Shown in pieces: positions 1-64,000 of a stretch of 64,000 nucleotides of DNA. Under the pieces are notes generated by a model, which saw only the letters and a list, made by a program, of their open reading frames with translations, was not told the DNA's origin and made no database searches. This stretch comes from Gammaproteobacteria bacterium (GTDB lineage: Bacteria > Pseudomonadota > Gammaproteobacteria > S012-40): positions 806,001 to 870,000 of the forward strand of contig JAOUMY010000001.1 of assembly GCA_029881255.1 (NCBI GenBank), in the 5' to 3' direction. The translations under genes were made by a program, and so were the position numbers. Position 1 is the first letter of the stretch, and each line of letters starts with the position of its first letter.

Positions 1-2
1 CG

Positions 3-1028
3 GGTATGGACAATGTTGACTTCGGTGACGATGGCTCAGGAATGGAAGATTTGGCGTCGGCACCTGTGGACATGGTTGATGAAGATTTGTTCTCCACTCC
101 GGCTGTGGCCGACGTTGAGGGTGAATTGCTTGCTGACGGACTGGACGGTGATGAGCTTGCAGAAGGGTTTGAGGGCATAGACCTGGATGGCGATCTTTCC
201 AGCCCCGAGCTTGACGGCGGTCAATTGGATGCCGTTCTTAACGAAGACGACGAGCTGGCTTTAGATGTCGCCTCTGGGATCGGGATGGATGATCTCGGTG
301 TTGATCTGGATGCTCCAGAGGATCCGGACGCATTCAACGGAAATCTTGACTTGGCTGATGACGATGATACGAACAGGCCTTCGAAGGGGCGGAGAGATGA
401 TTTGCTGGAAGAGGACTCTGTTGATTTCAATCTCGATACAGAATTAACTGAAGTTGCGTCCGAGGCATCAGAATTTATCGATCGTCGCGGTTCTGCCACC
501 GATTTTGTGATGCGGGAACTGGGAGAGAAGTCGAGTGCCAGTGGCGCGTTTATGACGTTTACATGGTCATTGATTATTGTGGTTTTGCTTTTAGTGTTGG
601 TCGGCCAGTTTGTTTACTACAAACGAGAAGACTTGGTTAGATATCCTTTAGCGCGCCAGGCCATGGAGCAGATATGTCATTACATTAGTGAATACATGGC
701 TTGTGATGTTCCTGAGCCACGCGATCTTGCCGCCATTGAATTATTGGAGCGCGATGTTCGATCACATCCCACGAGTAAGGGTGCACTACTGATTAGCGCG
801 ACAATTCGTAGCTCTGCCGAGTTTGTACAACCGTATCCTAAATTGGTTCTTTCATTTTCTGACATCAATCAGAAGACGATTGCGCGACGGGTCTTTCAAC
901 CGAAAGAATATTTGCGTGATGATGTTGATTTGGAAAAAGGCATGGAGCCTGATTTTCCTATTAGAGTGGTGCTCGAAATTGTTGATCCAGGTTCAGAAGC
1001 GGTTAACTTCGAATTCGAATTTGAATAG
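3..1028 (+). CDS. DUF3426-type membrane protein, C-terminal part (5' end outside window)
   Basis: The reading frame is open to the left edge of the window, so the true start lies outside; an ATG at position 6 is probably internal. What is visible is a long Asp/Glu-rich, low-complexity region (about the first 140 residues), a single hydrophobic segment around residues 180-205 followed by positive residues (YYKRE), and a C-terminal domain with DUF3426 character (residues ~240-335: LxxSFSDINQ, RVFQPKEYL, FPIRVVLEI). Family members usually start with an MJ0042-type zinc ribbon, which would lie outside the window. The position just upstream of dusB-fis is the usual one for this family in Gammaproteobacteria. 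Function is unknown; it is probably an inner-membrane protein with the acidic part in the cytoplasm. Confidence 0.75.
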   Translation, partial: GMDNVDFGDDGSGMEDLASAPVDMVDEDLFSTPAVADVEGELLADGLDGDELAEGFEGIDLDGDLSSPELDGGQLDAVLNEDDELALDVASGIGMDDLGVDLDAPEDPDAFNGNLDLADDDDTNRPSKGRRDDLLEEDSVDFNLDTELTEVASEASEFIDRRGSATDFVMRELGEKSSASGAFMTFTWSLIIVVLLLVLVGQFVYYKREDLVRYPLARQAMEQICHYISEYMACDVPEPRDLAAIELLERDVRSHPTSKGALLISATIRSSAEFVQPYPKLVLSFSDINQKTIARRVFQPKEYLRDDVDLEKGMEPDFPIRVVLEIVDPGSEAVNFEFEFE

Positions 1029-1280
1029 AATTTTTTACGATTCTGCTGTTGACAATCCCCGAAAAGATTTCCTGTTTGTTAATTGGCAAAAGCCTAATAT
1101 AGGAAGTTTTAATCTGTTCACTATATTTTTATTATAGCTAATACTTAAGCTATTGATTCTTTGTTTATGTTGTCATGCACTCTAATAAACTCGAAAAATT
1201 TTTTCAAAGTCAATACTTTTATAAATTTCAGCTTATCGTTATGATGTCTCCCCTTTTTTGTTTGGGCGAGTAAAACGGGT

Positions 1281-2267
1281 ATGAGAATTGGCCCCTACTC
1301 GATTACCAGCCGGGCGTTTCTTGCGCCTATGGCTGGGGTAACTGATCAACCTTTTCGTCTGCTGTGCAGACGCTGGGGTGCCGGTCTAGCGACAACCGAA
1401 ATGATTACTTCGGAATCTCGCTTGTGGCGTTCAGTTAAATCGCGTCAAAGATTGGACTATCAGTTAGACGAGGAGCCACGTTCTGTCCAGATAGTTGGTG
1501 CAGATCCGCTTTTGCTCGCCGAGTCGGCCAGGCGTTGTGTCGACTTGGGTGCCCAGATTATTGATATCAATATGGGGTGTCCGGCAAAAAAGGTGTGTAA
1601 TGTCGCAGCGGGGTCTGCGTTATTACAAAATGAAAACCTTGTTTCAAACATACTCGAAAAAGTCGTTGGTGCGGTTGGCGTTCCAGTGACCTTGAAAATT
1701 CGAACAGGTTGGAATAGGGATAATAAAAATGCTTTGAAAATAGCGAAAATTGCAGAGATCGCAGGGATTCAAGCCTTGGCGATTCATGGCAGAACCAGAG
1801 CCTGTGGCTTTTCTGGGGATGCGGAGTTTGAAACGATCGCGTATGTGAAACGCAATGTTTCGATTCCCATCATTGCAAACGGTGATATTACCGATGCAAA
1901 AAGAGCCAAACAGGTGTTGGACCTAACCGGTGCAGACGCAATCATGATCGGGCGTGGTGCACAAGGTCGGCCGTGGATATTCAACGAAGTGAATCACTTT
2001 CTCGATACAGGCGAAGTCTTGTCGCGACCGACAATAAAAATAATAAGCGCGCAAATCGAAGAGCATCTGCGACGACTGTATGATTTCTATGGGGAGTTCA
2101 TGGGGCTCAGAATCGCACGTAAGCACATAGGCTGGTATATCAAAGGCTTAATGGGCAGCGATGCGTTTTGGAAAGAGATCACCAAAGTGGAGGATTCCCA
2201 CCAGCAATTATCACTGGTGATGGAATATTTACATGAACTAGATGTAGAAGGGGATAAAGCGGCATGA
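1281..2267 (+). CDS. dusB: tRNA-dihydrouridine synthase B
   Basis: FMN-dependent enzyme that reduces uridine to dihydrouridine in the tRNA D-loop. The 328-residue length is normal for DusB. The N-terminus (APMAGVTDQPFR) is the typical first strand of the TIM barrel. Cys100 in INMGCPAKKV is the expected catalytic cysteine, and the FMN phosphate region is seen as IIANGDI and GADAIMIGRGAQGRPWIF. The C-terminal helical tRNA-binding domain is present. Its stop overlaps the ATG of fis (ATGA-type junction), so the two are translationally coupled, as in other Gammaproteobacteria. The 252-base AT-rich stretch upstream (1029-1280) probably holds the promoter, but no convincing -35/-10 pair was found. 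Confidence 0.96.
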   Translation: MRIGPYSITSRAFLAPMAGVTDQPFRLLCRRWGAGLATTEMITSESRLWRSVKSRQRLDYQLDEEPRSVQIVGADPLLLAESARRCVDLGAQIIDINMGCPAKKVCNVAAGSALLQNENLVSNILEKVVGAVGVPVTLKIRTGWNRDNKNALKIAKIAEIAGIQALAIHGRTRACGFSGDAEFETIAYVKRNVSIPIIANGDITDAKRAKQVLDLTGADAIMIGRGAQGRPWIFNEVNHFLDTGEVLSRPTIKIISAQIEEHLRRLYDFYGEFMGLRIARKHIGWYIKGLMGSDAFWKEITKVEDSHQQLSLVMEYLHELDVEGDKAA

Positions 2268-2560
2268 ATAGTGTTGCAGTACAACAAAGTGTGGAGGCGG
2301 CGATAGTGCAGCTTAAGAAAACATCCACAACAGAACAAAACATTAAGGACTGTGTTCGCGCGGCTGTGGAAAAATATTTGCGCGATATGGACGGGCATCA
2401 GGGGTGTGAATTATACGACTTGTTGATGAAAGAAGTTGAGCATCCTCTGCTGGAAGGTGTGCTGAAATTTACCAGGGGAAATCAAACTCAAGCCTCAGAG
2501 ATTTTGGGATTAAATAGAGGCACTTTACGAAAAAAATTACGTCTACACGGCCTGGTTTAA
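2264..2560 (+). CDS. fis: DNA-binding protein Fis
   Basis: Small nucleoid-associated protein that bends DNA and modulates rRNA, tRNA and recombination sites. At 98 residues it has the expected length. The C-terminal helix-turn-helix is clear (GNQTQASEILGLNRGTLRKK followed by LRLHGL). The N-terminal part is more variable, as is usual. It overlaps the end of dusB by 4 bases and is followed at once by a hairpin and T-run that includes its last codons, so transcription of the dusB-fis unit probably ends here. Confidence 0.95.
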   Translation: MNSVAVQQSVEAAIVQLKKTSTTEQNIKDCVRAAVEKYLRDMDGHQGCELYDLLMKEVEHPLLEGVLKFTRGNQTQASEILGLNRGTLRKKLRLHGLV

Positions 2561-2580
2561 TACCAGGCCCTTTTCTTTTT
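2549..2580 (+). terminator. Rho-independent terminator of dusB-fis
   Basis: Eight-base stem GGCCTGGT / ACCAGGCC (2549-2556 and 2562-2569) followed by a T-rich run (2571-2580). The left arm overlaps the last codons of fis. Confidence 0.85.
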
Positions 2581-2605
2581 AGCATTCGATTCAGGGGCAG
2601 ATTCT

Positions 2606-4165
2606 ATGGCGAAGATTAATCGCGCGCTTATCAGTGTGTCGGATAAGCGGGGCGTGGTGGACTTTGCACGTTCGTTAAAGAAATTAGGGGTCGATATATT
2701 GTCGACTGGCGGCACGGCTGTGTTGCTTGCTGACGAGCAAATTGATGTTACTGAAGTCTCTGATTACACCGGTTTTCCTGAAATGATGGATGGTCGTGTC
2801 AAGACTTTGCATCCTAAAGTCCATGGCGGTATTCTCGGTCGTCGTGGAACCGACGATCAAGTGATGCGGCAACATGGAATAGCAGCGATTGATTTAGTTA
2901 TCGTAAATCTGTATCCGTTTGAACAAACGATAGCGCGCGCAGATTGTGAATTGCCGATGGCGATTGAAAACATCGACATCGGTGGGCCAACAATGGTTCG
3001 CGCTGCGGCAAAGAATCATAAAGATGTTGCTATCGTTGTCGACCCTGCCGACTATGATCGTATTCTCGCAGAGATGATATCGAGTGATGGTGTACTAAGC
3101 TTTGACACCCGCTTTGATCTTGCAGTAAAGGCTTTTGAACATACTGCTCGATACGATGGTGCGATAGCCAATTACCTCGGTACTATGAATGCGCGAGGAG
3201 ACAAGGTTTCCGACTTTCCTCGGACGTTTAATCGCCAATACAAAAGAAAGCAATCCATGCGATATGGCGAGAATCCGCACCAAGCAGCGGCTTTCTATGT
3301 TGAACATGGAATTTCTCAGCCTAGCATTGCAACCGCAGACCAATTACAAGGTAAAGAGCTTTCCTATAATAATATCGCAGACGCAGATGCGGCTTTGGAA
3401 TGTGTTAAACAATTTGATGAAACAGCCTGCGTGATAGTGAAGCACGCTAATCCATGTGGCGTTGCGATCGGTGATAGTTTGATCGAAGCCTACGATCGTG
3501 CATACCAGACGGATAGCGAGTCCGCCTTTGGCGGTATTATTGCCTTCAACCGAGAGCTTGATTTGGAAACGGCTACAGCAATAGTGGAGCGCCAGTTCGT
3601 TGAAGTGATTATAGCGCCATCTATTTCGCTCGAAGCCAGTGAGGCAGTGAGTAGCAAGAAGAATGTGCGCCTGTTGTCCTGCGGTTCCTGGGATAAAGCG
3701 AGTAACTTTCTCGATTTCAAAAAAGTTAATGGCGGTTTATTGGTGCAGGATGCCGATTTGGCGTTGTATGAAAAATTGGAATGCGTAACCGATTGCAAAC
3801 CAACTGACGAACAAATGGCCGATTTGGTTTTTGCCTGGCGTGTGGCCAAGTTTGTTAAATCCAATGCAATTGTCTATGCTAAAAATAATATGACCATCGG
3901 CGTTGGCGCGGGGCAAATGAGTCGTGTCAATTCCGCCAGGATTGCGGCAATAAAAGCGGAGCATGCGGGTCTGAAGGTAAAGGGCTCGGTTATGGCTTCC
4001 GACGCATTTTTTCCTTTCCGTGACGGCATTGATGCCGCGGCTCAAGCAGGAATCGCCGCAGTTATTCAGCCAGGCGGTTCGATGCGTGATGAAGAAGTTA
4101 TCGCAGCGGCAAACGAGCATGGCATTGCCATGGTGTTTACCAATATGCGACATTTTCGGCACTAG
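2606..4165 (+). CDS. purH: bifunctional AICAR transformylase / IMP cyclohydrolase
   Basis: Catalyses the last two steps of de novo IMP synthesis: formylation of AICAR with 10-formyl-THF and cyclisation of FAICAR. Length (519 residues) fits the family. The N-terminal MGS-like cyclohydrolase domain is seen in [22 protein letters not shown] and [13 protein letters not shown]; the C-terminal transformylase domain in [30 protein letters not shown] and [13 protein letters not shown]. The fis-purH order is conserved in related bacteria, but purD does not follow here; it lies on the other strand at 39487-40770. A terminator follows the gene. Confidence 0.97.
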
Positions 4166-4196
4166 GGGTGAGTATTCAACGGTGTCAAAATACTGG

Positions 4197-4222
4197 ACGG
4201 GTTTTCTAAACCCGTTTTTTTT
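4197..4222 (+). terminator. Rho-independent terminator of purH
   Basis: Perfect 8-bp stem ACGGGTTT / AAACCCGT (4197-4204, 4208-4215) with a three-base loop and eight consecutive T (4215-4222). It sits between purH and the HIT gene. Confidence 0.9.
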
Positions 4223-4238
4223 GTCTGAAGGAAATGAT

Positions 4239-4640
4239 ATGGGTAAGTTTTCTTTGCATCCGAGACTAACGCAGGACACGATACACCTGCGTGACGTTGA
4301 ATTCGCGCAGCTTCTACTTATGAATAATTCTCTTTACCACTGGTTTATTATCGTTCCAACGACGGAAATCACAGAATGGTATCAATTGTCAGAACAGCAA
4401 CAGTTTTCACTAAATAAACTGATTAATCTTTTATCGCTAGCGATCAAGGAGAGGCTGAATGCGGATAAGTTGAATATTGCTCTGATTGGGAATGTTGTGG
4501 AACAAATGCACATACATGTCATTGGAAGGAATCGCAGTGACGTAGCCTGGCCAAATGTTGTATGGGGTAGAGAGGAACGGCAGAGCTATGAACCGCCCCA
4601 AATCGAAAAAATCCGACACATGGTCAACAAATTATTTTGA
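4239..4640 (+). CDS. HIT-family protein (QxHxH variant)
   Basis: 133-residue histidine-triad-fold protein, a family of nucleotide hydrolases and transferases. The nucleotide-binding signature at residues 89-95 reads Q-M-H-I-H-V-I, so the first triad histidine is Gln while the second and third (H91, H93) are kept. That variant is common in one bacterial HIT subgroup, so activity is possible but the substrate cannot be named. I start at the ATG at 4239, after AGGAAA; a longer open frame to 4020 runs through purH and the terminator and is not credible. Its TGA overlaps the TTG start of the next gene, implying coupled translation. Confidence 0.82.
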   Translation: MGKFSLHPRLTQDTIHLRDVEFAQLLLMNNSLYHWFIIVPTTEITEWYQLSEQQQFSLNKLINLLSLAIKERLNADKLNIALIGNVVEQMHIHVIGRNRSDVAWPNVVWGREERQSYEPPQIEKIRHMVNKLF

Positions 4641-5353
4641 GAATCTATCAACTATTTCAAAAGGGAATACCCGAATACCTTGCCCGGCATTATTGGTGGG
4701 CCTACTTGTGGCGTCCGGCTATATGGTTCTTTGATCACCAGTTTATAATCAATTTGATCTTGTTTGGGCAGTATAAGCGACTTCTTAATGCTGCATTGGA
4801 CATGGTGCCAGCAACTGACGGCGAGACGTTACAATTGACCTGTGCATATGGGCATTTGACACCTAAGTTGCTCGAAAAGCTTGATAAAAACAAACTTTAT
4901 ATTATCGATGTTGCGCAGCAACAGTTACTTCAAGCCAGAAAGAAGGTCAACGTATTACGATTGATTGCAAGTAGAATGAACGCCGAGAAGCTTGCTTTTA
5001 AAAATCAGTCTTTCGATACGGTGATTGTGTTTTTTCTTTTGCATGAATTACCTGAAGACGTGAGAGAAAAGGTTTTATCAGAATTGCTCAGGGTAGTAAA
5101 AAACAACGGGATATTGGTTTTTGTAGACTATTCCCATGCCCCGGTGCAGCATATTTTGTATCGTTTGTGGATTTTTCGAACAATTATTACAAAGTTGGAA
5201 CCGTTTCTGGCTTCACTTTGGAAAGTGAATATTGATGAAAGATTGGCGCTTATCGGACGAGTTCAGAAAAAAGAATTAACTTTGGAAAAGTCTGTTACTG
5301 TATTCAATGGATTTTATTTTGTAAAGCGTTTTAGTGTTAAGCAATTGAGTTAA
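4637..5353 (+). CDS. rquA: RquA-like rhodoquinone biosynthesis methyltransferase homologue
   Basis: 238-residue class I methyltransferase-like protein. Seen: HYWWAYLWRPAIWFFD (residues 18-33), LQLTCAYGHLTPKL (65-78) where normal enzymes have a glycine-rich SAM motif, FFLLHELP (132-139), VFVDY (161-165) and LEPFLASLW (187-195). From family knowledge these blocks are the RquA signature, including the altered motif I; RquA converts ubiquinone to rhodoquinone using SAM as amino donor. The start is a TTG overlapping the TGA of the HIT gene; no strong ribosome site is visible. The gene looks AT-rich beside its neighbours, and rquA is known to spread laterally. It could be an RquA-related paralogue of other function. 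Confidence 0.65.
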   Translation: MRIYQLFQKGIPEYLARHYWWAYLWRPAIWFFDHQFIINLILFGQYKRLLNAALDMVPATDGETLQLTCAYGHLTPKLLEKLDKNKLYIIDVAQQQLLQARKKVNVLRLIASRMNAEKLAFKNQSFDTVIVFFLLHELPEDVREKVLSELLRVVKNNGILVFVDYSHAPVQHILYRLWIFRTIITKLEPFLASLWKVNIDERLALIGRVQKKELTLEKSVTVFNGFYFVKRFSVKQLS

Positions 5354-5420
5354 CTGTTGTCATTAATGTGTCTTGTGTTTTATAAAGTGAATAAATTGAA
5401 GTTGCATGAGGGAAGTGTAA

Positions 5421-6038
5421 ATGAGAGTTAAATTCTTGCTAAGTGTATTGGTTATTCCTGCGCTTGTTGCTTGTGGCGAGGACATTACACAAGGCGATCA
5501 TAAAGACACAAAGTCGGGAAGCGTGGCAGACGCGTGTGTTGAATTGAAAACGACAAAAGGCGATATTCAGCTGCGCTTGAATAGAGCGGAGGCTCCCCAA
5601 AGTGTCAGTAATTTTCTCTCTTATGCGGGTTCAGGTTTTTATGAAGGTCTAATATTTCATCGCGTCATTTCGGGTTTCATGATACAAGGTGGCGGTTTCG
5701 ATCAACTGTTTAATCAAAAACAAACCAATGCCCCAATCGAAAACGAAGCAAATAACGGATTACAAAATCTTCGTGGGACAATTTCAATGGCTAGGACGAG
5801 TGATCCTCACTCTGCCACATCACAATTTTTTATCAATCTTGTAGATAATTCTTTTCTAAATTATTCAGCCGAAACGACTCGAGGATGGGGGTACGCGGTT
5901 TTTGGAAAAGTAATACAGGGAATGAGTGTAGTTGATTCTATTGGTGCCTCAGCAACTGGTGCGAATGGTCCTTTTGCTCAGGATGTCCCACTCGAAGAAA
6001 TTGTGATAAACAGCGTCAATGAGATCGCTTGTCCATAA
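5421..6038 (+). CDS. cyclophilin-type peptidyl-prolyl isomerase, lipoprotein
   Basis: Peptidyl-prolyl cis/trans isomerase that assists folding in the envelope. A lipoprotein signal ends in ALVAC with the lipidated Cys at 18, so it should be membrane anchored in the periplasm. The cyclophilin core follows: [31 protein letters not shown], and [16 protein letters not shown]. The Arg and Phe of FHR and the Gln of MIQGG, used in catalysis, are present. A ribosome site (GAGGGAAG) precedes the ATG by about seven bases. It resembles PpiA but differs in being a predicted lipoprotein. Confidence 0.9.
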
Positions 6039-6046
6039 ATACGAAA

Positions 6047-6601
6047 ATGAAAAGTATGACATTCATTTCCTTGTTGCGTGGTGTCAATGTAAGCGGCCAA
6101 AAACTCATAAAAATGGCAGATTTAAAGGCAATGTATGAAGCTATTGGATTGAATAACGTCACTAGTTATGTCCAGAGTGGTAACGTAATATTTCAGGCGA
6201 CTGAAAAAGATGCTAGGAAACTAGAGCAAGTTTTGGAAAGTAACATTGCTGAGACCTTTGGATTTCACGTCCCGGTTCGTGTATTGACATTGAGTGAAAT
6301 GAAGAATGTACTCGACAAGTGTCCATTCGGGCCGAAAATTGTTGCGAAAGATCCTACTAAAGTGCTTGTCAGTTTTCTCTCAGCTCGACCTGATGACGGA
6401 GCGATAGCACAGATCGAAGCTGTTGCTTCAAAATCGGAACAAATCAGATTCGATAGCCAATTGGCCTATTTGTATTGTCCCGACGGCTATGGCAAAAGTA
6501 AATTGAACAATAATTTTTTGGAAAAAAAGCTCAAACTGATTTCGACGACTCGAAATTGGAAATCGGTACAGAAACTGTACGAGTTGGCAGTTTCCAAATA
6601 G
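6047..6601 (+). CDS. DUF1697 family protein
   Basis: About 184 residues. The N-terminal signature of DUF1697 is clear: TFISLLRGVNVSGQK, then VTSYVQSGNVIF. The family is widespread and its function is unknown. The start is uncertain: ATG at 6047 or 6056; the family consensus begins with M-T-x-(Y/F)-I, favouring 6056. An upstream TTG at 6029 would overlap the cyclophilin gene. The short gap suggests co-transcription with that gene. Confidence 0.8.
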   Translation: MKSMTFISLLRGVNVSGQKLIKMADLKAMYEAIGLNNVTSYVQSGNVIFQATEKDARKLEQVLESNIAETFGFHVPVRVLTLSEMKNVLDKCPFGPKIVAKDPTKVLVSFLSARPDDGAIAQIEAVASKSEQIRFDSQLAYLYCPDGYGKSKLNNNFLEKKLKLISTTRNWKSVQKLYELAVSK

Positions 6602-6614
6602 TGCGGAGGCTGTC

Positions 6615-7103
6615 TTAATTGCTATCCAACAAACCCTGTATGATGGCTTGTGTTCGTGACTGATCTGATTCACTGTCAGTGGTGAGCCATGTGTGGTCGG
6701 CCTGCATAACCCATGCGCCTCGGTACTGATGTGGGGGCGTGTTGTTCCAGTCCTGGGGGGATAGTAAGGACCAATAAAGCTGGTCTTCGTCTTTTGCATA
6801 AAGATGATAGGTTTTGCCCGCTACCTTCTTGAAATTACACTCAGCGTGATTGAGCTGTTGATCTTGTTGTGCCTTAGACAGAATGTCATGGGCAGCGTCC
6901 TGTAGTCGTTTAATCTGGTCTGCAATTACCCGTAATTTGTGATTTAGCTGCAAGCCAACCAGCTCATCGGCTTGGGCGATTTCTTTCGCAAGATCGACTA
7001 GTTCAACGGCAGGTGCCATGCGGCTAACCGGGTAGGGGGCTGTATTGTCACTGCCCCGGTGTATGTATGGTGCCGTTGGACTACGTTGCGGAGGTTTTTT
7101 CAT
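6615..7103 (-). CDS. DUF2452 family protein
   Basis: 162-residue soluble protein with a DUF2452 C-terminal region: GKTYHLYAKDEDQLYWSLLS then PQDW, after a helical segment (residues ~30-85) with coiled-coil character. The start chosen is the ATG at 7103, one base after the stop of the upstream nfeD-like gene; an in-frame longer start at 7175 would overlap that gene. Function is unknown. The tight spacing places it in one operon with the NfeD-type protein. Confidence 0.78.
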   Translation of the reverse strand: MKKPPQRSPTAPYIHRGSDNTAPYPVSRMAPAVELVDLAKEIAQADELVGLQLNHKLRVIADQIKRLQDAAHDILSKAQQDQQLNHAECNFKKVAGKTYHLYAKDEDQLYWSLLSPQDWNNTPPHQYRGAWVMQADHTWLTTDSESDQSRTQAIIQGLLDSN

Positions 7104-7104
7104 C

Positions 7105-7611
7105 TCAGACGTGTTGTTCGCTTTCCTTTGCTCTTTTTGCCTTTTCGGCCTCGAACTTCTGGGCTGCCTTTTCATCCACTACCAGCAGTGTTTCTCCACG
7201 GCAGCCAATGACTCTAACTTTCGTACCCTTATCCAGGTCTCTACCATCGACAGGCCATATTTTTCCCTCAATATTGAGAGTGCCACTGCCTTCAAACATC
7301 GGGACTTCTAAGGTATAGGTCTTGCCTATGTGTTCCTTTCCCGGTCCTTCGTTGAGTGGGCCCTGTTTCGGAAACAGTTCGAGATTTCCCTTGTTGAGCA
7401 GGCTGGATATTAGGATGAGCGTCATCGCTAACATGACAAATCCGCCCATTTGATGCTTGACTGGAAAAAAGGGGTCTATCGTCAGGATAAAGCCGATGAT
7501 GATGGCTGCCAGTCCGAGCATGGTAAGAATGACAGATCTCGAAAGCGCATTAAGAACGATGAGTAGGGTGCCTATGACCCACCAGTGCCAGTCCTGAACG
7601 ATATTTATCAT
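7105..7611 (-). CDS. NfeD-like membrane protein
   Basis: 168 residues with hydrophobic segments at about 10-27, 29-47 and 55-72, followed by an OB-fold NfeD C-terminal domain (HIGKTYTLEVPMFEGSGTL, DLDKGTKVRVIGCRGETLLV). NfeD proteins usually partner with an SPFH/stomatin protein in membrane quality control, but no stomatin gene lies next to it here. The C-terminal tail is charged (KFEAEKAKRAKESEQHV). It overlaps nothing and is followed after one base by the DUF2452 gene. Confidence 0.85.
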   Translation of the reverse strand: MINIVQDWHWWVIGTLLIVLNALSRSVILTMLGLAAIIIGFILTIDPFFPVKHQMGGFVMLAMTLILISSLLNKGNLELFPKQGPLNEGPGKEHIGKTYTLEVPMFEGSGTLNIEGKIWPVDGRDLDKGTKVRVIGCRGETLLVVDEKAAQKFEAEKAKRAKESEQHV

Positions 7612-7865
7612 AAATTTAAACCGTATAATTTAAAAGGATGTTTGTTTTGTGGATCCCTATTTAATCGGATAGGTCAACCAAGATCAAGGGCAAGACTAAA
7701 ATGCTTACCAGAGCGCATTTTACGCTATCTGACATTGAAATTAACCGCGGATTTCAGTAGGATATTGCGACTTTAGATAGCTTCTAAACATCGTGCTCGG
7801 GGGCCGCGCTCCCCTCCATCGCTCGGTTCCTGGGTTATATCATTCACAGCAAAAGGAGAATTACC

Positions 7866-8471
7866 GTGGCTGTACTAGTTGGTCGCAAAGCACCTGATTT
7901 TTCGGCACCTGCCGTGCTGGGCAATGGCGAAATCGTTGATAATTTCAATTTTGCCAATGCGTCGAAAGACAAATATTCCGTTATTTTCTTTTATCCGCTG
8001 GACTTCACGTTTGTGTGTCCATCAGAACTGATTGCATTCGATCATCGCCTTGAGGAATTCAAGAGACGAAATGTTGAAGTAATTGGCGTATCCATCGATT
8101 CGCATTTCACACACAATGCATGGCGCAATACACCTATCAACCAGGGTGGAATCGGACCTGTTGGCTATACGCTGGTAGCCGATATGACGCACAATATCTG
8201 TAAAGCCTATGATGTTGAAACGCCAGATGGTGCGGTGTCCTTCCGCGGTTCATTCCTTATCGACCGTGCTGGCGTTGTCCGTCATCAGGTCGTGAACGAT
8301 CTGCCACTTGGACGCAATATCGATGAGATGTTGCGCATGATTGATGCGCTGCAATTCCATGAAGAACACGGCGAAGTATGTCCTGCTGGTTGGAAGCAAG
8401 GAGATGCAGGTATGAAGGATACGCCTGATGGGGTTGCCTCTTATCTGGCGGAAAATGCTGCTTCTTTGTAA
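7866..8471 (+). CDS. typical 2-Cys peroxiredoxin (AhpC/Prx1 type)
   Basis: Thiol peroxidase that reduces hydrogen peroxide and organic hydroperoxides. Peroxidatic Cys51 lies in FTFVCPSE and the resolving Cys172 in GEVCPAGW, the layout of dimeric Prx1/AhpC enzymes; FYPLDFTFVCP is diagnostic. Length is 201 residues. It starts with GTG, eight bases after an AAGGAG ribosome site. No ahpF neighbour is present, so reduction is probably by thioredoxin. The 250-base upstream gap contains a GC-rich inverted stretch (GGGGGCCGCGCTCCCC) of unknown role. Confidence 0.95.
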   Translation: MAVLVGRKAPDFSAPAVLGNGEIVDNFNFANASKDKYSVIFFYPLDFTFVCPSELIAFDHRLEEFKRRNVEVIGVSIDSHFTHNAWRNTPINQGGIGPVGYTLVADMTHNICKAYDVETPDGAVSFRGSFLIDRAGVVRHQVVNDLPLGRNIDEMLRMIDALQFHEEHGEVCPAGWKQGDAGMKDTPDGVASYLAENAASL

Positions 8472-8490
8472 AACATGCGTTTAAAGTAAA

Positions 8491-8517
8491 AAAGCCGCCT
8501 GCAGGCGGCTTTTTTTA
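8491..8517. terminator. bidirectional terminator between peroxiredoxin and hydrolase genes
   Basis: Stem AAAGCCGCCTG / CAGGCGGCTTT with T-run on the plus strand and A-run on the left, so it can end transcription of both converging genes. Confidence 0.9.
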
Positions 8518-8524
8518 TTCATAT

Positions 8525-9445
8525 TTAGCCTTCGATAAAATCGAATAGGGTTACTGTGTAATCCACCAGTGGCGTTGAGCCCAACTTGACTGGAATATCG
8601 GTGTGTCCGCCACCGCTTACTCGAACAGCGTGCTTGTTTACACCGTCTACACCAGGATGGTTTTTGTAAACAATCTCGCCGTGAGTATGAATGCTAAGAA
8701 AGTCATCCGCCGTACCGTGTATCCACAGTAGAGGCACGTTGGTAAGTTTTTTTATTTCCTCGGCGTTGTCGATTTTTAAATTCGTCACCATACTATCTGG
8801 TATGGCCAGCAGGGTGCTGTCCTGAACCATCACTTCCGCAGATGCGAAAGGCGCCTCAAGAATGATTTTTGATGCCACGAGATTACCTCGTGGATTAGCG
8901 GTTAGTTCGACTGCGGGAGCCGTTCCCATGCTAAAGCCATAAATAATGAAATCGCTCGACGCTAATCCTTCGCTTTCCAGCCAGTTGATGGCAGCCGCCG
9001 TATCCACGTAAAGACCTTCTTCACTAGGTTCGCCACCAGTCATGCCGAAACCTCGATAATCAAAGGCGAGCACACCATAGCGATTTTTGTCGCCCACATT
9101 GGCGAGTAGTTTTATCCTCGGCCAATAAAAATCCATGTGATCACGGTTGCCATGGCAGTACAGAATTACCTTGTAGCCTGGTGTCCCAATCTGCGTGCGG
9201 TCTCCGAGGAAATAAGAATAGACTTTCTGCTCTGATGTGCCGTCGTTAGATATGATCTCGTCTTGTAATGGAATGATAAGATTACTTGGTATGTTGTAAC
9301 TACTATCAACTGTAATATCAGTTTTACCTTGGTAATTGTCCAGAGAGTACTGTGTTAACGTGGAGTTATTGTACAAATTTGCATCTAGTCGGGCACACGC
9401 TGTCAGCGCAATAACAGAAGCAAAAAAAATCGATTTCATCTGCAT
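8525..9445 (-). CDS. alpha/beta hydrolase lipoprotein
   Basis: 306-residue predicted lipoprotein (ALTAC, Cys17) with an alpha/beta-hydrolase fold. Seen: oxyanion region YCHGN (96-100), FDYRGFGMTGG (128-138), nucleophile elbow GFSMG with Ser172, candidate acid D247 or D248 in GTADDF, and His281 in GGGHTD. That is a full catalytic triad, so an esterase or peptidase-like activity in the envelope is likely; substrate unknown. Its ATG shares one base with the stop of the preceding lipoprotein gene (TAATG), so the two are coupled. Confidence 0.88.
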   Translation of the reverse strand: MQMKSIFFASVIALTACARLDANLYNNSTLTQYSLDNYQGKTDITVDSSYNIPSNLIIPLQDEIISNDGTSEQKVYSYFLGDRTQIGTPGYKVILYCHGNRDHMDFYWPRIKLLANVGDKNRYGVLAFDYRGFGMTGGEPSEEGLYVDTAAAINWLESEGLASSDFIIYGFSMGTAPAVELTANPRGNLVASKIILEAPFASAEVMVQDSTLLAIPDSMVTNLKIDNAEEIKKLTNVPLLWIHGTADDFLSIHTHGEIVYKNHPGVDGVNKHAVRVSGGGHTDIPVKLGSTPLVDYTVTLFDFIEG

Positions 9446-10104
9446 TAGAATCGATACCCCATACTTAAATAAATGCCAAGGGTGCCATAGTCCAATGGAC
9501 CAAGATATTCGACGGCTATATTCTTGTTACTACTAAATGGAGCGAGATATTTGGCTTCAGCTGTAAGCCGCAGTCTACCCGGCAACCAGCTATAGCCCGC
9601 ATGTAGAGCGGGTACCCAATGAGTTGGCTGATCTTCACCATGAGCTCTGGCTTGGCGTAACTCAAACCAGTTGGCCATACCCACGTAGAAATAATCGGGG
9701 CCTTCGAAAGCCAGCCAATACAAATTCATATCAATTGAAGGGTATGCGGCATAGGCGAATTCCCATCGATCAACCATTAGGTTAAGTGCGGGGGCAAAAC
9801 TTACTCCCGGCAACATCCCGTCGGGCGGTAAAATCTCCTTTAAGACGCCAAGATCGATTTGCGCCACGCCGTATGCCGCAGCCGTGGTGTGCCAACCACC
9901 ATACAGTGTAAGGTCGGGTTTGAGGCCATAGCTTGCAGAAAGAGAGCTCAAGGGCATGGGGATGAAATTATCCCCAAAGCGAAAGATCGGCCCACCCACA
10001 TCTAGGCCCGCCTCCAATTGACCGGTGTGCAGCGGCTTCACTACGCGACTGTTCGTGCACGCAATAGAGCTGAGTAATAACACCAATACGACAATAGTTC
10101 TCAT
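9445..10104 (-). CDS. predicted outer-membrane lipoprotein, barrel-like
   Basis: Not a family I can name. 219 residues from the ATG at 10104, with a short hydrophobic signal ending SSIAC (Cys16; the -3 Ser makes the lipobox weak). The rest is rich in aromatic alternating strands (SASYGLKPDLTLYGGWHTT, LRLTAEAKYLAPF, LGIYLSMGYRF) and ends in Phe, as outer-membrane barrels often do. Coupled by TAATG to the hydrolase gene downstream, so both may act on the same envelope process. A longer frame to 10155 would overlap the next gene. Confidence 0.7.
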   Translation of the reverse strand: MRTIVVLVLLLSSIACTNSRVVKPLHTGQLEAGLDVGGPIFRFGDNFIPMPLSSLSASYGLKPDLTLYGGWHTTAAAYGVAQIDLGVLKEILPPDGMLPGVSFAPALNLMVDRWEFAYAAYPSIDMNLYWLAFEGPDYFYVGMANWFELRQARAHGEDQPTHWVPALHAGYSWLPGRLRLTAEAKYLAPFSSNKNIAVEYLGPLDYGTLGIYLSMGYRF

Positions 10105-10120
10105 AGGATTGTTATCAAAC

Positions 10121-10408
10121 CTAGTTTTCGGCCATCCACTTTTCCAGAATCTCAATCAACTTCTTTGCCTGATCCTTGCTAGAGATATTGAATTTCGATT
10201 TCTGTTGGTAGGCACCGTTGCGTTTCTGATAGCGACGTATACTGTATTTATCCGGCCCGTATTCTTGTTTGGTACGGTCCCAATCCTGGTAGCGGAAAAC
10301 CACGGTTGACCAAGCGCCTTTAGTCAAAACTTCCTTATCCAGCTCCTTAACGGTCACCTGGCCATCTTCAGTGTATTCAATAGTTAATTCATCTACGGTA
10401 GAAGCCAT
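10121..10408 (-). CDS. conserved small protein of unknown function
   Basis: 95-residue soluble, highly charged protein, started at the ATG at 10408 after AAAGGAAA. It has a compact look: strand-like N-terminus (ELTIEYTEDGQVTVKELDK), central VVFRYQDWDR and YSIRRYQKRNG, and a C-terminal helix (DQAKKLIEILEKWM). I recall similar small proteins in other Proteobacteria without known function. It lies 16 bases before the barrel-like lipoprotein gene and may be co-transcribed with it. Confidence 0.7.
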   Translation of the reverse strand: MASTVDELTIEYTEDGQVTVKELDKEVLTKGAWSTVVFRYQDWDRTKQEYGPDKYSIRRYQKRNGAYQQKSKFNISSKDQAKKLIEILEKWMAEN

Positions 10409-10485
10409 TTTTTTTCCTTTAGCGTGTGAGGCCAAAGCTTAACCATAATGAATGCTTTGGGGCAAGTTTTGTGGGCATATTTGAT

Positions 10486-11271
10486 CTAATGCAAATTAGA
10501 TAGGGTGATGATGATTTCAATGATTATGAGTATGGTTATATACCATTCCACCCGATGGGTGCTGCGATGACGCATGAGTTCGAGCAAAGTTTCGGCGGTG
10601 CGCGTGATCAGGTTCAGTTTCTGTTCGAGGGCGGTATGCCGTTCCTGCAATTCGTATTCGTCTTCCAGGCGCAAATAATTGCGTTCGAGATCGGGTCTGT
10701 CCCATAGCAGCTCGGGTTTTTCATTAACTTCTACACGACCAAGCATTTTGTGCTCGACAGCGAGGCTGGCGCCAACTTGTTTTAGTAGGGCTTTGCTGTT
10801 AACACCGCTACGCCCTTTTTGTTGCAGATTGGTGGCGAGAGGCTCCACGCGATTGATGACGTCGGCCACGAGTCGCTCGTAGTATGCCAGGGCAACACTC
10901 TTCGCAAGTATCTCAGCCAAGATCTGCATTTGCTCCAGATCGAAACTTTTCAGGTTGAGAGCGTCCTGATACATGCCCTCTGCACGATTTGGGTCTATGG
11001 TAACGAGCTGTTGTTCGGCTTCCGGTTCGTCAAGGTTAGCACGAGAAAAAGCGCCAATTTTTTCCAACAGGTCTTTTTCCTCGTCAATATCGAGATTAAA
11101 AAAGACAACGGAACCGTAGCGGAAAAGGATAACATAACCATGATTGTTAACCTGTATAGTTAAGGGATAGTCCGCGACAACCTCTCCCAGTTCACTGCTG
11201 CGTATGCGTAGCCGATCTGCGATATGGTGGGCTCTGACAATGAGTGTTTCGTCGTTGTTAAACTGAAGCAT
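10486..11271 (-). CDS. RMD1/YagE family membrane protein (DUF155)
   Basis: About 261 residues, homologous to yeast Rmd1-type proteins found in organelles and bacteria; bacterial function is unknown. Seen: FRYGSVVFFN (residues ~50-60), a helical region with EILAKSVALAYYERLV, and the family's C-terminal ending RVEWYITILIIIEIIITL, which is a single tail-anchor membrane segment at the extreme C-terminus. I start at the ATG at 11271 (MLQFNND); an in-frame start at 11301 is possible. Confidence 0.85.
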   Translation of the reverse strand: MLQFNNDETLIVRAHHIADRLRIRSSELGEVVADYPLTIQVNNHGYVILFRYGSVVFFNLDIDEEKDLLEKIGAFSRANLDEPEAEQQLVTIDPNRAEGMYQDALNLKSFDLEQMQILAEILAKSVALAYYERLVADVINRVEPLATNLQQKGRSGVNSKALLKQVGASLAVEHKMLGRVEVNEKPELLWDRPDLERNYLRLEDEYELQERHTALEQKLNLITRTAETLLELMRHRSTHRVEWYITILIIIEIIITLSNLH

Positions 11272-11356
11272 AACGGATTCCTTTTCCCAATTTGATTGCA
11301 TAAATGCTGCCGTTTAGACAGTTGCATATAGATAGGTTCTTGAGATAAGGGATAAT

Positions 11357-12661
11357 CTACAACAGCAGGGGATTGTGGAAGGCAACGGTTTGGTTGCGTC
11401 CGGTACTCTTTGCCTGAATAAGTGCCTGCTCGGCCTTGCGCAAAAGTTCGTCTTTTTCCAGGCCATCCTCAGGAAAGGATGCAATGCCGATACTAAGGCT
11501 TACTTTTACTTTTTTTCTATCAACTTCCACGCTGGTATCCAACATGGTTTTTCGCAATCTTTCAGCTGCATTTTCACTATCAGTTTTGTCTGTATTCGGG
11601 AGCATAATCAGAAATTTTTCTCCCCCTATGCGGAACATAAAATCACATTCTCTGAGTTGCTCAGTGGCAATGTTTGCAAATTTTACAAGTGTATCGTCAC
11701 CAGCAGAACGTCCGTACTTTTCATTTACACTTTTAAAATTATCGATGTCGAGAATCAAAATACTGAAGTAGTGTTCGTATCGACGCCCAGCCTGGGTATG
11801 ATGGGTTATGATTTCGTCACAGGCTCGCTGATTAAGTAGCCCGGTTAGATCATCTACGCGCGCAATTTGGCCAAGCTGAACGGACATTTTGTCCATAGAG
11901 TTTGCCATAACGTCAATATTGGTTGCCAGCTGACCGATTTCATCTTTGGTATTGAAATTAAGCCGATCCTTTAGATTGCCACCAGCAAGTTTCTCAGCCA
12001 TTTGCTTGATTCGAATTACCGGTTTTATGATTACATTATGGTTAACCCAAGTCGCGTATCCAACCAGTATGATTGTAAGTAAAGCCAAGGCACTTGCGTA
12101 CATAAAGTAGTCTTGCATGCGTAGACTGTTTGAGTTTTGGATATGATAAACACGTTGCATATCCTGGCTATGCCATCGTTCGAGTTCTTTGTGCATCGGA
12201 GCAATGTGTAAATTCACAATTTTGTCGATGAGGTTCATCCCGATGTCGTGTTCTTTTGGTAGTTGTAGTTGCAGGATTTGCGTCGCGACGGCATTGATTG
12301 CTTCAAGGTGTTTCGCGATGTTTGATATTTTTTTTCGTTCTTCTTCGACCATATGCTCTTGTTTGAGCAGTGAGTCCAGAGTGATGTTAAGTTGATTAAG
12401 CTGTTCCTGTGCTTGCTGTCTTTGAAACTTGTGGTGTTCCTGATGCTGGCCCATGACGAATACAGAAAGTGGGAAAAGAAGTTCAGTGGAATGGCGGTCT
12501 AGCTGGTTGATCTTGCCGCCTTCCTCGAACCAGTCGATTAATTGTTCAGAGTGTGCCTGTGAATGCGATAGTGCTAATCCCCCTACAAAAAGCAGTAATA
12601 GTATGACTATCGCAAGGATTGCGACCGGTAGACCGGTTTTGAGTCGTATACTGAGGCTCAC
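11357..12661 (-). CDS. membrane diguanylate cyclase with altered GGEKF motif
   Basis: 434 residues, GTG start. Order: membrane helix (12-31), periplasmic helical sensor (~32-185), membrane helix (~189-206), HAMP (~210-262), GGDEF domain (~268-430). The active-site loop at 346-350 reads GGEKF, not GG(D/E)EF: the metal-binding Glu348 is kept but the next, nearly invariant acid is Lys349 (codon 11615-11617 on the plus strand). The c-di-GMP inhibitory site RxxD (RECD, 337-340) is five residues upstream, and DxDNFK (305-310) is intact. Activity is therefore uncertain. No EAL domain is present. Confidence 0.9.
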   Translation of the reverse strand: MSLSIRLKTGLPVAILAIVILLLLFVGGLALSHSQAHSEQLIDWFEEGGKINQLDRHSTELLFPLSVFVMGQHQEHHKFQRQQAQEQLNQLNITLDSLLKQEHMVEEERKKISNIAKHLEAINAVATQILQLQLPKEHDIGMNLIDKIVNLHIAPMHKELERWHSQDMQRVYHIQNSNSLRMQDYFMYASALALLTIILVGYATWVNHNVIIKPVIRIKQMAEKLAGGNLKDRLNFNTKDEIGQLATNIDVMANSMDKMSVQLGQIARVDDLTGLLNQRACDEIITHHTQAGRRYEHYFSILILDIDNFKSVNEKYGRSAGDDTLVKFANIATEQLRECDFMFRIGGEKFLIMLPNTDKTDSENAAERLRKTMLDTSVEVDRKKVKVSLSIGIASFPEDGLEKDELLRKAEQALIQAKSTGRNQTVAFHNPLLL

Positions 12662-12756
12662 GTTCGACAGAATCTCTAAGCAGATGGAGGACGTGAACCT
12701 ATATCGGTATCTGGTGCCGAGAATTGATCGAAAAAATGAAAACTAGAGGAATGAAA

Positions 12757-12833
12757 TGGCGGAGCGGACGGGACTCGAACCCGCGACCCCCGGCGTGACA
12801 GGCCGGTATTCTAACCAACTGAACTACCGCTCC
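12757..12833 (-). tRNA. tRNA-Asp (GTC)
   Basis: 77 nt on the minus strand including an encoded CCA. Acceptor GGAGCGG pairs with CCGCTCC; anticodon loop CTGTCAC gives GTC; T-loop GTTCGAG is present. It closely resembles E. coli tRNA-Asp. Confidence 0.97.
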
Positions 12834-13085
12834 GCGGAGAGCGCGTAGTTTAGGGGAATCAATCACAAAAAGCCATCGAAAATATGTCGCAATTGCCTAT
12901 CTCTTTTGAGGCGGAAATATCTTGCCGTTTACGCTGCGTAATATCGAGCTTGGTGATAGTGATTATTATTTAAAAATACATTTTAGGTTATTTATTCAGC
13001 CACTTACTGACTATTCTGGAAGTTTATCTTGCGATTGGCACGCGCTTCGCTCCTGTCTTTACAGTTTCTTTGCCAGGTAGAAATT

Positions 13086-13997
13086 ATGATTTCCGTAATA
13101 TCTGAGGTAACCGCTTTCGACACATTCTTGGAAGACGAGGGAGGGGCGGCGCTCACCCGCGAATCTCATCTCAATTCCGGTCAGGTACTGCGTCTGAGTA
13201 GCCGCCTTCAATCGACTCTCGATGTATATACGCTTATTGAATCCTTCGACCGCGAGCTGAAGAGCCTGGTCCAATTTTCGAGCGTGACTTACTCCAACGA
13301 GGCTTTGTCATTAATCAGAACCTTAGGTAATCCGGCGCAACATAGTCTGCGGTACAGGCTTGTTTTGCCAGACCATGAAATCCTTGGTCTTATTGAAGTG
13401 ACAAGTGTCGCGCGATTCAGCCCGGAAGACATCGAACTAATCGAGTTCATGATTAGTAATCTCGTATATCCGTTACGCAATGCGTTGCTTTATTACAGGG
13501 CTCAACAGGCGGCATATAAGGATTCACTCACCGGATTTAATAATCGCGCGATGTTTGAGCTATCCCTGGAGCGGGAGATCAGCCTGGCCAGGCGTCATAG
13601 TAGCCCATTGAGCTTGTTATGCATTGATATTGACCATTTTAAGAAATTCAATGACTTGCACGGACATTTGGTCGGAGATAAGGTGCTCAAAGCAGTGGCT
13701 GAAGGTATTGGTGTCTGCATACGTGGGAGTGATGTGGTCTTCCGATATGGTGGCGAAGAGTTTGTTGTTTTGCTCAGCAATACCAATATTGTAGGCGCGT
13801 GTAATCTGGCTGAGCGCATACGCAGAAGGATTTCCAGTAGTTTCTGCATTCATAATGATCAACAGTTAGCAGTTACTGTCAGTATCGGCGCTGTAGCGCT
13901 TGCTGAAGAAGCGGGCTGGCGGGAATTTTTTGAGAAAGCCGACAAGGCGCTCTACACTGCTAAACGTTGTGGGCGAAATTGTGTGCGCACTGTGTAA
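13086..13997 (+). CDS. diguanylate cyclase with GAF-like N-terminal domain
   Basis: 303 residues from the ATG at 13086 (an upstream TTG at 13029 is a weaker start). The first ~135 residues look like a GAF-type sensor (YRLVLPDHEILGLIEVTS, FSPEDIELIEFM). The GGDEF domain begins at KDSLTGFNNR; metal and substrate residues are intact in DIDHFKKFND and GGEEF (222-226), and the RxxD inhibitory site (RGSD, 213-216) is correctly spaced. No membrane helices, so it should be a cytosolic, probably active c-di-GMP synthase. It lies across tRNA-Asp from the other cyclase on the opposite strand. Confidence 0.92.
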   Translation: MISVISEVTAFDTFLEDEGGAALTRESHLNSGQVLRLSSRLQSTLDVYTLIESFDRELKSLVQFSSVTYSNEALSLIRTLGNPAQHSLRYRLVLPDHEILGLIEVTSVARFSPEDIELIEFMISNLVYPLRNALLYYRAQQAAYKDSLTGFNNRAMFELSLEREISLARRHSSPLSLLCIDIDHFKKFNDLHGHLVGDKVLKAVAEGIGVCIRGSDVVFRYGGEEFVVLLSNTNIVGACNLAERIRRRISSSFCIHNDQQLAVTVSIGAVALAEEAGWREFFEKADKALYTAKRCGRNCVRTV

Positions 13998-13999
13998 AC

Positions 14000-14494
14000 T
14001 CAGTCAGCAAATTCTAGTCGCTCGGCGAATTTTTCCAAGGCTTTTTGAGCGCAGAGTTCGTCGTTATCTCCGCCGGGGGCGCCACTTACGCCAATCGCTC
14101 CAAGCAGATTGCCACCGGCCGTGACGGGTATAGCACCGCGCAACATGAGTAAGCCATCTACATGGTTGAGTTCTTGACGTATATCCTGGCGGTTTTTTAC
14201 TAGTTCACCGGATTTAATGCCGGCCATGATAGTGGCGTTAGCCTTTTCTTCTGCTATTTGTATGGTAAAACGCGGTGCAAGAGAGCTCCTGATAACCACC
14301 TGGGTGATAGCATTTCTATCCACGACGACGGCGCTAACCTGATAGCCCAATCCTTCACAAATATTGACCGCTGAAGATGCTAGCTCTACGGCTAAGGTGT
14401 GCGTGAGCGTGCGCGTTGATACTACATCAACGGCTGCGGTTTCGGTGCTGAAAGCGATGATGAGGATATATGCCAGTATTTTGAATCGTTGCAT
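14000..14494 (-). CDS. exported HbpS/GlcG-like protein (DUF336)
   Basis: 164 residues from the ATG at 14494, with a signal peptide (residues 1-22, ending TAAV-type). The mature part is a DUF336/HbpS-like domain: ALEKF at the end, GAIPVTAGGNLLGAIGVSGAPG is split by the typical glycine-rich turn, and IAEEKANATI is the family helix. Members include heme-binding HbpS and GlcG, but the heme ligand cannot be confirmed here. A periplasmic location is likely. It converges with the diguanylate cyclase gene, two bases apart. Confidence 0.83.
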   Translation of the reverse strand: MQRFKILAYILIIAFSTETAAVDVVSTRTLTHTLAVELASSAVNICEGLGYQVSAVVVDRNAITQVVIRSSLAPRFTIQIAEEKANATIMAGIKSGELVKNRQDIRQELNHVDGLLMLRGAIPVTAGGNLLGAIGVSGAPGGDNDELCAQKALEKFAERLEFAD

Positions 14495-14554
14495 GGTTTG
14501 GAACTCGATTAAGAGAATTCCTACTATCACAGCAAATTCGAATTCTCTTGTAAA

Positions 14555-14734
14555 TCAGTGTTTGCGGTCTTGGGCGGGCTTAGCGCGCATCTGCATGACG
14601 ATCAGGGTGATGGCCACCAGACTACTGAAGACAGAGATTGGGGCTAGAACGGATAAAAAGCTTTGGCCAAGAACACTTATTATGCTCAGCGTTAACAAGC
14701 TTCCTACCCAGATGTTGTAGCGTTCTTTACACAT
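14555..14734 (-). CDS. small two-helix membrane protein
   Basis: 59 residues from the ATG at 14734 with two hydrophobic segments (about 9-26 and 29-47) and a basic tail (QMRAKPAQDRKH). No family recognised. The upstream HbpS-like gene ends the possibility of overlap on that side, and the frame is free of other genes, so it may be real, but evidence is limited to composition and context. Confidence 0.4.
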   Translation of the reverse strand: MCKERYNIWVGSLLTLSIISVLGQSFLSVLAPISVFSSLVAITLIVMQMRAKPAQDRKH

Positions 14735-14860
14735 AGGGTACACGCTAACAACCAAGAATTAACACTAGATTAATTGGTTATATCACTGATTTATATAATG
14801 ATATTTCGATTCGTTACCTATTTCTCGTATGCCATTGTTTTATATCGGTATTCCTGTGTG

Positions 14861-17800
14861 TTAAGAGTCGTAACCGAGATTGGGTGCTAGCCATTTCTCT
14901 GCCTCTTCCACCGACATATTCTTGCGCGTTGCGTAGTCCTCAATCTGGTCACGATAGATTTTTCCAACATTGAAGTAGCGTGAATCAGGGTGAGAGAAAT
15001 ATATGCCACTGACAGAGGCGGTAGGCATCATGGCGTAGTGCTCTGTGAGTTCGATGCCAGTGTGTTTTTCGACCTCTAATACTTCCCACAATGTTCCTTT
15101 TTCGGTGTGTTCTGGACAGGCAGGATAGCCTGGGGCGGGTCGGATTCCGGCATACTTCTCAGCGATTAGATCCTGATTGTCGAGGTCTTCTTCGGTATAT
15201 CCCCAGAACTCTGTGCGTACGCGCTGATGCAGGCGTTCGGCAAAGGCTTCCGCCAGTCTGTCAGCCAGCGCCTTCAACATAATCGCGTTGTAGTCGTCAT
15301 GGTGATCTTCGAAGCGTTTGACATGCTCGTCAATGCCGATACCTGCGGTACAGGCGAATAACCCAATATGGTCAGCAATACCGGTTGTTTTGGGCGCAAT
15401 AAAGTCTGCCAATGATTGATTGGGTTTTCCGTCTGGACGCTCCTGCTGCTGCCTTAGAAAATGAAGGCGTGCGTTTACCTTGTCGCGATTTTCATCGGCA
15501 TATATTTCCACGGTGTCGTCATCGACGCAGTTTGCTGGATAAATCCGAATTACCGCTTTGGCCTTTAACCATTGATGGCGAATGATTTCGTCGAGCATCT
15601 GTTGCGCGTCATTGAACAGTTTTTTTGCTTCCTCACCTTTTTGTGCATCGTCGAAAATTTTTGGATAGCTTCCGCGTAGTTCCCAAGAGTGGAAGAAAGG
15701 CGTCCAGTCGATGTATTGAACCAGTTCTTCGAGGGAATAATTCTCGAAGACAACCAGGCTGCTGTCATTAGGCGTTGGCGCCTCGTAAAATTGCCAGTCG
15801 ATACGCGTCTTGTTTTCTCGCGCCTGCGCGATGCTTAGTTTTTTCGCGCCGATTTGGCGACCTGCGTGCTGGATGCGTACCGCTTCATATTCGTCTTTTA
15901 TCTTTTTAACGAACGCGGTTTTATTGTCCTTGCTAATCAGATTTTGCGCGACGCCCACAGCTCGAGAGGCATCTTTAACCCAAACGGTCTGAGAGGCATT
16001 GTAATGCGGATCAATTTTTACTGCTGTATGTGCGCGTGAAGTTGTCGCTCCACCAATCATTAAGGGGATATCAAAGCCCTGGCGCTGCATTTCTTTTGCG
16101 ATGTGCGACATTTCTTCTAGAGAAGGTGTAATCAGGCCGCTTAAACCAATGATGTCTACGTCGTGTTCTTTGGCGGCTTCCAGAATCTTTTGTGCAGGGA
16201 CCATGACGCCCAGGTCGAAAACTTCGAAGTTATTACACTGCAAGACAACGCCAACGATATTCTTACCGATGTCGTGTACATCACCTTTTACCGTAGCCAT
16301 TAATATTCTACCGGCAGCACGATCACCGGCCTTTTTCGACGCTTCAATATAGGGAATCAGATAAGCGACGGCCTTTTTCATAACGCGCGCAGATTTCACT
16401 ACTTGCGGCAGAAACATTTTACCCTCGCCGAAGAGATCACCCACGACGTTCATACCGTCCATCAATGGCCCTTCGATAACCTGTATTGGTTCTGGAAATG
16501 AAACGCGCGCTTCTTCCGTATCGCCTTCAATAAAGGCGTCTATGCCTTTCACCAGTGCGTGGGTCAGGCGTTCTCCTACAGGAAGTTTGCGCCACTCCTG
16601 TTCGTCATCTTTGGTCTTGCTGCTTTCACCCTCGCGATATTTGTCGGCGATCTCCAATAGTCTTTCAGTTGAGTCTTCGCGTCGATTGAGAACAACGTCC
16701 TCGACACGTTCGCGCAGTTCTTGCGGTAAGTCATCGTATACGGCTAGCTGTCCGGCATTGACTATACCCATGTCCATGCCGGCTTTAATCGCGTGATAGA
16801 GAAACACCGCGTGAATAGCTTCACGTACGGCATTATTGCCGCGAAAAGAAAATGACACATTGGATACGCCGCCAGAGATCATCGCGTGAGGCAGGGCTTT
16901 TTTTATCTTGCGAGTTGCTTCGATAAAGTCGACCCCGTAGTTATTGTGTTCCTCGATACCCGTCGCTACGGCGAAAATATTGGGGTCAAATATGATGTCT
17001 TCCGGTGGAAAACCGATTTGCTCTGTCAGGATGCGATAGGAACGCTGGCATATTTCGAATTTGCGTGCCTGCGTGTCTGCCTGTCCGGTTTCATCAAAGG
17101 CCATAACAATGACCGCAGCACCGTACTTTCTCACCAGCTTCGCATGTTTGATAAATTCCGCTTCGCCTTCCTTTAGGCTGATGGAGTTGACGATGCCTTT
17201 ACCCTGTATGCACTTGAGTCCCGCTTCGATGATTTCCCACTTGGAAGAGTCAATCATGAAGGGTACGCGTGAAATGTCCGGTTCAGACGCGCATAGATTG
17301 AGAAAACGCTGCATTGCCTGTACGCCGTCGAGCATAGCCTCGTCCATGTTTACATCGACTATTTGCGCACCGTTCTCTACCTGATCACGTGCGATATCGA
17401 GGGCGGTATCGTAGTCGCCTTCAAGAACCAGGCGTTTGAATCGCGCGGAGCCGGTTACATTGGTTCGTTCGCCCACGTTGACAAATAAAGAATCCTCTCC
17501 GATATTGAGCGGCTCCAGACCGCTTAGACGGCACTCTGTCGAGACCTCAGCCTGTTTACGTGGCGGATAAGGTGCTACCGCTTTTGCAATAGCCGCTATA
17601 TGTGGCGGCGTTGTACCGCAACAGCCACCGACGATATTGATGAAACCGCTTTTTGCCCAATCGGCTAACTCTTCTGCCATCCCTTCCGGGCTGAGATCGT
17701 ATTCGCCAAACTCATTGGGCAGGCCGGCATTGGGATGTACGTTGACGCAAACATTCGAGACGCGGGACATTTCCTCGAGGAAGGGGCGAAGCAAATCTGG

Positions 17801-18553
17801 CCCAAGGGCGCAGTTAAGTCCAATGCTCACGGGGTTGATATGGCGTAATGAATTGTAAAAGGCTTCGGTGGTCTGCCCCGATAAAGTGCGTCCACTAGCA
17901 TCGGTAATTGTTCCCGAAATCATGACGGGCAGTTTAAGCATGTTTTGCTCGAAAAAAGTTTCTATGGCAAACAGGGCCGCCTTGGCATTCAGTGTGTCGA
18001 ATATGGTTTCCACTAAAAGAATATCGGCGCCACCATCGACCAGTCCTCTTATCGCTTCGAGATAGGATTCGACCAGTTGATCAAAATTGACATTACGAAA
18101 GCCAGGGTCGTTTACGTCCGGAGAGATACTCGCTGTACGGTTTGTTGGGCCGAGTACGCCAGCAACAAAACGAGGTTTGGATGGGTCTTTTGCCGTGTAT
18201 TCATCGGCGGCCTCGCGCGCCAGTTTTGCCGATTCGAGATTGAGTTCGTACGACAATTCTTCCATGTGGTAATCCGCCATGGAAATGGAATTGGCGTTAA
18301 AGGTATTGGTCTCAAGGATGTCACATCCCGCATCGAGATAAGCGCAGTGGATTTCTTTGATTACCGCAGGTTTGGTCAGCGTCAGTAAATCATTGTTTCC
18401 TTTAAGGTCAGAATTCCAATCCTTATACCGTTCTCCACGATAGTCTGCTTCTTCCAGTTTGTGTCGCTGGATCATGGTACCCATAGCGCCATCAAGGATT
18501 AAAATGCGTTGGTCCAGGGCCTGGAGAAATAATTCGGTACGGATTGCTGACAT
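14861..18553 (-). CDS. metH: cobalamin-dependent methionine synthase
   Basis: Transfers a methyl group from 5-methyl-THF through cobalamin to homocysteine. 1230 residues from the ATG at 18553. All four modules are seen: homocysteine/zinc domain ([11 protein letters not shown], and the zinc cysteines in GGCCGTTP), pterin-binding domain ([22 protein letters not shown]), cobalamin domain with the cobalt-ligand His in [10 protein letters not shown], and the C-terminal AdoMet activation domain ending in [11 protein letters not shown]. The gene is about 85 bases after the LVIVD-repeat gene on the same strand; there is no room for a cobalamin riboswitch directly upstream. Confidence 0.97.
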
Positions 18554-18638
18554 GATGATTCCACTATTGGTCGATGCAAAGCCGCGTATTCTACCACACA
18601 AGCCTGCAGCAGCGAGTCTAAGACTCGATTAATAGATA

Positions 18639-21557
18639 TTAATAGATGTTGATGACGTCGACGGCGGAACGATAAAAACGCATGTTTCCAACAACGACTT
18701 CAATGCTCTGCGTGCCAGGCGTGGGGCCGGTCTCCCACTCTACTGTTGCAGTGCGGGAAGTGGGATCGAGGTCCAGCACGTAACACGTTCCATTTGAGAC
18801 ACGGCACTCGAAATTCAGTTCATCCAGACTGTCCCAACTGACTTGGTACTGCAGGACAGATCCGAAAGAGACATCCTGATAGTCGTCATCGAGAGAAGGG
18901 CGAGCGTTATCATGGATATTTAGCCCCGCATACTGACTGATGTTATAGATGTAATCACGATCAACTGTCAGCGCAATACTGGATTCCGGTGTATTGTAAT
19001 GGCCTGTGACGATGGGAGCACCAGGAGTCGATATATCAAAAATGAATACACCGGCATCTCCGGAAGCTGCGTATAACTCATTTTCATATAACTTGATTTG
19101 TTTGCAGTTAATGGCGACATCCGGTTCTACAACGCCAAGTTGCATGACTTGTTGTGGATTACTGATGTCGAGCATCGCGACACCAAAAGTACCGTTGGCT
19201 ACATAGGCTATGTCGTCGACAATTTCAATATCATAGGCCCAGCCACGAATCTCAGTCGTGCCCATGTATATCGGATTTCTGATGTCGCTTATGTCATATA
19301 TGGAGATACCAGCTTCCAATTCTGCAACGTAAAGATAATTTCCTCGTGTTGCTAAGGCGACAGAGCGACCCGGAGTATCAAATGTTATGGCATCTTCCGG
19401 TGTATCGATTCCGAAAAAAGACACCCCGTAAATATTATTGGCAACTATCACGGTTTGATCCACGATCAGCGCGTCATTCGCTTGTTCTACAGGAAACTGC
19501 GCTAATATCTCAGGATTATCTGGATGTGCGCTGAGGTCATAGACGCTAACACCGCGGTGTTGATTCGAAGCCAGCAAAAAGTCCTGATGAATACGTTGTT
19601 CCAACGTGGAAGACGGTGAAAACTGTGTCCCCGTAATTTGAATATCAAAAACATCACTTGCATCTAAGGTCTGTAGACCTTGATATGAAGATCCAAGATA
19701 GATGTAGTCTCCGGATCTACTGACTGAGAGGAATCGATTGTATCCAACATTTTCATCGATCCATGCTAAATCGCGTTGTTTTGCTAGGTCAAAGTGCTGG
19801 ATGCCGTGTATTTCGTCAAGAAGAACCAGTTGGTTATTGTAAACATCGGCGTCAAGTAAGCGGTGAATGGAGTTATATATTCCAAGCAGTTTGGTGGAAT
19901 AAATCTCACTAATATCGAAAACAAAGGCGCCTTTCAGTGGATTGATGACCAGCGCGTAATCTCCGGATATGCGTAAATAGGTGCCTGGGCTGTAGGCAAC
20001 AGTTTGGCTATAAATAAGATTAAATGCATTGTCATAGATGCTGAATTGCGCGGTATCGAGGACAATTGTGAAATCATTTCGGCCATAAGCGTCGATAATC
20101 CCAACATGCTCGAAAAAAGATAATTGACCTGTGTCGTCGTTTCGTACGGTAAGCCCGTTACCGTCCGTAGTGATAAGCGTTTGGGAATCTTCATGAACAT
20201 AAATGTTTTCATAGCTGCCACTGTTTGGCGTCATATCGCGTATGCTGCTGTCTTCTATATTAATATTGACTAGTCTGTTATCGAAAGTCTTGATTATCAG
20301 CGTGTGACCAATCAGGTTCATTCGGACGGGATCAAGAGATTCAACTTCTATGGATCTATTCAGCACGAATTTGCCAGGTATGGAATGGTCAATGATCTCT
20401 ATACCATCATAGTGTGAAGCGAAAAGCTGGGTATCAGATATCTCAAGATTTTGTATAAAGTGTTGTGTTGCGTACAGCGCAGTAATTTTAGCTGAGTCCG
20501 GTACACTGATGTCCATACTGACAATGCCTAGATCTTCAAGATATACGAATAAAGTATTTTCCCGGCGTCGAACAAGAAGTCCCTTGTAAGGTAAAAGTTG
20601 TAATTGAAAAGGATTGAACTTGGTTGCTGTACTGCTTATAGCAGGCGCTGAATGAACCTCAAGAAGCTCTTCGTTGTCGGCGCCAACACGGTAGAGGCCA
20701 AACGTGAGTGCCCCACTATTGCCGTTGCGGTGTATTAACGCAAGACCATTCTGATTCGACACTATGCTTGCAGGAGAACCGCCAATTTGTTTCCAAACGA
20801 GTTGGCTTTCGCTTGGGTGTAAAGGGCGCAGGGCGAATAATTCACCTCGGATGGATTCATCGACATAGGCTAGCGTAGAGACCAATATTTCGATTTCGTA
20901 CTCGAAACGTTGACCATTTTCATGCCAGCCGGTCACCTTCACCATATCAGTACCGAAAAAGTTGTCTGGTGCACGATAGATCAGCCGTTTATGGCTGGTA
21001 AGGGCAAGTGTTCCAAAGGTCGGTTTGCTTGGCGTTTCGAATTCGACGGTGTAGGGATGGGCGACCAGTGGCGTGATATCAATTGGCCTACCGGGTTCAA
21101 TGCGAATATTTTCAGAGAAGGTAAGTTCCGGAACCGATATCGGGTCGGCTGCAGCCGGACCGCTATCGGTTTTGGCTAGAGTTTCCGGGAGTGAGAGGGT
21201 AATTGTACCGACGCGCCAGTTTCCGTAACGGTCGTTGACAATGTATTCAAAACTGTCCTGATCGGTAAAATTCTGGTCGGCGTGGTAGTTGGCCTTGTCA
21301 GAATGTAAGGCAAGCAAGCCTGTGTCCGGCATACGGCTTATTTTGAATTCCAGACCTTCACCAGAGGACAGTTTTGATAGCTGTATTTGCGCGGCCCCTT
21401 CGTCATCAAGAACGATATTGGCGTTTGCGGCCTGCAGTTGAGTTGTTTGGCCTCCTCCGCAGGCGGTTAACAAGCTGGCAAGCACTGCTGTTGACAAGGC
21501 GGTGCGCGTAAACCTAGCACCGTTTAATGTGATTTCTCTTTCTGGCTTGCTTTTCAT
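18639..21557 (-). CDS. large LVIVD-repeat beta-propeller lipoprotein
   Basis: 972 residues. Lipoprotein signal with Cys33 in LLTACGGG after an N-terminal region that is rather long (about 32 residues). Residues ~40-130 contain a cadherin-like or Ig-like segment (QDSFEYIVNDRYGN). From ~240 to ~890 there are many degenerate repeats of the LVIVD type (YVAELEAGISIYDISDIRNP, YVANGTFGVAMLDISNP, YAASGDAGVFIFDISTPG), which form beta-propellers. The C-terminal ~90 residues are a small beta domain. Likely a surface-exposed scaffold of unknown partner. Confidence 0.85.
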   Translation of the reverse strand: MKSKPEREITLNGARFTRTALSTAVLASLLTACGGGQTTQLQAANANIVLDDEGAAQIQLSKLSSGEGLEFKISRMPDTGLLALHSDKANYHADQNFTDQDSFEYIVNDRYGNWRVGTITLSLPETLAKTDSGPAAADPISVPELTFSENIRIEPGRPIDITPLVAHPYTVEFETPSKPTFGTLALTSHKRLIYRAPDNFFGTDMVKVTGWHENGQRFEYEIEILVSTLAYVDESIRGELFALRPLHPSESQLVWKQIGGSPASIVSNQNGLALIHRNGNSGALTFGLYRVGADNEELLEVHSAPAISSTATKFNPFQLQLLPYKGLLVRRRENTLFVYLEDLGIVSMDISVPDSAKITALYATQHFIQNLEISDTQLFASHYDGIEIIDHSIPGKFVLNRSIEVESLDPVRMNLIGHTLIIKTFDNRLVNINIEDSSIRDMTPNSGSYENIYVHEDSQTLITTDGNGLTVRNDDTGQLSFFEHVGIIDAYGRNDFTIVLDTAQFSIYDNAFNLIYSQTVAYSPGTYLRISGDYALVINPLKGAFVFDISEIYSTKLLGIYNSIHRLLDADVYNNQLVLLDEIHGIQHFDLAKQRDLAWIDENVGYNRFLSVSRSGDYIYLGSSYQGLQTLDASDVFDIQITGTQFSPSSTLEQRIHQDFLLASNQHRGVSVYDLSAHPDNPEILAQFPVEQANDALIVDQTVIVANNIYGVSFFGIDTPEDAITFDTPGRSVALATRGNYLYVAELEAGISIYDISDIRNPIYMGTTEIRGWAYDIEIVDDIAYVANGTFGVAMLDISNPQQVMQLGVVEPDVAINCKQIKLYENELYAASGDAGVFIFDISTPGAPIVTGHYNTPESSIALTVDRDYIYNISQYAGLNIHDNARPSLDDDYQDVSFGSVLQYQVSWDSLDELNFECRVSNGTCYVLDLDPTSRTATVEWETGPTPGTQSIEVVVGNMRFYRSAVDVINIY

Positions 21558-21572
21558 AATTTAATCATATGG

Positions 21573-21992
21573 TTAGCATTGTTCCCAGGGAAGTCCTTCA
21601 AAGCGCCAACCCGAGATGCTGCTACGGTGATGGCTTTCGTCTAGCGGACCCTCGAACCCGCCTTCAATGTTAAATACCTCGGTAAATCCGTCTTCGATCA
21701 ACTTTTTTCCAGCTTCCAGCGAGCGTTTACCGCTGCGGCAAATCAGCAGTACGGGTACGCAGCCTTCACCGTCACAGACTATCCCTCCCAGCATTAACTG
21801 TCGCACGTGCGCGGTAAAATGTGGGTCGACTACCCAGTCAGGTTCATCTATCCACGGCAGGTTTACCGAGCCTTTAGGGTGTCCTACAAACAGAAATTCC
21901 ATAGACGAACGTACATCCACAAGGATGGCCTGTGGATTATTCTCTAGCAAATCGTATGCTGCTTTGGCGCTTATGCTCTTTACTTGGCTCAT
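21573..21992 (-). CDS. rhodanese-like sulfurtransferase
   Basis: 139-residue single-domain rhodanese, started at the ATG at 21992. The active-site loop is CRSGKRS with Cys85, and the family markers ILVDVRSSMEF and GHPKGSVNLPW are present. The insert VCDGEGCVP (72-80) adds two cysteines just ahead of the active site. No signal peptide, so cytosolic sulfur transfer is likely; the acceptor is unknown. Divergent from tyrS. Confidence 0.9.
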   Translation of the reverse strand: MSQVKSISAKAAYDLLENNPQAILVDVRSSMEFLFVGHPKGSVNLPWIDEPDWVVDPHFTAHVRQLMLGGIVCDGEGCVPVLLICRSGKRSLEAGKKLIEDGFTEVFNIEGGFEGPLDESHHRSSISGWRFEGLPWEQC

Positions 21993-22167
21993 ATTCCCTC
22001 CCGTCTCGGTATGCATCGCTTTGTAAAGGAGGATTCCGGTCTACAATTCCGGTAAAATGCCGCCTTTTCTCCATGATAGTGGGTTTACCAGTGGGTGTGA
22101 ATAGCGGTGTTTGGGGGAGATTTCTCGACACCGTGCCAGAATTAGCAACGAAGGGCGTGATAGGCGA

Positions 22168-23448
22168 ATGACAAATAATGTTTTTGAAGAACTCAAGTGG
22201 CGAGGTCTGGTGTTTGACGCCACTGAGGGTGTGGAAGAGTTACTGGCGCAAAAAAAGGTAAGTTTCTACACCGGTTTCGACCCTACTGGCGATAGCCTGC
22301 ATGTAGGAAGTCTGGTACCTATCATCGGTCTGGCGCGTTTGCAGCGCTTTGGACACACGCCGATAGCCCTCGCAGGTGGTGGAACCGGGATGATTGGCGA
22401 TCCCAGTGGCAAGACGCAGGAGCGCCAGCTACTAAGCCTGGAGCAGGTGCAGCACAACGTAGAATGCATAAAGCAGCAATTGGCCCGCTTTCTGGATTTC
22501 GACTGTGCTGGCAATCCTGCCCGACTGGTCAACAATGCAGATTGGTTAGGCAGTATGTCGATACTCGAATTTCTGCGCGATGTGGGTAAACATTTCACGG
22601 TCAATTACATGACCGCCAAGGAATCGGTAAAGTCGCGGATTGAACGGGAAGACGGCATTTCATATACCGAATTTAGTTATATGTTGCTCCAGGGTTACGA
22701 TTTCTACCACCTCTTCAAACACCATGACTGCGTGTTACAAACTGGCGGCAGTGATCAGTGGGGAAATATAACTACGGGTATGGAGCTCGTTCGGCGTATG
22801 GATGGGAAACGAGGTTATGGTTTGGTCTATCCGCTGATTACCAAGTCTGACGGCACCAAGTTTGGTAAGACCGAAGAGGGTACGATTTGGCTGGACCCTC
22901 AGAAGACCTCGGCTTACCGGTTCTATCAATTCTGGATGAATACCGACGATCGCGATGTCGATCAATATCTGAAATATTTTACCTTTCTGACGCGCGAAGA
23001 AATTGCCGAACTACGCGCGAAAACGGAAGCTGAACCACATAAACGTGAGGCCCAGATTCGATTGGCGGAAGAAATGACGCGTACGGTTCATGGTGATAGC
23101 GCCCTGTCACATGCGCGTAAGGCGACACAGGCCCTGTTTGGTGGTGATATCTCTGGTCTAGATGCGACGGCAATTGAAGACATATTTGCTGATGTACCAT
23201 CCGCGGAAATAGCGCGTGAAGGATTTGCGGGAGCCGGCTACTCGCTTATCGACTTGATGGCCGATGGTGGGGTGACTAAATCAAAAGGTGAAGCACGGCG
23301 TCTCATACAAGGTGGAGGAGTCTACGTGAATAACCAAAAAATAGATGATGTTGAACAGCGTATTGATTTAGATAACACAATAGAAGGTCGATATATTGTG
23401 TTGCGCAAAGGCCGCAAGAACTATCACCTTGTAAAGCTTTCGGATTAG
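22168..23448 (+). CDS. tyrS: tyrosyl-tRNA synthetase
   Basis: Class I synthetase charging tRNA-Tyr. 426 residues from the ATG at 22168. ATP-binding motifs: HVGS (45-48, HIGH-type) and KFGKT (231-235, KMSKS-type); the tyrosine pocket [12 protein letters not shown] and [10 protein letters not shown] are present. The C-terminal S4 RNA-binding domain is seen ([19 protein letters not shown]). A longer in-frame start at 22111 has no family support. It converges with the 23453-24100 gene, four bases apart. Confidence 0.97.
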
Positions 23449-23452
23449 CTTG

Positions 23453-24100
23453 TCAGAATTTTTTGTGTAGAGATAGGCCAGGAATCAACGTTAGGTTCTC
23501 GGTATTTATAAAATCAGAAAAATCGTTTGATTTAGTATAGATAGCCAGTTCCGGAATGATGCTTATCCCACTTTGGACGGGAAACTGGTAGTTAATGAGC
23601 ATTCCCGTTACGTATTCAGTTCTAAGTTGTGTATATATATCGCCATTTTGTTGAACGATAAATCGCGGAATGAAGCTGAGTAATCTTCCTGAGGGCATTG
23701 GGATGGTATGGTAGTAAGAAAAATACCAGTCTTTTTTTAGCGGCAGGTTTTGTGTTGGTAGGCTTTTTACGCCAATACCCAATTCAATCGCGGATATAAA
23801 TTTTCGGTTTTCCTGAGGAAGTGTATATTTTGCGTTGAGCACAGGACCACGAAGTAATTTGGCTTCAATGTCTAGAAAATCTGTTATTCCTAGGCGAGTC
23901 ATGAATTCAAGTTCGACGACAGGTTTGGCGTCAGTAATGCCACGATCGAGTATGCCGCCTTGTATGCCTATCCCCGTTTCTTGCGAGCCTGCGGGCAATG
24001 AGAGCGCAGAGTTTCCGCTGCTAAAACTCGCGCAGCCGCTGACGAGAATCAGAAAAAGGACTGAAAGTCGTTCTATAGTTTTTATTCTGTTTCGTAACAT
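23453..24100 (-). CDS. predicted envelope lipoprotein, barrel-like
   Basis: 215 residues with a lipoprotein signal (LVSGC, Cys23). Alternating strands and a terminal Phe (LHKKF) suggest a small outer-membrane barrel or beta-sandwich; no family recognised. It starts 21 bases after the stop of the enolase-superfamily gene on the same strand, so it is probably the last gene of that operon. Its role there is not known; export or surface anchoring is only a guess. Confidence 0.68.
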   Translation of the reverse strand: MLRNRIKTIERLSVLFLILVSGCASFSSGNSALSLPAGSQETGIGIQGGILDRGITDAKPVVELEFMTRLGITDFLDIEAKLLRGPVLNAKYTLPQENRKFISAIELGIGVKSLPTQNLPLKKDWYFSYYHTIPMPSGRLLSFIPRFIVQQNGDIYTQLRTEYVTGMLINYQFPVQSGISIIPELAIYTKSNDFSDFINTENLTLIPGLSLHKKF

Positions 24101-24121
24101 GGTTCACCTGATTGCCAAATC

Positions 24122-25225
24122 CTAAGGGTGCGCCCCAGTATAATTACCTAAACCAAAACTGTCGCCAATATTCTCGTGGGTAACAAGCAAACCATTTTTA
24201 CCGAAACGTAAGGGCTTCGATATAATGTCCTCTGTGAGCAGGTAATCGCTGAAGCCTCCTTCCATCGCTACCACTAAATCAGGCGCCTGGCTCGCCAACG
24301 ACATAGCAGCGCGAGTTAGCAAACTGGTTTCTCCTACGTGGCTTCCGATTACAACAGGTAGGCCCATTTTTTGTGCGTTCCCAAGCATCTCATAAGAGCG
24401 TATAAGTCCACCCAACTTAGAAATACGTAGATTAGGTATCCACTGGTCTTCAAATCTTTCGAAATGCCGGAAATCGTCGGAACGTAGAAGGCATTCATCC
24501 AGAATAATTTTGCAGTTCACCCCAGTAGAAAACTTTTTAAGTTGTTTGAAGTCGCGGGCTCTTAGAGGTTCTTCGATAGCGAAAAGGTGCTCATGTAATG
24601 TCTCAAAATAATTTAGTGCAATCGCGGGCGTGCTGAAGTAATTATTTGCGTCGACGCGAACTCTGGCAGTTGGAAGTTTTTCCTTTATGGTTTTGATGCG
24701 AACCTGATCCAAGCCGATATCACCTGAAAGTTTTATTTTAAAATCCATAAAACCCAATTTTTGGTATTGCCCCAAAGTTGCCAGAAATGCCTTGTCGCTA
24801 CCTGTGCCCAATACAGCGCTGTACTGAAATTGCGGAATTAGCTGTCGAAAACCGAGTAATTCTTCAACGGATAAGTTGTTTTCTTTGCATAGTGCATCAG
24901 TTAGTGCGAGTTCAATGGCGCACCAGGCAGCAGGATATCTGTTTATGAATTGTTGATGTGTATCTGCCCACTCGACTAACAGACTTGCGCTCCACTTTTG
25001 TTGAAAAATGTAATGAGAGATCTCTTTTATCTTTTTAACGGTACTGTCCAAGCGTTCCTGTGTAACATAAGGTCGTGGACATGATTCGCCATATCCACGG
25101 ACACCGTTTTCTGTCTCTACGACGACGAGTACGCTTTCTGATACAGCCCGGTTTGCTGACGCATGGCTGAAACCGTAACGAAAAGGTATCCGCAGAGGCC
25201 TCGCGTTTAAGAAACAAATTCTCAT
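24122..25225 (-). CDS. enolase-superfamily enzyme, MLE subgroup (dipeptide epimerase-like)
   Basis: 367 residues. Catalytic layout of the muconate-lactonising subgroup is complete: Lys pair K163-x-K165 (FKIKLSG), metal ligands D192 (VRVDAN), E218 (AIEEP) and D243 (ILDEC), and the opposite-face base K270 (ISKLGG). This subgroup contains dipeptide epimerases, o-succinylbenzoate synthases and racemases. The eighth-strand DxDG typical of Ala-Glu epimerases is replaced by MEGG (321-324), so a different substrate is likely. The ATG overlaps the stop of the fusion gene (ATGA), meaning coupled translation and probably a shared pathway. Confidence 0.88.
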   Translation of the reverse strand: MRICFLNARPLRIPFRYGFSHASANRAVSESVLVVVETENGVRGYGESCPRPYVTQERLDSTVKKIKEISHYIFQQKWSASLLVEWADTHQQFINRYPAAWCAIELALTDALCKENNLSVEELLGFRQLIPQFQYSAVLGTGSDKAFLATLGQYQKLGFMDFKIKLSGDIGLDQVRIKTIKEKLPTARVRVDANNYFSTPAIALNYFETLHEHLFAIEEPLRARDFKQLKKFSTGVNCKIILDECLLRSDDFRHFERFEDQWIPNLRISKLGGLIRSYEMLGNAQKMGLPVVIGSHVGETSLLTRAAMSLASQAPDLVVAMEGGFSDYLLTEDIISKPLRFGKNGLLVTHENIGDSFGLGNYTGAHP

Positions 25226-27795
25226 GCTACCATCCCCTCTTGTTGCAATACTTCTTCTGGAAACTCGGATTGATACCAAAGTATGCGAGGTTTGTACTGA
25301 CCTTCACGCTGTCCATGATCTACCGCATAGCGCTTAAGTCTGTCCTGCAAGCCGGGAGGAGCGACACTGATTTCCAAAGGCTCAAGACGCTTGCTATATC
25401 GCTTGGATTTGTACTCAATATTGTAATTGCATAGCAGCCGATCGATTTGCGTTGCGAGTTGCGAATAATCTGGTACATATTGACTTAAGCCATCAATGAA
25501 AAGTCGATATTTGGCCTGAGCAACGTCGGCTATCATTACATATGATGGTAGGAGCACCTGGCTCTCTTGCTGAACTCTCGTCACAGCACTGATGACCTGA
25601 TGTTCATATAGTTTTTCGCCACTAATATTGGTAATTCCCTGTCCTTTTTGAACGAAGTTGAAAAGCGGTGTGTTCTTGTATTTTCCACAAACGCGCACGA
25701 TATCGTTCATACAGTAACGATACAAGCCATTGCCAGTGGTTACGAATATGTAATATTCAGTTTGGTTTTTTAATTCGTGCAGCATCTCAAACAGATGCTG
25801 ACCGTTTTCCCAGTTATGCTTTTCTACGAACTCAAAAAACACATGTTGAAGGTTTGGCATGCCTTCGCTCTGCGAGTTTAGCGGGAATGTAATGCGAGAC
25901 TCGCTCGAGATAAGCCCGAGATCAAGTATTTGCGTATTACTTGGCAACACCTTTTTGAGTGCAGAAAGTGCTGTTCCACAACTTCCGCCGGTCCAGGTGT
26001 TTACCAGTTGTAGATTTGGCCAGATGTTGTGTATATGGCATTCTCCGCTTTGTAATTGAGTAATGACGTGTTTCCGTCTGATCTGTGTTTGCTTGCATCG
26101 TTCAGAAAATCGTCGGCAGACGACTGCTGGCACGTCTGGATGAGCATATAGTTTTCCCTGCTGTAGCACCTCAAGCAGAATATGTTTACGCTCATCTAGC
26201 AGTCGATCAATGCTTACCAATGAACTGGGATTTGCTGCTGCCAGATAGGTTACGTGTCTTTCAAGGAGCCCAAAGCACAAGATGACCAGATAACGTAGCT
26301 CGTAGTCTGCGATTTGATTAATTTCTTCCGGAATTAACATATTCTTCCGCAGAGTGGGTGGTGTAAGTCGTCCAATTAGTCCTGACACAGCGCCATAAGG
26401 GATGCCGTGAGAGGTATGTCCCTCTATCTCTGGGCTGGTAATGGCGAGTATTTTTCCGAAAAACGCCTGGGGGAATTGACGGAAAACGTTCAATCCAAAC
26501 AGCGTTTGCTCCTTTTGTAAACGCTTAAGTTGGTCGTAATCTATTGGTAGATACTTAGGTTTGTCTGTCGAGCCGCTGGTGACAGCATAGTATAGAGGCG
26601 GCTTGCTGGTGATGGCAGGCAAGTTCTTATCAACTTGCAATTGGTACCAGTCACGCAGGTGTTCGTAATTATTTACAGGAATCTGTTCCTGAAATTGCTG
26701 GTAATCGTGGATTTTGGAAAATCCGTGTTGCTTCCCGTAAAGCGTATTCGCCTGTTCGTGAAGAATTCGTTTCAAAACTCTTTTTTGTACGCGAGCAGGG
26801 CAGGCGCTTTGCAATAAAATACCAGACCAGTTTCGTAGCCAGGCAATGCTTGCACCGAGATGTAGCAGGCTAAAGCGAATGGTTTTCATACATGAAAGCA
26901 CCGGCACTTGATATTGTTCTATGCCCGGAATGAAGGGTGTTTTCATTTGAGTGATGAATCCGCTCGGATATTGGCGGTTGACGAGGCCAATATCTCCTAT
27001 GACTGTATCTTTTGGGCAATAGTATGTGCCAAATAGTCGATCCCATATGATGAGATTGTTGCCAAAATTGTTGTCGGACTGTTGTTTATCTATGCTGTGA
27101 TGCCAACGATGAAGCTCTGAGGTGCTGACAAAATAATTTAGCCACCCGAATTTGAGCTTGATATTGGCGTGTTGAAAAAAGCCATTTGTCGCATAGATGA
27201 CGTAGTAGAGCGATAAGACAAGAATGTCGACACCCAACAGCATAAATGGCAAGGTGTCCAGGCTCAACTGCATCAGTTTTTCGAGTGGGTGAAAGCGGGA
27301 TGTATTAAGCCAGTACATTTTTTTTGGCGAATGATGTACAGCGTGTAGTCTCCACAGAGGTCTCCAGGTATGTGCAAGCCGATGTAGCCAGTAGCGCAGA
27401 AAATCAGCGAGCAGAAATACCATTAAAAGCTGGGCGCCGGTGGATAACTCATGAGGCCAGAATTTATGAATTTGTGGAAAACTGCTCGTAATTGGCTGGT
27501 ATGTGGCAAAGACAAATGACAGGACGACTAGCTTGGGCAGCAACATTTGCACGATGATTAAAAAAAGGCTGTCATTTATCCAGTCTTTTCGTCTAGGTTG
27601 CCAATGCTGACGATGTGGCTGTATGTGTTCCAAAATGATGATTCCGAAAACGGCCACCGCAATCGCAGAATAGCTTGCCACTTCGATAGGAAAGTGGCCT
27701 TTCATCATTAGAAATATTGCTACGCCTGATACCATCAGGGTCGGATAGCTCGACCATGCCAGTATTTGCGTCATAAATTTGTTCATATTGTTCAC
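25222..27795 (-). CDS. membrane fatty-acid hydroxylase / GH3 acyl-amide synthetase fusion
   Basis: 857-residue two-module protein. Residues 1-~285: integral-membrane fatty acid hydroxylase/sterol desaturase module with several hydrophobic segments (about 12-31, 39-58, 77-99, 121-136, 178-207) and di-iron histidine boxes H138RLAH142, H151AVHH155 and H229RWHH233. Residues ~320-857: GH3 adenylating module with nucleotide loop TSGSTDKPKYLP (406-417), LISSES (628-633) and YRYCMNDIVRV (692-702). GH3 enzymes activate carboxylates with ATP and join them to amino acids; bacterial substrates are unknown. The ATG overlaps the stop of the upstream membrane-protein gene (ATGA). The single frame has no internal stop, so the fusion is real in this sequence. 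Confidence 0.9.
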   Translation of the reverse strand: MNNMNKFMTQILAWSSYPTLMVSGVAIFLMMKGHFPIEVASYSAIAVAVFGIIILEHIQPHRQHWQPRRKDWINDSLFLIIVQMLLPKLVVLSFVFATYQPITSSFPQIHKFWPHELSTGAQLLMVFLLADFLRYWLHRLAHTWRPLWRLHAVHHSPKKMYWLNTSRFHPLEKLMQLSLDTLPFMLLGVDILVLSLYYVIYATNGFFQHANIKLKFGWLNYFVSTSELHRWHHSIDKQQSDNNFGNNLIIWDRLFGTYYCPKDTVIGDIGLVNRQYPSGFITQMKTPFIPGIEQYQVPVLSCMKTIRFSLLHLGASIAWLRNWSGILLQSACPARVQKRVLKRILHEQANTLYGKQHGFSKIHDYQQFQEQIPVNNYEHLRDWYQLQVDKNLPAITSKPPLYYAVTSGSTDKPKYLPIDYDQLKRLQKEQTLFGLNVFRQFPQAFFGKILAITSPEIEGHTSHGIPYGAVSGLIGRLTPPTLRKNMLIPEEINQIADYELRYLVILCFGLLERHVTYLAAANPSSLVSIDRLLDERKHILLEVLQQGKLYAHPDVPAVVCRRFSERCKQTQIRRKHVITQLQSGECHIHNIWPNLQLVNTWTGGSCGTALSALKKVLPSNTQILDLGLISSESRITFPLNSQSEGMPNLQHVFFEFVEKHNWENGQHLFEMLHELKNQTEYYIFVTTGNGLYRYCMNDIVRVCGKYKNTPLFNFVQKGQGITNISGEKLYEHQVISAVTRVQQESQVLLPSYVMIADVAQAKYRLFIDGLSQYVPDYSQLATQIDRLLCNYNIEYKSKRYSKRLEPLEISVAPPGLQDRLKRYAVDHGQREGQYKPRILWYQSEFPEEVLQQEGMVA

Positions 27796-28220
27796 CCCTT
27801 TGTATTCTTTTTTTGTTTCAAGATGTTGGCTATTAGTAGTACGTACGCAGCGAGTACGAAATGAAAAATGGTCGAGAGCGTATTAGAAAACCAGCGACTC
27901 TCTTCAAATAGAGTCTGACCAAATATCAGACGCAGTATCATCACCAGCACGTATAGCAAGCCGAGTCGCCACAACCATTTCCCCCAAAATGGATTGACGG
28001 ATATTCGGTTGTAGCGGGCGCGAAAGCTGTAACGCAACATGGCGAAAAGAATGAGAATCTGAAAAGTCAGTAATAAAAAATATGGCATCGTGCCGCTGTG
28101 CCAGGCTTCAAAAGGGGGCAGCGTAGGAAGGCTGATATGAAGCGAGGCAAACTGAGCAGCGACACGAAAACCAAAACACAGGGTCAGCAGAAACAAAAGA
28201 GGCGCGGTTCTTGTTGCCAT
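27792..28220 (-). CDS. four-helix membrane protein, first gene of the GH3 operon
   Basis: 142 residues from the ATG at 28220, eight bases after AGGAG. Four hydrophobic stretches (about 7-23, 45-62, 82-98, 113-132) and basic loops; the C-terminus is KKNTKG. No family recognised. Its stop overlaps the start of the hydroxylase-GH3 gene, so it is very likely made with it and may help it in the membrane, for example as an electron-transfer or substrate-handling partner; no cofactor motif is visible. Confidence 0.75.
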   Translation of the reverse strand: MATRTAPLLFLLTLCFGFRVAAQFASLHISLPTLPPFEAWHSGTMPYFLLLTFQILILFAMLRYSFRARYNRISVNPFWGKWLWRLGLLYVLVMILRLIFGQTLFEESRWFSNTLSTIFHFVLAAYVLLIANILKQKKNTKG

Positions 28221-28322
28221 TTTTGGACTCCTTTTCCTGTTAAACAATTTGTTATTGTTGTTTCCTCGGTATTCTGGCAAAGGTGTAGATATTTGCAACA
28301 ATGATGTGTAAAGTAGCTAATG

Positions 28323-28341
28323 TATCGTCTATAAGTATCGT
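28323..28341. promoter_or_regulatory. possible operator: TATCGT direct repeat upstream of the regulator gene
   Basis: TATCGT occurs at 28323-28328 and 28336-28341, 13 bases start to start, in the divergent gap between the XRE regulator and the GH3 operon. The same gap holds an 11-bp palindrome AACAATTTGTT (28243-28253). Such repeats suit an autoregulatory operator, but nothing beyond position and symmetry supports it. Confidence 0.25.
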
Positions 28342-28354
28342 ATATTGCTACCTT

Positions 28355-29086
28355 ATGTCGCAGCCTACACTATTGATCTCGGCGCTAAAGAAAGTGTTGA
28401 AAAATCAGGGGGTCCGTTATCGAGATCTGGCGGAGGTCCTGGGTTTGAGCGAGGCGAGTATCAAGCGCATGTTCTCTGAGGGGAATCTGTCTATTCGACG
28501 CCTGGGAGAGGTATGTGCCTATCTCGGGGTGAATTTTACTGATCTGGCCAATATCATGGATCAGGAAGAGCGCCGTACCGACAGGCTTAACGAGCAACAG
28601 GAATATGAGCTAGTCGCAGACATCAAGCTGTTGTTGATGGCGTTCCTGGTAATCAACGGATTCCACTTTGGTGAAATACAACGTTATTACCGATATACAG
28701 ATGCGGAAACGATCCGTTATCTCGCCCATCTGGATCGGATTGGTATCATCGACCTTTTTCCGAATAATCGAATTCGTCTGAAGATCTCGCCCAAATTTAC
28801 CTGGCGTCGCGATGGGCCGATTCAGAAGTTCTTTACGCAGCGATTACAACCTGATTTTCTGGCAAGCCAATTTCTCAACGAGGGTGAGAGTCATTTCTTC
28901 CTCACGGCAATGCTGAGCCCGGAATCGGCAAAAGAGTTGGAAAAGCGCATCCATGATCTGGTTATTGATTTTCAACTTCGAAACCAGCAAGACGGTCTAC
29001 TGCCTCTAGAGCAACGTACGATTTATAGCATGCTATTGGGGATGCGTTCCTGGCATCCTAGTGCATTTGAAGAATTACGTTTGTGA
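28355..29086 (+). CDS. XRE-family transcriptional regulator
   Basis: 243 residues from the ATG at 28355. Residues ~8-65 form a helix-turn-helix of the XRE type (YRDLAEVLGLSEASIKRMFS, LGEVCAYLGVNFTDLANIM). The remainder (~75-243) is an alpha-helical effector region that I do not recognise (HFGEIQRYYRYTDAETIRYL, a second winged-helix-like stretch). It is divergent from the GH3 operon with only 134 bases between, so local regulation of that operon is plausible. Confidence 0.85.
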   Translation: MSQPTLLISALKKVLKNQGVRYRDLAEVLGLSEASIKRMFSEGNLSIRRLGEVCAYLGVNFTDLANIMDQEERRTDRLNEQQEYELVADIKLLLMAFLVINGFHFGEIQRYYRYTDAETIRYLAHLDRIGIIDLFPNNRIRLKISPKFTWRRDGPIQKFFTQRLQPDFLASQFLNEGESHFFLTAMLSPESAKELEKRIHDLVIDFQLRNQQDGLLPLEQRTIYSMLLGMRSWHPSAFEELRL

Positions 29087-29123
29087 GCAATTATGGTGGC
29101 CCACTGCTTGAACTGACCTCAAG

Positions 29124-30428
29124 TTAATGTTTGATCCGAGGCCAATAGGTATCAAATTTGAAATCAGGGCTATGTTTTTGAATGTGGCATTGCTGACACA
29201 TTTGTTCAGGTTTCCATCCTTTGTTGGCGACCGGCTTTGCTCCGCCACTATCCGCGTGCGCTTTGGCGGCACCATGGCAATTTTCACATTGCACATTCGC
29301 GAGGTCTTTTGTCAGCATGTAATCCAGATAACCGCCTTCTTTTTCAAAACCCACGGTATGACAGCCGATGCAGTTGGGGTCAAATGATTTGCCTACGTCC
29401 ATTAACTTGAAAAATGCCTCAGCGTGCGGCGATTCGAACCATTTTTCATGTTCCTTCGCATGACAGGACTCACACACCTTTTCGCCGGCGTACGGACTTT
29501 GTCCTGTGGTCATGGCCTTGCGCGCAGCGACACGTGCTTCGTATTCCTCGCGAACCTTATCATTATAAGCCTTGTACCAGGCTTCCATACGCGGGGCGTC
29601 GCCTACATCAACCGGTAAAGCTATTACTTTGTGAATGTAGTTCTCGATATTGCCTTGTTCATTGATTTGCAAATCAAGTTTACCTAGGCGCATACCTCGA
29701 GAACCGGGTTGTAAGACAAGTGTATTGCCCTTCTTTATGGGTTCATTAATGATTTCATATGCGGCTTCGATCACCAGAATATCGATATTGTCTAGTGGAA
29801 AGAGCTTTTCTGCTGAATCCAAAGGCAGAGTTGTGGATAGTATTGTGATGTGCTTTTTCGCTTTTGCCTGTTTTAATTGTTGTGCAATGTCAGTCGTATC
29901 GTGCGAAACCGGGTTATCTCCCATCATGCCTTTGCTTTTTTCGCTATTGGGGTCGATCCAGTTAAAAATTTCTACAATTTGTTTACCCCGTTCGACTGCG
30001 ACCGATTTCTGCAAGCTCTCGTTTTCCCAGTTACTTGCTATAAAAGTGTTAAAGGTTTCCTTTAGAAATGGCAAGCCGTAGGCAAGGTCTTGCCATTGTA
30101 CCCCTATTGCATCGTAATTTAGCTCTTCGAGTCCGGAGAGTATGAATTGACTTTTAAGCTTGTCCTGTGGCATCTCGCTGACGAGCAAGCCGCCACTCGA
30201 GAATAAAATGAGGTCTGGCTGCTCCTTGCGAAGCTCATCGACCTTTTTGACGCGCCGCTTTATTCCGCCCTTGTCACCACCTTCGCTACAGCCGCAAGGC
30301 TCCAGTTCACCATCTAGATTTCCCGAATAGATCAAAGTGATGTTTTGAGATGACGCAAGGACAGTGGTTAAAGGTAAAGATATGTAAAGGATTACTAGTA
30401 GCGAAATCTTGAGAAATTTGTAGTTCAT
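29124..30428 (-). CDS. secreted tetraheme cytochrome c with phosphoesterase-like N-terminal domain
   Basis: 434 residues with a signal peptide (cleavage near residue 25). Residues ~28-275 resemble the UshA/5'-nucleotidase fold group that starts GNLDGELEPCGC, with GGIKRR, but the usual metal-binding Asp/His motifs are not visible. Residues ~315-434 form a cytochrome c554-like domain with four CxxCH heme sites at 319-323, 353-357, 381-385 and 411-415. It should be periplasmic and heme-loaded, and may serve electron transfer to or from a sulfur, nitrogen or oxygen compound; the partner is unknown. Confidence 0.85.
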   Translation of the reverse strand: MNYKFLKISLLVILYISLPLTTVLASSQNITLIYSGNLDGELEPCGCSEGGDKGGIKRRVKKVDELRKEQPDLILFSSGGLLVSEMPQDKLKSQFILSGLEELNYDAIGVQWQDLAYGLPFLKETFNTFIASNWENESLQKSVAVERGKQIVEIFNWIDPNSEKSKGMMGDNPVSHDTTDIAQQLKQAKAKKHITILSTTLPLDSAEKLFPLDNIDILVIEAAYEIINEPIKKGNTLVLQPGSRGMRLGKLDLQINEQGNIENYIHKVIALPVDVGDAPRMEAWYKAYNDKVREEYEARVAARKAMTTGQSPYAGEKVCESCHAKEHEKWFESPHAEAFFKLMDVGKSFDPNCIGCHTVGFEKEGGYLDYMLTKDLANVQCENCHGAAKAHADSGGAKPVANKGWKPEQMCQQCHIQKHSPDFKFDTYWPRIKH

Positions 30429-30605
30429 TTAGTATCAACCGTGAGTTTGTTCACCAAAAGTCTCTATAAAAATTAATCTTCGAATCATATGTCATGTATA
30501 TATGAGTGTCATGTCTTTATTTAAGTTCTGTAGTTGAAAAAGACATGGCTGTTGTCAGTTTGCAGCCTCTCAAATAAGGAAAACGATAATCTACACGGAG
30601 GGAAT

Positions 30606-32783
30606 ATGGCGAATTCATATCAGCGCATTTCTGCGCTTGCTTCAATTATTGTAATGCTTGGGCTAGGAGGCTGCTTCCATGAAGGTATTTTTGCGTGGCA
30701 GTCTTCTGAAGTATCAGATGAATCGGTAGGCGATTCTGCTCATAATCATGATGCAAGCATGACACATGCTATGCACGAAGAGATGTACCCCGATCCTGTA
30801 TTGGTTGATGAGAAAATTCTAAATAGCCTGTATAACGGCGAATTGCTTGATCATAGTTTGCAAAGCGTAAATAGCTGCACAGATTTAAAGCAAAATTTGG
30901 TTGCAAACTGGCTGGGAAAAGATATGGATGGTCACTCACTGGTTATGGTTGAACCAAATTATCTGCCTCCACCAATTCCATTTATGTATTCTCCCTATCG
31001 TTTGCCTGGATTTAATGACTTAATAGTTGATAATCAGACGCTTTTCTTTATGTACGAAAACACCCTGCACGTCGTGAGTGTGTCGGACGATGGCGCTATG
31101 AATCGCGTGAATAAGCTGCCTCTGGATTTTCTTTCATCTGGGCTGACCTTGCAGTCTGCCAATACACTGATTGTCGCAGGCCATCGCCTGGAGAGTGGTA
31201 GCATAATCAGCGGACAGGTATTCGCGATTATTGATATTGGCGAAGGTTCGGCACCTACTGAAAGACATCGTATTGTTGTCGCCGAGGGTAATGTGAACTT
31301 GACTAATGTGGATGCAAATAGCATGTCGATGTCTTATAGATCAGAGATTCGCTTGCCTCGCTCCTTGTTGGAAGATCAGCAATTTAGAGAAATAACGGAA
31401 AACTATCGGGATGCTGCGCGTCTTAATGAGCTATATCAATATGCCATAGACAATACTGAAGGCGACCCGGCGTCAGAGCTTGTCGAATTTCAAGCGGGTA
31501 CGCAGGCCTTGCTTGATGCATATGAGATAATGTTTAACAATAAATTCGATGAGCATGTCGAAAGCATCAGTGAATTGCTCCCGTCTTTTACCTTGGTCAA
31601 AGGCCAAGAAAGCACGTCTATCAGACCCCTATCTTGTGACAATCTACTGACTTCTGAAGATGATGATGGGTTTAGCATATCTGGTTTTCTGGATTTGGAA
31701 AACGTCAATGGTGGTTTGCTGCGTTCTGTTGCACTATTAGGCCAATATGAGTTTGTATCCTTATCCAATGACTATCTGTTGTTGCTTTCTCAGCGTCACC
31801 CAGGCTACATGAATGAGTCGAGCTATCCATCAACACTTCTGGTGCAGCTGAAAGTTGAGGATGACAAGTATGAACTGGTTTCCGCCAAATCCATTGCCGG
31901 TCAAATCTTGATGGAAAACATTAAACTGAAGGATGGCTTGGCCTATTTGTTTTCTCAGCAACATTCGTTCAATTTCAATAGCGCATATCCTGATGTTGGT
32001 ATGAGTAATTTCTTTGTTTTGTCAATTGATGAAAACGGATTGAATAAAGTGAGCGAATTGCCTCATGTTATATCGCAAATGTGGAACGTTCCACATCATG
32101 AAGCAGTGTTTTTGGACAAAGGGGTGGTTGTCTTTAATCGAGAGCACAACAGACGTGTCCTGGTGAACTATGTAGATCCCAATAATCCCTACGTTTCGGA
32201 GCAGGCTATGGAAAATACGCTGCACTCGTGGGTCGTAATCGATGACTCTCGTCTAGTAGTTCTTCTACAGAATCGTCAGTATGGAACTGGATCACTCATG
32301 CAACTGTGGCAAGTTTCTGGAGCTGTAGATGTTTTAGATACTCTGCATTTCGCTCAGGACATCAGCTTGGGCATGGACAGAGATGCGAAGGTAGCGCAGC
32401 TTGGTGATAAGCAGGTATTAGGGTTACGAATGAGCTATCCGCAAGTAAATGCAGACAGATCGCATTATGAAGGTCGATTACGTTTTATTGAAATTTCTGC
32501 CGCCGATACATTGGCCGATCTTGGCGAGGTGCGTATGAGCACCGTAAGGTCGAACTTTGCTTCATGTATTGGACACGCAGCACATGATGGGGTCGCGATG
32601 CAAACTGCACCTCCTCCTTATTACAAGGAGATGTGTTACATGGATGGTATGAGCATGATTAATTTTGATGGGGCTGTGAACACAGACGGCGCCTCCTATC
32701 TGGTAAGTCACCTCGACAATACTATTCAGTTAAACGAGTTTGGTGCACTTTCTCGTCAAACCAATTTGACTATTATCGAGTAG
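30606..32783 (+). CDS. secreted beta-propeller lipoprotein
   Basis: 725 residues from the ATG at 30606, which follows ACGGAGGGAAT, a strong ribosome site. Lipoprotein signal LGLGGCFHEG (Cys23). The body has the pattern of secreted C-terminal beta-propeller proteins (GGLLRSVALLGQYEFVSLSN, YLLLLSQRH, RLVVLLQNRQYGTG), with His-rich short segments near the N-terminus (SAHNHDASMTHAMHEEM, about residues 43-60) that could bind metal. Function unknown. It is flanked by the subtilase on the other strand. Confidence 0.72.
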   Translation: MANSYQRISALASIIVMLGLGGCFHEGIFAWQSSEVSDESVGDSAHNHDASMTHAMHEEMYPDPVLVDEKILNSLYNGELLDHSLQSVNSCTDLKQNLVANWLGKDMDGHSLVMVEPNYLPPPIPFMYSPYRLPGFNDLIVDNQTLFFMYENTLHVVSVSDDGAMNRVNKLPLDFLSSGLTLQSANTLIVAGHRLESGSIISGQVFAIIDIGEGSAPTERHRIVVAEGNVNLTNVDANSMSMSYRSEIRLPRSLLEDQQFREITENYRDAARLNELYQYAIDNTEGDPASELVEFQAGTQALLDAYEIMFNNKFDEHVESISELLPSFTLVKGQESTSIRPLSCDNLLTSEDDDGFSISGFLDLENVNGGLLRSVALLGQYEFVSLSNDYLLLLSQRHPGYMNESSYPSTLLVQLKVEDDKYELVSAKSIAGQILMENIKLKDGLAYLFSQQHSFNFNSAYPDVGMSNFFVLSIDENGLNKVSELPHVISQMWNVPHHEAVFLDKGVVVFNREHNRRVLVNYVDPNNPYVSEQAMENTLHSWVVIDDSRLVVLLQNRQYGTGSLMQLWQVSGAVDVLDTLHFAQDISLGMDRDAKVAQLGDKQVLGLRMSYPQVNADRSHYEGRLRFIEISAADTLADLGEVRMSTVRSNFASCIGHAAHDGVAMQTAPPPYYKEMCYMDGMSMINFDGAVNTDGASYLVSHLDNTIQLNEFGALSRQTNLTIIE

Positions 32784-32793
32784 TGAAAAATGA

Positions 32794-32828
32794 AACAGGC
32801 CTCCTTCCTGAACGGAAAGAGGCCTGTT
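32794..32828. terminator. terminator hairpin between beta-propeller and subtilase genes
   Basis: Ten-base perfect stem AACAGGCCTC / GAGGCCTGTT (32794-32803, 32819-32828) with a further inner TTCC/GGAA pairing. T-rich sequence follows on the minus side (towards 32785); it can serve both converging genes. Confidence 0.75.
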
Positions 32829-32838
32829 ATCCACGTTT

Positions 32839-35800
32839 CTATAGCGTAGTAAAACTCCAGACCTCACTAGTAGACGATAAACCCTGAGTGTCTGTTGCTG
32901 TTACTTTCCAATAATAAGTCGTCTGTGCTTGCAGATTGAGTTCAATCTGTTCCATCGTGCCATTAGCGCCAGGTAGCGGAATGTTAGTTCCACAAGCCGT
33001 CATCAAGAGAGACGCAGCAATGAGCACGACTGCTTGCAGATAACGTTGTCGACGAGTGGAATTTCCCATCAAGCCGAACATCGCAAGCCCGATACCAGCA
33101 CCGCCGCCCAAGCCTGCAATAGTTGCTACAGATCCAAATCTAAGTTGGGCGAGTTGTGTTCCACAGTTGGTGAAATCTGCATTTTCACAATACTCGAGTA
33201 GGTAGCTCACTTCGTCGCCATCCGGGTCGACGACAGCGTTCCATACAAATGTGACCAGACTCGGGTGTATGTTATTGCTGCCATTTGTTGGTGATACCAG
33301 GGTTGGCGTCTCAGGAGCCTGATTTTGCGGCGCCGGATCTTGCGGTATTGGATTCTGAGGCGTGGGATCAGCAACAACCGCATCATCGTCCGTGATGGTG
33401 ATGTTAACTGATGAGGTGCCTATGCTTGCCCCGCCCGTTGCACCTGTTAGGCCAATAGATAGAATTTCAATATTTTCAACAATTGTATCGTCGACAATTG
33501 GTATGTTGAATGTTTTGGTCGCACTATCTCCATGCGCCCAATTTATAACACCAGAGGTAGATACATAGTCTTCCCCTGCCAGCGCAGAATTGTCGACGGT
33601 AGCATAGACCACGCTGATTGCACCATCGCTACCACCACTGCGTGTAACAGAAACAGTTGCACTCAGGCTATTTTCTGCAACCGACACTGAGCCTTCGGCA
33701 ATAGATATCACGCCCGGGACGGCGGTGTCATTGTCGATAATGGTAACAGTTGTCGTGCTACTACCTATGGTTGCACCGCCGGTGGCTGATGTTAAAGCGA
33801 TGCTGAATGTTTCACTGCCTTCGTAGATGATATCGTCAGTGATATTAACGACGACGAACTTGCTTGCAGCATCGGTATTCGACCAGTTTAAGGTGCCACT
33901 CACGGAGGTGTAGTCGGAACCAGTACTTGCGCTTCCATTTGCGCTGGTATAGTTGACTCCTACTGCTCCATCGCTACCACCACTGCGTGTGACTTCGATA
34001 GTCACTGCAATACCGTCCTCATTGACACTATAGCTGCTCGCGGCGAATGAAAGCGTACCGAAGACAGGTATATCGTCATCAATGATAGATAGTGTCGCAC
34101 TGCCACCAGAGATAGTGGCTCCCCCAGTAACATTGCTTAACGACAGTGAGATGTCTTCGCTTCCTTCGATGGCGCTATCATTTGTGATGGCAACGGAAAT
34201 GGTTTTATTTGCGCTATCGCCGTCTGCCCAGGACAGTGTGCTATTTGTTGATGTGTAGTCACTACCAGCGATTGCAGTCGAGTCGGCAGTGCTGAAATCA
34301 ACCGAAATAGCCCCGTCACTTCCACCAGTACGTGACACTATAATAGTCGCTGTCGCACCATTTTCATTGACGCTGTATGAGCTGTTTGCAAAAGCAATAG
34401 AGCCCGGTACCGGCGTATCATCATCAATGATAGATAAAGTAGCATTGCCGCCGGTGAGTATTGCTCCACCGGTTGGATTGAACAGAATCAGACTGACGGT
34501 TTCAGTTGCTTCTTGTAGCGCATCGTTCGTCAAATTGACCGTAAACGATTTGTCTGCAAGGTCACCATTGCCCCAGGATAATGTACCGCTCGCGTAAGCG
34601 TAGTCTGCCGGTGATGAGGCACTGCCATCGGCCGTGGCGTAAGAAATACCCACCACGCCACCACTACCGTCGGTACGCGAAACGGTAATAGTCGCAGTGA
34701 CACTGTTTTCAGCAGCAGAGTAGTTGATCGAACTGAACGCCAGTTTTCCTGCTGGTTCCCCAGCAGTCACACTGATGTTCACAGTGTCGCTTGCGCTTTG
34801 GCCGGAATCATCCGTTACTGTGAGTTTAAACGTCAGCGTCTCGGTTGTATTTGGCGCATAGAAAGACGGCGTTAGAGTATTTGCATTGTTAATTAGCACG
34901 GTAGTACCGGCTGTTTGAGTCCAGCTATAACTTAGTGTGCCGCCGTCCGGGTCCGATGCAGTTCCTGAAAGGTTAACTAATGCATTCCCTAGGACGTTTT
35001 GGTCAGTACCTGCGTTGACTGTCGGTGCGCCGGTATCCAATGTCCATATCCAGGCCTTGCCTGTAGCGATGTCTGGGTTAACTACATTAAAGTTTTGGGT
35101 TGTCGCGCGGGTATAGTCGACTTGAACACCGATAGTTGCGGAGTCGCCATTATTGTCTGTGGCAATATAGTGGACTTCAATATTCGGTGTGTTGACGGGT
35201 AGCACGACTTGCATTTGCACGAGGTTGCCTGTTGAAACACTTTTTCCTCTCCATTCCATTACAACTTCCTTGAAAGTGTAATTGAAGTTGGCGGGGTCGA
35301 CATAGGTCTCAAATAATCTAAACCCGTAACCAGCCTGGCTAATATCCAGGTCATCCCAATATGGCGCTATTACATGCTCGAATACGTCTGTAGGAAGAGG
35401 TGTGTTTGCGCCAGTCATTTGTCCGGCCGATGGCGCGCCAAACATTGCTACGCCCTTCGGCAATAAGTAAAGCGTAGACGTATTCACACCACCAAACGGG
35501 AGTTGATAGTCGGCACTATAGCCGGGAAAAGAAATATAGGTGCTACTGTTAATCGGATTGTAAGACGACCCAAAGAAATCCGTTCGAGGCGCATAGGTAA
35601 TAGCAACCGGTGCTCGATAGGCAATTCGAGAACTGTTGTTGGCGATGACGGTGACCGATTGAGTCTGTCCATTGCCAAAGCTAAGTGTGTAAGTTCCTGC
35701 GGTAGCCGGTGCCGTCCAATAGGCTGAATAAATTCCATCGTCTGCGGCTTCATCAAAACCAAGACCGTCATCTTGTAGTGTAAGGTTTGCGACGGTGCTG

Positions 35801-37299
35801 GGGCCAGTGGTTGTAACGGTGATACTTCCTGCAGGCGCCGCGCAGTTGATGTTCACTACGGCGAGTCCAAGCTTTTGTCCGGATATTTTTGATGAAGTTG
35901 TCGTTTGCGGATAGACGACGGCATTGACGCTCTGATTGTTACAAGTCAATGCACCAGTTCCATTGTTGTCCCATGCGCGAACGCGTCGACCGGTTACCGT
36001 GGTCCCGTTCAAAGTGGCGATCTCAGTTCCGCTGCTGATAATAAGATTTTTTACGGTTCTCCAATCACGCGTAGGATCTTCAGCAAATAAGAATCCAGCT
36101 AGTCCTGCAACATGCGGTGCAGCCATAGATGTGCCATTTAGGTGTGTATAGCCGCTTCCGGTGACGGTGCTATAGATATTGGTTCCAGGTGCGCCGACAT
36201 GAACTGAGCGCACGCCGTAATTAGAAAAGGAAGCACGATTGTCGTTTTGATCAGTCGCCTCAACGGAAATGAGATTGGCAGCGAAGTAGTTAGATGGATA
36301 GTGTGGACCATTGTCATTATTGTTGTTCGAATTGCCCGCAGCGGCGATGAATAAAATGCCCGCCTGACGGTGCTTCGCAATTGCTGCAGCCACAGCCTGG
36401 CTACCACCGCCGGTGCCGCCCCAAGAATTGTTGGTGACAACGACATTGATACCCCGCATTTTTAAATCATAAATATAGTCGAGACATTTTAGTGCGTTGG
36501 AGTCGCTACCGCTTCCATTTGAAGCGAGAAACTTACACGCGAGTATTTTCGCCTGTTGGTTGATACCAGTGATGCCCGTGGAGTTGTTTCCAACGGCGGC
36601 AATTGTGCCTGCGACATGTGTACCATGATTATTGTCATCCATGGGATTACCGCTATTGGTGATAGCGTTGATTCCGTAGATGTCATCAACATAGCCGTTG
36701 CCATCATCGTCAACGCCTGCGGAACCGCCAATCTCTCCAGGGTTTACCCACATATTGGCGGCGAGATCTGGATGATTGTATTGCACACCGGTATCGATAA
36801 CACCGATGACGATACTGTTGCTTCCGGTTGTGCCGCTGTTTGACCAGGCCTCGACGATATTCATATCCGCGTCAGCGGTGCCGGTAAAACCGTTTACGTT
36901 TTGTCCTGTGTTATGCAGTCCCCACAACTGGTTAAACGAAGTGTCATTGGTGGCATCGATTCCGACAATTGAATCGGGCTCGGCGAAAAGTACGTTGGGA
37001 TTCTTCTTGTAGTGTTCGATGGCGGCTTGCACATCCTGGCCGGGAGGAAGTCTGAACATTTTGAGACCATCAAAATTTCTGTAACCGTGTTCAGCAACTG
37101 GCCTGCTAGGGCCATGAGACGCGTTAACAGCTGCTGCACTGGCGCCTGGTTTGAATTGCACCAGTATTTGATCAGGGGCCTGCTTGACTTCTGTGACGCC
37201 AAATTTTTGGGGTGCGGCCAATGCGTGAGTTCCCCAAACTATAGAAGTAGCTACAAGAACAGATGTCAGCAGATGTACATTCGGCTTTGTCAGTTTCAT
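32839..37299 (-). CDS. secreted subtilisin-family peptidase with Calx-beta repeats
   Basis: 1486 residues. Signal peptide (residues 1-28), inhibitor-like propeptide (ILVQFKPG at 45-52), then an S8 catalytic domain with Asp169 (VIDTG), His225 (NHGTHVAG), oxyanion Asn323 (AAAGNS) and Ser391 (GTSMAAPHV). Downstream: a beta domain, a PKD/K-type Ig segment (SGTASDPDGGTLSYSW), four Calx-beta repeats (each ending SIIDDD, TIIDND or TITDDD; about residues 870-1310), and a C-terminal Fn3-like domain. That last domain is split by a glycine-rich hydrophobic stretch and a lipobox-like LLMTAC (Cys1436). Likely a large extracellular or surface protease. Confidence 0.93.
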   Translation of the reverse strand: MKLTKPNVHLLTSVLVATSIVWGTHALAAPQKFGVTEVKQAPDQILVQFKPGASAAAVNASHGPSRPVAEHGYRNFDGLKMFRLPPGQDVQAAIEHYKKNPNVLFAEPDSIVGIDATNDTSFNQLWGLHNTGQNVNGFTGTADADMNIVEAWSNSGTTGSNSIVIGVIDTGVQYNHPDLAANMWVNPGEIGGSAGVDDDGNGYVDDIYGINAITNSGNPMDDNNHGTHVAGTIAAVGNNSTGITGINQQAKILACKFLASNGSGSDSNALKCLDYIYDLKMRGINVVVTNNSWGGTGGGSQAVAAAIAKHRQAGILFIAAAGNSNNNNDNGPHYPSNYFAANLISVEATDQNDNRASFSNYGVRSVHVGAPGTNIYSTVTGSGYTHLNGTSMAAPHVAGLAGFLFAEDPTRDWRTVKNLIISSGTEIATLNGTTVTGRRVRAWDNNGTGALTCNNQSVNAVVYPQTTTSSKISGQKLGLAVVNINCAAPAGSITVTTTGPSTVANLTLQDDGLGFDEAADDGIYSAYWTAPATAGTYTLSFGNGQTQSVTVIANNSSRIAYRAPVAITYAPRTDFFGSSYNPINSSTYISFPGYSADYQLPFGGVNTSTLYLLPKGVAMFGAPSAGQMTGANTPLPTDVFEHVIAPYWDDLDISQAGYGFRLFETYVDPANFNYTFKEVVMEWRGKSVSTGNLVQMQVVLPVNTPNIEVHYIATDNNGDSATIGVQVDYTRATTQNFNVVNPDIATGKAWIWTLDTGAPTVNAGTDQNVLGNALVNLSGTASDPDGGTLSYSWTQTAGTTVLINNANTLTPSFYAPNTTETLTFKLTVTDDSGQSASDTVNISVTAGEPAGKLAFSSINYSAAENSVTATITVSRTDGSGGVVGISYATADGSASSPADYAYASGTLSWGNGDLADKSFTVNLTNDALQEATETVSLILFNPTGGAILTGGNATLSIIDDDTPVPGSIAFANSSYSVNENGATATIIVSRTGGSDGAISVDFSTADSTAIAGSDYTSTNSTLSWADGDSANKTISVAITNDSAIEGSEDISLSLSNVTGGATISGGSATLSIIDDDIPVFGTLSFAASSYSVNEDGIAVTIEVTRSGGSDGAVGVNYTSANGSASTGSDYTSVSGTLNWSNTDAASKFVVVNITDDIIYEGSETFSIALTSATGGATIGSSTTTVTIIDNDTAVPGVISIAEGSVSVAENSLSATVSVTRSGGSDGAISVVYATVDNSALAGEDYVSTSGVINWAHGDSATKTFNIPIVDDTIVENIEILSIGLTGATGGASIGTSSVNITITDDDAVVADPTPQNPIPQDPAPQNQAPETPTLVSPTNGSNNIHPSLVTFVWNAVVDPDGDEVSYLLEYCENADFTNCGTQLAQLRFGSVATIAGLGGGAGIGLAMFGLMGNSTRRQRYLQAVVLIAASLLMTACGTNIPLPGANGTMEQIELNLQAQTTYYWKVTATDTQGLSSTSEVWSFTTL
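33590..34750. repeat. four near-identical Calx-beta coding repeats
   Basis: The DNA encoding the four Calx-beta modules repeats about every 310-320 bases, with recurring words such as TCATCAATGATAGATA. They diverge in sequence and stay in frame, so they are duplicated protein domains, not a mobile or CRISPR repeat. Confidence 0.8.
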
Positions 37300-37450
37300 T
37301 ATTTTTCCCCGGTTTTTGACGGATGCAACAGAGGGCCTGGCCTCTATCGGTCCTTGTGTCGTCCGGGGGTGATAATGCGTTAGCGAAAAAAGGCGAGAAT
37401 ACTTCGTAAATTCACGAAGTTAATCGATTCAGACTATGTTTTTTCGAGAA

Positions 37451-37921
37451 CTAGAACCCAATTTTGAATTGAGTGAAAAAAATGGCGTAATCGTTAAAGC
37501 CTTTTGCGGGGGGAAGGGCGAAAAAATTCAACCCTACATTTTTTATATGAAAATCGAGATAAACTATCGGGGCAACCAGTCGTAACGGCTCTCTGACCGT
37601 ACGGCCGTATTCGCCAGTAAGAACTCCGGCAAACAAGCGAAGGTTTCCCAGGGTATAGACGTCGCGCGCTGCTGTGGCATAGAGGAAAGGGCGATCGAGG
37701 CTATTAGTAAATTCGCCGGCAGCGATAGTTAGCCAAGGATGCTCGCACTCGATGCCTATGCCTGGGTGTGTCTGGCGCTTATAGCGAGTGTATTCATTAG
37801 GTTGATAAACTTCGACATGCTTGGATATGCCGGCGAGATGAACCCAGACTTTGTCACAGACGGCTGCTTGAGAAGAGGCAGACAGTATTGCCAAAACAAA
37901 AGTGAGAATGAGTCTATGCAT
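37451..37921 (-). CDS. exported protein of unknown function
   Basis: 156 residues from the ATG at 37921 with a signal peptide (LTFVLAILSASSQA, cleavage near residue 20). The mature part carries HPGIGIECEHPWLTIAAG, GEFTNSLDRPFLYATAARD and ends in FKIGF, a beta-rich pattern seen in small outer-membrane or periplasmic proteins. The two Cys (in AVCDKV and IECEHP) could form a disulfide. No function assigned. Confidence 0.65.
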   Translation of the reverse strand: MHRLILTFVLAILSASSQAAVCDKVWVHLAGISKHVEVYQPNEYTRYKRQTHPGIGIECEHPWLTIAAGEFTNSLDRPFLYATAARDVYTLGNLRLFAGVLTGEYGRTVREPLRLVAPIVYLDFHIKNVGLNFFALPPAKGFNDYAIFFTQFKIGF

Positions 37922-38001
37922 GGCGACATCACCTGATCGTGAACTAGTCGCCAAGCATAGATTTGATTGCTTAGATCAGGCTTTAATACAACTCGTCAGT
38001 G

Positions 38002-39478
<1,477 letters not shown>

Positions 39479-39486
39479 AGCGAGTC

Positions 39487-40770
39487 CTATTTTTCACGCG
39501 CGATAGCGCGATGCCCGATATCCTTGCGGTAATACATCTTGTCCCAATGAATTTGTTTGACCAACTCATAGGCTCGATGCTGTGCCTCAGTTACGTTTTT
39601 ACCAAGTCCTACTGCGCACAACACTCGGCCACCATTGGTTACAACTTGGCCGTCTTTATTGTTGGTGCCCGCGTGGAAAACTTTTGCGTCGGCCATTTGT
39701 TCAGTTGGCAAACCGTTGATGACATCACCCTTGTTATAAGCTTCGGGGTAACCGCCCGCCGCCAAAACCACACCGAGTGATGCGCGCTCATCCCAGTCGG
39801 CGGTGACACTATCGAGCTTACGATCTAGAGCAGAATTGCACAGCCCTACGAGGTCTGATTTGAGTCGCATCATAATCGGTTGTGTTTCAGGATCGCCAAA
39901 GCGGCAATTGAATTCGAGAACCTTGGGCGTCCCATCAGGCCCGATCATCAGCCCGGCATACAGAAATCCGGTGTAAGAATTACCCTCGGCGGCCATACCG
40001 CGTATGGTTGGTTCGATAACTTCGCGCATGGCGCGATCATGAATTTCCTGCGTGACTACTGGTGCAGGTGAATATGCACCCATGCCGCCGGTGTTTGGAC
40101 CTTTGTCGCCGTCGTCGCGGGCTTTATGATCCTGAGATGTCGCTAAAGGCAGGATGTGTTCGCCGTCGGCCATTACAATAAAACTGGCTTCTTCGCCGAC
40201 GAGAAATTCTTCGATAACAACGCGGTGGCCTGCATCGCCAAAGGCGTTGCCCGCGAGCATATCCTCTACCGCCTGGATAGCCTCTTCTTCTGTCTGGGCC
40301 AGAATGACGCCCTTGCCTGCCGCTAGCCCGTCTGCCTTGACGACGATAGGCGCACCTTGGGACTTTATGTAGCTGACGGCTTCATCTACGCTGGTGAAAT
40401 TACCATAAGCAGCTGTCGGGATATTGTGACGGGCGAGAAAATCCTTGGTAAAGGCCTTGGAGCCTTCGAGTTGGGCGGCACCCTTTCTGGGACCAAAACA
40501 ACGTAATCCCGCATCCTCAAAGGCATCGACGACACCGAGAACCAGTGGTACCTCAGGGCCAACAATGGTCAGTGCGATCTGTTGCTTGCGCGCGAAATCA
40601 ACAAGCCCGGCAATATCTTCCACACTGATGGTGACATTTTCCAGCTTGGGTTCCAGTGCTGTACCGGCGTTTCCCGGCGCAACATAAACAGTGGTGACAT
40701 CTGGAGACTGTGCCGCCTTCCAGGCCAAAGCGTGTTCGCGGCCGCCGCTGCCGATAACCAGTATTTTCAT
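39487..40770 (-). CDS. purD: phosphoribosylamine-glycine ligase
   Basis: ATP-grasp enzyme forming GAR in purine synthesis. 427 residues from the ATG at 40770 ([17 protein letters not shown]). Other signatures: [57 protein letters not shown]. In many Gammaproteobacteria purD follows purH; here they are unlinked and on opposite strands. The longer frame to 40920 runs into the sulfotransferase and has no support. Confidence 0.97.
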
Positions 40771-40838
40771 TGGTCCCCCAGGAATATTGCAAAGCGGCAG
40801 ATGATACCGCAAATGCCATGGGTTGTCCTGAGTGTGGC

Positions 40839-41540
40839 CTAGTGACAGACGTTGGTGGAATGCCAGTACTGAGGGACGATAAATTGCTGGACCTGTTCTT
40901 CCTGCCAATTGAGGCGGCACCAGATGGCGATTTCCATGGCCGTGTCGAGTCTACCGCTGACCAATTCGGCAGAATTGATTTCTCGCCAGTTTTGGGTGGA
41001 TTTCTTGAGCGCTTCCAGGCGGGCCTCATATGCCTGAGCCCATTTTTGCCAATAGACTATATCTTTTGAATGCTGGTTCATGAAAGGTGTTCGCAGACAG
41101 GAGCGGATGATTTCGTCCCGGTCCCTGCGCACGATTACCCATTTGGCCTGGGGGAAGGTTTGCAGAAAGATAGGCCAGAGCAAGCTTAGTTTGGCATCTT
41201 TAAACAACCAGGGTTGCTTACCTTCATACTGCTCATGTTGTAGATAGTCGGCAATGGTCTGTTTCAGCCCATTGACATTAGGGAGCTGATTGAGTCGTGG
41301 GAGTGAGTGGACTCCTAGAGGGTCGACGCCACAGGCTGAGAGTATGTGTTTTACCACTTTTTCTCTCAGGTAGACGTTTTCAAAAAAACCTTTAGGATTT
41401 TCTCTACCACCCCCGGATATTGTATGGCCCAGCCAGGCGCCGCAAAGCTCAAATACACCAGCGACCATGGATGTGCCCGAGCGGGGTAGCCCAAGAACAA
41501 AGATGGGGTTATCGATTGGCGCGAATGCAGAATTTGTCAC
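40839..41540 (-). CDS. sulfotransferase-family protein
   Basis: 233 residues. PAPS 5'-phosphosulfate loop GLPRSGTS (17-24) and a 3'-phosphate-binding segment VIVRRDRDEIIRSC (135-148) are both present, so a cytosolic PAPS-dependent sulfotransferase is likely. Candidate catalytic residues after the loop and the KDAKLSLLWP motif (114-123) also fit the family. The acceptor is unknown; lipids or surface polysaccharides are common. It precedes purD by 68 bases on the same strand. Confidence 0.87.
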   Translation of the reverse strand: MTNSAFAPIDNPIFVLGLPRSGTSMVAGVFELCGAWLGHTISGGGRENPKGFFENVYLREKVVKHILSACGVDPLGVHSLPRLNQLPNVNGLKQTIADYLQHEQYEGKQPWLFKDAKLSLLWPIFLQTFPQAKWVIVRRDRDEIIRSCLRTPFMNQHSKDIVYWQKWAQAYEARLEALKKSTQNWREINSAELVSGRLDTAMEIAIWCRLNWQEEQVQQFIVPQYWHSTNVCH

Positions 41541-41683
41541 TGCTCTTTACAAGTTGGTATTTTGACCGCTAGCGGGATTCTTGTAAGCAAGCTTAAGTAA
41601 ATTTGTGTAATTAAATGTATTTCCTTGATGTATTTATTGGTAGCACATTCAAGTTATTGTAGCTGCACGTCGATACAGGATGT

Positions 41684-42070
41684 ATGAGTGGATCAGACTG
41701 GTTAAATGATAACAAGGTGAGAAACCCCAACGAGCCTCAAATTAAGAAGGATCCGTTGTACTTATTGCTGCGCGAAGAAAAAATCGAAAAATTCAACAAG
41801 TACAAGGCAGCAGGTAAGACGTGTGATCTGACGAATTGTGATTTCCGCGGCTTGAATCTTCAAGGCCTGGATGCGTCTGGACTGGATTTTTCAGGATCAT
41901 ACTTCCGTCAGGCCGATTTGCGCGGGATTGATTTTTCAAAATCCAAACTTGAAGGGGCAAGCATACACGAAGCGAAAATCTCAGGCTGCTATTTTCCAGA
42001 CAAAATAAGTGCCGACGAAATCACGATGTCGCTTATCCGCGGCACACGCATGCGTTACGACCGCAAATAA
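41684..42070 (+). CDS. pentapeptide-repeat protein
   Basis: 128 residues. After a charged N-terminal third, residues ~45-105 form about ten A(D/N)LxG-type repeats (CDFRGLNLQGLDASGLDFSG, then SYFRQADLRGIDFSKSKLEG), which fold as a right-handed quadrilateral beta-helix. The number of repeats is too small to predict a gyrase-mimic role. No signal peptide. It converges with nudE. Confidence 0.85.
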   Translation: MSGSDWLNDNKVRNPNEPQIKKDPLYLLLREEKIEKFNKYKAAGKTCDLTNCDFRGLNLQGLDASGLDFSGSYFRQADLRGIDFSKSKLEGASIHEAKISGCYFPDKISADEITMSLIRGTRMRYDRK

Positions 42071-42073
42071 AAT

Positions 42074-42637
42074 CTAATTTCTACGCAATAATAAATCCCG
42101 AACAATATATAAAGCTGCAATACTGCGTGCCTCTGTACACTCAGGGTGTTGTACTAATTCGTGCAGGCGGTTGAGTTTCCAAGGTATAACTTCAATTGCT
42201 TCTGGCTCGTCGCCTTCGGCGCTTTCGGGATAAAGATCCTCAGCAAGAATGATGTGAGTGGTGTGACTGATATATCCAGGTGCGATCGTCAGTGAATGTA
42301 TGTGTTTTAATGCTTTTGCACCGTAACCCACTTCTTCTTTGATTTCGCGGTTGGCGGCTTCAAGCAAATCTTCACCAGGTTCGACTTTTCCTTTGGGGAG
42401 CGCAAGTTCATAGCGGTTAACCCCTGCGGCATATTCGCGGATGAGTAACACGGTTTCCGCATCTACCATTGGAAGTATCAATACTGCGCCACCTTCGCCG
42501 CTCTTTAATCGTTCATAACGTACGCGATTCCCATTGGAAAACTCTATATCAAGTTCCTGTATATGAAATATGCGGGTTTTCGCGGCAGTTGTTGCGCTGT
42601 GAACAACAGGTGCTGTTTTATCTGTTTTTTCTGACAT
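42074..42637 (-). CDS. nudE: ADP compounds hydrolase NudE
   Basis: Nudix hydrolase that acts on ADP-ribose, NADH and diadenosine compounds. 187 residues with a complete Nudix box at 83-106 (G-K-V-E-P-G-E through REIKEEVGYG; Glu101/102 bind metal). The N-terminus (KTRIFHIQELDIEFSNG) and VLLIREYAAGVNRYELALPKG are typical of NudE. Its ATG shares its last base with the end of hemJ (42637). Confidence 0.9.
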   Translation of the reverse strand: MSEKTDKTAPVVHSATTAAKTRIFHIQELDIEFSNGNRVRYERLKSGEGGAVLILPMVDAETVLLIREYAAGVNRYELALPKGKVEPGEDLLEAANREIKEEVGYGAKALKHIHSLTIAPGYISHTTHIILAEDLYPESAEGDEPEAIEVIPWKLNRLHELVQHPECTEARSIAALYIVRDLLLRRN

Positions 42638-43059
42638 CAGAATGGCCTTACAACTACGAGTATGGATATACCCAGTAAGATAAACACAGGAAACTCATTG
42701 AACCAGCGATAATAAACATGGCTACGTGTGTTTCTATCTTCACGAAAATCCCTGACTATTCTGGAGCAAAGGTATTGATACCCGAGCAAGATCACGACAA
42801 GTAACATTTTGGCGTGAAACCAGCCGCTAGATGAATAGGCTGCCCATGCGTAATCAAATGCCATCCATAGTCCTAGGCCGATTGCGCCAATAGATGTGAA
42901 CTTCATCATCGCAAATAATTTGCGTTCCATAATTTTGAAGCGCTCTTTTCCTGCCTCGTCGTGTGTCTCCGCGTGATAAACGAACAATCTCGGCAAATAA
43001 AATATCGCTGCAAACCAACTGACGACGAAAAACACATGTATGGCTTTTACCCAAAGCAT
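42637..43059 (-). CDS. hemJ: protoporphyrinogen IX oxidase HemJ
   Basis: Membrane enzyme for the penultimate step of heme synthesis, used by bacteria without HemG or HemY. 140 residues with four hydrophobic segments. Family features: LWVKAIHVFFVVSWFAAIFYLPRL split at the first helix, His8, HAKMLLV (82-88), and R(W/F)FNEFPVFILL near the end. It lies about 60 bases downstream of the CLC channel gene and overlaps nudE by one base. Confidence 0.92.
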   Translation of the reverse strand: MLWVKAIHVFFVVSWFAAIFYLPRLFVYHAETHDEAGKERFKIMERKLFAMMKFTSIGAIGLGLWMAFDYAWAAYSSSGWFHAKMLLVVILLGYQYLCSRIVRDFREDRNTRSHVYYRWFNEFPVFILLGISILVVVRPF

Positions 43060-43117
43060 AGGGACCTCATCAATTCCTCTGTATTTGTGCCTATGATACT
43101 TGGCTTCCTAACGGGAG

Positions 43118-44875
43118 TCATTTTATCACTCTATCCCCTTTACGACTTTTCGGACGAGGGCTACGAACAGTGAGAATGTCCTCAAGGGTTAGGACGCCAA
43201 TGATACCTGAGTGGGATACGATGTAGACGGCTTCACCTCCCGAGTCAGTTAGTAACTCATAGGCATCTTGCAAGGTCGCCTGAGCAGACAAGGCACGCGC
43301 ACTGAGGCGAGTAGCCGGTACGTCAAGCAAGTTGATTTCGTCGTCTATACCGTCACGCTCTAAAAAAGCCGCCAGGTCTGAAGCGGGCATGATGTAGGCG
43401 TCCTGGTCGCTTCCACTCAAGATCCATCGTGTGCGTTTGGAAATACGAGATTTTAGTCTGGTAGTCGGTATGAGATTTTCCAGATGAACCACGGATTTTT
43501 CCATTACGCTGGTAACGCCAACCCGCCGTAGCGCTTGGGCCGCTGGGTCGTTTTTGTAATCCAAGCCTCGAGCGGCTAGCAGAGCGCGGAATACCGCTTT
43601 CTGTCCAAAGATTCGTGCAGCGGTTAGTTGTGCTATTGCAACTGCCAACATGCCGGGAAGAAGTATCTGAGGATTGTGGGTGAGCTCGAACATTGTCATC
43701 AACGCGGTGAGTGGTGCTTGAATGACCGCGCCCATCATTGCGCCTATCCCAATTAAGGCGTATTGGCCGACATGCCCCGCATCTTGTGGTGAGATATCCA
43801 TGGCCAACATGCCCACCGCTCCGCCGGCCGTCGCGCCGATCACGATTGTAGGGCCTATCAGTCCTCCTGGAAGCCCGAGTCCAAGAGTGAGAGTGGTGGC
43901 AAAAAGTTTCATCAATACAATAACCAGCAAACTTGCCAGCAGTAGCTCACCTGAAAGCGCCTGGCTGACCGTATCGTATCCGATGCCCATAATTTGAGGC
44001 GCTATAATGGCGCACAACCCGGTGGCCAATCCGGCGAGAGAAAAACGCAACCACACTGGAAGTTGGCGGGCACTTAAAGTGAAGAGCAGTAACATCCGGA
44101 TGAAGGCCGCCCCTAATAGACCAATGGATATGCCTGTGACAATCACCCAGGGGATTTGCTCGATGCTCATGCCGGCGTTTAGATTGCTTGCCAGCAGCGC
44201 ATCGGTCCCGAATACAGTGTGAGCGATTACTGTCGCAGTAACTGCGGCAAGTATTACGGGCAGTAAAGTGCCGGTGGAGATCTCCAGTACAATAACTTCG
44301 ATCGCAAAAATGACCCCTGCAATCGGGGTATTGAATGACGCAGCAATCGCGGCTGCCACGCCGCAGGCGATGAGTACCCTGCCAGCATTATTGGGGAGAC
44401 GTAACCATTGACCGACGAGACTGCCACCAGCGGCCCCCAGATGTATACTCGGTCCCTCGCGGCCAACCGAGTGCCCCGAGATGATGCTAATGGCTGCGCC
44501 AAGGAACTGCGCGAGAAAATTTGATAGCGGTAGGCGTCCCTGATGGTAATCCAGGCGCTCGATTGTATGGACGACGCCGACGCTTCGTTGGTCGGTACTC
44601 AGTAACTGAAAAATTAGTCCAATTACAAGTCCGCCCAACATAGGTAACACCAACAGCACCCAGCGGGGAAGTGCCTCATAGTTCTCTGGGTTTCCATCGG
44701 GCAGAAACTGGATTTGTACGCCTTCGACGACGAGTCGAAAGGCAATAATGATGGCAGCGGCAAGAATTCCTGTGATGACACCGAGGAGGGATAGCTCGAT
44801 GAGTCCCTGGTGTTCTGAGGACAAACGTAACCTGATTTTATCGAGCATGGGGCTTTTAGCTTTCCTCCGACGCAT
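43118..44875 (-). CDS. CLC-family chloride channel/transporter with CBS domains
   Basis: 585 residues with about ten membrane segments. Selectivity region: SGHSVGREGPSIH (133-145) with the gating Glu140 in GREGP, and GLGLPGGLIGP for the second ion-binding loop. A C-terminal pair of CBS-like segments (~460-570: VTSVMEKSVVHL, DAYELLTDSGGEAVYIV, GIIGVLTLEDIL) may bind nucleotides. Start may be 44875 or the ATG at 44848. Whether it is a channel or a proton-coupled exchanger cannot be told from sequence alone. Confidence 0.93.
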   Translation of the reverse strand: MRRRKAKSPMLDKIRLRLSSEHQGLIELSLLGVITGILAAAIIIAFRLVVEGVQIQFLPDGNPENYEALPRWVLLVLPMLGGLVIGLIFQLLSTDQRSVGVVHTIERLDYHQGRLPLSNFLAQFLGAAISIISGHSVGREGPSIHLGAAGGSLVGQWLRLPNNAGRVLIACGVAAAIAASFNTPIAGVIFAIEVIVLEISTGTLLPVILAAVTATVIAHTVFGTDALLASNLNAGMSIEQIPWVIVTGISIGLLGAAFIRMLLLFTLSARQLPVWLRFSLAGLATGLCAIIAPQIMGIGYDTVSQALSGELLLASLLVIVLMKLFATTLTLGLGLPGGLIGPTIVIGATAGGAVGMLAMDISPQDAGHVGQYALIGIGAMMGAVIQAPLTALMTMFELTHNPQILLPGMLAVAIAQLTAARIFGQKAVFRALLAARGLDYKNDPAAQALRRVGVTSVMEKSVVHLENLIPTTRLKSRISKRTRWILSGSDQDAYIMPASDLAAFLERDGIDDEINLLDVPATRLSARALSAQATLQDAYELLTDSGGEAVYIVSHSGIIGVLTLEDILTVRSPRPKSRKGDRVIK

Positions 44876-44968
44876 TAGAGTGGTTACCCATGCAATGCGT
44901 GTGCAGTAACGACAGAATGTTTGTTATTGAATTATAATGGAATTCTTTTAGGGTGAAAGAAATACACA

Positions 44969-45382
44969 ATGCAATCCGATCTATGGATATTGTTTGGAAG
45001 TGCGTTTGTTTCTTCCACGCTCCTGCCAGGGGGGTCTGAGGCGCTGTTACTGTACTATGCGACGAGGGGGGAGCAGGATGTTTTGTCTTTGTGGCTGGTA
45101 GCGACTACGGGTAACACCCTGGGAGGAATGACATCGTGGGGCGTCGGGCGGATAATTCAGTGGCGCTTTCCCGGTAAACGGCTGCAGGATGATAAGCATC
45201 GACGGGCGCTAGAGCGGGTCGAAAAATGGGGAAGCCCGTTTTTATTGTTGTCTTGGCTACCTATTATAGGCGACCCCCTTTGCGTCGCCGCCGGCTGGCT
45301 GAAGGTGAACGCAATCAAGGCATTGATTTTTATTGCTATAGGCAAGGCTGGACGTTACGCATTTTTGCTTTTGTTGACGTAG
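44969..45382 (+). CDS. YqaA-family membrane protein (DedA superfamily)
   Basis: 137 residues with three to four hydrophobic helices. YqaA/DedA features: FVSSTLLPGGSEALLL, the TGNTLGGMTSWGVGR turn, and WLPIIGDPLCVAAGWLKV near the end with the conserved Gly-Asp. Such proteins are thought to move lipids across the inner membrane. Transcribed away from the CLC gene. Confidence 0.88.
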   Translation: MQSDLWILFGSAFVSSTLLPGGSEALLLYYATRGEQDVLSLWLVATTGNTLGGMTSWGVGRIIQWRFPGKRLQDDKHRRALERVEKWGSPFLLLSWLPIIGDPLCVAAGWLKVNAIKALIFIAIGKAGRYAFLLLLT

Positions 45383-45471
45383 TTAGGTATTTTCCTGTTA
45401 TAAAATAGATAATTAGACCGTTATACCTAATTGATAATACAAATTTAACCGAAGTGGTCTATTGTTCGTTT

Positions 45472-46215
45472 ATGCATATTCTCAGACTTCCTGAAAACCA
45501 CAATGGCCGAGATATCGTAGTAGGCGACATCCATGGTCACTTCGACGAATTCGAAGAATTACTTCAAGTTACTCGATTTGATACCAGCCGCGACAGACTT
45601 CTTAGCGTGGGCGATTATATCGATCGTGGCCCCCACAGTGAGCGCGCGTTGGAGTATCTTGAGCAGCCCTGGTTTTACTCAGTCAAAGGCAATCACGAGG
45701 CCATGCTTTCCGCTGCACAGAATTTTGAGCCGGGAATTTATGAGCTTTGGATGCGCAATGGCGGTGAATGGGCAGAGAATGTCGACGAAGACGTGCTCGA
45801 TCGCTTGGCTGAGATTTATCAACAGCTTCCCTATGTGATTGAGGTTCCATCACGTCACGGCAAAGTTGCTATTGTTCATGCGGATATTCCAGAGTTTGCC
45901 AAGTGGGATGATTTTGTCTTTGATCTGGAAATCAATAACCAGGACGACAAACTACTACAAACTATGCTCTGGTCACGGTCGACGTATCGTCGCTTGCGAT
46001 TGACTAAACTCTATCCAAATTGCTATCCACCCCCAATGGTTGAGGGGGTGCATAGAATTTACCTTGGTCATAGCATCGTTGCAGAACCAGTGGAATTTGG
46101 ATCTTTCTACTTTATCGATACGGGCGCGTATGCCAATGGTCAGTTAACTGCTGTCGATATCAATTCCCAGGAAGTTTATTCTATCGGTGTGATGAATTAC
46201 GCCATCGGCTATTGA
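45472..46215 (+). CDS. PPP-family serine/threonine phosphatase (PrpA/PrpB-like)
   Basis: 247 residues from the ATG at 45472. All metal-binding motifs of PPP phosphatases are seen: GDIHGH (18-23), GDYIDRG (47-53), GNHE (73-76), VHAD in the middle, and GHS. A di-metal phosphatase acting on phosphoproteins or nucleotides is expected. It lies alone between the YqaA gene and the FAD/Fe-S oxidoreductase. Confidence 0.9.
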   Translation: MHILRLPENHNGRDIVVGDIHGHFDEFEELLQVTRFDTSRDRLLSVGDYIDRGPHSERALEYLEQPWFYSVKGNHEAMLSAAQNFEPGIYELWMRNGGEWAENVDEDVLDRLAEIYQQLPYVIEVPSRHGKVAIVHADIPEFAKWDDFVFDLEINNQDDKLLQTMLWSRSTYRRLRLTKLYPNCYPPPMVEGVHRIYLGHSIVAEPVEFGSFYFIDTGAYANGQLTAVDINSQEVYSIGVMNYAIGY

Positions 46216-46285
46216 ATTTCGAAACTCGTTTTCTGTTCGGCAAGCCAGTCTGCTGTGCGCATGTTAGAATAGGCGCCCATTTTTG

Positions 46286-49200
46286 ATGTTCAGTGCAGAC
46301 AATATGCGCATTCGCGAAATCCCCTATAATTACACCTCGTATTCAGATCGTGAGATTGTTATCCGGTTTTTGGGTCCGCGTGGCTGGGAAATACTGGAAG
46401 AATTGAGAGTGGCCCGCAAGACCGGGCGTTCAGCACGTATGTTGTTTGAGGTGCTGGGCGATATGTGGGTTATCAAACGCAACCCGTATATTCAGGACGA
46501 TTTGCTGAAAAACCGCCAGCGCCGAGACTCACTGGTGCACGCTCTACATCACCGTCTTGATCAGGTCGGTGAGCGTGCCGATCAAAACTCCCTAACATTA
46601 GAGCTGATCAACCTGGCTCGCGCTGCTGTGGCAGAGTTTGAGGCCTGGTTTTCACATCAATGGGATATGCGCAAGGAAGTCACGCGCAAGCTTTCCCGCT
46701 GTACAGGCAAAGACAATATCGATTTTGGCGGACTCGCCAAGGTCGCGCACGTCACAGACGCTACCGATTGGCGTGTGGAGTTTCCCTTTGTCGTCATCTA
46801 TCCCGATACCGAATCAGAGGTTCGTGACATCGTTGCCGCATGTATCGAGTGCGGCCTTACGATAGTGCCGCGCGGTGGTGGAACCGGTTATACCGGTGGC
46901 GCTATTCCTTTATTTGAAAATACTGCAGTAATCAATACGGAAAAGCTCGAAGCCTTGAGTGGTGTCGAATTTCGACAAATCGAAGGTGTTGAGCATCCCG
47001 TGGCAACGATACGCGCTGAATGTGGCGTGGTGACGCGTCGCGTTGCCGATGCGGCGGAAGAAGTTGGGCAAATTTTCGCGGTCGATCCCACATCGATTGA
47101 TGCGTCGACCATCGGCGGCAATATTGCTATGAACGCTGGTGGTAAAAAGGCAGTGCTTTGGGGTACGACGATAGACAATCTGGTCTCCTGGCGCATGGTG
47201 ACGCCGGATGCAAAGTGGATGGAGGTTGAGCGAATTGGACACAACCTCGGAAAAATCCATGAACAAAAAGAAGTGCGATTTCGCGTTTCACGCTTTGAAG
47301 CGGATGGCCACACCTCGGCTGGTGAGCCGTATGAAATAAAAATGCCTGGTTCGGCGTTTCGCAAGCTTGGTTTGGGTAAAGATGTTACCGATAAATTTCT
47401 AGGCGGGTTACCGGGTGTACAAAAAGAAGGCTGCGATGGCCTGATTACTTCTGCTTACTTTATTTTGCATCGTATGCCCGCATTTACACGGACGGTTTGT
47501 TTGGAGTTTTTCGGACATGATTTGTCGCGGAGCGTACCTGCAATCGTCGAGATAAATGACTATCTTAAGCAGGCAAAATCGGTTTGTCTTTCAGGTCTGG
47601 AACATCTGGATGAGCGATATGTAAAAGCCGTGCGTTACACCACAAAGGCAGCACGGAGAGAGATGCCAAAGATGGTGTTGATCGCAGACATCTCTGGTGA
47701 GGATGAACAGCTAGTTGCAGCTGCTGCGGAGGCTGTCGTGGCGATGACGCAGAATCGTGATGGCGAGGGCTTTGTTGCGGTGAGTCCGGAAGCCAGGCGC
47801 CGATTCTGGTTGGATCGTACGCGTACAGCGGCGATAGCAGCGCATACCAATGCGTTCAAAATCAACGAAGACGTTGTTATTCCTCTGGACAAACTGGCGG
47901 AATATACAAGAGGTGTCGAGCGAATCAATATCGAACAGTCGATAAAAAATAAGCTGCAAATTGTCGACGCGGTACGCGATTACATACGCTCAGATTGGTA
48001 TGAATTGCGGATGGCCGATGGCTATGAAGCAAACGACGAGTCCGACGTAATTCTAGAAGGAAAAAAACAGGCTGCATACGAAGTATTGGATAAAGTAGAA
48101 ACTCGTTGGCGCGCGTTTTTAGAGAATTTCGATGCTCCAGCTAAAACGCTTGAGACATTCTATTCGCCAGCTACGATACCACTGTGCCGAGAAAATGATA
48201 CGGTGCTTGATTTGTTGCTTAGACGTGATCTGCGTATCAGTTATCGCCGTTCAGTCGAACAAGCCGTAAAGGAAATTTTCGCGGGTAGAGACTTAGAAAG
48301 TATTCGGGCTCGTTTCGACGATGTGCATCAGAAGATCCGTAGTAGTCGGTTATTTGTTGCTACCCATATGCATGCGGGTGACGGCAATGTTCATACAAAT
48401 ATTCCTGTGCATTCGAATGACTACACGATGCTTCGTGAGGCAGATCATATCGTCGATCAGGTTATGGCTCTCGCTGAAAATCTAGGCGGAGTTATTTCGG
48501 GTGAACACGGCATAGGTATCACCAAGTTTCAATATTTAAGCAAGGATGCAATTGCATCCTTCGCTCGCTACAAGCAACAGATTGATCCGCAGGGTTGGTT
48601 TAATCGAGGAAAATTATTGGAAGGCGGGAATCTCGATGACGCGTACACACCCTCTCTTCGCTTGGTTCAGCAAGAAGCAATCATCCTGGAAGAGAGTGAA
48701 CTTGGCGCGTTAAATGACGATATTCGTCACTGTCTTCGATGTGGTAAGTGCAAACCGGTCTGTAATACGCACATTCCAAGAGCGAATCTTTTGTATTCTC
48801 CCAGAAACAAAATTCTCGCAACCGGACTGATCATAGAGGCGTTCCTTTACGAAGAACAAACGCGTCGTGGTGTATCGGTTCTGCATTTTGATGAGATGAA
48901 TGACGTCGCCGATCATTGTACGGTTTGTCATAAATGTTTTAATCCCTGTCCTGTCAATATCGATTTTGGTGACGTAACAACGCGTATGCGCAATATCTTG
49001 CGCGCGCGCGGCCAAAAGAAATCCAATATCGGAACGAAAATGTCAATCGCATTTCTCAATGCGACAGATCCTTCTGTTATAAAGGGTATGAGAAAGGGTT
49101 TGATTGAATGGGGTTACAAGGCGCAACGCATTGCGCATACCGCTGCCAAGAGTGTTGGTGTGGTGAAACAACAAAAACGGCCGGAATCGACAACAGGGCG

Positions 49201-50140
49201 TACGCCAATAAAAGAGCAAGTTATACATCTCATTCGCAAGCCGATGCCTTCGCAGTTACCAGCAAAAACAACACGTGCGTTGTTGCGTATCGAAGATAAT
49301 AAAACTGTTCCTATCCTGCGCGATCCAGCGAAAGTAAACGATGATAGTGAAGCGGTGTTCTATTTCCCGGGTTGTGGATCCGAACGTCTATTTAGTCAGA
49401 TTAGTCTGGCGACGTTGGCAATGTTATATGACGCAGGTGTTCAGACCGTGTTGCCTCCCGGTTATCTCTGCTGTGGTTATCCGCAGACTTCGACCGGTGA
49501 TGAAGTTAAAGGCAAAAAAATTACGACGGAAAATCGCGTTTTGTTTCACCGTGTTGCGAATACGTTGAATTTTCTCGATATAAAAACGGTGATTGTTTCC
49601 TGTGGTACTTGTATGGATCAATTGCTGAAGTATGAATTCGAGCGCATTTTTCCCGGATGTCGTCTAATGGATATTCATGAATATTTGTTGGAAAAAGGCT
49701 ATGGATTAAAGGAAAGTGACGGAATCAAATATATGTATCACGACCCTTGTCATACACCTATGAAGTTGCAAAATCCCCAGAAAGTTGCTTCAGGTTTAAT
49801 GGGGCAGGAAGTGCTTTTGTCAGAGCGTTGCTGTGGCGAAGCAGGAACTTTTGCCGTGTCACGGCCAGATATCGCGACGCAGGTGCGTTTTCGTAAGCAG
49901 GAAGAGCTTAGTAAAGGTATTGAGTCGTTGGTCGGTAAGCCTAAAGCGAAGAAAGGGGAGGTCAAAATGTTAACCTCTTGTCCGGCGTGTATGCAGGGCT
50001 TGTCACGCTACAAAAACGATACAGGCTTAACAACGGACTATATTGTAGTCGAACTTATCAAGCAATTGATGGGCGACGACTGGCAAAAAGCTTTCATCGA
50101 AAAGGCTAACAACGGCGGAATTGAACAAATATTATTGTAG
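46286..50140 (+). CDS. giant FAD/Fe-S oxidoreductase with DUF3683 N-terminus
   Basis: About 1284 residues. Order: DUF3683-type N-terminal region (~1-150), FAD-binding type 4 domain (~155-330, [13 protein letters not shown]), FAD-oxidase C-terminal domain with [12 protein letters not shown] and GEHGIG, two 4Fe-4S clusters ([11 protein letters not shown] and [11 protein letters not shown]), and two CCG cysteine-rich domains ([19 protein letters not shown]; then DPCHTP, CCGEAG, SCPAC). It resembles large D-lactate or glycolate dehydrogenase-like fusions. A second start at 46304 ([10 protein letters not shown]) is equally good. Electron acceptor unknown. Confidence 0.9.
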
Positions 50141-50165
50141 TGATTAACGAGAGAAGGATTACATC

Positions 50166-51011
50166 GTGAGGATGTCAGCAGAAGAATTTCGGGCCTGGGA
50201 TAATAAGCGTATAACCTTGTTGGGGATGTCTGGTGTAGGTAAGACTCGCTTGGCAACGATGTTGCGAAGCAGTGATTGGTTTCACTTTTCTGGGGATTAC
50301 CGAATTGGGACTCGCTATCTGGATGAGCCGATACTCGACAATATTAAACAACAGGCAATGCAGGTTCCATTTCTGCGTGATCTTTTGAGATCTGATTCGA
50401 TCTATATTAGAAACAATATTACAGTTGATAATCTTCAGCCCGTCGCCAGTTTTTTAGGGAAGTTGGGTAATCCGGAGTTAGGAGGTTTGCCTCTAGAGGA
50501 ATTTAAACGGCGTCAACGACTGCATCACGTTGCGGAAGTCGCGGCTATGAAAGATGTTCCAGAATTCTTACGCAAAGCCCAGGAAATATACGGCTATAAA
50601 CATTTCATCAATGACGGTGGCGGTAGTGTATGTGAGCTTGATGATCAAAGTGTCATTGATGTACTTAGAGAGAATACCTTAGTCGTATACATAAAGGCGA
50701 CCAGGGATGATGAAAAAGAGCTTATTCGACGAGCAGAGAAGGCGCCAAAGCCACTGTATTATCGCGAAGCCTTTCTCGATGAACAATTAGCGGAGTTTCT
50801 AAAAGAGCGCTCTCTGGATTTCGTGGCGCAAATTGATCCGGATGATTTTGTCCGCTGGATGTTTCCACGTCTATTTTACGCGCGCATTCCTCGATATGAA
50901 GCCATTGCCGATAGCTATGGATATACCATTTCGACTAAAGAATTGGCAGGAGTGTCGGACGAAGCGAGTTTTATTGAATTGGTAGCGGATGTATTAGCGC
51001 GTAGCAAGTGA
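50166..51011 (+). CDS. P-loop ATPase of unknown function, next to metA
   Basis: 281 residues, GTG start eight bases after AGAAGG. Walker A is GMSGVGKT (20-27), followed by a shared-fold core (FHFSGDYRIGTRYLDEP). A later hydrophobic strand TLVVYIKATRDDEKELIRR may be a second conserved segment. I do not know its function. In related bacteria an ATPase-like gene is often next to metA, and here it lies 15 bases before it, so a link to methionine synthesis is likely but unproved. Confidence 0.8.
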   Translation: MRMSAEEFRAWDNKRITLLGMSGVGKTRLATMLRSSDWFHFSGDYRIGTRYLDEPILDNIKQQAMQVPFLRDLLRSDSIYIRNNITVDNLQPVASFLGKLGNPELGGLPLEEFKRRQRLHHVAEVAAMKDVPEFLRKAQEIYGYKHFINDGGGSVCELDDQSVIDVLRENTLVVYIKATRDDEKELIRRAEKAPKPLYYREAFLDEQLAEFLKERSLDFVAQIDPDDFVRWMFPRLFYARIPRYEAIADSYGYTISTKELAGVSDEASFIELVADVLARSK

Positions 51012-51026
51012 TAGGAACGGAAAATT

Positions 51027-52103
51027 ATGCCATTAGTCGCGCATTCTAATTTGCCTAGTTTTGATCGCTTACGTTGCGATGGTGAGATAATCATGTCGCC
51101 TGAACGCGCACGTATGCAGGACATTCGTGAGATTCATATTGGCCTGTTAAATATGATGCCCGATGCTGCATTGTCAGCAACAGAGCGTCAGTTTTTTCGT
51201 CTGATCGGGGGAAGTAATCACGTTGTCCAGTTTTATGTGCACCCTTTTTCGCTAAAGGAAATTGATCGTTCAAGTGAAGGGCAAGCCTATATAGATCAAT
51301 ACTACGAATCTTTCGATGACATAAAACGCGAAGGATTGGATGGCTTGATTATCACTGGCGCCAACGTAACTAAGCCGGATCTGTCTGCAGAAGCGTTTTG
51401 GGAGCCTTTGAGTGAGATTATGTCGTGGGCTTATGACAATGTGACCTCGACCTTGTGTTCGTGTTTGACCACCCATGCGGTTATGCAATTTCGTTATGGA
51501 CAAGTGCGTAGACGCTTATCGGAAAAACGCTGGGGTGTTTTTCCTCATCGGGTTATTGATCGTTTGCATCCATTGGTAACCGGTGTTAATACACGATTCG
51601 ACGTGCCCCATTCTCGTTTTAATGAAATTACACGAGAGCAATTCGAACAGTCGGGTCTGAATGTATTGGTTGAAAGCGAAGAAGCGGGGGTGCACCTGGC
51701 CGTGAGTGAGGACGGTTTTCGGACTGTTTTCTTCCAAGGTCACCCAGAATATGACACGATTAGCTTGCTAAAAGAGTACAAGAGAGAAGTGAAGCGATAT
51801 TTTGTGGGTGACTTGGATGAGTATCCGCCTGTACCGCGTCACTATTTTTCAAAGCAGGTAAAAGCAGTAGCGGATGAATTTCGTGCGATGGTAGAAAACG
51901 CCAAGCGCAAGAAATTGCAGTTTCCCGATTTTCCAGAACAATTTATTGAGGCTACTCTTGATAATACCTGGCGAGATACCGCTGAGGCAGTGATTAATAA
52001 TTGGGTAGGTAAGATATATCAGCTTACCAACCAGAATCGGCTATTGCCTTTTATGGAAGGCGTTGACCCGGCGAATCCGCTAGGCTTGGAAAGAAAAAAG
52101 TAA
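51027..52103 (+). CDS. metA: homoserine O-acyltransferase (MetA family)
   Basis: 358 residues; the first committed step of methionine synthesis, moving a succinyl or acetyl group to homoserine. Seen: IGLLNMMPDAALSATERQF and the catalytic Cys146 in TLCSCLTTHA, the position of CWAVQA in E. coli MetA, plus FFQGHPEYD. The substitution of CLTTHA for CWAVQA marks a distinct MetA subgroup, and acyl donor (succinyl or acetyl) cannot be decided by sequence here. Works with metH at 14861-18553. Co-directional with the preceding ATPase gene. Confidence 0.93.
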   Translation: MPLVAHSNLPSFDRLRCDGEIIMSPERARMQDIREIHIGLLNMMPDAALSATERQFFRLIGGSNHVVQFYVHPFSLKEIDRSSEGQAYIDQYYESFDDIKREGLDGLIITGANVTKPDLSAEAFWEPLSEIMSWAYDNVTSTLCSCLTTHAVMQFRYGQVRRRLSEKRWGVFPHRVIDRLHPLVTGVNTRFDVPHSRFNEITREQFEQSGLNVLVESEEAGVHLAVSEDGFRTVFFQGHPEYDTISLLKEYKREVKRYFVGDLDEYPPVPRHYFSKQVKAVADEFRAMVENAKRKKLQFPDFPEQFIEATLDNTWRDTAEAVINNWVGKIYQLTNQNRLLPFMEGVDPANPLGLERKK

Positions 52104-52126
52104 TCATATATAGCGAGTGAAGTGAA

Positions 52127-52330
52127 ATGAAAGATATCAAGAATCTGGTAATTTACGGTGGGGGATCATTCTTAGTGATACTACTGGTCGTTGCATTGGC
52201 GTCCAGTAATGTTATTTCCTCAAGTACAGTTGGGTATATCTCAATTCTGGTAGTGATCGTTTTGCCGGTAGTTTTTAGCGTTTTTCTTGCTAAGAAAGAA
52301 CGAAGTAAACAGGCTCGGGATACAAAGTAA
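52127..52330 (+). CDS. small two-helix membrane protein
   Basis: 67 residues with two hydrophobic segments (about 13-31 and 36-54) and a basic tail (KKERSKQARDTK). It starts 23 bases after metA with a GTGAAGTGAA ribosome-site-like lead and is ended by a strong terminator, so it is probably the last gene of the ATPase-metA unit. No family recognised. Confidence 0.6.
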   Translation: MKDIKNLVIYGGGSFLVILLVVALASSNVISSSTVGYISILVVIVLPVVFSVFLAKKERSKQARDTK

Positions 52331-52340
52331 GTGATGTGGC

Positions 52341-52371
52341 AAAAAAGGGCGCGATTACGCGCCCTTTTTTA
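52341..52371. terminator. bidirectional terminator after metA unit
   Basis: Stem GGGCGCG / CGCGCCC (52348-52354, 52359-52364 region) with AAAAAA before and TTTTTT after, so it can stop both converging transcripts. Confidence 0.9.
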
Positions 52372-52386
52372 TGTTTAGCCATGTGT

Positions 52387-52938
52387 CTAGTTGCTGGCAA
52401 AACTAAACACGGCGCGGCGGTTTTTGCTCCAGAATTGCTCGGAATGTCCATCTTGTTCGGGGCGTTCTTCACCATAGCTTACAGTTTTGACCTGCTGTTT
52501 GGATACGCCTTTCAGCTCTAGCAGTTGCTTGATACTGTGCGCGCGTTTTTCCCCTAGCGCCATGTTGTATTCACGAGTGCCTCTTTCATCAGCATGGCCT
52601 TCCAATACCACCGCGATATCCGGATTGTTCATCAGATATTGCGCTTGACGATCTACGATGCGTTTTGCGGCATCGGAAAGATCGCTTGAATTAAATTCAA
52701 AATAAATGACATTTTTTCCACCTTCGTCAATGGTGTTTGCACTAGAAGATGTTGATGCGACGGTGGAGTCTTCAGTGCTAATGTCCTGGCCACTGATGGT
52801 TTCCTGCGTGGCTGCGTTACCTTGAACAGCTGTATTGCTGTCATCGGGTGTCTTGGATCCACCTTTTGACGTACAAGCACTGGTGACAAAAATTGTGGTC
52901 AGACTGAGTAATATCAAAATCGACTTTAGGTGAGTCAT
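52387..52938 (-). CDS. OmpA-domain lipoprotein, Pal-like
   Basis: 183 residues. Lipoprotein signal TSAC (Cys22), a Ser/Thr-rich linker (~25-70), and an OmpA-type peptidoglycan-binding domain (VIYFEFNSSDL, GHADERGTREYNMALGEKRA, SYGEERP). It has Pal features, but no tolQRAB or cpoB genes accompany it, so it is either a Pal paralogue or pal in an unusual place. Anchors outer membrane to peptidoglycan. Confidence 0.88.
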   Translation of the reverse strand: MTHLKSILILLSLTTIFVTSACTSKGGSKTPDDSNTAVQGNAATQETISGQDISTEDSTVASTSSSANTIDEGGKNVIYFEFNSSDLSDAAKRIVDRQAQYLMNNPDIAVVLEGHADERGTREYNMALGEKRAHSIKQLLELKGVSKQQVKTVSYGEERPEQDGHSEQFWSKNRRAVFSFASN

Positions 52939-53163
52939 GGCTATTCCCCTTTATCTCAATTATTAGCACTTACAGATTGAATCCTTACGCTCGCGGCAAA
53001 TATAGCATAGCGTACGGTAAAAATTAATTCACACGTGCTCATAAGAGACAACGTTTGCTATGTTTAACACATATAATGGGAAGACCATATAAAAAAACCA
53101 CGGTTCCAGTATGATATGGAAATGTGTGAATTTATTGACAAAATATGTATTGATTGGAGAGTG

Positions 53164-53451
53164 ATGATGAAAAAGTTCCATCTTTTTATTGCTTTTGCGA
53201 CATTGTCGCTGATTCTGGCTTGCACCGAAGAGCAGCAAAACAAAATCAGTCGGATCGGAGTAACCTGGTTGGAAGGAAATTATCGTGTCACTTTCGCAGA
53301 AGGTAACCACTTGAAGCAGTGGACGATCAAAGATAGCAAGGTAACGTCGGAGCCAGCAAAAGGATATTACTATTTCTGGGCCCAGGAGAATGGACGTACG
53401 ATCTACGTACAGACGCCGATTTCCAGAACGTATATTGAAGAAGTCAAATAG
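53164..53451 (+). CDS. small lipoprotein
   Basis: 95 residues from an ATG-ATG pair at 53164/53167, after TTGGAGAGTG. Lipoprotein signal ILAC (Cys20). The mature domain is beta-rich ([39 protein letters not shown]). No known family. Converges with the YkgJ-type gene and overlaps it by 8 bases. Confidence 0.7.
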
Positions 53452-53722
53452 TGTCGTCGTTGCGAGTCAGTTTTTCCAAGGTTCTCAGGTAATGCAATGC
53501 TTGCTCACGATTCTCACCGCATGTTTCTGGTGAAGGTTGGAAGCCGGCGCATACTACCGGACGACTTTGATGATGGAAAATTTGACAACGCATCTCCATA
53601 TCGAGATGAATGCAAGGGGTGTCAGCAGGCTTTCCGTGCGCCATTCCAGGTATCCGGGAGGTGATTGACGGCGCAATGCAACACGCGCCACAGCCTGAAC
53701 GGCAATCAAACTGACTTGTCAT
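53444..53722 (-). CDS. YkgJ-family cysteine-cluster protein
   Basis: 92 residues. The cysteine pattern ([25 protein letters not shown], then ETCGEN) is the family hallmark and probably binds a metal, perhaps zinc or iron. Function of the family is unknown. Confidence 0.88.
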
Positions 53723-53746
53723 TAATTTGTTTAGTCTCTAGGGAAG

Positions 53747-54109
53747 TCAACTTTTCGCGGACTGATTTCGGTGTTTGGCACCTTCAGTTTGCAAGCGCGC
53801 AAAGGCATCGCGTATTGAGGCTAGCACAATTTGTTCTGGTATGGTCGCAGTTTCTGCGTATTTCCTGAGTAATTCAGTCATCTCACGAGCGACACGGCCA
53901 TATTCAGGGGCGTCGAATGTACCTGCAGAGCCAGCGATAGTATGAGTTAGGCGGAAAAGTTCTTGTACATCATGACTATTGCATTGCGACGAGCTAAGGC
54001 GGGCAATAAGCGCGTTGATGCTTTCGGCCTGTACTAGCATCTCCTTCCGATATGCCGACTTCAGTTCGTCTAGTCGTTGCTCAAAAATCTGTTTTGGAAT
54101 ACTACTCAT
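53747..54109 (-). CDS. HPt-domain protein
   Basis: 120 residues from the ATG at 54109, family start MSSIPKQIFEQRL. The histidine phosphotransfer helix is THTIAGSAGTFDAPEY, with the phospho-accepting His in LTHTIAGSAG. The rest is helical (EYGRVAREMTELLRKYAE). No histidine kinase or response regulator gene is nearby, so its relay partner is elsewhere. A longer frame to 54298 is not supported. Confidence 0.85.
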   Translation of the reverse strand: MSSIPKQIFEQRLDELKSAYRKEMLVQAESINALIARLSSSQCNSHDVQELFRLTHTIAGSAGTFDAPEYGRVAREMTELLRKYAETATIPEQIVLASIRDAFARLQTEGAKHRNQSAKS

Positions 54110-54453
54110 GGGTAAATAATCTAAATTGGTGAAAAAGTGTACGAAATATCGAGCAATTTGTATTTCCTTACTCACAATGCCTGATATCGGCTCGTATTCG
54201 TAAAACCTTGAAGTAGATTGTGGGAAATATGACGTTCGATTTAGAACGTCTTGTCTAAAGTAGGTCAATTTAATAAAGATTAGGTTTTTCGCAGCCAAAT
54301 ATTCGACAATACAGTTTGGCGAATTGACAGGCGAGGAAAAGATTCATATGAGCCATGTCGTCGATTGAGTATCGATGCACGGGAAATATTTAGGCAAAAC
54401 ATATATGCCGTTTAACCCTGGCTTATAATGTCTACCACAAAAGGGAGTTGTTG
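54110..54453. other. 344-base gap before the 54454 gene
   Basis: Low-complexity AT-rich DNA without a credible ORF. A TATAAT hexamer lies at 54424-54429, about 25 bases ahead of the 54454 ATG, and could be a -10 element; no matching -35 box was found. Nothing else recognised. Confidence 0.4.
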
Positions 54454-55023
54454 ATGAAAACTAAAACAATTGTTCTGGCAGCGATTGTATTTTTTTGTTC
54501 TTTTTTGAGCTTGTCCGTTCAAGCGTTTGAAGTAAAGAATAGGCTCAGTTTGCGTATTAATCCGATTGGCTTAGTCGGTGCTGTGTTTAGCGGTGATGTG
54601 ATGTTGAAGGTATGGCCACAGGTGGCTGTTGGTCCAGTGTTCGCTTATCAGGATTTTGACTTTTCGGGCGCCTCAAGCAAGCTGCTGGGAACAGGTATGC
54701 GTATCGAATGGTATTTTGACGAAGCATTACAGAACGGTGGCTATGTTGGTTTGTTGTCTACATACGCACAAACCGAAAACTCAATTACGGAACAAGCCAA
54801 GCGCTATTCGAGAGCGGGTAGGGACTTGCGAATTGTTGGCATGATTGGCTATTTATGGCGTTGGGATAATGTGACATTTAATTTAGGAATTGGCGGTGGC
54901 TACACGTCTTTTGGAAACCCGGACTTGATTGCAGATGACGGCGCAGTATTTGACATGCCAATTAAGTTTCCAGATTCCCATGTTGCGGTAAATATGGATA
55001 TCAGTCTTGGTTGGGTGTTTTAG
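54454..55023 (+). CDS. exported beta-barrel-like protein
   Basis: 189 residues from the ATG at 54454, six bases after AAGGGAG. Signal peptide ends SVQAFE. The mature part alternates aromatic and glycine strands (LRINPIGLVGAVFSGDVMLK, VGMIGYLWRWDNVTFNLGIG, GGYTSFGNPD, and a C-terminal LGWVF), as expected for an outer-membrane barrel of the OmpW/DUF-type. No named family assigned. Confidence 0.7.
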   Translation: MKTKTIVLAAIVFFCSFLSLSVQAFEVKNRLSLRINPIGLVGAVFSGDVMLKVWPQVAVGPVFAYQDFDFSGASSKLLGTGMRIEWYFDEALQNGGYVGLLSTYAQTENSITEQAKRYSRAGRDLRIVGMIGYLWRWDNVTFNLGIGGGYTSFGNPDLIADDGAVFDMPIKFPDSHVAVNMDISLGWVF

Positions 55024-55662
55024 CGCGAGAGAATATGTTAACTGCGCACTTGTTTTATCGTAAGTCAGTAAATAGAACGTAATTCTGTTTGATGGCTATC
55101 GGCTTCGCTGAGATGGGTGCGTACTAGCTCTGCAGGCATCGTTTTTTAGGCTGTGTTTTTATCCGCGTTGTAGATAAACAAGCAATCTTCAGGTTTTGTT
55201 TTACATATAGTGTCACGACTTGAAGGTAATACCTTTAACCGTTCAACATAGCATCCTGTAGTGATAAATGTTTATCCTGCCGGGAGTATTCTGCTTTTTC
55301 TGTTGTCTGACACCGCTAGTGTCTCAGATGCAGATGTGATGACTCCAGATTTTAAGGGATGAGCAGCGACAGTGTTTGATGCTCCTCGTATTTTGGAAAC
55401 AGTCTATGCTTTAAAGGCGGGGTTTATGGAATATAACCATTTCCGAGATCAGTTTGGGAAAGCGCAATGCAGTTAACTGTATGTGTCAACAAGTCGTGCT
55501 TCAATTTGTCATTTGAAATATTAAGTAGATTGGTTTTAACTCATTGAATAGTTAATTGAAAGTATTGGCTTCTAAAAGTTGGATGTTGATGCTAAGAGCA
55601 GGTTAAGTGGTATCGTGTATACATTGCCATCTTGCAGTAAAAAGTGTTAAAAGGTCTTGATA
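55024..55662. other. 639-base gap with a stop-broken frame
   Basis: No intact gene. One frame (55261-55476) reads through about 70 codons, interrupted once by TGA at 55360-55362, starting with GTG and containing AVYALKAGFMEYNHFRDQ-like words only after the stop. It could be an eroded gene or chance. The rest is AT-rich and featureless. Confidence 0.35.
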
Positions 55663-56619
55663 ATGAAAAAGGATTTGTGGCTGCTATTAGGGCTTTTATA
55701 TGCGTTTACATCGACGTCTGTACGCGCATCACCTGTAGTATTGGATTCCGAGTTCTTAGCTCCCGGTGAGAGCGGGGTATCTTTCGAATATTTGCTCTTT
55801 TCTTCCAAGGCTGACGGCTTTTTCTCAACCAGTCTTATATCTGCTGTTTATAAAAGTGAATTGCTCCGTAACGCGGCTATAGCTCGATATCAATTGGGTA
55901 TCGGTGATGCAGTTAATGTCACCGCTGCAATCCCATACCAGATTTTTGTTCATCAGAATGAATCATTGGAAAACAAACTCAAAAGAGTTGAATATCGTGT
56001 GACCGGCAAAGGTTTCATGGATCCCTCTATTAGAATTAAAGCCAGACTGGCCAATAAAAAGTTATTGAGCATATCCAGCTTTGCATCGGTCAGCATTCCT
56101 GTTGCCGACGACACAATCGCGATTGCAGAAATTAAAGAGGATGATGTAATCATTCAAAATGGAAAACCAGGTGCAGCCGGTCAAGGAAATATTGATTTGG
56201 ATGCAGGCTTTTTTCTATTGTCCAAGCTCAATCATTGGCTCAAGGTGCAAACTGTCCTTTCCTATAATTATTCTGCAAGCAAATTGAGCGGTGGAGCTAA
56301 GGTTGACCAAGGTGATTCTCTGAATTTTTCTCTGACTAGTCTGATGAATATAAAGAGTTGGTTGGCGTTATCCGTTGAGGGAAGGGCAGGACACCAGTTT
56401 GAGGGAAATAGCGGTAGTTTAATATCATTGTCATCGCAATTTGTCGGCGTCTCAGCAGGATTGCATTTACGACCGTTCAAGAATTTACTGATTGGTATCC
56501 AAGGGGGATATGGTCGTGTTTTGGGATTGAGGCGCGTTGATCAGGCAAACGATCTGAGTTACCGTATAGATAATTCAGTTGCCCCAGCCGGTGGCTTTAG
56601 AATCTCGCACAGTTTCTAA
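55663..56619 (+). CDS. exported outer-membrane beta-barrel protein
   Basis: 318 residues from the ATG at 55663. Signal peptide ends VRASPV. The body is a strand-rich barrel with repeats of aromatic-alternate pattern (VSFEYLLFSSKADGFFSTS, GDAVNVTAAIPYQIFV, ISSFASVSIPV, LKVQTVLSYNYSASK) and a terminal Phe (RISHSF), as for outer-membrane proteins. It resembles phenol-degradation MetA-type or other transport barrels, but this is not a named match. Possibly paired with the 54454 gene. Confidence 0.75.
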   Translation: MKKDLWLLLGLLYAFTSTSVRASPVVLDSEFLAPGESGVSFEYLLFSSKADGFFSTSLISAVYKSELLRNAAIARYQLGIGDAVNVTAAIPYQIFVHQNESLENKLKRVEYRVTGKGFMDPSIRIKARLANKKLLSISSFASVSIPVADDTIAIAEIKEDDVIIQNGKPGAAGQGNIDLDAGFFLLSKLNHWLKVQTVLSYNYSASKLSGGAKVDQGDSLNFSLTSLMNIKSWLALSVEGRAGHQFEGNSGSLISLSSQFVGVSAGLHLRPFKNLLIGIQGGYGRVLGLRRVDQANDLSYRIDNSVAPAGGFRISHSF

Positions 56620-56652
56620 TAAACTTCGAGACAAACATGCAGAAGTTTAAAT

Positions 56653-56729
56653 TGGTGGCTATGCCCTGATTCGAACAGGGGACCCCATCATTATGAGTGA
56701 TGTGCTCTAACCAGCTGAGCTACATAGCC
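56653..56729 (-). tRNA. tRNA-Met (CAT), elongator type
   Basis: 77 nt on the minus strand with encoded CCA. Acceptor GGCTATG pairs with CATAGCC; anticodon loop CTCATAA gives CAT; T-loop GTTCGAA present. The perfect first acceptor pair fits elongator, not initiator, tRNA-Met. Confidence 0.95.
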
Positions 56730-56818
56730 ACGCGAGGAAGGCGAATTTTGCGGATTTAGGCCCTGTTTGTCAAGGACAGGGGGGTGTTACTTCCCGTCAC
56801 ACTATAAGGTACTGATAA

Positions 56819-57910
56819 TCAGACATTAAAACGGAAGTGCATTACATCGCCGTCCTGAACAATATATTCTTTGCCTTCCAAACGCCATTTTCCAGCCTCT
56901 TTTGCACCCGCTTCACCTTTTAGTTGTACGTAATCGTTGTAGGCGATTACTTCAGCACGGATGAAGCCTTTCTCGAAGTCTGTATGGATGACGCCAGCAG
57001 CCTGAGGGGCTGTGGAGCCTATCTTGATCGTCCAGGCGCGGACTTCTTTTACGCCAGCGGTGAAATAGGTCTGAAGCCCAAGTAGTTTATAGCCTGCGCG
57101 GATTACCCGGTTCAGACCTGGCTCTTCCAGTCCCAGGTCAGAGAGAAACTCACCTTTCTCGGCATCATCCAGTTCTGCAATCTCGGCCTCGATAGCAGCG
57201 CAGACAGGCACAATCTCGGCCCCCTCTTTCTGTGCCAATTCGCTTACAGCGTCCAGCAGGGGATTATTGGTGAAGCCGTCGTCAGTTACGTTGGCGATAT
57301 ACATAGTGGGTTTGATGGTCAGCAGATGAAGTTCCCTGATCAAAGCCAATTCGTCATCATTCAATGCCATTGCCCGAACTGGCTGGCCGCTATCAAGATG
57401 CTCTCGAACCCGGTCGAGCAAGTTCTTTTGCGCGATGGCTTCCTTGTTACCACTCTTGGCATTCTTGGCGGCACGTAGAATCGCCTTCTCCACGGTTTCG
57501 AGGTCTGCTAATGCTAGCTCAGTATTGATAACGTCAATATCGCGCAACGGATCGACGCTACCGGATACGTGAGTAATGTCATCGTCGATAAAGCAGCGAA
57601 CCACGTGTGCAATTGCATTGGTTTCGCGGATGTTGGCGAGAAATTTATTGCCCAGGCCTTCACCCTTGGATGCCCCTTCGACCAGGCCTGCGATATCTAC
57701 AAACTCCATCGTGGCGGGAATCGTCTTTTGCGGTTTCACGATTTCGATTAAAGGGTTGAGTCTATAGTCTGGAACGGAAACAATTCCGACATTGGGTTCT
57801 ATAGTACAGAAGGGATAGTTGGCAGACTCGATACCGGCCTTGGTGAGGGCGTTGAATAGAGTGGATTTGCCTACATTAGGAAGTCCAACGATGCCGCATT
57901 TAAAGCCCAT
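56819..57910 (-). CDS. ychF: ribosome-binding ATPase YchF
   Basis: Obg-related P-loop NTPase, 363 residues. G1 motif [40 protein letters not shown]-terminal TGS domain with TFFTAG-type beta-grasp ([24 protein letters not shown]). Follows pth, as in the conserved lolB-ispE-prs-rplY-pth-ychF block. Confidence 0.97.
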
Positions 57911-57921
57911 ATCCAGTTTCC

Positions 57922-58515
57922 TTATCTTAATGTGTTGTTGCTGTGAAGTTTATTAGTCGCCTTCTGGATTTCACCAGCGACCAGCTCTGGCAAAACGCGT
58001 ATCGCATCATCGAGTGAGCGATCAATTAATTCACGTTCGCCTTGAGGTGTCCGGCCTAGTACGTGTCCCGTAACTTGTTCACGATGTCCCGGGTGGCCAA
58101 CGCCGATACGCAAACGTAAAAATTCTTTATTGTTTCCCATGCGCGCAATGATATCGCGCAGACCATTGTGGCCGCCATGGCCACCACCGAGCTTCAGTCT
58201 GACGATCCCAGGTTCGAAATCGAGCTCGTCATGAGCAATCAGCATGGCGCAAAGCGGTAATTTATAAAAGGTAGCGACGGCGGCAACGCTTTGTCCACTA
58301 CGATTCATAAAAGTAGTAGGTTTGAGCAAGAAGATCTTTTCCCCCTGCGCGTTGAATTGCGCAAGTTCGCCAAAGAATTTACTTTCTGGTTTGAAAGACA
58401 CGCCATGCGCGCGAGCGATTTCGTCTACGAACCAAAAACCCGCATTGTGTCGCGTTGTCTCGTATTCTTTACCGGGGTTACCCAGTCCAACGATAAGTGT
58501 AATAGGATCAGCCAT
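57922..58515 (-). CDS. pth: peptidyl-tRNA hydrolase
   Basis: Releases tRNA from peptidyl-tRNA. 197 residues from the ATG at 58515. Seen: [20 protein letters not shown] with the catalytic His23, the FMNRSGQSV loop, and [10 protein letters not shown]. It ends 11 bases before ychF. Upstream rplY has its own terminator, so pth may need its own promoter in the gap or readthrough. Confidence 0.97.
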
Positions 58516-58534
58516 GGCGCGTATTCTACAACGA

Positions 58535-58570
58535 AAAACGCCCCACACGCGTTGGCATGTGGGGCGTTTT
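58535..58570 (-). terminator. terminator after rplY
   Basis: 13-bp perfect stem AAAACGCCCCACA / TGTGGGGCGTTTT (58535-58547, 58558-58570) followed on the minus strand by TTTTTCG. It starts 16 bases after rplY. Confidence 0.85.
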
Positions 58571-58585
58571 CAACTGAAGTGGATA

Positions 58586-59224
58586 TTATTCTCCGCCTTC
58601 CTCTGTTGCAGCGGCGCCTTCGCCGCTGGCGGCTGCGTCGTCACTGCCCTTCTTCTTGTGGATAGATACAACAGGTAGGTCATGGTCTGCGCCATGGCTA
58701 AGTTGTACTGACTCCACGCCAGAAGGTAGTTTCAGGTCGCTAATGTGTAGTGTTTGCTCAAGGCTCAGGCCGGAAACATCGACTTCAATGAATTCTGGGA
58801 GGTCTTTCGCCAAACAGATGATTTCCAGGTCAGACATATTGTGAGAAATCAGTCCGCCTTCCTTAACACCAATCGCAGATTCTTCGCCAGTGAAATGCAA
58901 AGGCACATGCATGTGCAGTTTTTCTTTTTCATTGACGCGTTGAAGGTCGAGATGCAGGGCCTTAGGTTTGAAAGCGTGGCGCTGAACATCCTTCAATACT
59001 GCTTTGGTTGGTTTGCCATCAATCTTGATCGTCAGAACCGAAGCATAGAATGCTTCGTTTTCAAGCGACTTGATGACATCGTCATGGTTAAGTGTCAGAG
59101 AGACAGGATCTACTCCACCGCCGTACATAACGGCAGGTACTTTATTGGCGTGACGCAGGCGGCGGCTCGCACCTTTCCCCACATCGTCACGCGATTGTGC
59201 TTCTAGAACAAAGTTCGTGCTCAT
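58586..59224 (-). CDS. rplY: 50S ribosomal protein L25/general stress protein CTC
   Basis: 5S rRNA-binding ribosomal protein, 212 residues, the long form with a C-terminal CTC (TL5) domain: FVLEAQSRDDVGKGASRRLR at the N-terminus, then VPLHFTGEESAIGVKEGG and LPEFIEVDVSGL. The C-terminal tail is acidic (SDDAAASGEGAAATEEGGE). Preceded by an inverted repeat (59267-59305) in the prs-rplY gap. Confidence 0.95.
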   Translation of the reverse strand: MSTNFVLEAQSRDDVGKGASRRLRHANKVPAVMYGGGVDPVSLTLNHDDVIKSLENEAFYASVLTIKIDGKPTKAVLKDVQRHAFKPKALHLDLQRVNEKEKLHMHVPLHFTGEESAIGVKEGGLISHNMSDLEIICLAKDLPEFIEVDVSGLSLEQTLHISDLKLPSGVESVQLSHGADHDLPVVSIHKKKGSDDAAASGEGAAATEEGGE

Positions 59225-59266
59225 GGTTTACTCCTCATTGCACTGGTTTAATCAGCCTCCCCCGCG

Positions 59267-59305
59267 ACCAGGTTCGGCGCATATTCGACAGCAGGAAAAC
59301 CTGGT
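59267..59305. promoter_or_regulatory. inverted repeat in the prs-rplY gap
   Basis: ACCAGGTT (59267-59274) and AACCTGGT (59298-59305) with a 23-base loop. No T-run follows on the minus strand, so it looks less like a terminator and more like a hairpin in the rplY leader. Function unproved. Confidence 0.35.
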
Positions 59306-59317
59306 GTCGGAATTCGT

Positions 59318-60271
59318 TTAATCAATAAATAGCGAGCTGACCGATTCTTCCATGTGGATGCGGCGCATGGTTTCGGCCAGCATCTCGGCAATGCTCAACT
59401 GACGTATACGCGAACATTCGCGTGCTTCACTCCTTAACGGAATAGTGTCAGTTACGACTAATTCATCCAGTTTGGATGACTCGATATTCTCAATGGCACG
59501 ACCGGAAAGTACCGGGTGCGTACAGTAGGCGACCACTTTTGCTGCCCCGTGTTCTTTAAGTGCGTCTGCGGCTTTGCACAGCGTCCCTGCGGTATCGACG
59601 AGATCATCCACCAATACACAGGTGCGATCTTCGACATCGCCGATAATGTGCATAACCTTGGCAACGTTCGCCCTTGGACGACGCTTGTCGATAATGGCAA
59701 GGTCGGCATCACCTAAACGCTTTGCTAGTGCTCTCGCGCGAACCACGCCACCGACGTCTGGCGAAACGACCATAAGATCTGGGTATTTTTGTCTCCAGAT
59801 ATCGCCCAGCAATATCGGCGATGCGTACACATTGTCCACCGGGATATCAAAAAACCCCTGAATCTGGTCCGCATGCAAATCTATAGTCAGTACGCGATCC
59901 ACCCCTGTGCCGGCAATCATGTTGGCGACCATCTTGGCCGTGATCGGTACACGAGCAGAGCGTGTGCGACGATCCTGTCTGGAATAGCCAAAATACGGGA
60001 TTACCGCGGTGATGCGTTGTGCAGATGCCCTATGCATGGCATCCACCATGATCATCAATTCCATGAGATTGTCATTGGCTGGCTGACAAGTGGGTTGGAC
60101 GATAAACACATCCTGACCACGAACATTGTCGAGTATCTCGACAGTGATTTCGCCATCGCTAAATTTATCTACATGCGCCTTGCCAAGCGGAAGGCTGAGG
60201 AAGTGGGCAATATCCCGGGTGAGCTGCGGATTGGCGTTGCCTGTGAACACCATCATGCGACCGTCGGACAC
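59318..60271 (-). CDS. prs: ribose-phosphate pyrophosphokinase
   Basis: Makes PRPP from ribose-5-phosphate and ATP. 317 residues from the GTG at 60271, which has AAGG at a nine-base spacing; the GTG at 60280 and ATG at 60256 are alternatives. Seen: [17 protein letters not shown] and the PRPP loop [13 protein letters not shown]. It lies directly downstream of tRNA-Gln in the conserved block. Confidence 0.97.
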
Positions 60272-60299
60272 TCTAATCACCCTTGTATAACGAATTAGC

Positions 60300-60520
60300 C
60301 GGGTTGCAGAACCTGAAGTTCTTTCCAGCCGGTAGCGATATTGCTACCCGCCCTGTGTTTGTGGTTTTCCAACAGGATTACTCGGACGTACGTTGTCCTC
60401 AGCCCCTTCGGGGTCGCGCAGCGCGCGTTCAAAATCACTCCTGGCGATTTTGTCGAACCTTCACGGTTCCATCCTGGTGGTAGAGACTGTCTGCCTTTTC
60501 TGGCATTAGTATCTATGTGC
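60300..60520. repeat. cluster of short palindromes between prs and tRNA-Gln
   Basis: Four compact hairpins in about 100 bases: CCCCTTCGGGG (60403-60413), GCGCAGCGCGC just after, AAAATC...GATTTT (60431-60451) and GAACC...GGTTC (60455-60469). No ORF. It could be part of the tRNA-Gln transcript, a REP-like element, or a regulatory leader of prs. Confidence 0.5.
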
Positions 60521-60531
60521 CTTCAAAATTA

Positions 60532-60606
60532 TGGCTGGGCCGCCAGGATTCGAACCTGGGAATGCTGGAATCAAAATCCAGTGCCTTACCGCTTGGCGAC
60601 GGCCCA
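60532..60606 (-). tRNA. tRNA-Gln (TTG)
   Basis: 75 nt on the minus strand with encoded CCA. Anticodon loop ATTTTGATT gives TTG; T-loop GTTCGAA present. Its 3' neighbour is prs and its 5' neighbour ispE, as in many Gammaproteobacteria. The tRNA begins two bases after the ispE stop. Confidence 0.95.
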
Positions 60607-60607
60607 A

Positions 60608-61489
60608 TTAAACCTGTTTAGATGCATAGAACATCTTATGTATAGGGGTCTCATTCATCCCCTTGGCCAGTATGGCCTGCCACCCGTTGGGTAGCTCGGA
60701 CAAGCATGCTTCTGCTCGTATCTTGTCGCTAAATGCCGCGAACACGCAGGCACCAGTGCCCGTCATGCGGCTGGGGGCGTAATTTTCAAGCCAGTTAATG
60801 GCTTCCTTCACCGCCGGGTAGTGTTGCTCAACCAAAGGTTGACACACATTCACCGTTGCCCCGGAAAGAAAGTCGCGTATTGTGATCGGATGTTGGTTTC
60901 GTGTCAATTGTGGAGAGGAAAATATTTGGCCTGTGTTGACGTGAACATTCGGTTTGATGACAACAAACCAGGGCTCATCCAGGCAGACTGTTTCCAGCTT
61001 TTCGCCTACGCCTTCTGCCCAGGCAGCTCTGCCAAAGATGAAAATGGGTACGTCAGCGCCTAGCTGTAAACCAAGACTGGCCAGTTGTGCCAAGCTCAAT
61101 TCAGTCTCCCAGAGTAAGTTTAGCGCCAATAGCGTGGTTGCCGCATCGGAGCTGCCCCCACCCAGTCCTCCGCCCATTGGTAGCTGTTTATCCACTCGTA
61201 TTACGCATCCCCGTTTGCAATCGGTGAAAGACTGCAGCAGCCGTGCAGCTCGAATGATAAGGTCTTCGGATTCGGGAATTCCATGCACTTCATTTTTGCG
61301 TGAAATGCTGCCGTCCGTATTGGGCTCAAAATAAAGGTAATCGCAGGTGTCGATAAATTGAAAAATCGTCTGTAGCTCATGATATCCGTCGGCGCGTCGG
61401 CCGGTAATGTGTAAGAACAGATTGAGCTTTGCCGGGGCGGGCCAGGCGTAGTCGGGTAAGCGCCAGTTTTCCTGGTGTTGTCTATTCAT
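60608..61489 (-). CDS. ispE: 4-(cytidine 5'-diphospho)-2-C-methyl-D-erythritol kinase
   Basis: GHMP kinase of the MEP isoprenoid pathway. 293 residues from the ATG at 61489. Seen: PAPAKLNLFLHITGRRADGY near the N-terminus, ATP loop PMGGGLGGGSSDAA, and MTGTGACVFA at the C-terminal GHMP motif. It overlaps the end of lolB by 8 bases and is followed at once by tRNA-Gln. Confidence 0.96.
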   Translation of the reverse strand: MNRQHQENWRLPDYAWPAPAKLNLFLHITGRRADGYHELQTIFQFIDTCDYLYFEPNTDGSISRKNEVHGIPESEDLIIRAARLLQSFTDCKRGCVIRVDKQLPMGGGLGGGSSDAATTLLALNLLWETELSLAQLASLGLQLGADVPIFIFGRAAWAEGVGEKLETVCLDEPWFVVIKPNVHVNTGQIFSSPQLTRNQHPITIRDFLSGATVNVCQPLVEQHYPAVKEAINWLENYAPSRMTGTGACVFAAFSDKIRAEACLSELPNGWQAILAKGMNETPIHKMFYASKQV

Positions 61490-62096
61490 CAAACTTCCAC
61501 TGGTCAAGCACGAGCCGAATACGAATTTCAGAATTGCTCAGGACAATTTTGCGCGGCAGGAAAACATCACCGCGTTGTGTATATTGTTGGAATTTTACAT
61601 CCCAGTGTGGATGGCGGATATGGTTAATCCTGCCTTCTTCATCAAGAGTGACTTTTTGTGTATCCCCTAATGGTTGCGGAAGTCCCAAGACCCAGAATCG
61701 TAGGCCGTCAAATGGGATATGCCAACCGATATAGCGTGAAAGCAGGGTTTCGGCGTTGCCATTATGGTGTTTGCTGCCGCTTCCCATGTCGAGCAGGGCA
61801 TTCTTATCGTCACCACGCAGCAAAATAGCGCCCTGATTTAATGGGCCGGCAAGTTGGATTGAATAATTGGCGAGTTGCTGTTGCCACCAGATGGAGCCGC
61901 TCCAGGCATCATTCTCCATCGAGGCGCCAAAACGTCCGCTTAACTGCCAGCTGTCTTTGTGTGCGTTAATCTGATCTCGGTGTTGTTGCCATAAGGCAAA
62001 CTGTTGTTCGTTGGCGTTAATGAACTGAGGTTTTACCTGTATGCCGGTGCAAGCCGCAAGAGCCGAACAAAGAACAAGCAGCGCAAATGCACGCAT
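61482..62096 (-). CDS. lolB: outer-membrane lipoprotein receptor LolB
   Basis: Receives lipoproteins from LolA and inserts them in the outer membrane. 204 residues with lipoprotein signal LAAC (Cys16) and the LolB beta-barrel pattern (WQLSGRFGASMENDAWSGSI, GPLNQGAILLRGDD, WVLGLPQPLG). Its ATG shares a base with the stop of the TPR lipoprotein gene (TAATG). Confidence 0.93.
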   Translation of the reverse strand: MRAFALLVLCSALAACTGIQVKPQFINANEQQFALWQQHRDQINAHKDSWQLSGRFGASMENDAWSGSIWWQQQLANYSIQLAGPLNQGAILLRGDDKNALLDMGSGSKHHNGNAETLLSRYIGWHIPFDGLRFWVLGLPQPLGDTQKVTLDEEGRINHIRHPHWDVKFQQYTQRGDVFLPRKIVLSNSEIRIRLVLDQWKFDE

Positions 62097-63814
62097 TAGT
62101 GGCCAAATCGTTTCATGGTCTGGAGTAATACTTCGTTGTCGCCAAATTGTTCTCTGGCCTCATCCCATACTTGACGTGCCTCGCTTGTCTGACCGGACAC
62201 AAATAGGGCCTCACCCAAGTGTGCTGCAACCTCACCGTCGCGAATCATGGTATAGGCCTGACGCAAGAGTTCCACCGCTTTGTCATGCTGTCCAAGGCGG
62301 AAGTATACCCAGCCCAGACTGTCAATAACCGCTGGATCCTCGGGCTCAAGTTCCATGGCTCTCTTGATGTGCTGCAGTGCTTCTTCCAGGCGATTCGTGC
62401 GGTCAGCAAGCGTGTATCCAAGTGCGTTGTGTGCGGCGGCGTTATCTGGTTCGCGTTGCAGAACAAACTGGAGATCTTCTATGGTTACATCAATGCGATC
62501 CAGCTTTTCGGCTACCAGCGCGCGCGAGTAAAGCAGATCGATGTCGTTTCTGAATTCGTCGAGTCCACGAGAATATAAATTGTAGGCATCTTTGAATTGT
62601 CCGGCGTTCTTTAGCAGATTGCCTTCAAATATCAGGATCTCCTTTTTCTCTTCCAGCGTTTTGATTTCCAGTGCGCGGATGTGCTCCAGGGCTTCATTGA
62701 GTGAGTTAGAGCGCGCTAATACGGAGGCAATACGCAACTGTGAGTCCAGGTAATATTCGCCACTGGAGATTCGGTTATACCAATTGAGCGCATCGGAATC
62801 GTTTTCTTTTTGCTCAGCAATCTGTCCGAGGTAATACATCACCTGTGAAGAACTTTTACCCATCTTGTATAACTGGCGCAGGTATCCGTCTGCCTCATCG
62901 AGTTGTTTAAACTGCATGGAAAGCATGGCTAGCGTGAACAAAACATCTTCATTGTCCGGCATTTTAACTGCAAGCAGTTCAAATTGACTGCGGGCTTCTT
63001 CAAGGCGACGTACGTCAACTAGTGCACGGGCATAGGTCAGGCGGACACCATCTTCGCTGGGGTGGCTCTTGAGGTATTTTGCAAGATAGGTGAGCGCTTC
63101 TTCACTACGACTTAACTGAATGAGTACGCGTGCTCTAAGGGTGATAGCGTCTATCCAGTCCTGTTTGATTTTTAGTGCTTTCTCAACCGCTGCGAGGGCC
63201 TGCTCTTTTTCATTAACCCCAAGTAGCAAGCTGGCGTGTACATAATGGGTTTCGGCGTATTGCGGGTAACGTTCGCTCACAAAAGCTGATATCTCTACAG
63301 CGGATTTCTCGCTTGCTTCCCTTTGTAGCATGGCGCCTATGTGTAAAATGGTGCGCGAAATTCGCTCTTCGCTAGCCTCAAGCAGGGTCATAACCAGCTT
63401 CTTGGTGTCTTCGATTTTTCCAGTTCGGATATAAAAAACGGTGAGCATACGCGTAGCTTCAAGATTGCCTGGGTCGTTTTCCACCCAGATGCGTGCTGCT
63501 TCCAGGGCAACGGTGTCTTCTTTTGCAAAGCTGGCAATGCGGGCTGTACGCGCAGCAATCTCCGGATCGTGACTTTTCTTGGCGGCCTCGAGATAGAAGT
63601 GAGCCGCTACATCCGGCTGGCCGCGTTGTGTGGCTATTTCCCCCACCAAGATTTCGTACATCATATTTGCTTGAACAGAGCCGAAGTCCACGTCTCCAGG
63701 TTTTTCCAGTAGACGGCCATTGTTGGAATCGTGGCGTTGAGGTGTACTACTACAGGCAGTGAGCAGGCCTGTTGCCATAAGTAATAGAATGCCGACACTT
63801 GGCCTAATCTTCAT
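62096..63814 (-). CDS. TPR-repeat lipoprotein
   Basis: 572 residues. Lipoprotein signal LLTAC (Cys21) and then more than a dozen TPR-like helical pairs (for example ALAAVEKALKIKQDWIDAIT, EALQHIKRAMELEPEDPAV, KAVELLRQAYTMIRDGEVA). Probably outer-membrane anchored and a protein-assembly or cell-wall scaffold; such TPR lipoproteins commonly precede lolB. hemA is expected upstream beyond the window edge on the other strand. Confidence 0.9.
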   Translation of the reverse strand: MKIRPSVGILLLMATGLLTACSSTPQRHDSNNGRLLEKPGDVDFGSVQANMMYEILVGEIATQRGQPDVAAHFYLEAAKKSHDPEIAARTARIASFAKEDTVALEAARIWVENDPGNLEATRMLTVFYIRTGKIEDTKKLVMTLLEASEERISRTILHIGAMLQREASEKSAVEISAFVSERYPQYAETHYVHASLLLGVNEKEQALAAVEKALKIKQDWIDAITLRARVLIQLSRSEEALTYLAKYLKSHPSEDGVRLTYARALVDVRRLEEARSQFELLAVKMPDNEDVLFTLAMLSMQFKQLDEADGYLRQLYKMGKSSSQVMYYLGQIAEQKENDSDALNWYNRISSGEYYLDSQLRIASVLARSNSLNEALEHIRALEIKTLEEKKEILIFEGNLLKNAGQFKDAYNLYSRGLDEFRNDIDLLYSRALVAEKLDRIDVTIEDLQFVLQREPDNAAAHNALGYTLADRTNRLEEALQHIKRAMELEPEDPAVIDSLGWVYFRLGQHDKAVELLRQAYTMIRDGEVAAHLGEALFVSGQTSEARQVWDEAREQFGDNEVLLQTMKRFGH

Positions 63815-64000
63815 CTAAACTCCGCTTTCGACTGGTAGCACTATATCGTCAATAAATTCAGTTGCTTAAATATTCTGTATCAACAGGGTTAATAGCGGCA
63901 TAATGCGTCCGCCTATACTATTGGCCCATTCGACTGAATTTGGTTCCCGCCTATGGGTCAAACGGTGTGAACGTTGCCCGACATTGTTTAGCAAAAACAG

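Follow-up and report, generated by a model that had tools for sequence, protein, structure and literature searches.

A probable sister branch of the rhodoquinone synthase RquA carried mostly by sulfur- and iron-oxidizing bacteria

RquA uses SAM and Mn2+ to make rhodoquinone from ubiquinone, and rhodoquinone capacity is predicted from genomes through the presence of rquA. According to the accessible portion of PMC9814641, R. rubrum RquA loses activity when Asp118 and Asp143 are both replaced by Ala, this double mutant being the only one of the aspartate mutants for which a result is reported there. The O2-independent ubiquinone pathway, marked by UbiU/UbiV, is a usual but not a defining companion of rhodoquinone (73 of 84 cases in the accessible portion of PMC11707229).

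Within a window of 64,000 nucleotides, the whole stretch of gammaproteobacterial DNA analysed here, an intact 238-codon open reading frame with a TTG start had been described in the initial annotation as an RquA-like methyltransferase homologue with possible rhodoquinone capacity, a divergent paralogue being the fallback reading. We lean towards the view that this gene represents a distinct subfamily, sister to RquA, whose SAM-using product would modify ubiquinone or a late ubiquinone precursor and yield a product other than that of RquA. The features discussed are collected in Table 1.

Table 1. Features of the window, with the basis of each assignment
Feature	Position	Strand	Basis
Terminator-like stem and T run, after purH and ahead of the HIT gene	4195..4217	+	pattern match only
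HIT-domain protein gene	4239..4640	+	PF01230, 37.1 bits; stop overlaps start of the RquA-sister gene
RquA-sister gene, 238 aa, predicted class I SAM-binding fold	4637..5353	+	ORF; NF038261, 191.5 bits; tree; structure model, pLDDT 94.9
Altered SAM motif I LQLTCAYG, residues 65-72	4829..4852	+	common to RquA, unlike UbiE
Asp91, equivalent of R. rubrum RquA Asp118	4907..4909	+	Asp in 170/170 rows
Asn115, equivalent of R. rubrum RquA Asp143	4979..4981	+	key-column counts
Leu-His-Glu, residues 135-137	5039..5047	+	His-Glu common to RquA, absent from UbiE
VDYSHA, residues 163-168, against VDYHRP of RquA	5123..5140	+	alignment columns
ORF	9445-10155	-	no Pfam match at E <= 0.001
ORF	10121-10435	-	no Pfam match at E <= 0.001
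DUF155 (RMND1/Sif2-Sif3/Mrx10) protein	10486-11301	-	

Two score groups under the RquA model

The window protein matches the NCBIfam RquA model NF038261 at E = 1.6e-56 and, with 191.5 bits, passes its equivalog cut-off of 175 bits. It reaches 43.9 bits on the NCBIfam UbiE/MenG model, far under the cut-off of 158.35, and 56.5 bits on Pfam Methyltransf_25. Scanning 84,980 species of Bacteria and Archaea, each represented by a single genome, yielded 431 confirmed relatives, and the best 80 of these, which were kept, are 43-50% identical to the window protein; together with the model E value, this identity upholds the annotation of the gene as an RquA homologue. Passing the equivalog cut-off also speaks for a divergent but genuine rhodoquinone synthase, an enzyme that would transfer an amino group from SAM to ubiquinone and supply a low-potential quinone for life at low oxygen. 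Given the evidence on both sides set out below, we hold this alternative to be unlikely, if still credible.

The proteins gathered by the model fall into two groups. In 398 Pseudomonadota genomes, 79 matches were found in 78 genomes: 44 reach 279 bits or higher, one has 225, 31 fall within 155-191, and the other three are fragments. The window's own class, sampled with 369 genomes, gave 37 matches at E <= 1e-20, with 10 at 282-318 bits, one at 225 and 26 at 143-191. The window protein stands at the top of the lower set, whose members are named here 'window-type', and window-type proteins outnumber RquA in the sampled Gammaproteobacteria (26 versus 10 in the 369 genomes). The cut-off fails to separate the two groups, as it runs through the middle of the window-type matches (16 of 31 above and 15 below in the 398 genomes), so that databases will label about half of this group RquA arbitrarily.

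Both types were never found together in one genome among the 369 and 398 genomes. Of the 13 genomes in the window's own family 8 carry the lower type, as do 31 of 78 from the Zetaproteobacteria class, and the upper type is absent from both sets. The idea that the gene belongs to the core of iron oxidizers was ruled out by its presence in those 31 of 78 Zetaproteobacteria-class genomes (19 of the 39 good ones). One genome, G583, carries two window-type copies, on contigs C4 and C8, the sole such case in the 398-genome and Zetaproteobacteria-class sets. In the window's host the gene is single copy, the next match to the RquA model being the host UbiE, encoded elsewhere in the genome, at 42.7 bits.

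Conserved residues and tree placement

Residues were compared over 105 window-type, 40 RquA and 24 UbiE rows; six pairs of the window-type rows have identical ends, being duplicates or near-copies, and thinning to 82, 33 and 20 rows gave the same picture. All sequence blocks quoted in the initial annotation are present in the window protein: YWWAYL (residues 19-24), LQLTCAYG (65-72), FFLLHE (132-137), VFVDY (161-165) and LEPFLASLW (187-195). Window-type proteins and RquA have a non-canonical SAM motif I in common, in which the D..GGTG of UbiE is replaced by Q..C.YG; Gln66, Tyr71 and Gly72 are invariant or nearly so in both groups, and the corresponding UbiE residues are Asp, Thr or Ser, and Gly. 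After strand 4, the His and Glu of Leu-His-Glu occur in 105/105 window-type and 40/40 RquA rows, whereas UbiE has Arg and Asn. The YWWAY block at the N terminus, the EPF block, Trp195, and a Trp and a Tyr near the C terminus are likewise common to the window protein and RquA, and the Asp118 equivalent is found in RquA and UbiE alike. Mean identity of the window protein is 34.6% to RquA as against 20.0% to UbiE, and by these comparisons RquA is by far its closest characterized relative. The change in motif I and the replacement of Arg-Asn by His-Glu point to a handling of SAM shared with RquA; motif I, the Asp118 equivalent, His-Glu, YWWAY and Trp195 would also fit a true rhodoquinone synthase.

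However, residues that are characteristic of RquA are missing from the window type. In the Asp143 column, whose equivalence, like that of Asp118, rests on the 25-residue spacing of the two aspartates given in the accessible portion of PMC9814641, 99 of 105 window-type rows have Asn and 39 of 40 RquA rows Asp, Asn also occurring in the remaining RquA row and in 10 of 24 UbiE rows (the other 14 having Asp). The window protein, with Asn115, retains only the first of the two aspartates of RquA. The His and the Pro of VDYHRP, each present in 40/40 RquA rows, are absent from the window protein, in which a His lies one position later than that of RquA; a His occupies the RquA position in one of 105 window-type rows. 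In the accessible parts of the literature consulted, no published role for the YHRP motif was found. The window type further differs from RquA at another Pro and at a C-terminal Gln, replaced by Arg in most members and by Phe in the window protein, in having extra residues in its C-terminal part, and in an Arg that is new relative to RquA and invariant (Arg181, 105/105). Loss of the RquA-invariant His, two Pro, Gln and Asp143, together with the new Arg181, points to a different substrate or product, and the lost residues argue against the formation of rhodoquinone.

The tree comprises 75 rows (42 window-type, 22 RquA, one intermediate and 10 UbiE) drawn from the 136 left after thinning 170 at 85% identity; its RquA rows are defined by a score of at least 279 bits and not by experiment, and include no verified sequence and none from R. 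rubrum. RquA and the intermediate row form a clade with 100/100 support and a stem of 1.37 changes per column, and the window protein lies outside it, itself on a long branch (1.24). Trees that place the window protein inside one or the other RquA subgroup are rejected (p 8.5e-5 and 2e-6), whereas its placement as sister of all RquA, a position that a divergent rhodoquinone synthase could also occupy, is not (p 0.243); nor is a single clade of all window-type rows (p 0.345). The position outside the RquA clade, an outcome that the initial annotation had itself named as refuting its proposal, agrees with the fallback reading of a divergent paralogue. Together with Asn for Asp143 and the missing His and Pro of YHRP, it leaves the rhodoquinone capacity first proposed unsupported and makes rhodoquinone a less likely product. 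One window-type row, L032, is a weak sister of RquA (85/73), which suggests that RquA may have arisen from within the window-type group.

The intermediate protein (L021 of genome G019, positions 1486-2160) scores 225 bits and keeps the YHRP His and Asp143. It joins RquA with 100/100 support, on a long branch, and comes from a genome that has a UbiU/UbiV pair.

Hosts, quinone partners and the link to ubiquinone

The host genome carries sat, aprB and aprA, with an ORF between aprB and aprA that we take to be aprM-like; these genes make the host most likely a sulfur oxidizer. It has one sdhCDAB set, an ordinary succinate dehydrogenase, whose SdhA scores 899.7 on TIGR01816 (cut-off 727.35) as against 555 on the fumarate reductase model TIGR01176 (cut-off 932.7). 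TIGR01812 retrieves one SdhA, one match resembling L-aspartate oxidase (as read from score and frame) and weak AprA matches, and the profiles used detected no dedicated fumarate reductase in the host genome. A UbiU/UbiV pair, counted where two matches lie in different open frames, is missing as well, the host having one match to PF01136 (U32 family; 295 bits, 458-aa frame). The fumarate respiration that had been linked to the gene therefore finds no counterpart among the partners searched for, which also tells against a rhodoquinone synthase. Across genomes, UbiU/UbiV pairs occur in 20 of 25 RquA genomes, 8 of 44 window-type genomes, the one intermediate genome and none of 10 controls. The difference between RquA and window type gives a Fisher p of 6e-7 on genomes but of only 0.04-0.09 when collapsed to families. 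A further window-type genome (G075), not one of the 8, has a UbiV-like match only, at a contig edge.

By their record titles, the best 80 of the 431 relatives comprise 17 from Zetaproteobacteria, 19 of Gallionellaceae type (Gallionella, Sideroxydans, Ferrigenium, Gallionellales), 6 other Nitrosomonadales, 28 Gammaproteobacteria (several hydrothermal), 7 Alphaproteobacteria and 3 others. Zetaproteobacteria and the Gallionellaceae-type groups are iron oxidizers, and the named hosts of the window type are largely iron oxidizers and vent Gammaproteobacteria. Window-type hosts often live at oxic-anoxic interfaces, and this too favours a rhodoquinone synthase. Nevertheless, since the window gene lies in a separate and uncharacterized branch that occurs mostly in sulfur- and iron-oxidizing bacteria, the 'rhodoquinone' label is probably wrong for it. 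In the accessible parts of the literature searched, including PMC8269255, PMC11707229, PMC13386864 and PMC10715153, rhodoquinone or rquA was not found as a studied finding in connection with Gallionella, Zetaproteobacteria or iron oxidation.

Pseudomonadota make ubiquinone, and 79 of the best 80 of 431 relatives have Pseudomonadota record names. The remaining one, L087 (L213, genome G756), comes from a 'Deltaproteobacteria' genome that has ubiC, ubiA, ubiD and ubiG in a row; its protein scores 165.6 bits on the RquA model and has window-type residues. That the sole relative from outside Pseudomonadota among these 80 possesses a ubiquinone locus ties the subfamily to ubiquinone. According to the accessible portion of PMC13386864, such a ubiC-A-D-G locus is typical of the Desulfobacterota class GWC2-55-46, presented there as the first case in which ubiquinone biosynthesis is evident beyond Pseudomonadota, and no rhodoquinone was obtained in E. 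coli with the 'rquA' of one GWC2-55-46 genome (stated in that source as data not shown). As a genome with the locus of that class carries a window-type gene, the gene tested in E. coli probably belongs to the window-type subfamily, the match being by locus and not by sequence. The outcome in E. coli thus weighs further against rhodoquinone as the product. Methylene-ubiquinone was considered as a product and dropped, both because the same portion of PMC13386864 describes it as a chain-modified ubiquinone and because no methanotroph appears among the record names of the best 80 of 431 relatives.

Under the reading that we favour, a sister enzyme with a class I fold like that of UbiE/Coq5 would bind, at the membrane, either ubiquinone or one of its late precursors, and its non-canonical use of SAM would match that of RquA. 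It would make a different change from RquA, or act at a different ring position or on a different precursor, and its place would be in the quinone pool of sulfur and iron oxidizers that live aerobically or microaerophilically rather than in fumarate respiration. A bolder proposal, which we offer as speculative and doubtful, is that of an unrecognized quinone-tailoring branch in which a non-methyl transfer from SAM would turn ubiquinone into an undescribed quinone, allowing sulfur and iron oxidizers to adjust the potential of their quinone pool where oxic and anoxic zones meet, with RquA perhaps derived from this branch. If the RquA model extends its label to a sister subfamily that makes another product, then rhodoquinone capacity is mapped wrongly for many sulfur and iron oxidizers. 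Should the sister make a different quinone, it would represent a second case in which SAM serves quinone chemistry without methylation, and would provide a clue to the origin of the RquA amino transfer from UbiE-like ancestors.

Predicted fold and local context

A structure model of the window protein, built from 64 sequences (the window protein and 63 of the 80 loci), has a mean pLDDT of 94.9 and a pTM of 0.91 and is predicted to adopt the class I SAM-binding fold. Its neighbours in a fold search include NodS (Z 20.7, 2.4 Å over 184 residues) and yeast Coq5 with SAM (Z 19.1, 2.5 Å over 197 residues, TM 0.67), and phospholipid and phosphoethanolamine N-methyltransferases fall in the same range (all Z 19-21). 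A profile search found no solved RquA structure as a template. As modelled, the fold is that of methyltransferases in general and cannot by itself name a substrate.

Such a likeness to many class I enzymes would suit an ordinary SAM-dependent methyltransferase acting on some other small molecule or a lipid, with no link to quinones, as would the variation of neighbouring genes between lineages. We nevertheless judge this improbable: the UbiE-like motif I is replaced by the Q..C.YG of RquA, the protein is far closer to RquA than to UbiE, and the best 80 of the 431 relatives are confined to lineages with a ubiquinone pathway.

No conserved neighbour that would name the function was found over the 80 loci (two of which, L046 and L071, have no called gene in the neighbourhood table). 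In Gallionellaceae the order is argS...SDR-[window-type gene]-gatB, SDR being assigned by Pfam and argS and gatB by eye. In vent Gammaproteobacteria the gene lies near genes for glutamate dehydrogenase, cytochrome c and 2-oxoacid:ferredoxin oxidoreductase, the last of which would sit well with a rhodoquinone synthase; its alpha subunit is within reach in 11 of 80 loci, one of them alphaproteobacterial. A recurrent vent-gammaproteobacterial locus (L051, L055, L063, L082, L097, L104, L107 and L110), incomplete in some members, contains a copper-type P-ATPase (read by eye), glutamate dehydrogenase, 2-oxoacid:ferredoxin oxidoreductase subunits and a membrane protein of about 256 aa with a CxxCH motif and no Pfam match.

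In the window, the N terminus set by the TTG start aligns with the starts of relatives, and the gene overlaps the HIT gene that lies upstream of it by four bases, at the TGA stop of the latter. A terminator-like site, identified by a pattern found 10 times in the region against 6.3 expected, stands between purH and the pair, and the two genes form a probable two-gene unit. A conserved pairing of HIT protein and methyltransferase, which the overlap and the site upstream could suggest, is hardly credible: none of 122 stretches retrieved around window-type genes, with flanks of as much as 10 kb and some places represented twice, contains a homologue of HIT, cyclophilin or PurH, and in a smaller locus set no HIT gene lies beside other window-type loci (flanks up to 1.5 kb). 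These counts refute HIT coupling as a general rule. The coupling is indeed unusual, as had been remarked, but the explanation then thought worthwhile is not required, since its absence from the related stretches means that local gene order suffices.

Further along the window, the complementary strand carries two ORFs without a Pfam match and a gene for a DUF155 protein (Table 1), here in a bacterium although the best-known members of its family are mitochondrial and yeast proteins.

Follow-up and report, generated by a model that had tools for sequence, protein, structure and literature searches.

A conserved, patchily distributed gene cassette of GH3 ligase, di-iron hydroxylase and enolase-superfamily enzyme with a possible role in amino-acid lipid biosynthesis

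A bacterial GH3 enzyme was linked to amino-lipid synthesis only in 2025, with the OlsH/OlsI/OlsG ornithine-lipid operon of Singulisphaera acidiphila, in which the GH3 enzyme OlsH uses ATP to join a free fatty acid to ornithine, giving N-acyl ornithine (PMC12493201). The authors of that work suggest that many bacterial GH3s probably take other substrates. The ornithine lipid head group is reported to be hydroxylated at C4 of ornithine by OlsE (Hoelzl 2018, as cited in PMC12493201), a member of the fatty-acid-hydroxylase superfamily with a full histidine set. Racemases of N-acyl amino acids belong to the muconate lactonizing enzyme (MLE) subgroup of the enolase superfamily; the N-succinylamino acid racemases act through a lysine pair (PMC8142540), and in the catabolic DgcN/DgcA system for D-Glu such a racemase is paired with an N-acylating enzyme (PMC10845958). 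We analyzed a stretch of 64,000 nucleotides from a gammaproteobacterium (the window; contig JAOUMY010000001.1, positions 806,001 to 870,000) that carries an operon combining relatives of all three enzyme types.

Gene content and distribution of the cassette

The operon lies on the reverse strand and opens with a gene for a 142 aa membrane protein with four transmembrane helices and no known family (4-TM protein, 27792..28220), whose ATG is preceded by a strong Shine-Dalgarno-like GGAG. It is followed by an 857 aa fusion protein (27795-25222) consisting of an OlsE-like integral-membrane di-iron hydroxylase domain in its N-terminal part (26911..27795; PF04116, FA_hydroxylase at residues 124-257) and a GH3 ATP-dependent acyl-amide ligase domain in its C-terminal part (25222..26910; PF03321, PF23571 and PF23572, GH3 N/M/C domains at residues 329-839). 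The next gene encodes a 367 aa MLE-subgroup enolase-superfamily enzyme (24122..25225; PF02746 and PF13378, MR_MLE_N and MR_MLE_C), which we propose to be an N-acyl amino acid epimerase, and the last a small lipoprotein of 215 aa without a family (23453..24100; N-terminal lipobox VSGC), probably of the outer membrane.

A sequence-only reading of this DNA had described two ATGA overlaps and a 21-base gap before the lipoprotein gene. The gap (24121-24101) and the ATGA at 25225-25222 are present, but 27795-27792 reads GTGA, the GTG start of the fusion lying over the TGA stop of the 4-TM gene. An alternative ATG start of the fusion nine bases on, at 27786, would leave a short gap after the 4-TM gene. 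A divergent gene on the forward strand (28301..29086; HTH_26, HTH_3) encodes an XRE-type HTH protein, a candidate regulator of the operon whose true start may be near 28355; a 51% identical homologue is divergent beside the 4-TM gene at one other cassette locus (L055). Promoter and terminator scans returned sites no more commonly than in shuffled sequence, so operon borders cannot be set in this way, and the G+C content of the enolase and fusion genes (0.44-0.45, versus 0.47 for the window) is not telling as a sign of foreign origin.

These are genuine genes, and they form a conserved cluster. Related cassettes occur in at least 12 phyla, Nitrospira defluvii among the carriers; the neighborhood is thus conserved well beyond close relatives, and its recurrence exceeds chance. 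In all testable loci (48/48) the enolase gene has GH3 directly upstream. GH3 is in turn preceded by the hydroxylase in 44/44, and the hydroxylase is a constant member of the cassette. We found fusions of hydroxylase to GH3, of 4-TM protein to hydroxylase, of all three, and of 4-TM protein to a CocE/NonD hydrolase. Cassette-type GH3 and enolase are confined to the same 3 of 369 gammaproteobacterial genomes and the same 8 of 246 Nitrospirota genomes, and pairwise distances among cassette proteins correlate (r 0.75-0.86). The earlier proposal of a four-gene system holds for the 4-TM protein, the hydroxylase-GH3 fusion and the enolase, which recur together, but fails for the lipoprotein, which has a homologue at no other cassette locus; its own genome encodes a weak paralogue at another place. 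The lipoprotein is possibly a passenger of the operon, outside the conserved cassette.

The cassette is absent from the 12 other sampled genomes of the source organism's family; its distribution is patchy, like that of an accessory trait. A search of viral contigs with the window enolase, a query that reaches close relatives only, gave no match, and the enolases found on plasmids were all of other kinds, with identities no higher than 28% in the matches listed. Beyond the cassette itself, no shared biosynthetic gene recurs beside it across phyla. Recurrent neighbors in Nitrospira (clusters C3, C4, C8-C10 and C12), considered as functional partners, were judged to reflect lineage synteny. The literature that we searched contained no description of the cassette, in keeping with the earlier pick of this operon as a candidate undescribed system.

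Ligase, hydroxylase, hydrolase and membrane protein

The GH3 domain scores over the cut-offs of PF03321, PF23571 and PF23572 and retains intact nucleotide-binding motifs, with T111-S112-G113, K119, E337, G395-L396-x-R398-Y399 and D403 invariant in 43/43 sequences. By motif, S112 corresponds to S115 of OlsH, an essential residue (PMC12493201). OlsH is the only NCBIfam family common to all GH3 members, the window domain scoring 99.7 bits against a cut-off of 620 (NF052613), and plant GH3 enzymes are the sole solved relatives. The cassette resembles the OlsH operon in its GH3-type ligase, proposed to N-acylate an amino acid with a free fatty acid at the expense of ATP, in its proposed membrane-lipid product and, at some loci, in an alpha/beta-hydrolase-fold partner. 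It differs in also encoding the enolase, the hydroxylase and the 4-TM protein. Most of its loci lack a hydrolase, and those that have one carry a member of the CocE/NonD (S15) family; the OlsH operon has an adjacent alpha/beta-hydrolase, OlsI, of which the window has no counterpart.

The CocE/NonD hydrolase is found in ten other cassette loci, with catalytic Ser, Asp and His motifs invariant, and its N-terminus suggests an extracytoplasmic location; the source genome has no S15 hydrolase over the cut-off. Export to the envelope, as first proposed, finds no support in the lipoprotein, but this predicted location suggests an envelope step in other lineages.

The hydroxylase domain matches PF04116 (E 2e-31, over the cut-off), and its histidine motifs (H138/H142, H151/H154/H155, H169, H209, H229/H232/H233) are invariant in all 43 hydroxylases. 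OlsE is the best NCBIfam model and is matched by 43/43, the window domain reaching 175 bits, short of the cut-off of 475 (NF052566). The cassette enzymes differ from OlsE in being fused to GH3 or encoded directly before it.

Homologues of the 4-TM protein are present in 35 of 48 cassette loci, fused to the hydroxylase in four (L064, L075, L083 and L087) and to the CocE/NonD hydrolase in six. Eight polar residues (R19, Q23, W40, Y47, Q54, Y90, R97 and H120) are invariant among 32 sequences. A search of PDB folds with its AF2 model (pLDDT 91.8) gave no significant match. The resemblance to the EXPERA/sigma-2 receptor fold 7m93 (Z 4.9 and rmsd 5.4 across 132 residues) is weak, at the level of common helical arrangements, and we do not trust it.

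The enolase-superfamily enzyme

The MLE-subgroup catalytic residues K163, K165, D192, E218, D243 and K270 are where the sequence-only reading had placed them and are invariant in 49/49 cassette enolases; they comprise the KxK motif on strand 2, three acidic metal ligands and the Lys on strand 6. A private active-site signature (H21, R26, R51, W101, E219, R267, S269 and E322-G323) is likewise present in all 49. In a tree with a few characterized sequences only, in which PDB sequences were entered as aligned stretches and three MenC proteins were included, cassette enolases form one clade (support 100/97) apart from MenC and the dipeptide epimerases, with the N-succinyl-Arg/Lys racemase 2p88 as nearest characterized neighbor (98/73). 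This racemase (168 bits) and the dipeptide epimerase 3jva (167 bits) are the closest solved relatives by profile, and the AF2 model (pLDDT 92) superposes on MLE-subgroup structures, 2p88 included, with Z about 42.

The cassette enolase shares with the N-succinyl-Arg/Lys racemase (2p88/2p8b) and the N-succinylamino acid racemases the MLE-subgroup fold, the catalytic lysines and, by analogy, a proposed substrate type, the N-acyl amino acid. It is 23% identical to 2p88, which lacks H21, R51, W101, E219 and R267, and 2p88-type racemases differ in neighborhood and acyl group. DgcA is more distant (82 bits against a cut-off of 400), and DgcN, a DUF1611 protein, is a different acylating enzyme from GH3. 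A dipeptide-epimerase-like gene adjoining DUF1611 was also seen.

L-Ala-D/L-Glu and other dipeptide epimerases have the same subgroup fold and a similar overall profile score, but form a separate clade, and the window enolase does not reach their NCBIfam cut-offs. The reported replacement of their DxD motif by MEGG was confirmed at 321-324. It is the local form of a cassette consensus, A-Q-E-G-A-F, with E322 and G323 invariant; at barrel strand 8, cassette enolases have E322-G323-[AG]-F where the dipeptide-epimerase references spanning this region have D-L-D. The DxD motif binds the dipeptide ammonium group, and its loss is what one would expect if the substrate is N-acylated and not a dipeptide. 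R26 and R51, in capping-domain loops, could favor an acidic side chain; against this hint, homology to OlsE/OlsH and 2p88 points to a basic one.

A proposed pathway and its alternatives

We see an even chance that these genes constitute a mobile cassette for biosynthesis of an N-acylated amino acid lipid (lipoamino acid). We infer its reactions, the order of the first three steps, the identity of the amino acid and the D configuration. The GH3 domain would adenylate a free fatty acid with ATP and transfer the acyl group to an amino acid at its alpha-amine. In the enolase, D192, E218 and D243 would hold the N-acyl amino acid on Mg2+ by its free carboxylate, and the alpha carbon would be inverted as a proton passes between K165, the KxK lysine, and K270. 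The OlsE-like di-iron domain, acting at the membrane, would add a hydroxyl to the head group or the chain of the product, and the 4-TM protein, at a guess, would hold the lipidic substrate or present it to the membrane enzymes. In certain lineages, the predicted extracytoplasmic CocE/NonD hydrolase may then cleave or transacylate the exported product.

The sequence-only reading had proposed conjugation of an acid to an amino compound, then epimerization or cyclization. Conjugation followed by action at the alpha carbon is supported; epimerization is the form of that action that we favor. The presumed GH3 product has the form of a racemase substrate, one carbon bearing both a free carboxylate and an N-acyl group. 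None of the three enzymes comes near the cut-off of a named family, so homology is a weak guide to their substrates. Cycloisomerases and o-succinylbenzoate synthase work with the same lysines, and stereochemical inversion is therefore not the sole possible outcome. It is unlikely, though the likeliest of the alternatives, that the hydroxylase oxidizes a beta or gamma position and the enolase, as a dehydratase or cycloisomerase, eliminates water to give a dehydroamino acid lipid or closes a ring. Muconate cycloisomerase and o-succinylbenzoate synthase are MLE-subgroup enzymes with this lysine pair, a hydroxylase is present in every cassette, and the models of cis-3-hydroxyproline dehydratase and muconate cycloisomerase match all 49 enolases (the window protein below cut-off); nevertheless, the solved structures nearest to the enolase by profile belong to racemases and epimerases, and OlsE is reported to act on C4 of ornithine rather than the beta carbon (Hoelzl 2018, as cited in PMC12493201).

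Less probable still is that the acid is terpenoid, aromatic or carotenoid-derived and the product a secreted signal or specialized metabolite rather than a membrane lipid. Plant GH3s conjugate jasmonate, indoleacetate and benzoates, and the patchy distribution is accessory-like, but the lack of further biosynthetic genes recurring beside the cassette across phyla and the closeness of the hydroxylase to OlsE argue against it. About equally improbable, or marginally more so, is D/L amino-acid interconversion, in which GH3 acylates one enantiomer, the enolase racemizes it and a hydrolase frees the other. The N-succinylamino acid racemase pathway, an N-acylating enzyme with an MLE-subgroup racemase, and the DgcN-DgcA pair are precedents, the dipeptide-epimerase-like gene beside DUF1611 fits such a scheme, and a hydrolase with invariant catalytic motifs is available in ten cassettes. 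However, it is missing from most cassettes and from the source genome (no S15 over cut-off), is predicted to be extracytoplasmic where present, and the membrane hydroxylase and 4-TM protein would be superfluous. That the enolase is MenC, the o-succinylbenzoate synthase of menaquinone synthesis, is refuted by tree and genome content: TIGR01928 (menC_lowGC_arch) is its best NCBIfam model, but at 90.3 bits against a cut-off of 200.65, the tree separates it from the three MenC proteins, no protein of the genome passes the curated MenB cut-off, and the constant neighbor of the enolase is GH3, not men genes.

On the epimerase reading, we tentatively suggest, at somewhat less than even probability, that a hydroxylated N-acyl D-amino acid represents a new class of membrane or secreted lipid, the work of the first known enolase-superfamily epimerase of lipid biosynthesis, and has spread horizontally over a dozen phyla. 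With the cassette, one GH3 clade acquires a fixed set of partner enzymes and thereby a testable pathway, and its signature residues can be used to screen any genome for it. If the enolase epimerizes the acylated product, D-configured amino-acid lipids exist and a whole uncharacterized enolase clade gains a function. Judged from its genes, the cassette, carried by the cultured nitrite oxidizer Nitrospira defluvii and other nitrifier lineages, probably serves to couple a fatty acid with an amino acid and to hydroxylate and epimerize the conjugate; this would amount to a new way of making an amino-acid lipid.

Gene content of the operon

Four minus-strand genes had been proposed from the sequence alone, and their positions are borne out: a four-transmembrane (4-TM) protein (28220-27792), a hydroxylase-GH3 fusion (27795-25222), an MLE-subgroup enolase (25225-24122) and a lipoprotein (24100-23453). 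Of the two ATGA overlaps described, that at 25225-25222 is indeed ATGA, and that at 27795-27792 is instead GTGA; translation could also start at an ATG nine bases downstream. Using Pfam, we find a fatty-acid hydroxylase and a GH3 with all three of its domains (N, middle and C) in the 857-residue fusion and MR_MLE N and C domains in the 367-residue enolase; neither the 4-TM protein nor the lipoprotein matches a Pfam family. The six enolase catalytic residues (K163, K165, D192, E218, D243, K270) and the MEGG stretch (321-324) are present as claimed.

Near the cassette are two large proteins, one of 972 residues with a lipobox, LVIVD repeats and Big_9 (18639-21557) and one of 749 residues, without a Pfam family, whose N-terminus is lipobox-like (30534-32783). 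We also observed a UshA-like/SoxB-like N-terminal region fused to a cytochrome c554-type multihaem region (29124-30428; 220 bits against the UshA-like (seleno)protein model, below its cut-off of 275) and a 1486-residue subtilase with four Calx-beta and PKD-like domains (32839-37299).

Linkage and distribution of the cassette

None of the 12 further genomes sampled from the family has the cassette enolase, and among 369 genomes of the class orthologues at ~40% identity occur in two others. The first carries the 4-TM protein, hydroxylase-GH3 fusion and enolase in the order of the window; in the second, hydroxylase and GH3 are separate, overlapping genes, and the enolase comes next. Scanning 84,980 species with an alignment of these three gammaproteobacterial enolases gave 51 loci, of which L070 is the same place as genome G313. 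The sequence-only reading had staked its proposal on conservation beyond close relatives, and the neighbourhood is kept in loci from 12 named phyla by record title (Pseudomonadota, Nitrospirota, Nitrospinota, Acidobacteriota, Bacteroidota, Gemmatimonadota, Verrucomicrobiota, Planctomycetota, Armatimonadota, Myxococcota, Poribacteria and Latescibacterota), most of them metagenome-assembled, and individual assignments may be wrong. One locus (L081) lies on the complete, not metagenome-assembled, chromosome of Nitrospira defluvii (FP929003). The patchiness of this distribution suggests horizontal transfer. Reading-frame breaks in the GH3, enolase or CocE hydrolase at L090, L088 and G508:C16 may reflect either sequencing error or decay.

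The GH3 is immediately upstream of the enolase in 48/48 loci, leaving out an outlier (L089, 30% identical) and two loci cut by a contig end (L053, L085). The hydroxylase immediately precedes the GH3 in all 44 loci of sufficient length, and the 4-TM protein is present in 35. Most neighbouring genes abut or overlap. Fusion of hydroxylase and GH3 occurs in about a quarter of loci, and that of 4-TM protein and hydroxylase in four (L064, L075, L083, L087), the L064 fusion including the GH3 too; in L084 the 4-TM gene adjoins the hydroxylase on the opposite strand. Among the 369 gammaproteobacteria, three genomes exceed 680 bits with the cassette-GH3 profile (next, 235), and the same three carry the cassette enolase. 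Among 246 Nitrospirota genomes, those with an enolase above 525 bits and those with a GH3 above 620 bits are one and the same set of eight; a ninth enolase is a fragment close to a contig end. The enolase, GH3, hydroxylase and 4-TM protein are correlated in their pairwise distances (r 0.75-0.86, not equalled in 2000 permutations). From linkage, co-occurrence and distance correlation, therefore, the four genes travel as one set.

A distinct enolase clade

In structural comparison the predicted structure of the enolase (pLDDT 92) scores Z ~42 against MLE-subgroup enzymes; cycloisomerases, N-succinyl-Arg/Lys racemase and dipeptide epimerases rank equal or almost equal, and the fold therefore cannot decide among the three. 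Profile comparison places two solved proteins nearest, the N-succinyl-Arg/Lys racemase 2p88 (168 bits) and the dipeptide epimerase 3jva (167 bits), and the window enolase falls below every NCBIfam cut-off. Against a housekeeping MenC, the alternative raised in the sequence-only reading, the organism's genome contains no MenB above cut-off.

All 49 cassette enolases form one clade (support 100/97), with the L089 enolase as sister and 2p88 next (98/73). Residues absent or rare in references mark the clade: H21, R26 and R51 in loops of the capping domain, W101, E219 (almost always Q in other sequences), R267 (K in others), S269 preceding the catalytic K270, and E322-G323 in place of the DxD of dipeptide epimerases. 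Many Nitrospirota genomes hold a second, separate enolase-superfamily gene (95-131 bits in the cassette enolase search), with the dipeptide-epimerase motif LDLD in all five examined (L106-L110). The L089 enolase (locus 6692-8756; 30% identical) shares H21, R26, R51, Y53, W101 and the EG motif with the cassette. Its locus has no GH3. Upstream of the enolase is a lipid A-type acyltransferase gene (PF03279) and downstream, on the opposite strand, a FadL-like gene; here too the setting is one of acyl lipids.

A proposed acyl-amino acid pathway

OlsH, the ornithine-lipid ligase, and OlsE, the ornithine-lipid hydroxylase, are the only NCBIfam families matched by 43/43 cassette GH3s and 43/43 hydroxylases, respectively. 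The window protein reaches a sixth of the OlsH cut-off and is well below that of OlsE, so the reaction class is a fair inference from homology and the exact substrate is not. OlsH converts free fatty acids and ATP to N-acyl ornithine, favouring ornithine over lysine and arginine, and an S115 to alanine change abolishes its activity (PMC12493201). The nucleotide-binding residues are invariant across cassette GH3s, and an invariant serine aligns by motif with S115.

We propose that the GH3 would activate a free fatty acid and join it to an amino acid, the product bearing an N-acyl group and a free carboxylate on one carbon, the substrate form of MLE-subgroup N-acyl racemases. Inversion of the alpha carbon by the enolase would follow; N-succinylamino acid racemases work with a lysine pair (PMC8142540). 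Hydroxylation, of head group or chain, would fall to the di-iron domain, which fusion links to the GH3. As to the amino acid, homology with OlsE, OlsH and 2p88 favours ornithine or a different basic residue, whereas the invariant R26 and R51 in substrate-choosing loops point in the opposite direction, to an acidic group; 2p88 has an aspartate at the position of R51.

A CocE/NonD (S15) family hydrolase is added in ten loci, as a separate gene 3′ of the enolase (L041, L047, L058, L062) or as a C-terminal extension of the 4-TM protein (L049, L063, L065, L067, L080, and L088, split in two frames). It retains Ser, Asp and His catalytic motifs and is predicted to be extracytoplasmic, its N-termini carrying a lipobox (L058, L062), a signal-anchor helix (L041, L047) or, elsewhere, the 4-TM region plus a fifth helix. 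An acyl-transfer role is possible, because the OlsH pathway relies on an alpha/beta-hydrolase, OlsI, for its second acylation. In the window an unrelated lipoprotein occupies this position. A phytanoyl-CoA dioxygenase-family gene (PF05721) lies immediately 5′ of the cassette in two gammaproteobacteria (L065:6448-7314, L067:6411-7313), and the Poribacteria locus L047 has a related gene ~6 kb downstream.

Invariant polar residues in or near the 4-TM helices (two Arg, two Gln, Tyr, His) suggest a putative binding site for a charged lipid. Outside the cassette, the 4-TM protein occurs immediately after a GH3 of another clade (genome G335, L123:1-1058) and beside an apparent FAD oxidase and flavin monooxygenase (G274, L124:2413-5621). 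Because of the latter association, it may be a general substrate-presenting module.

A literature search limited to open-licence papers turned up no description of the cassette's set of enzymes. The chemistry of the cassette is of known kinds; the gene combination, the enolase clade and the 4-TM family appear undescribed so far.
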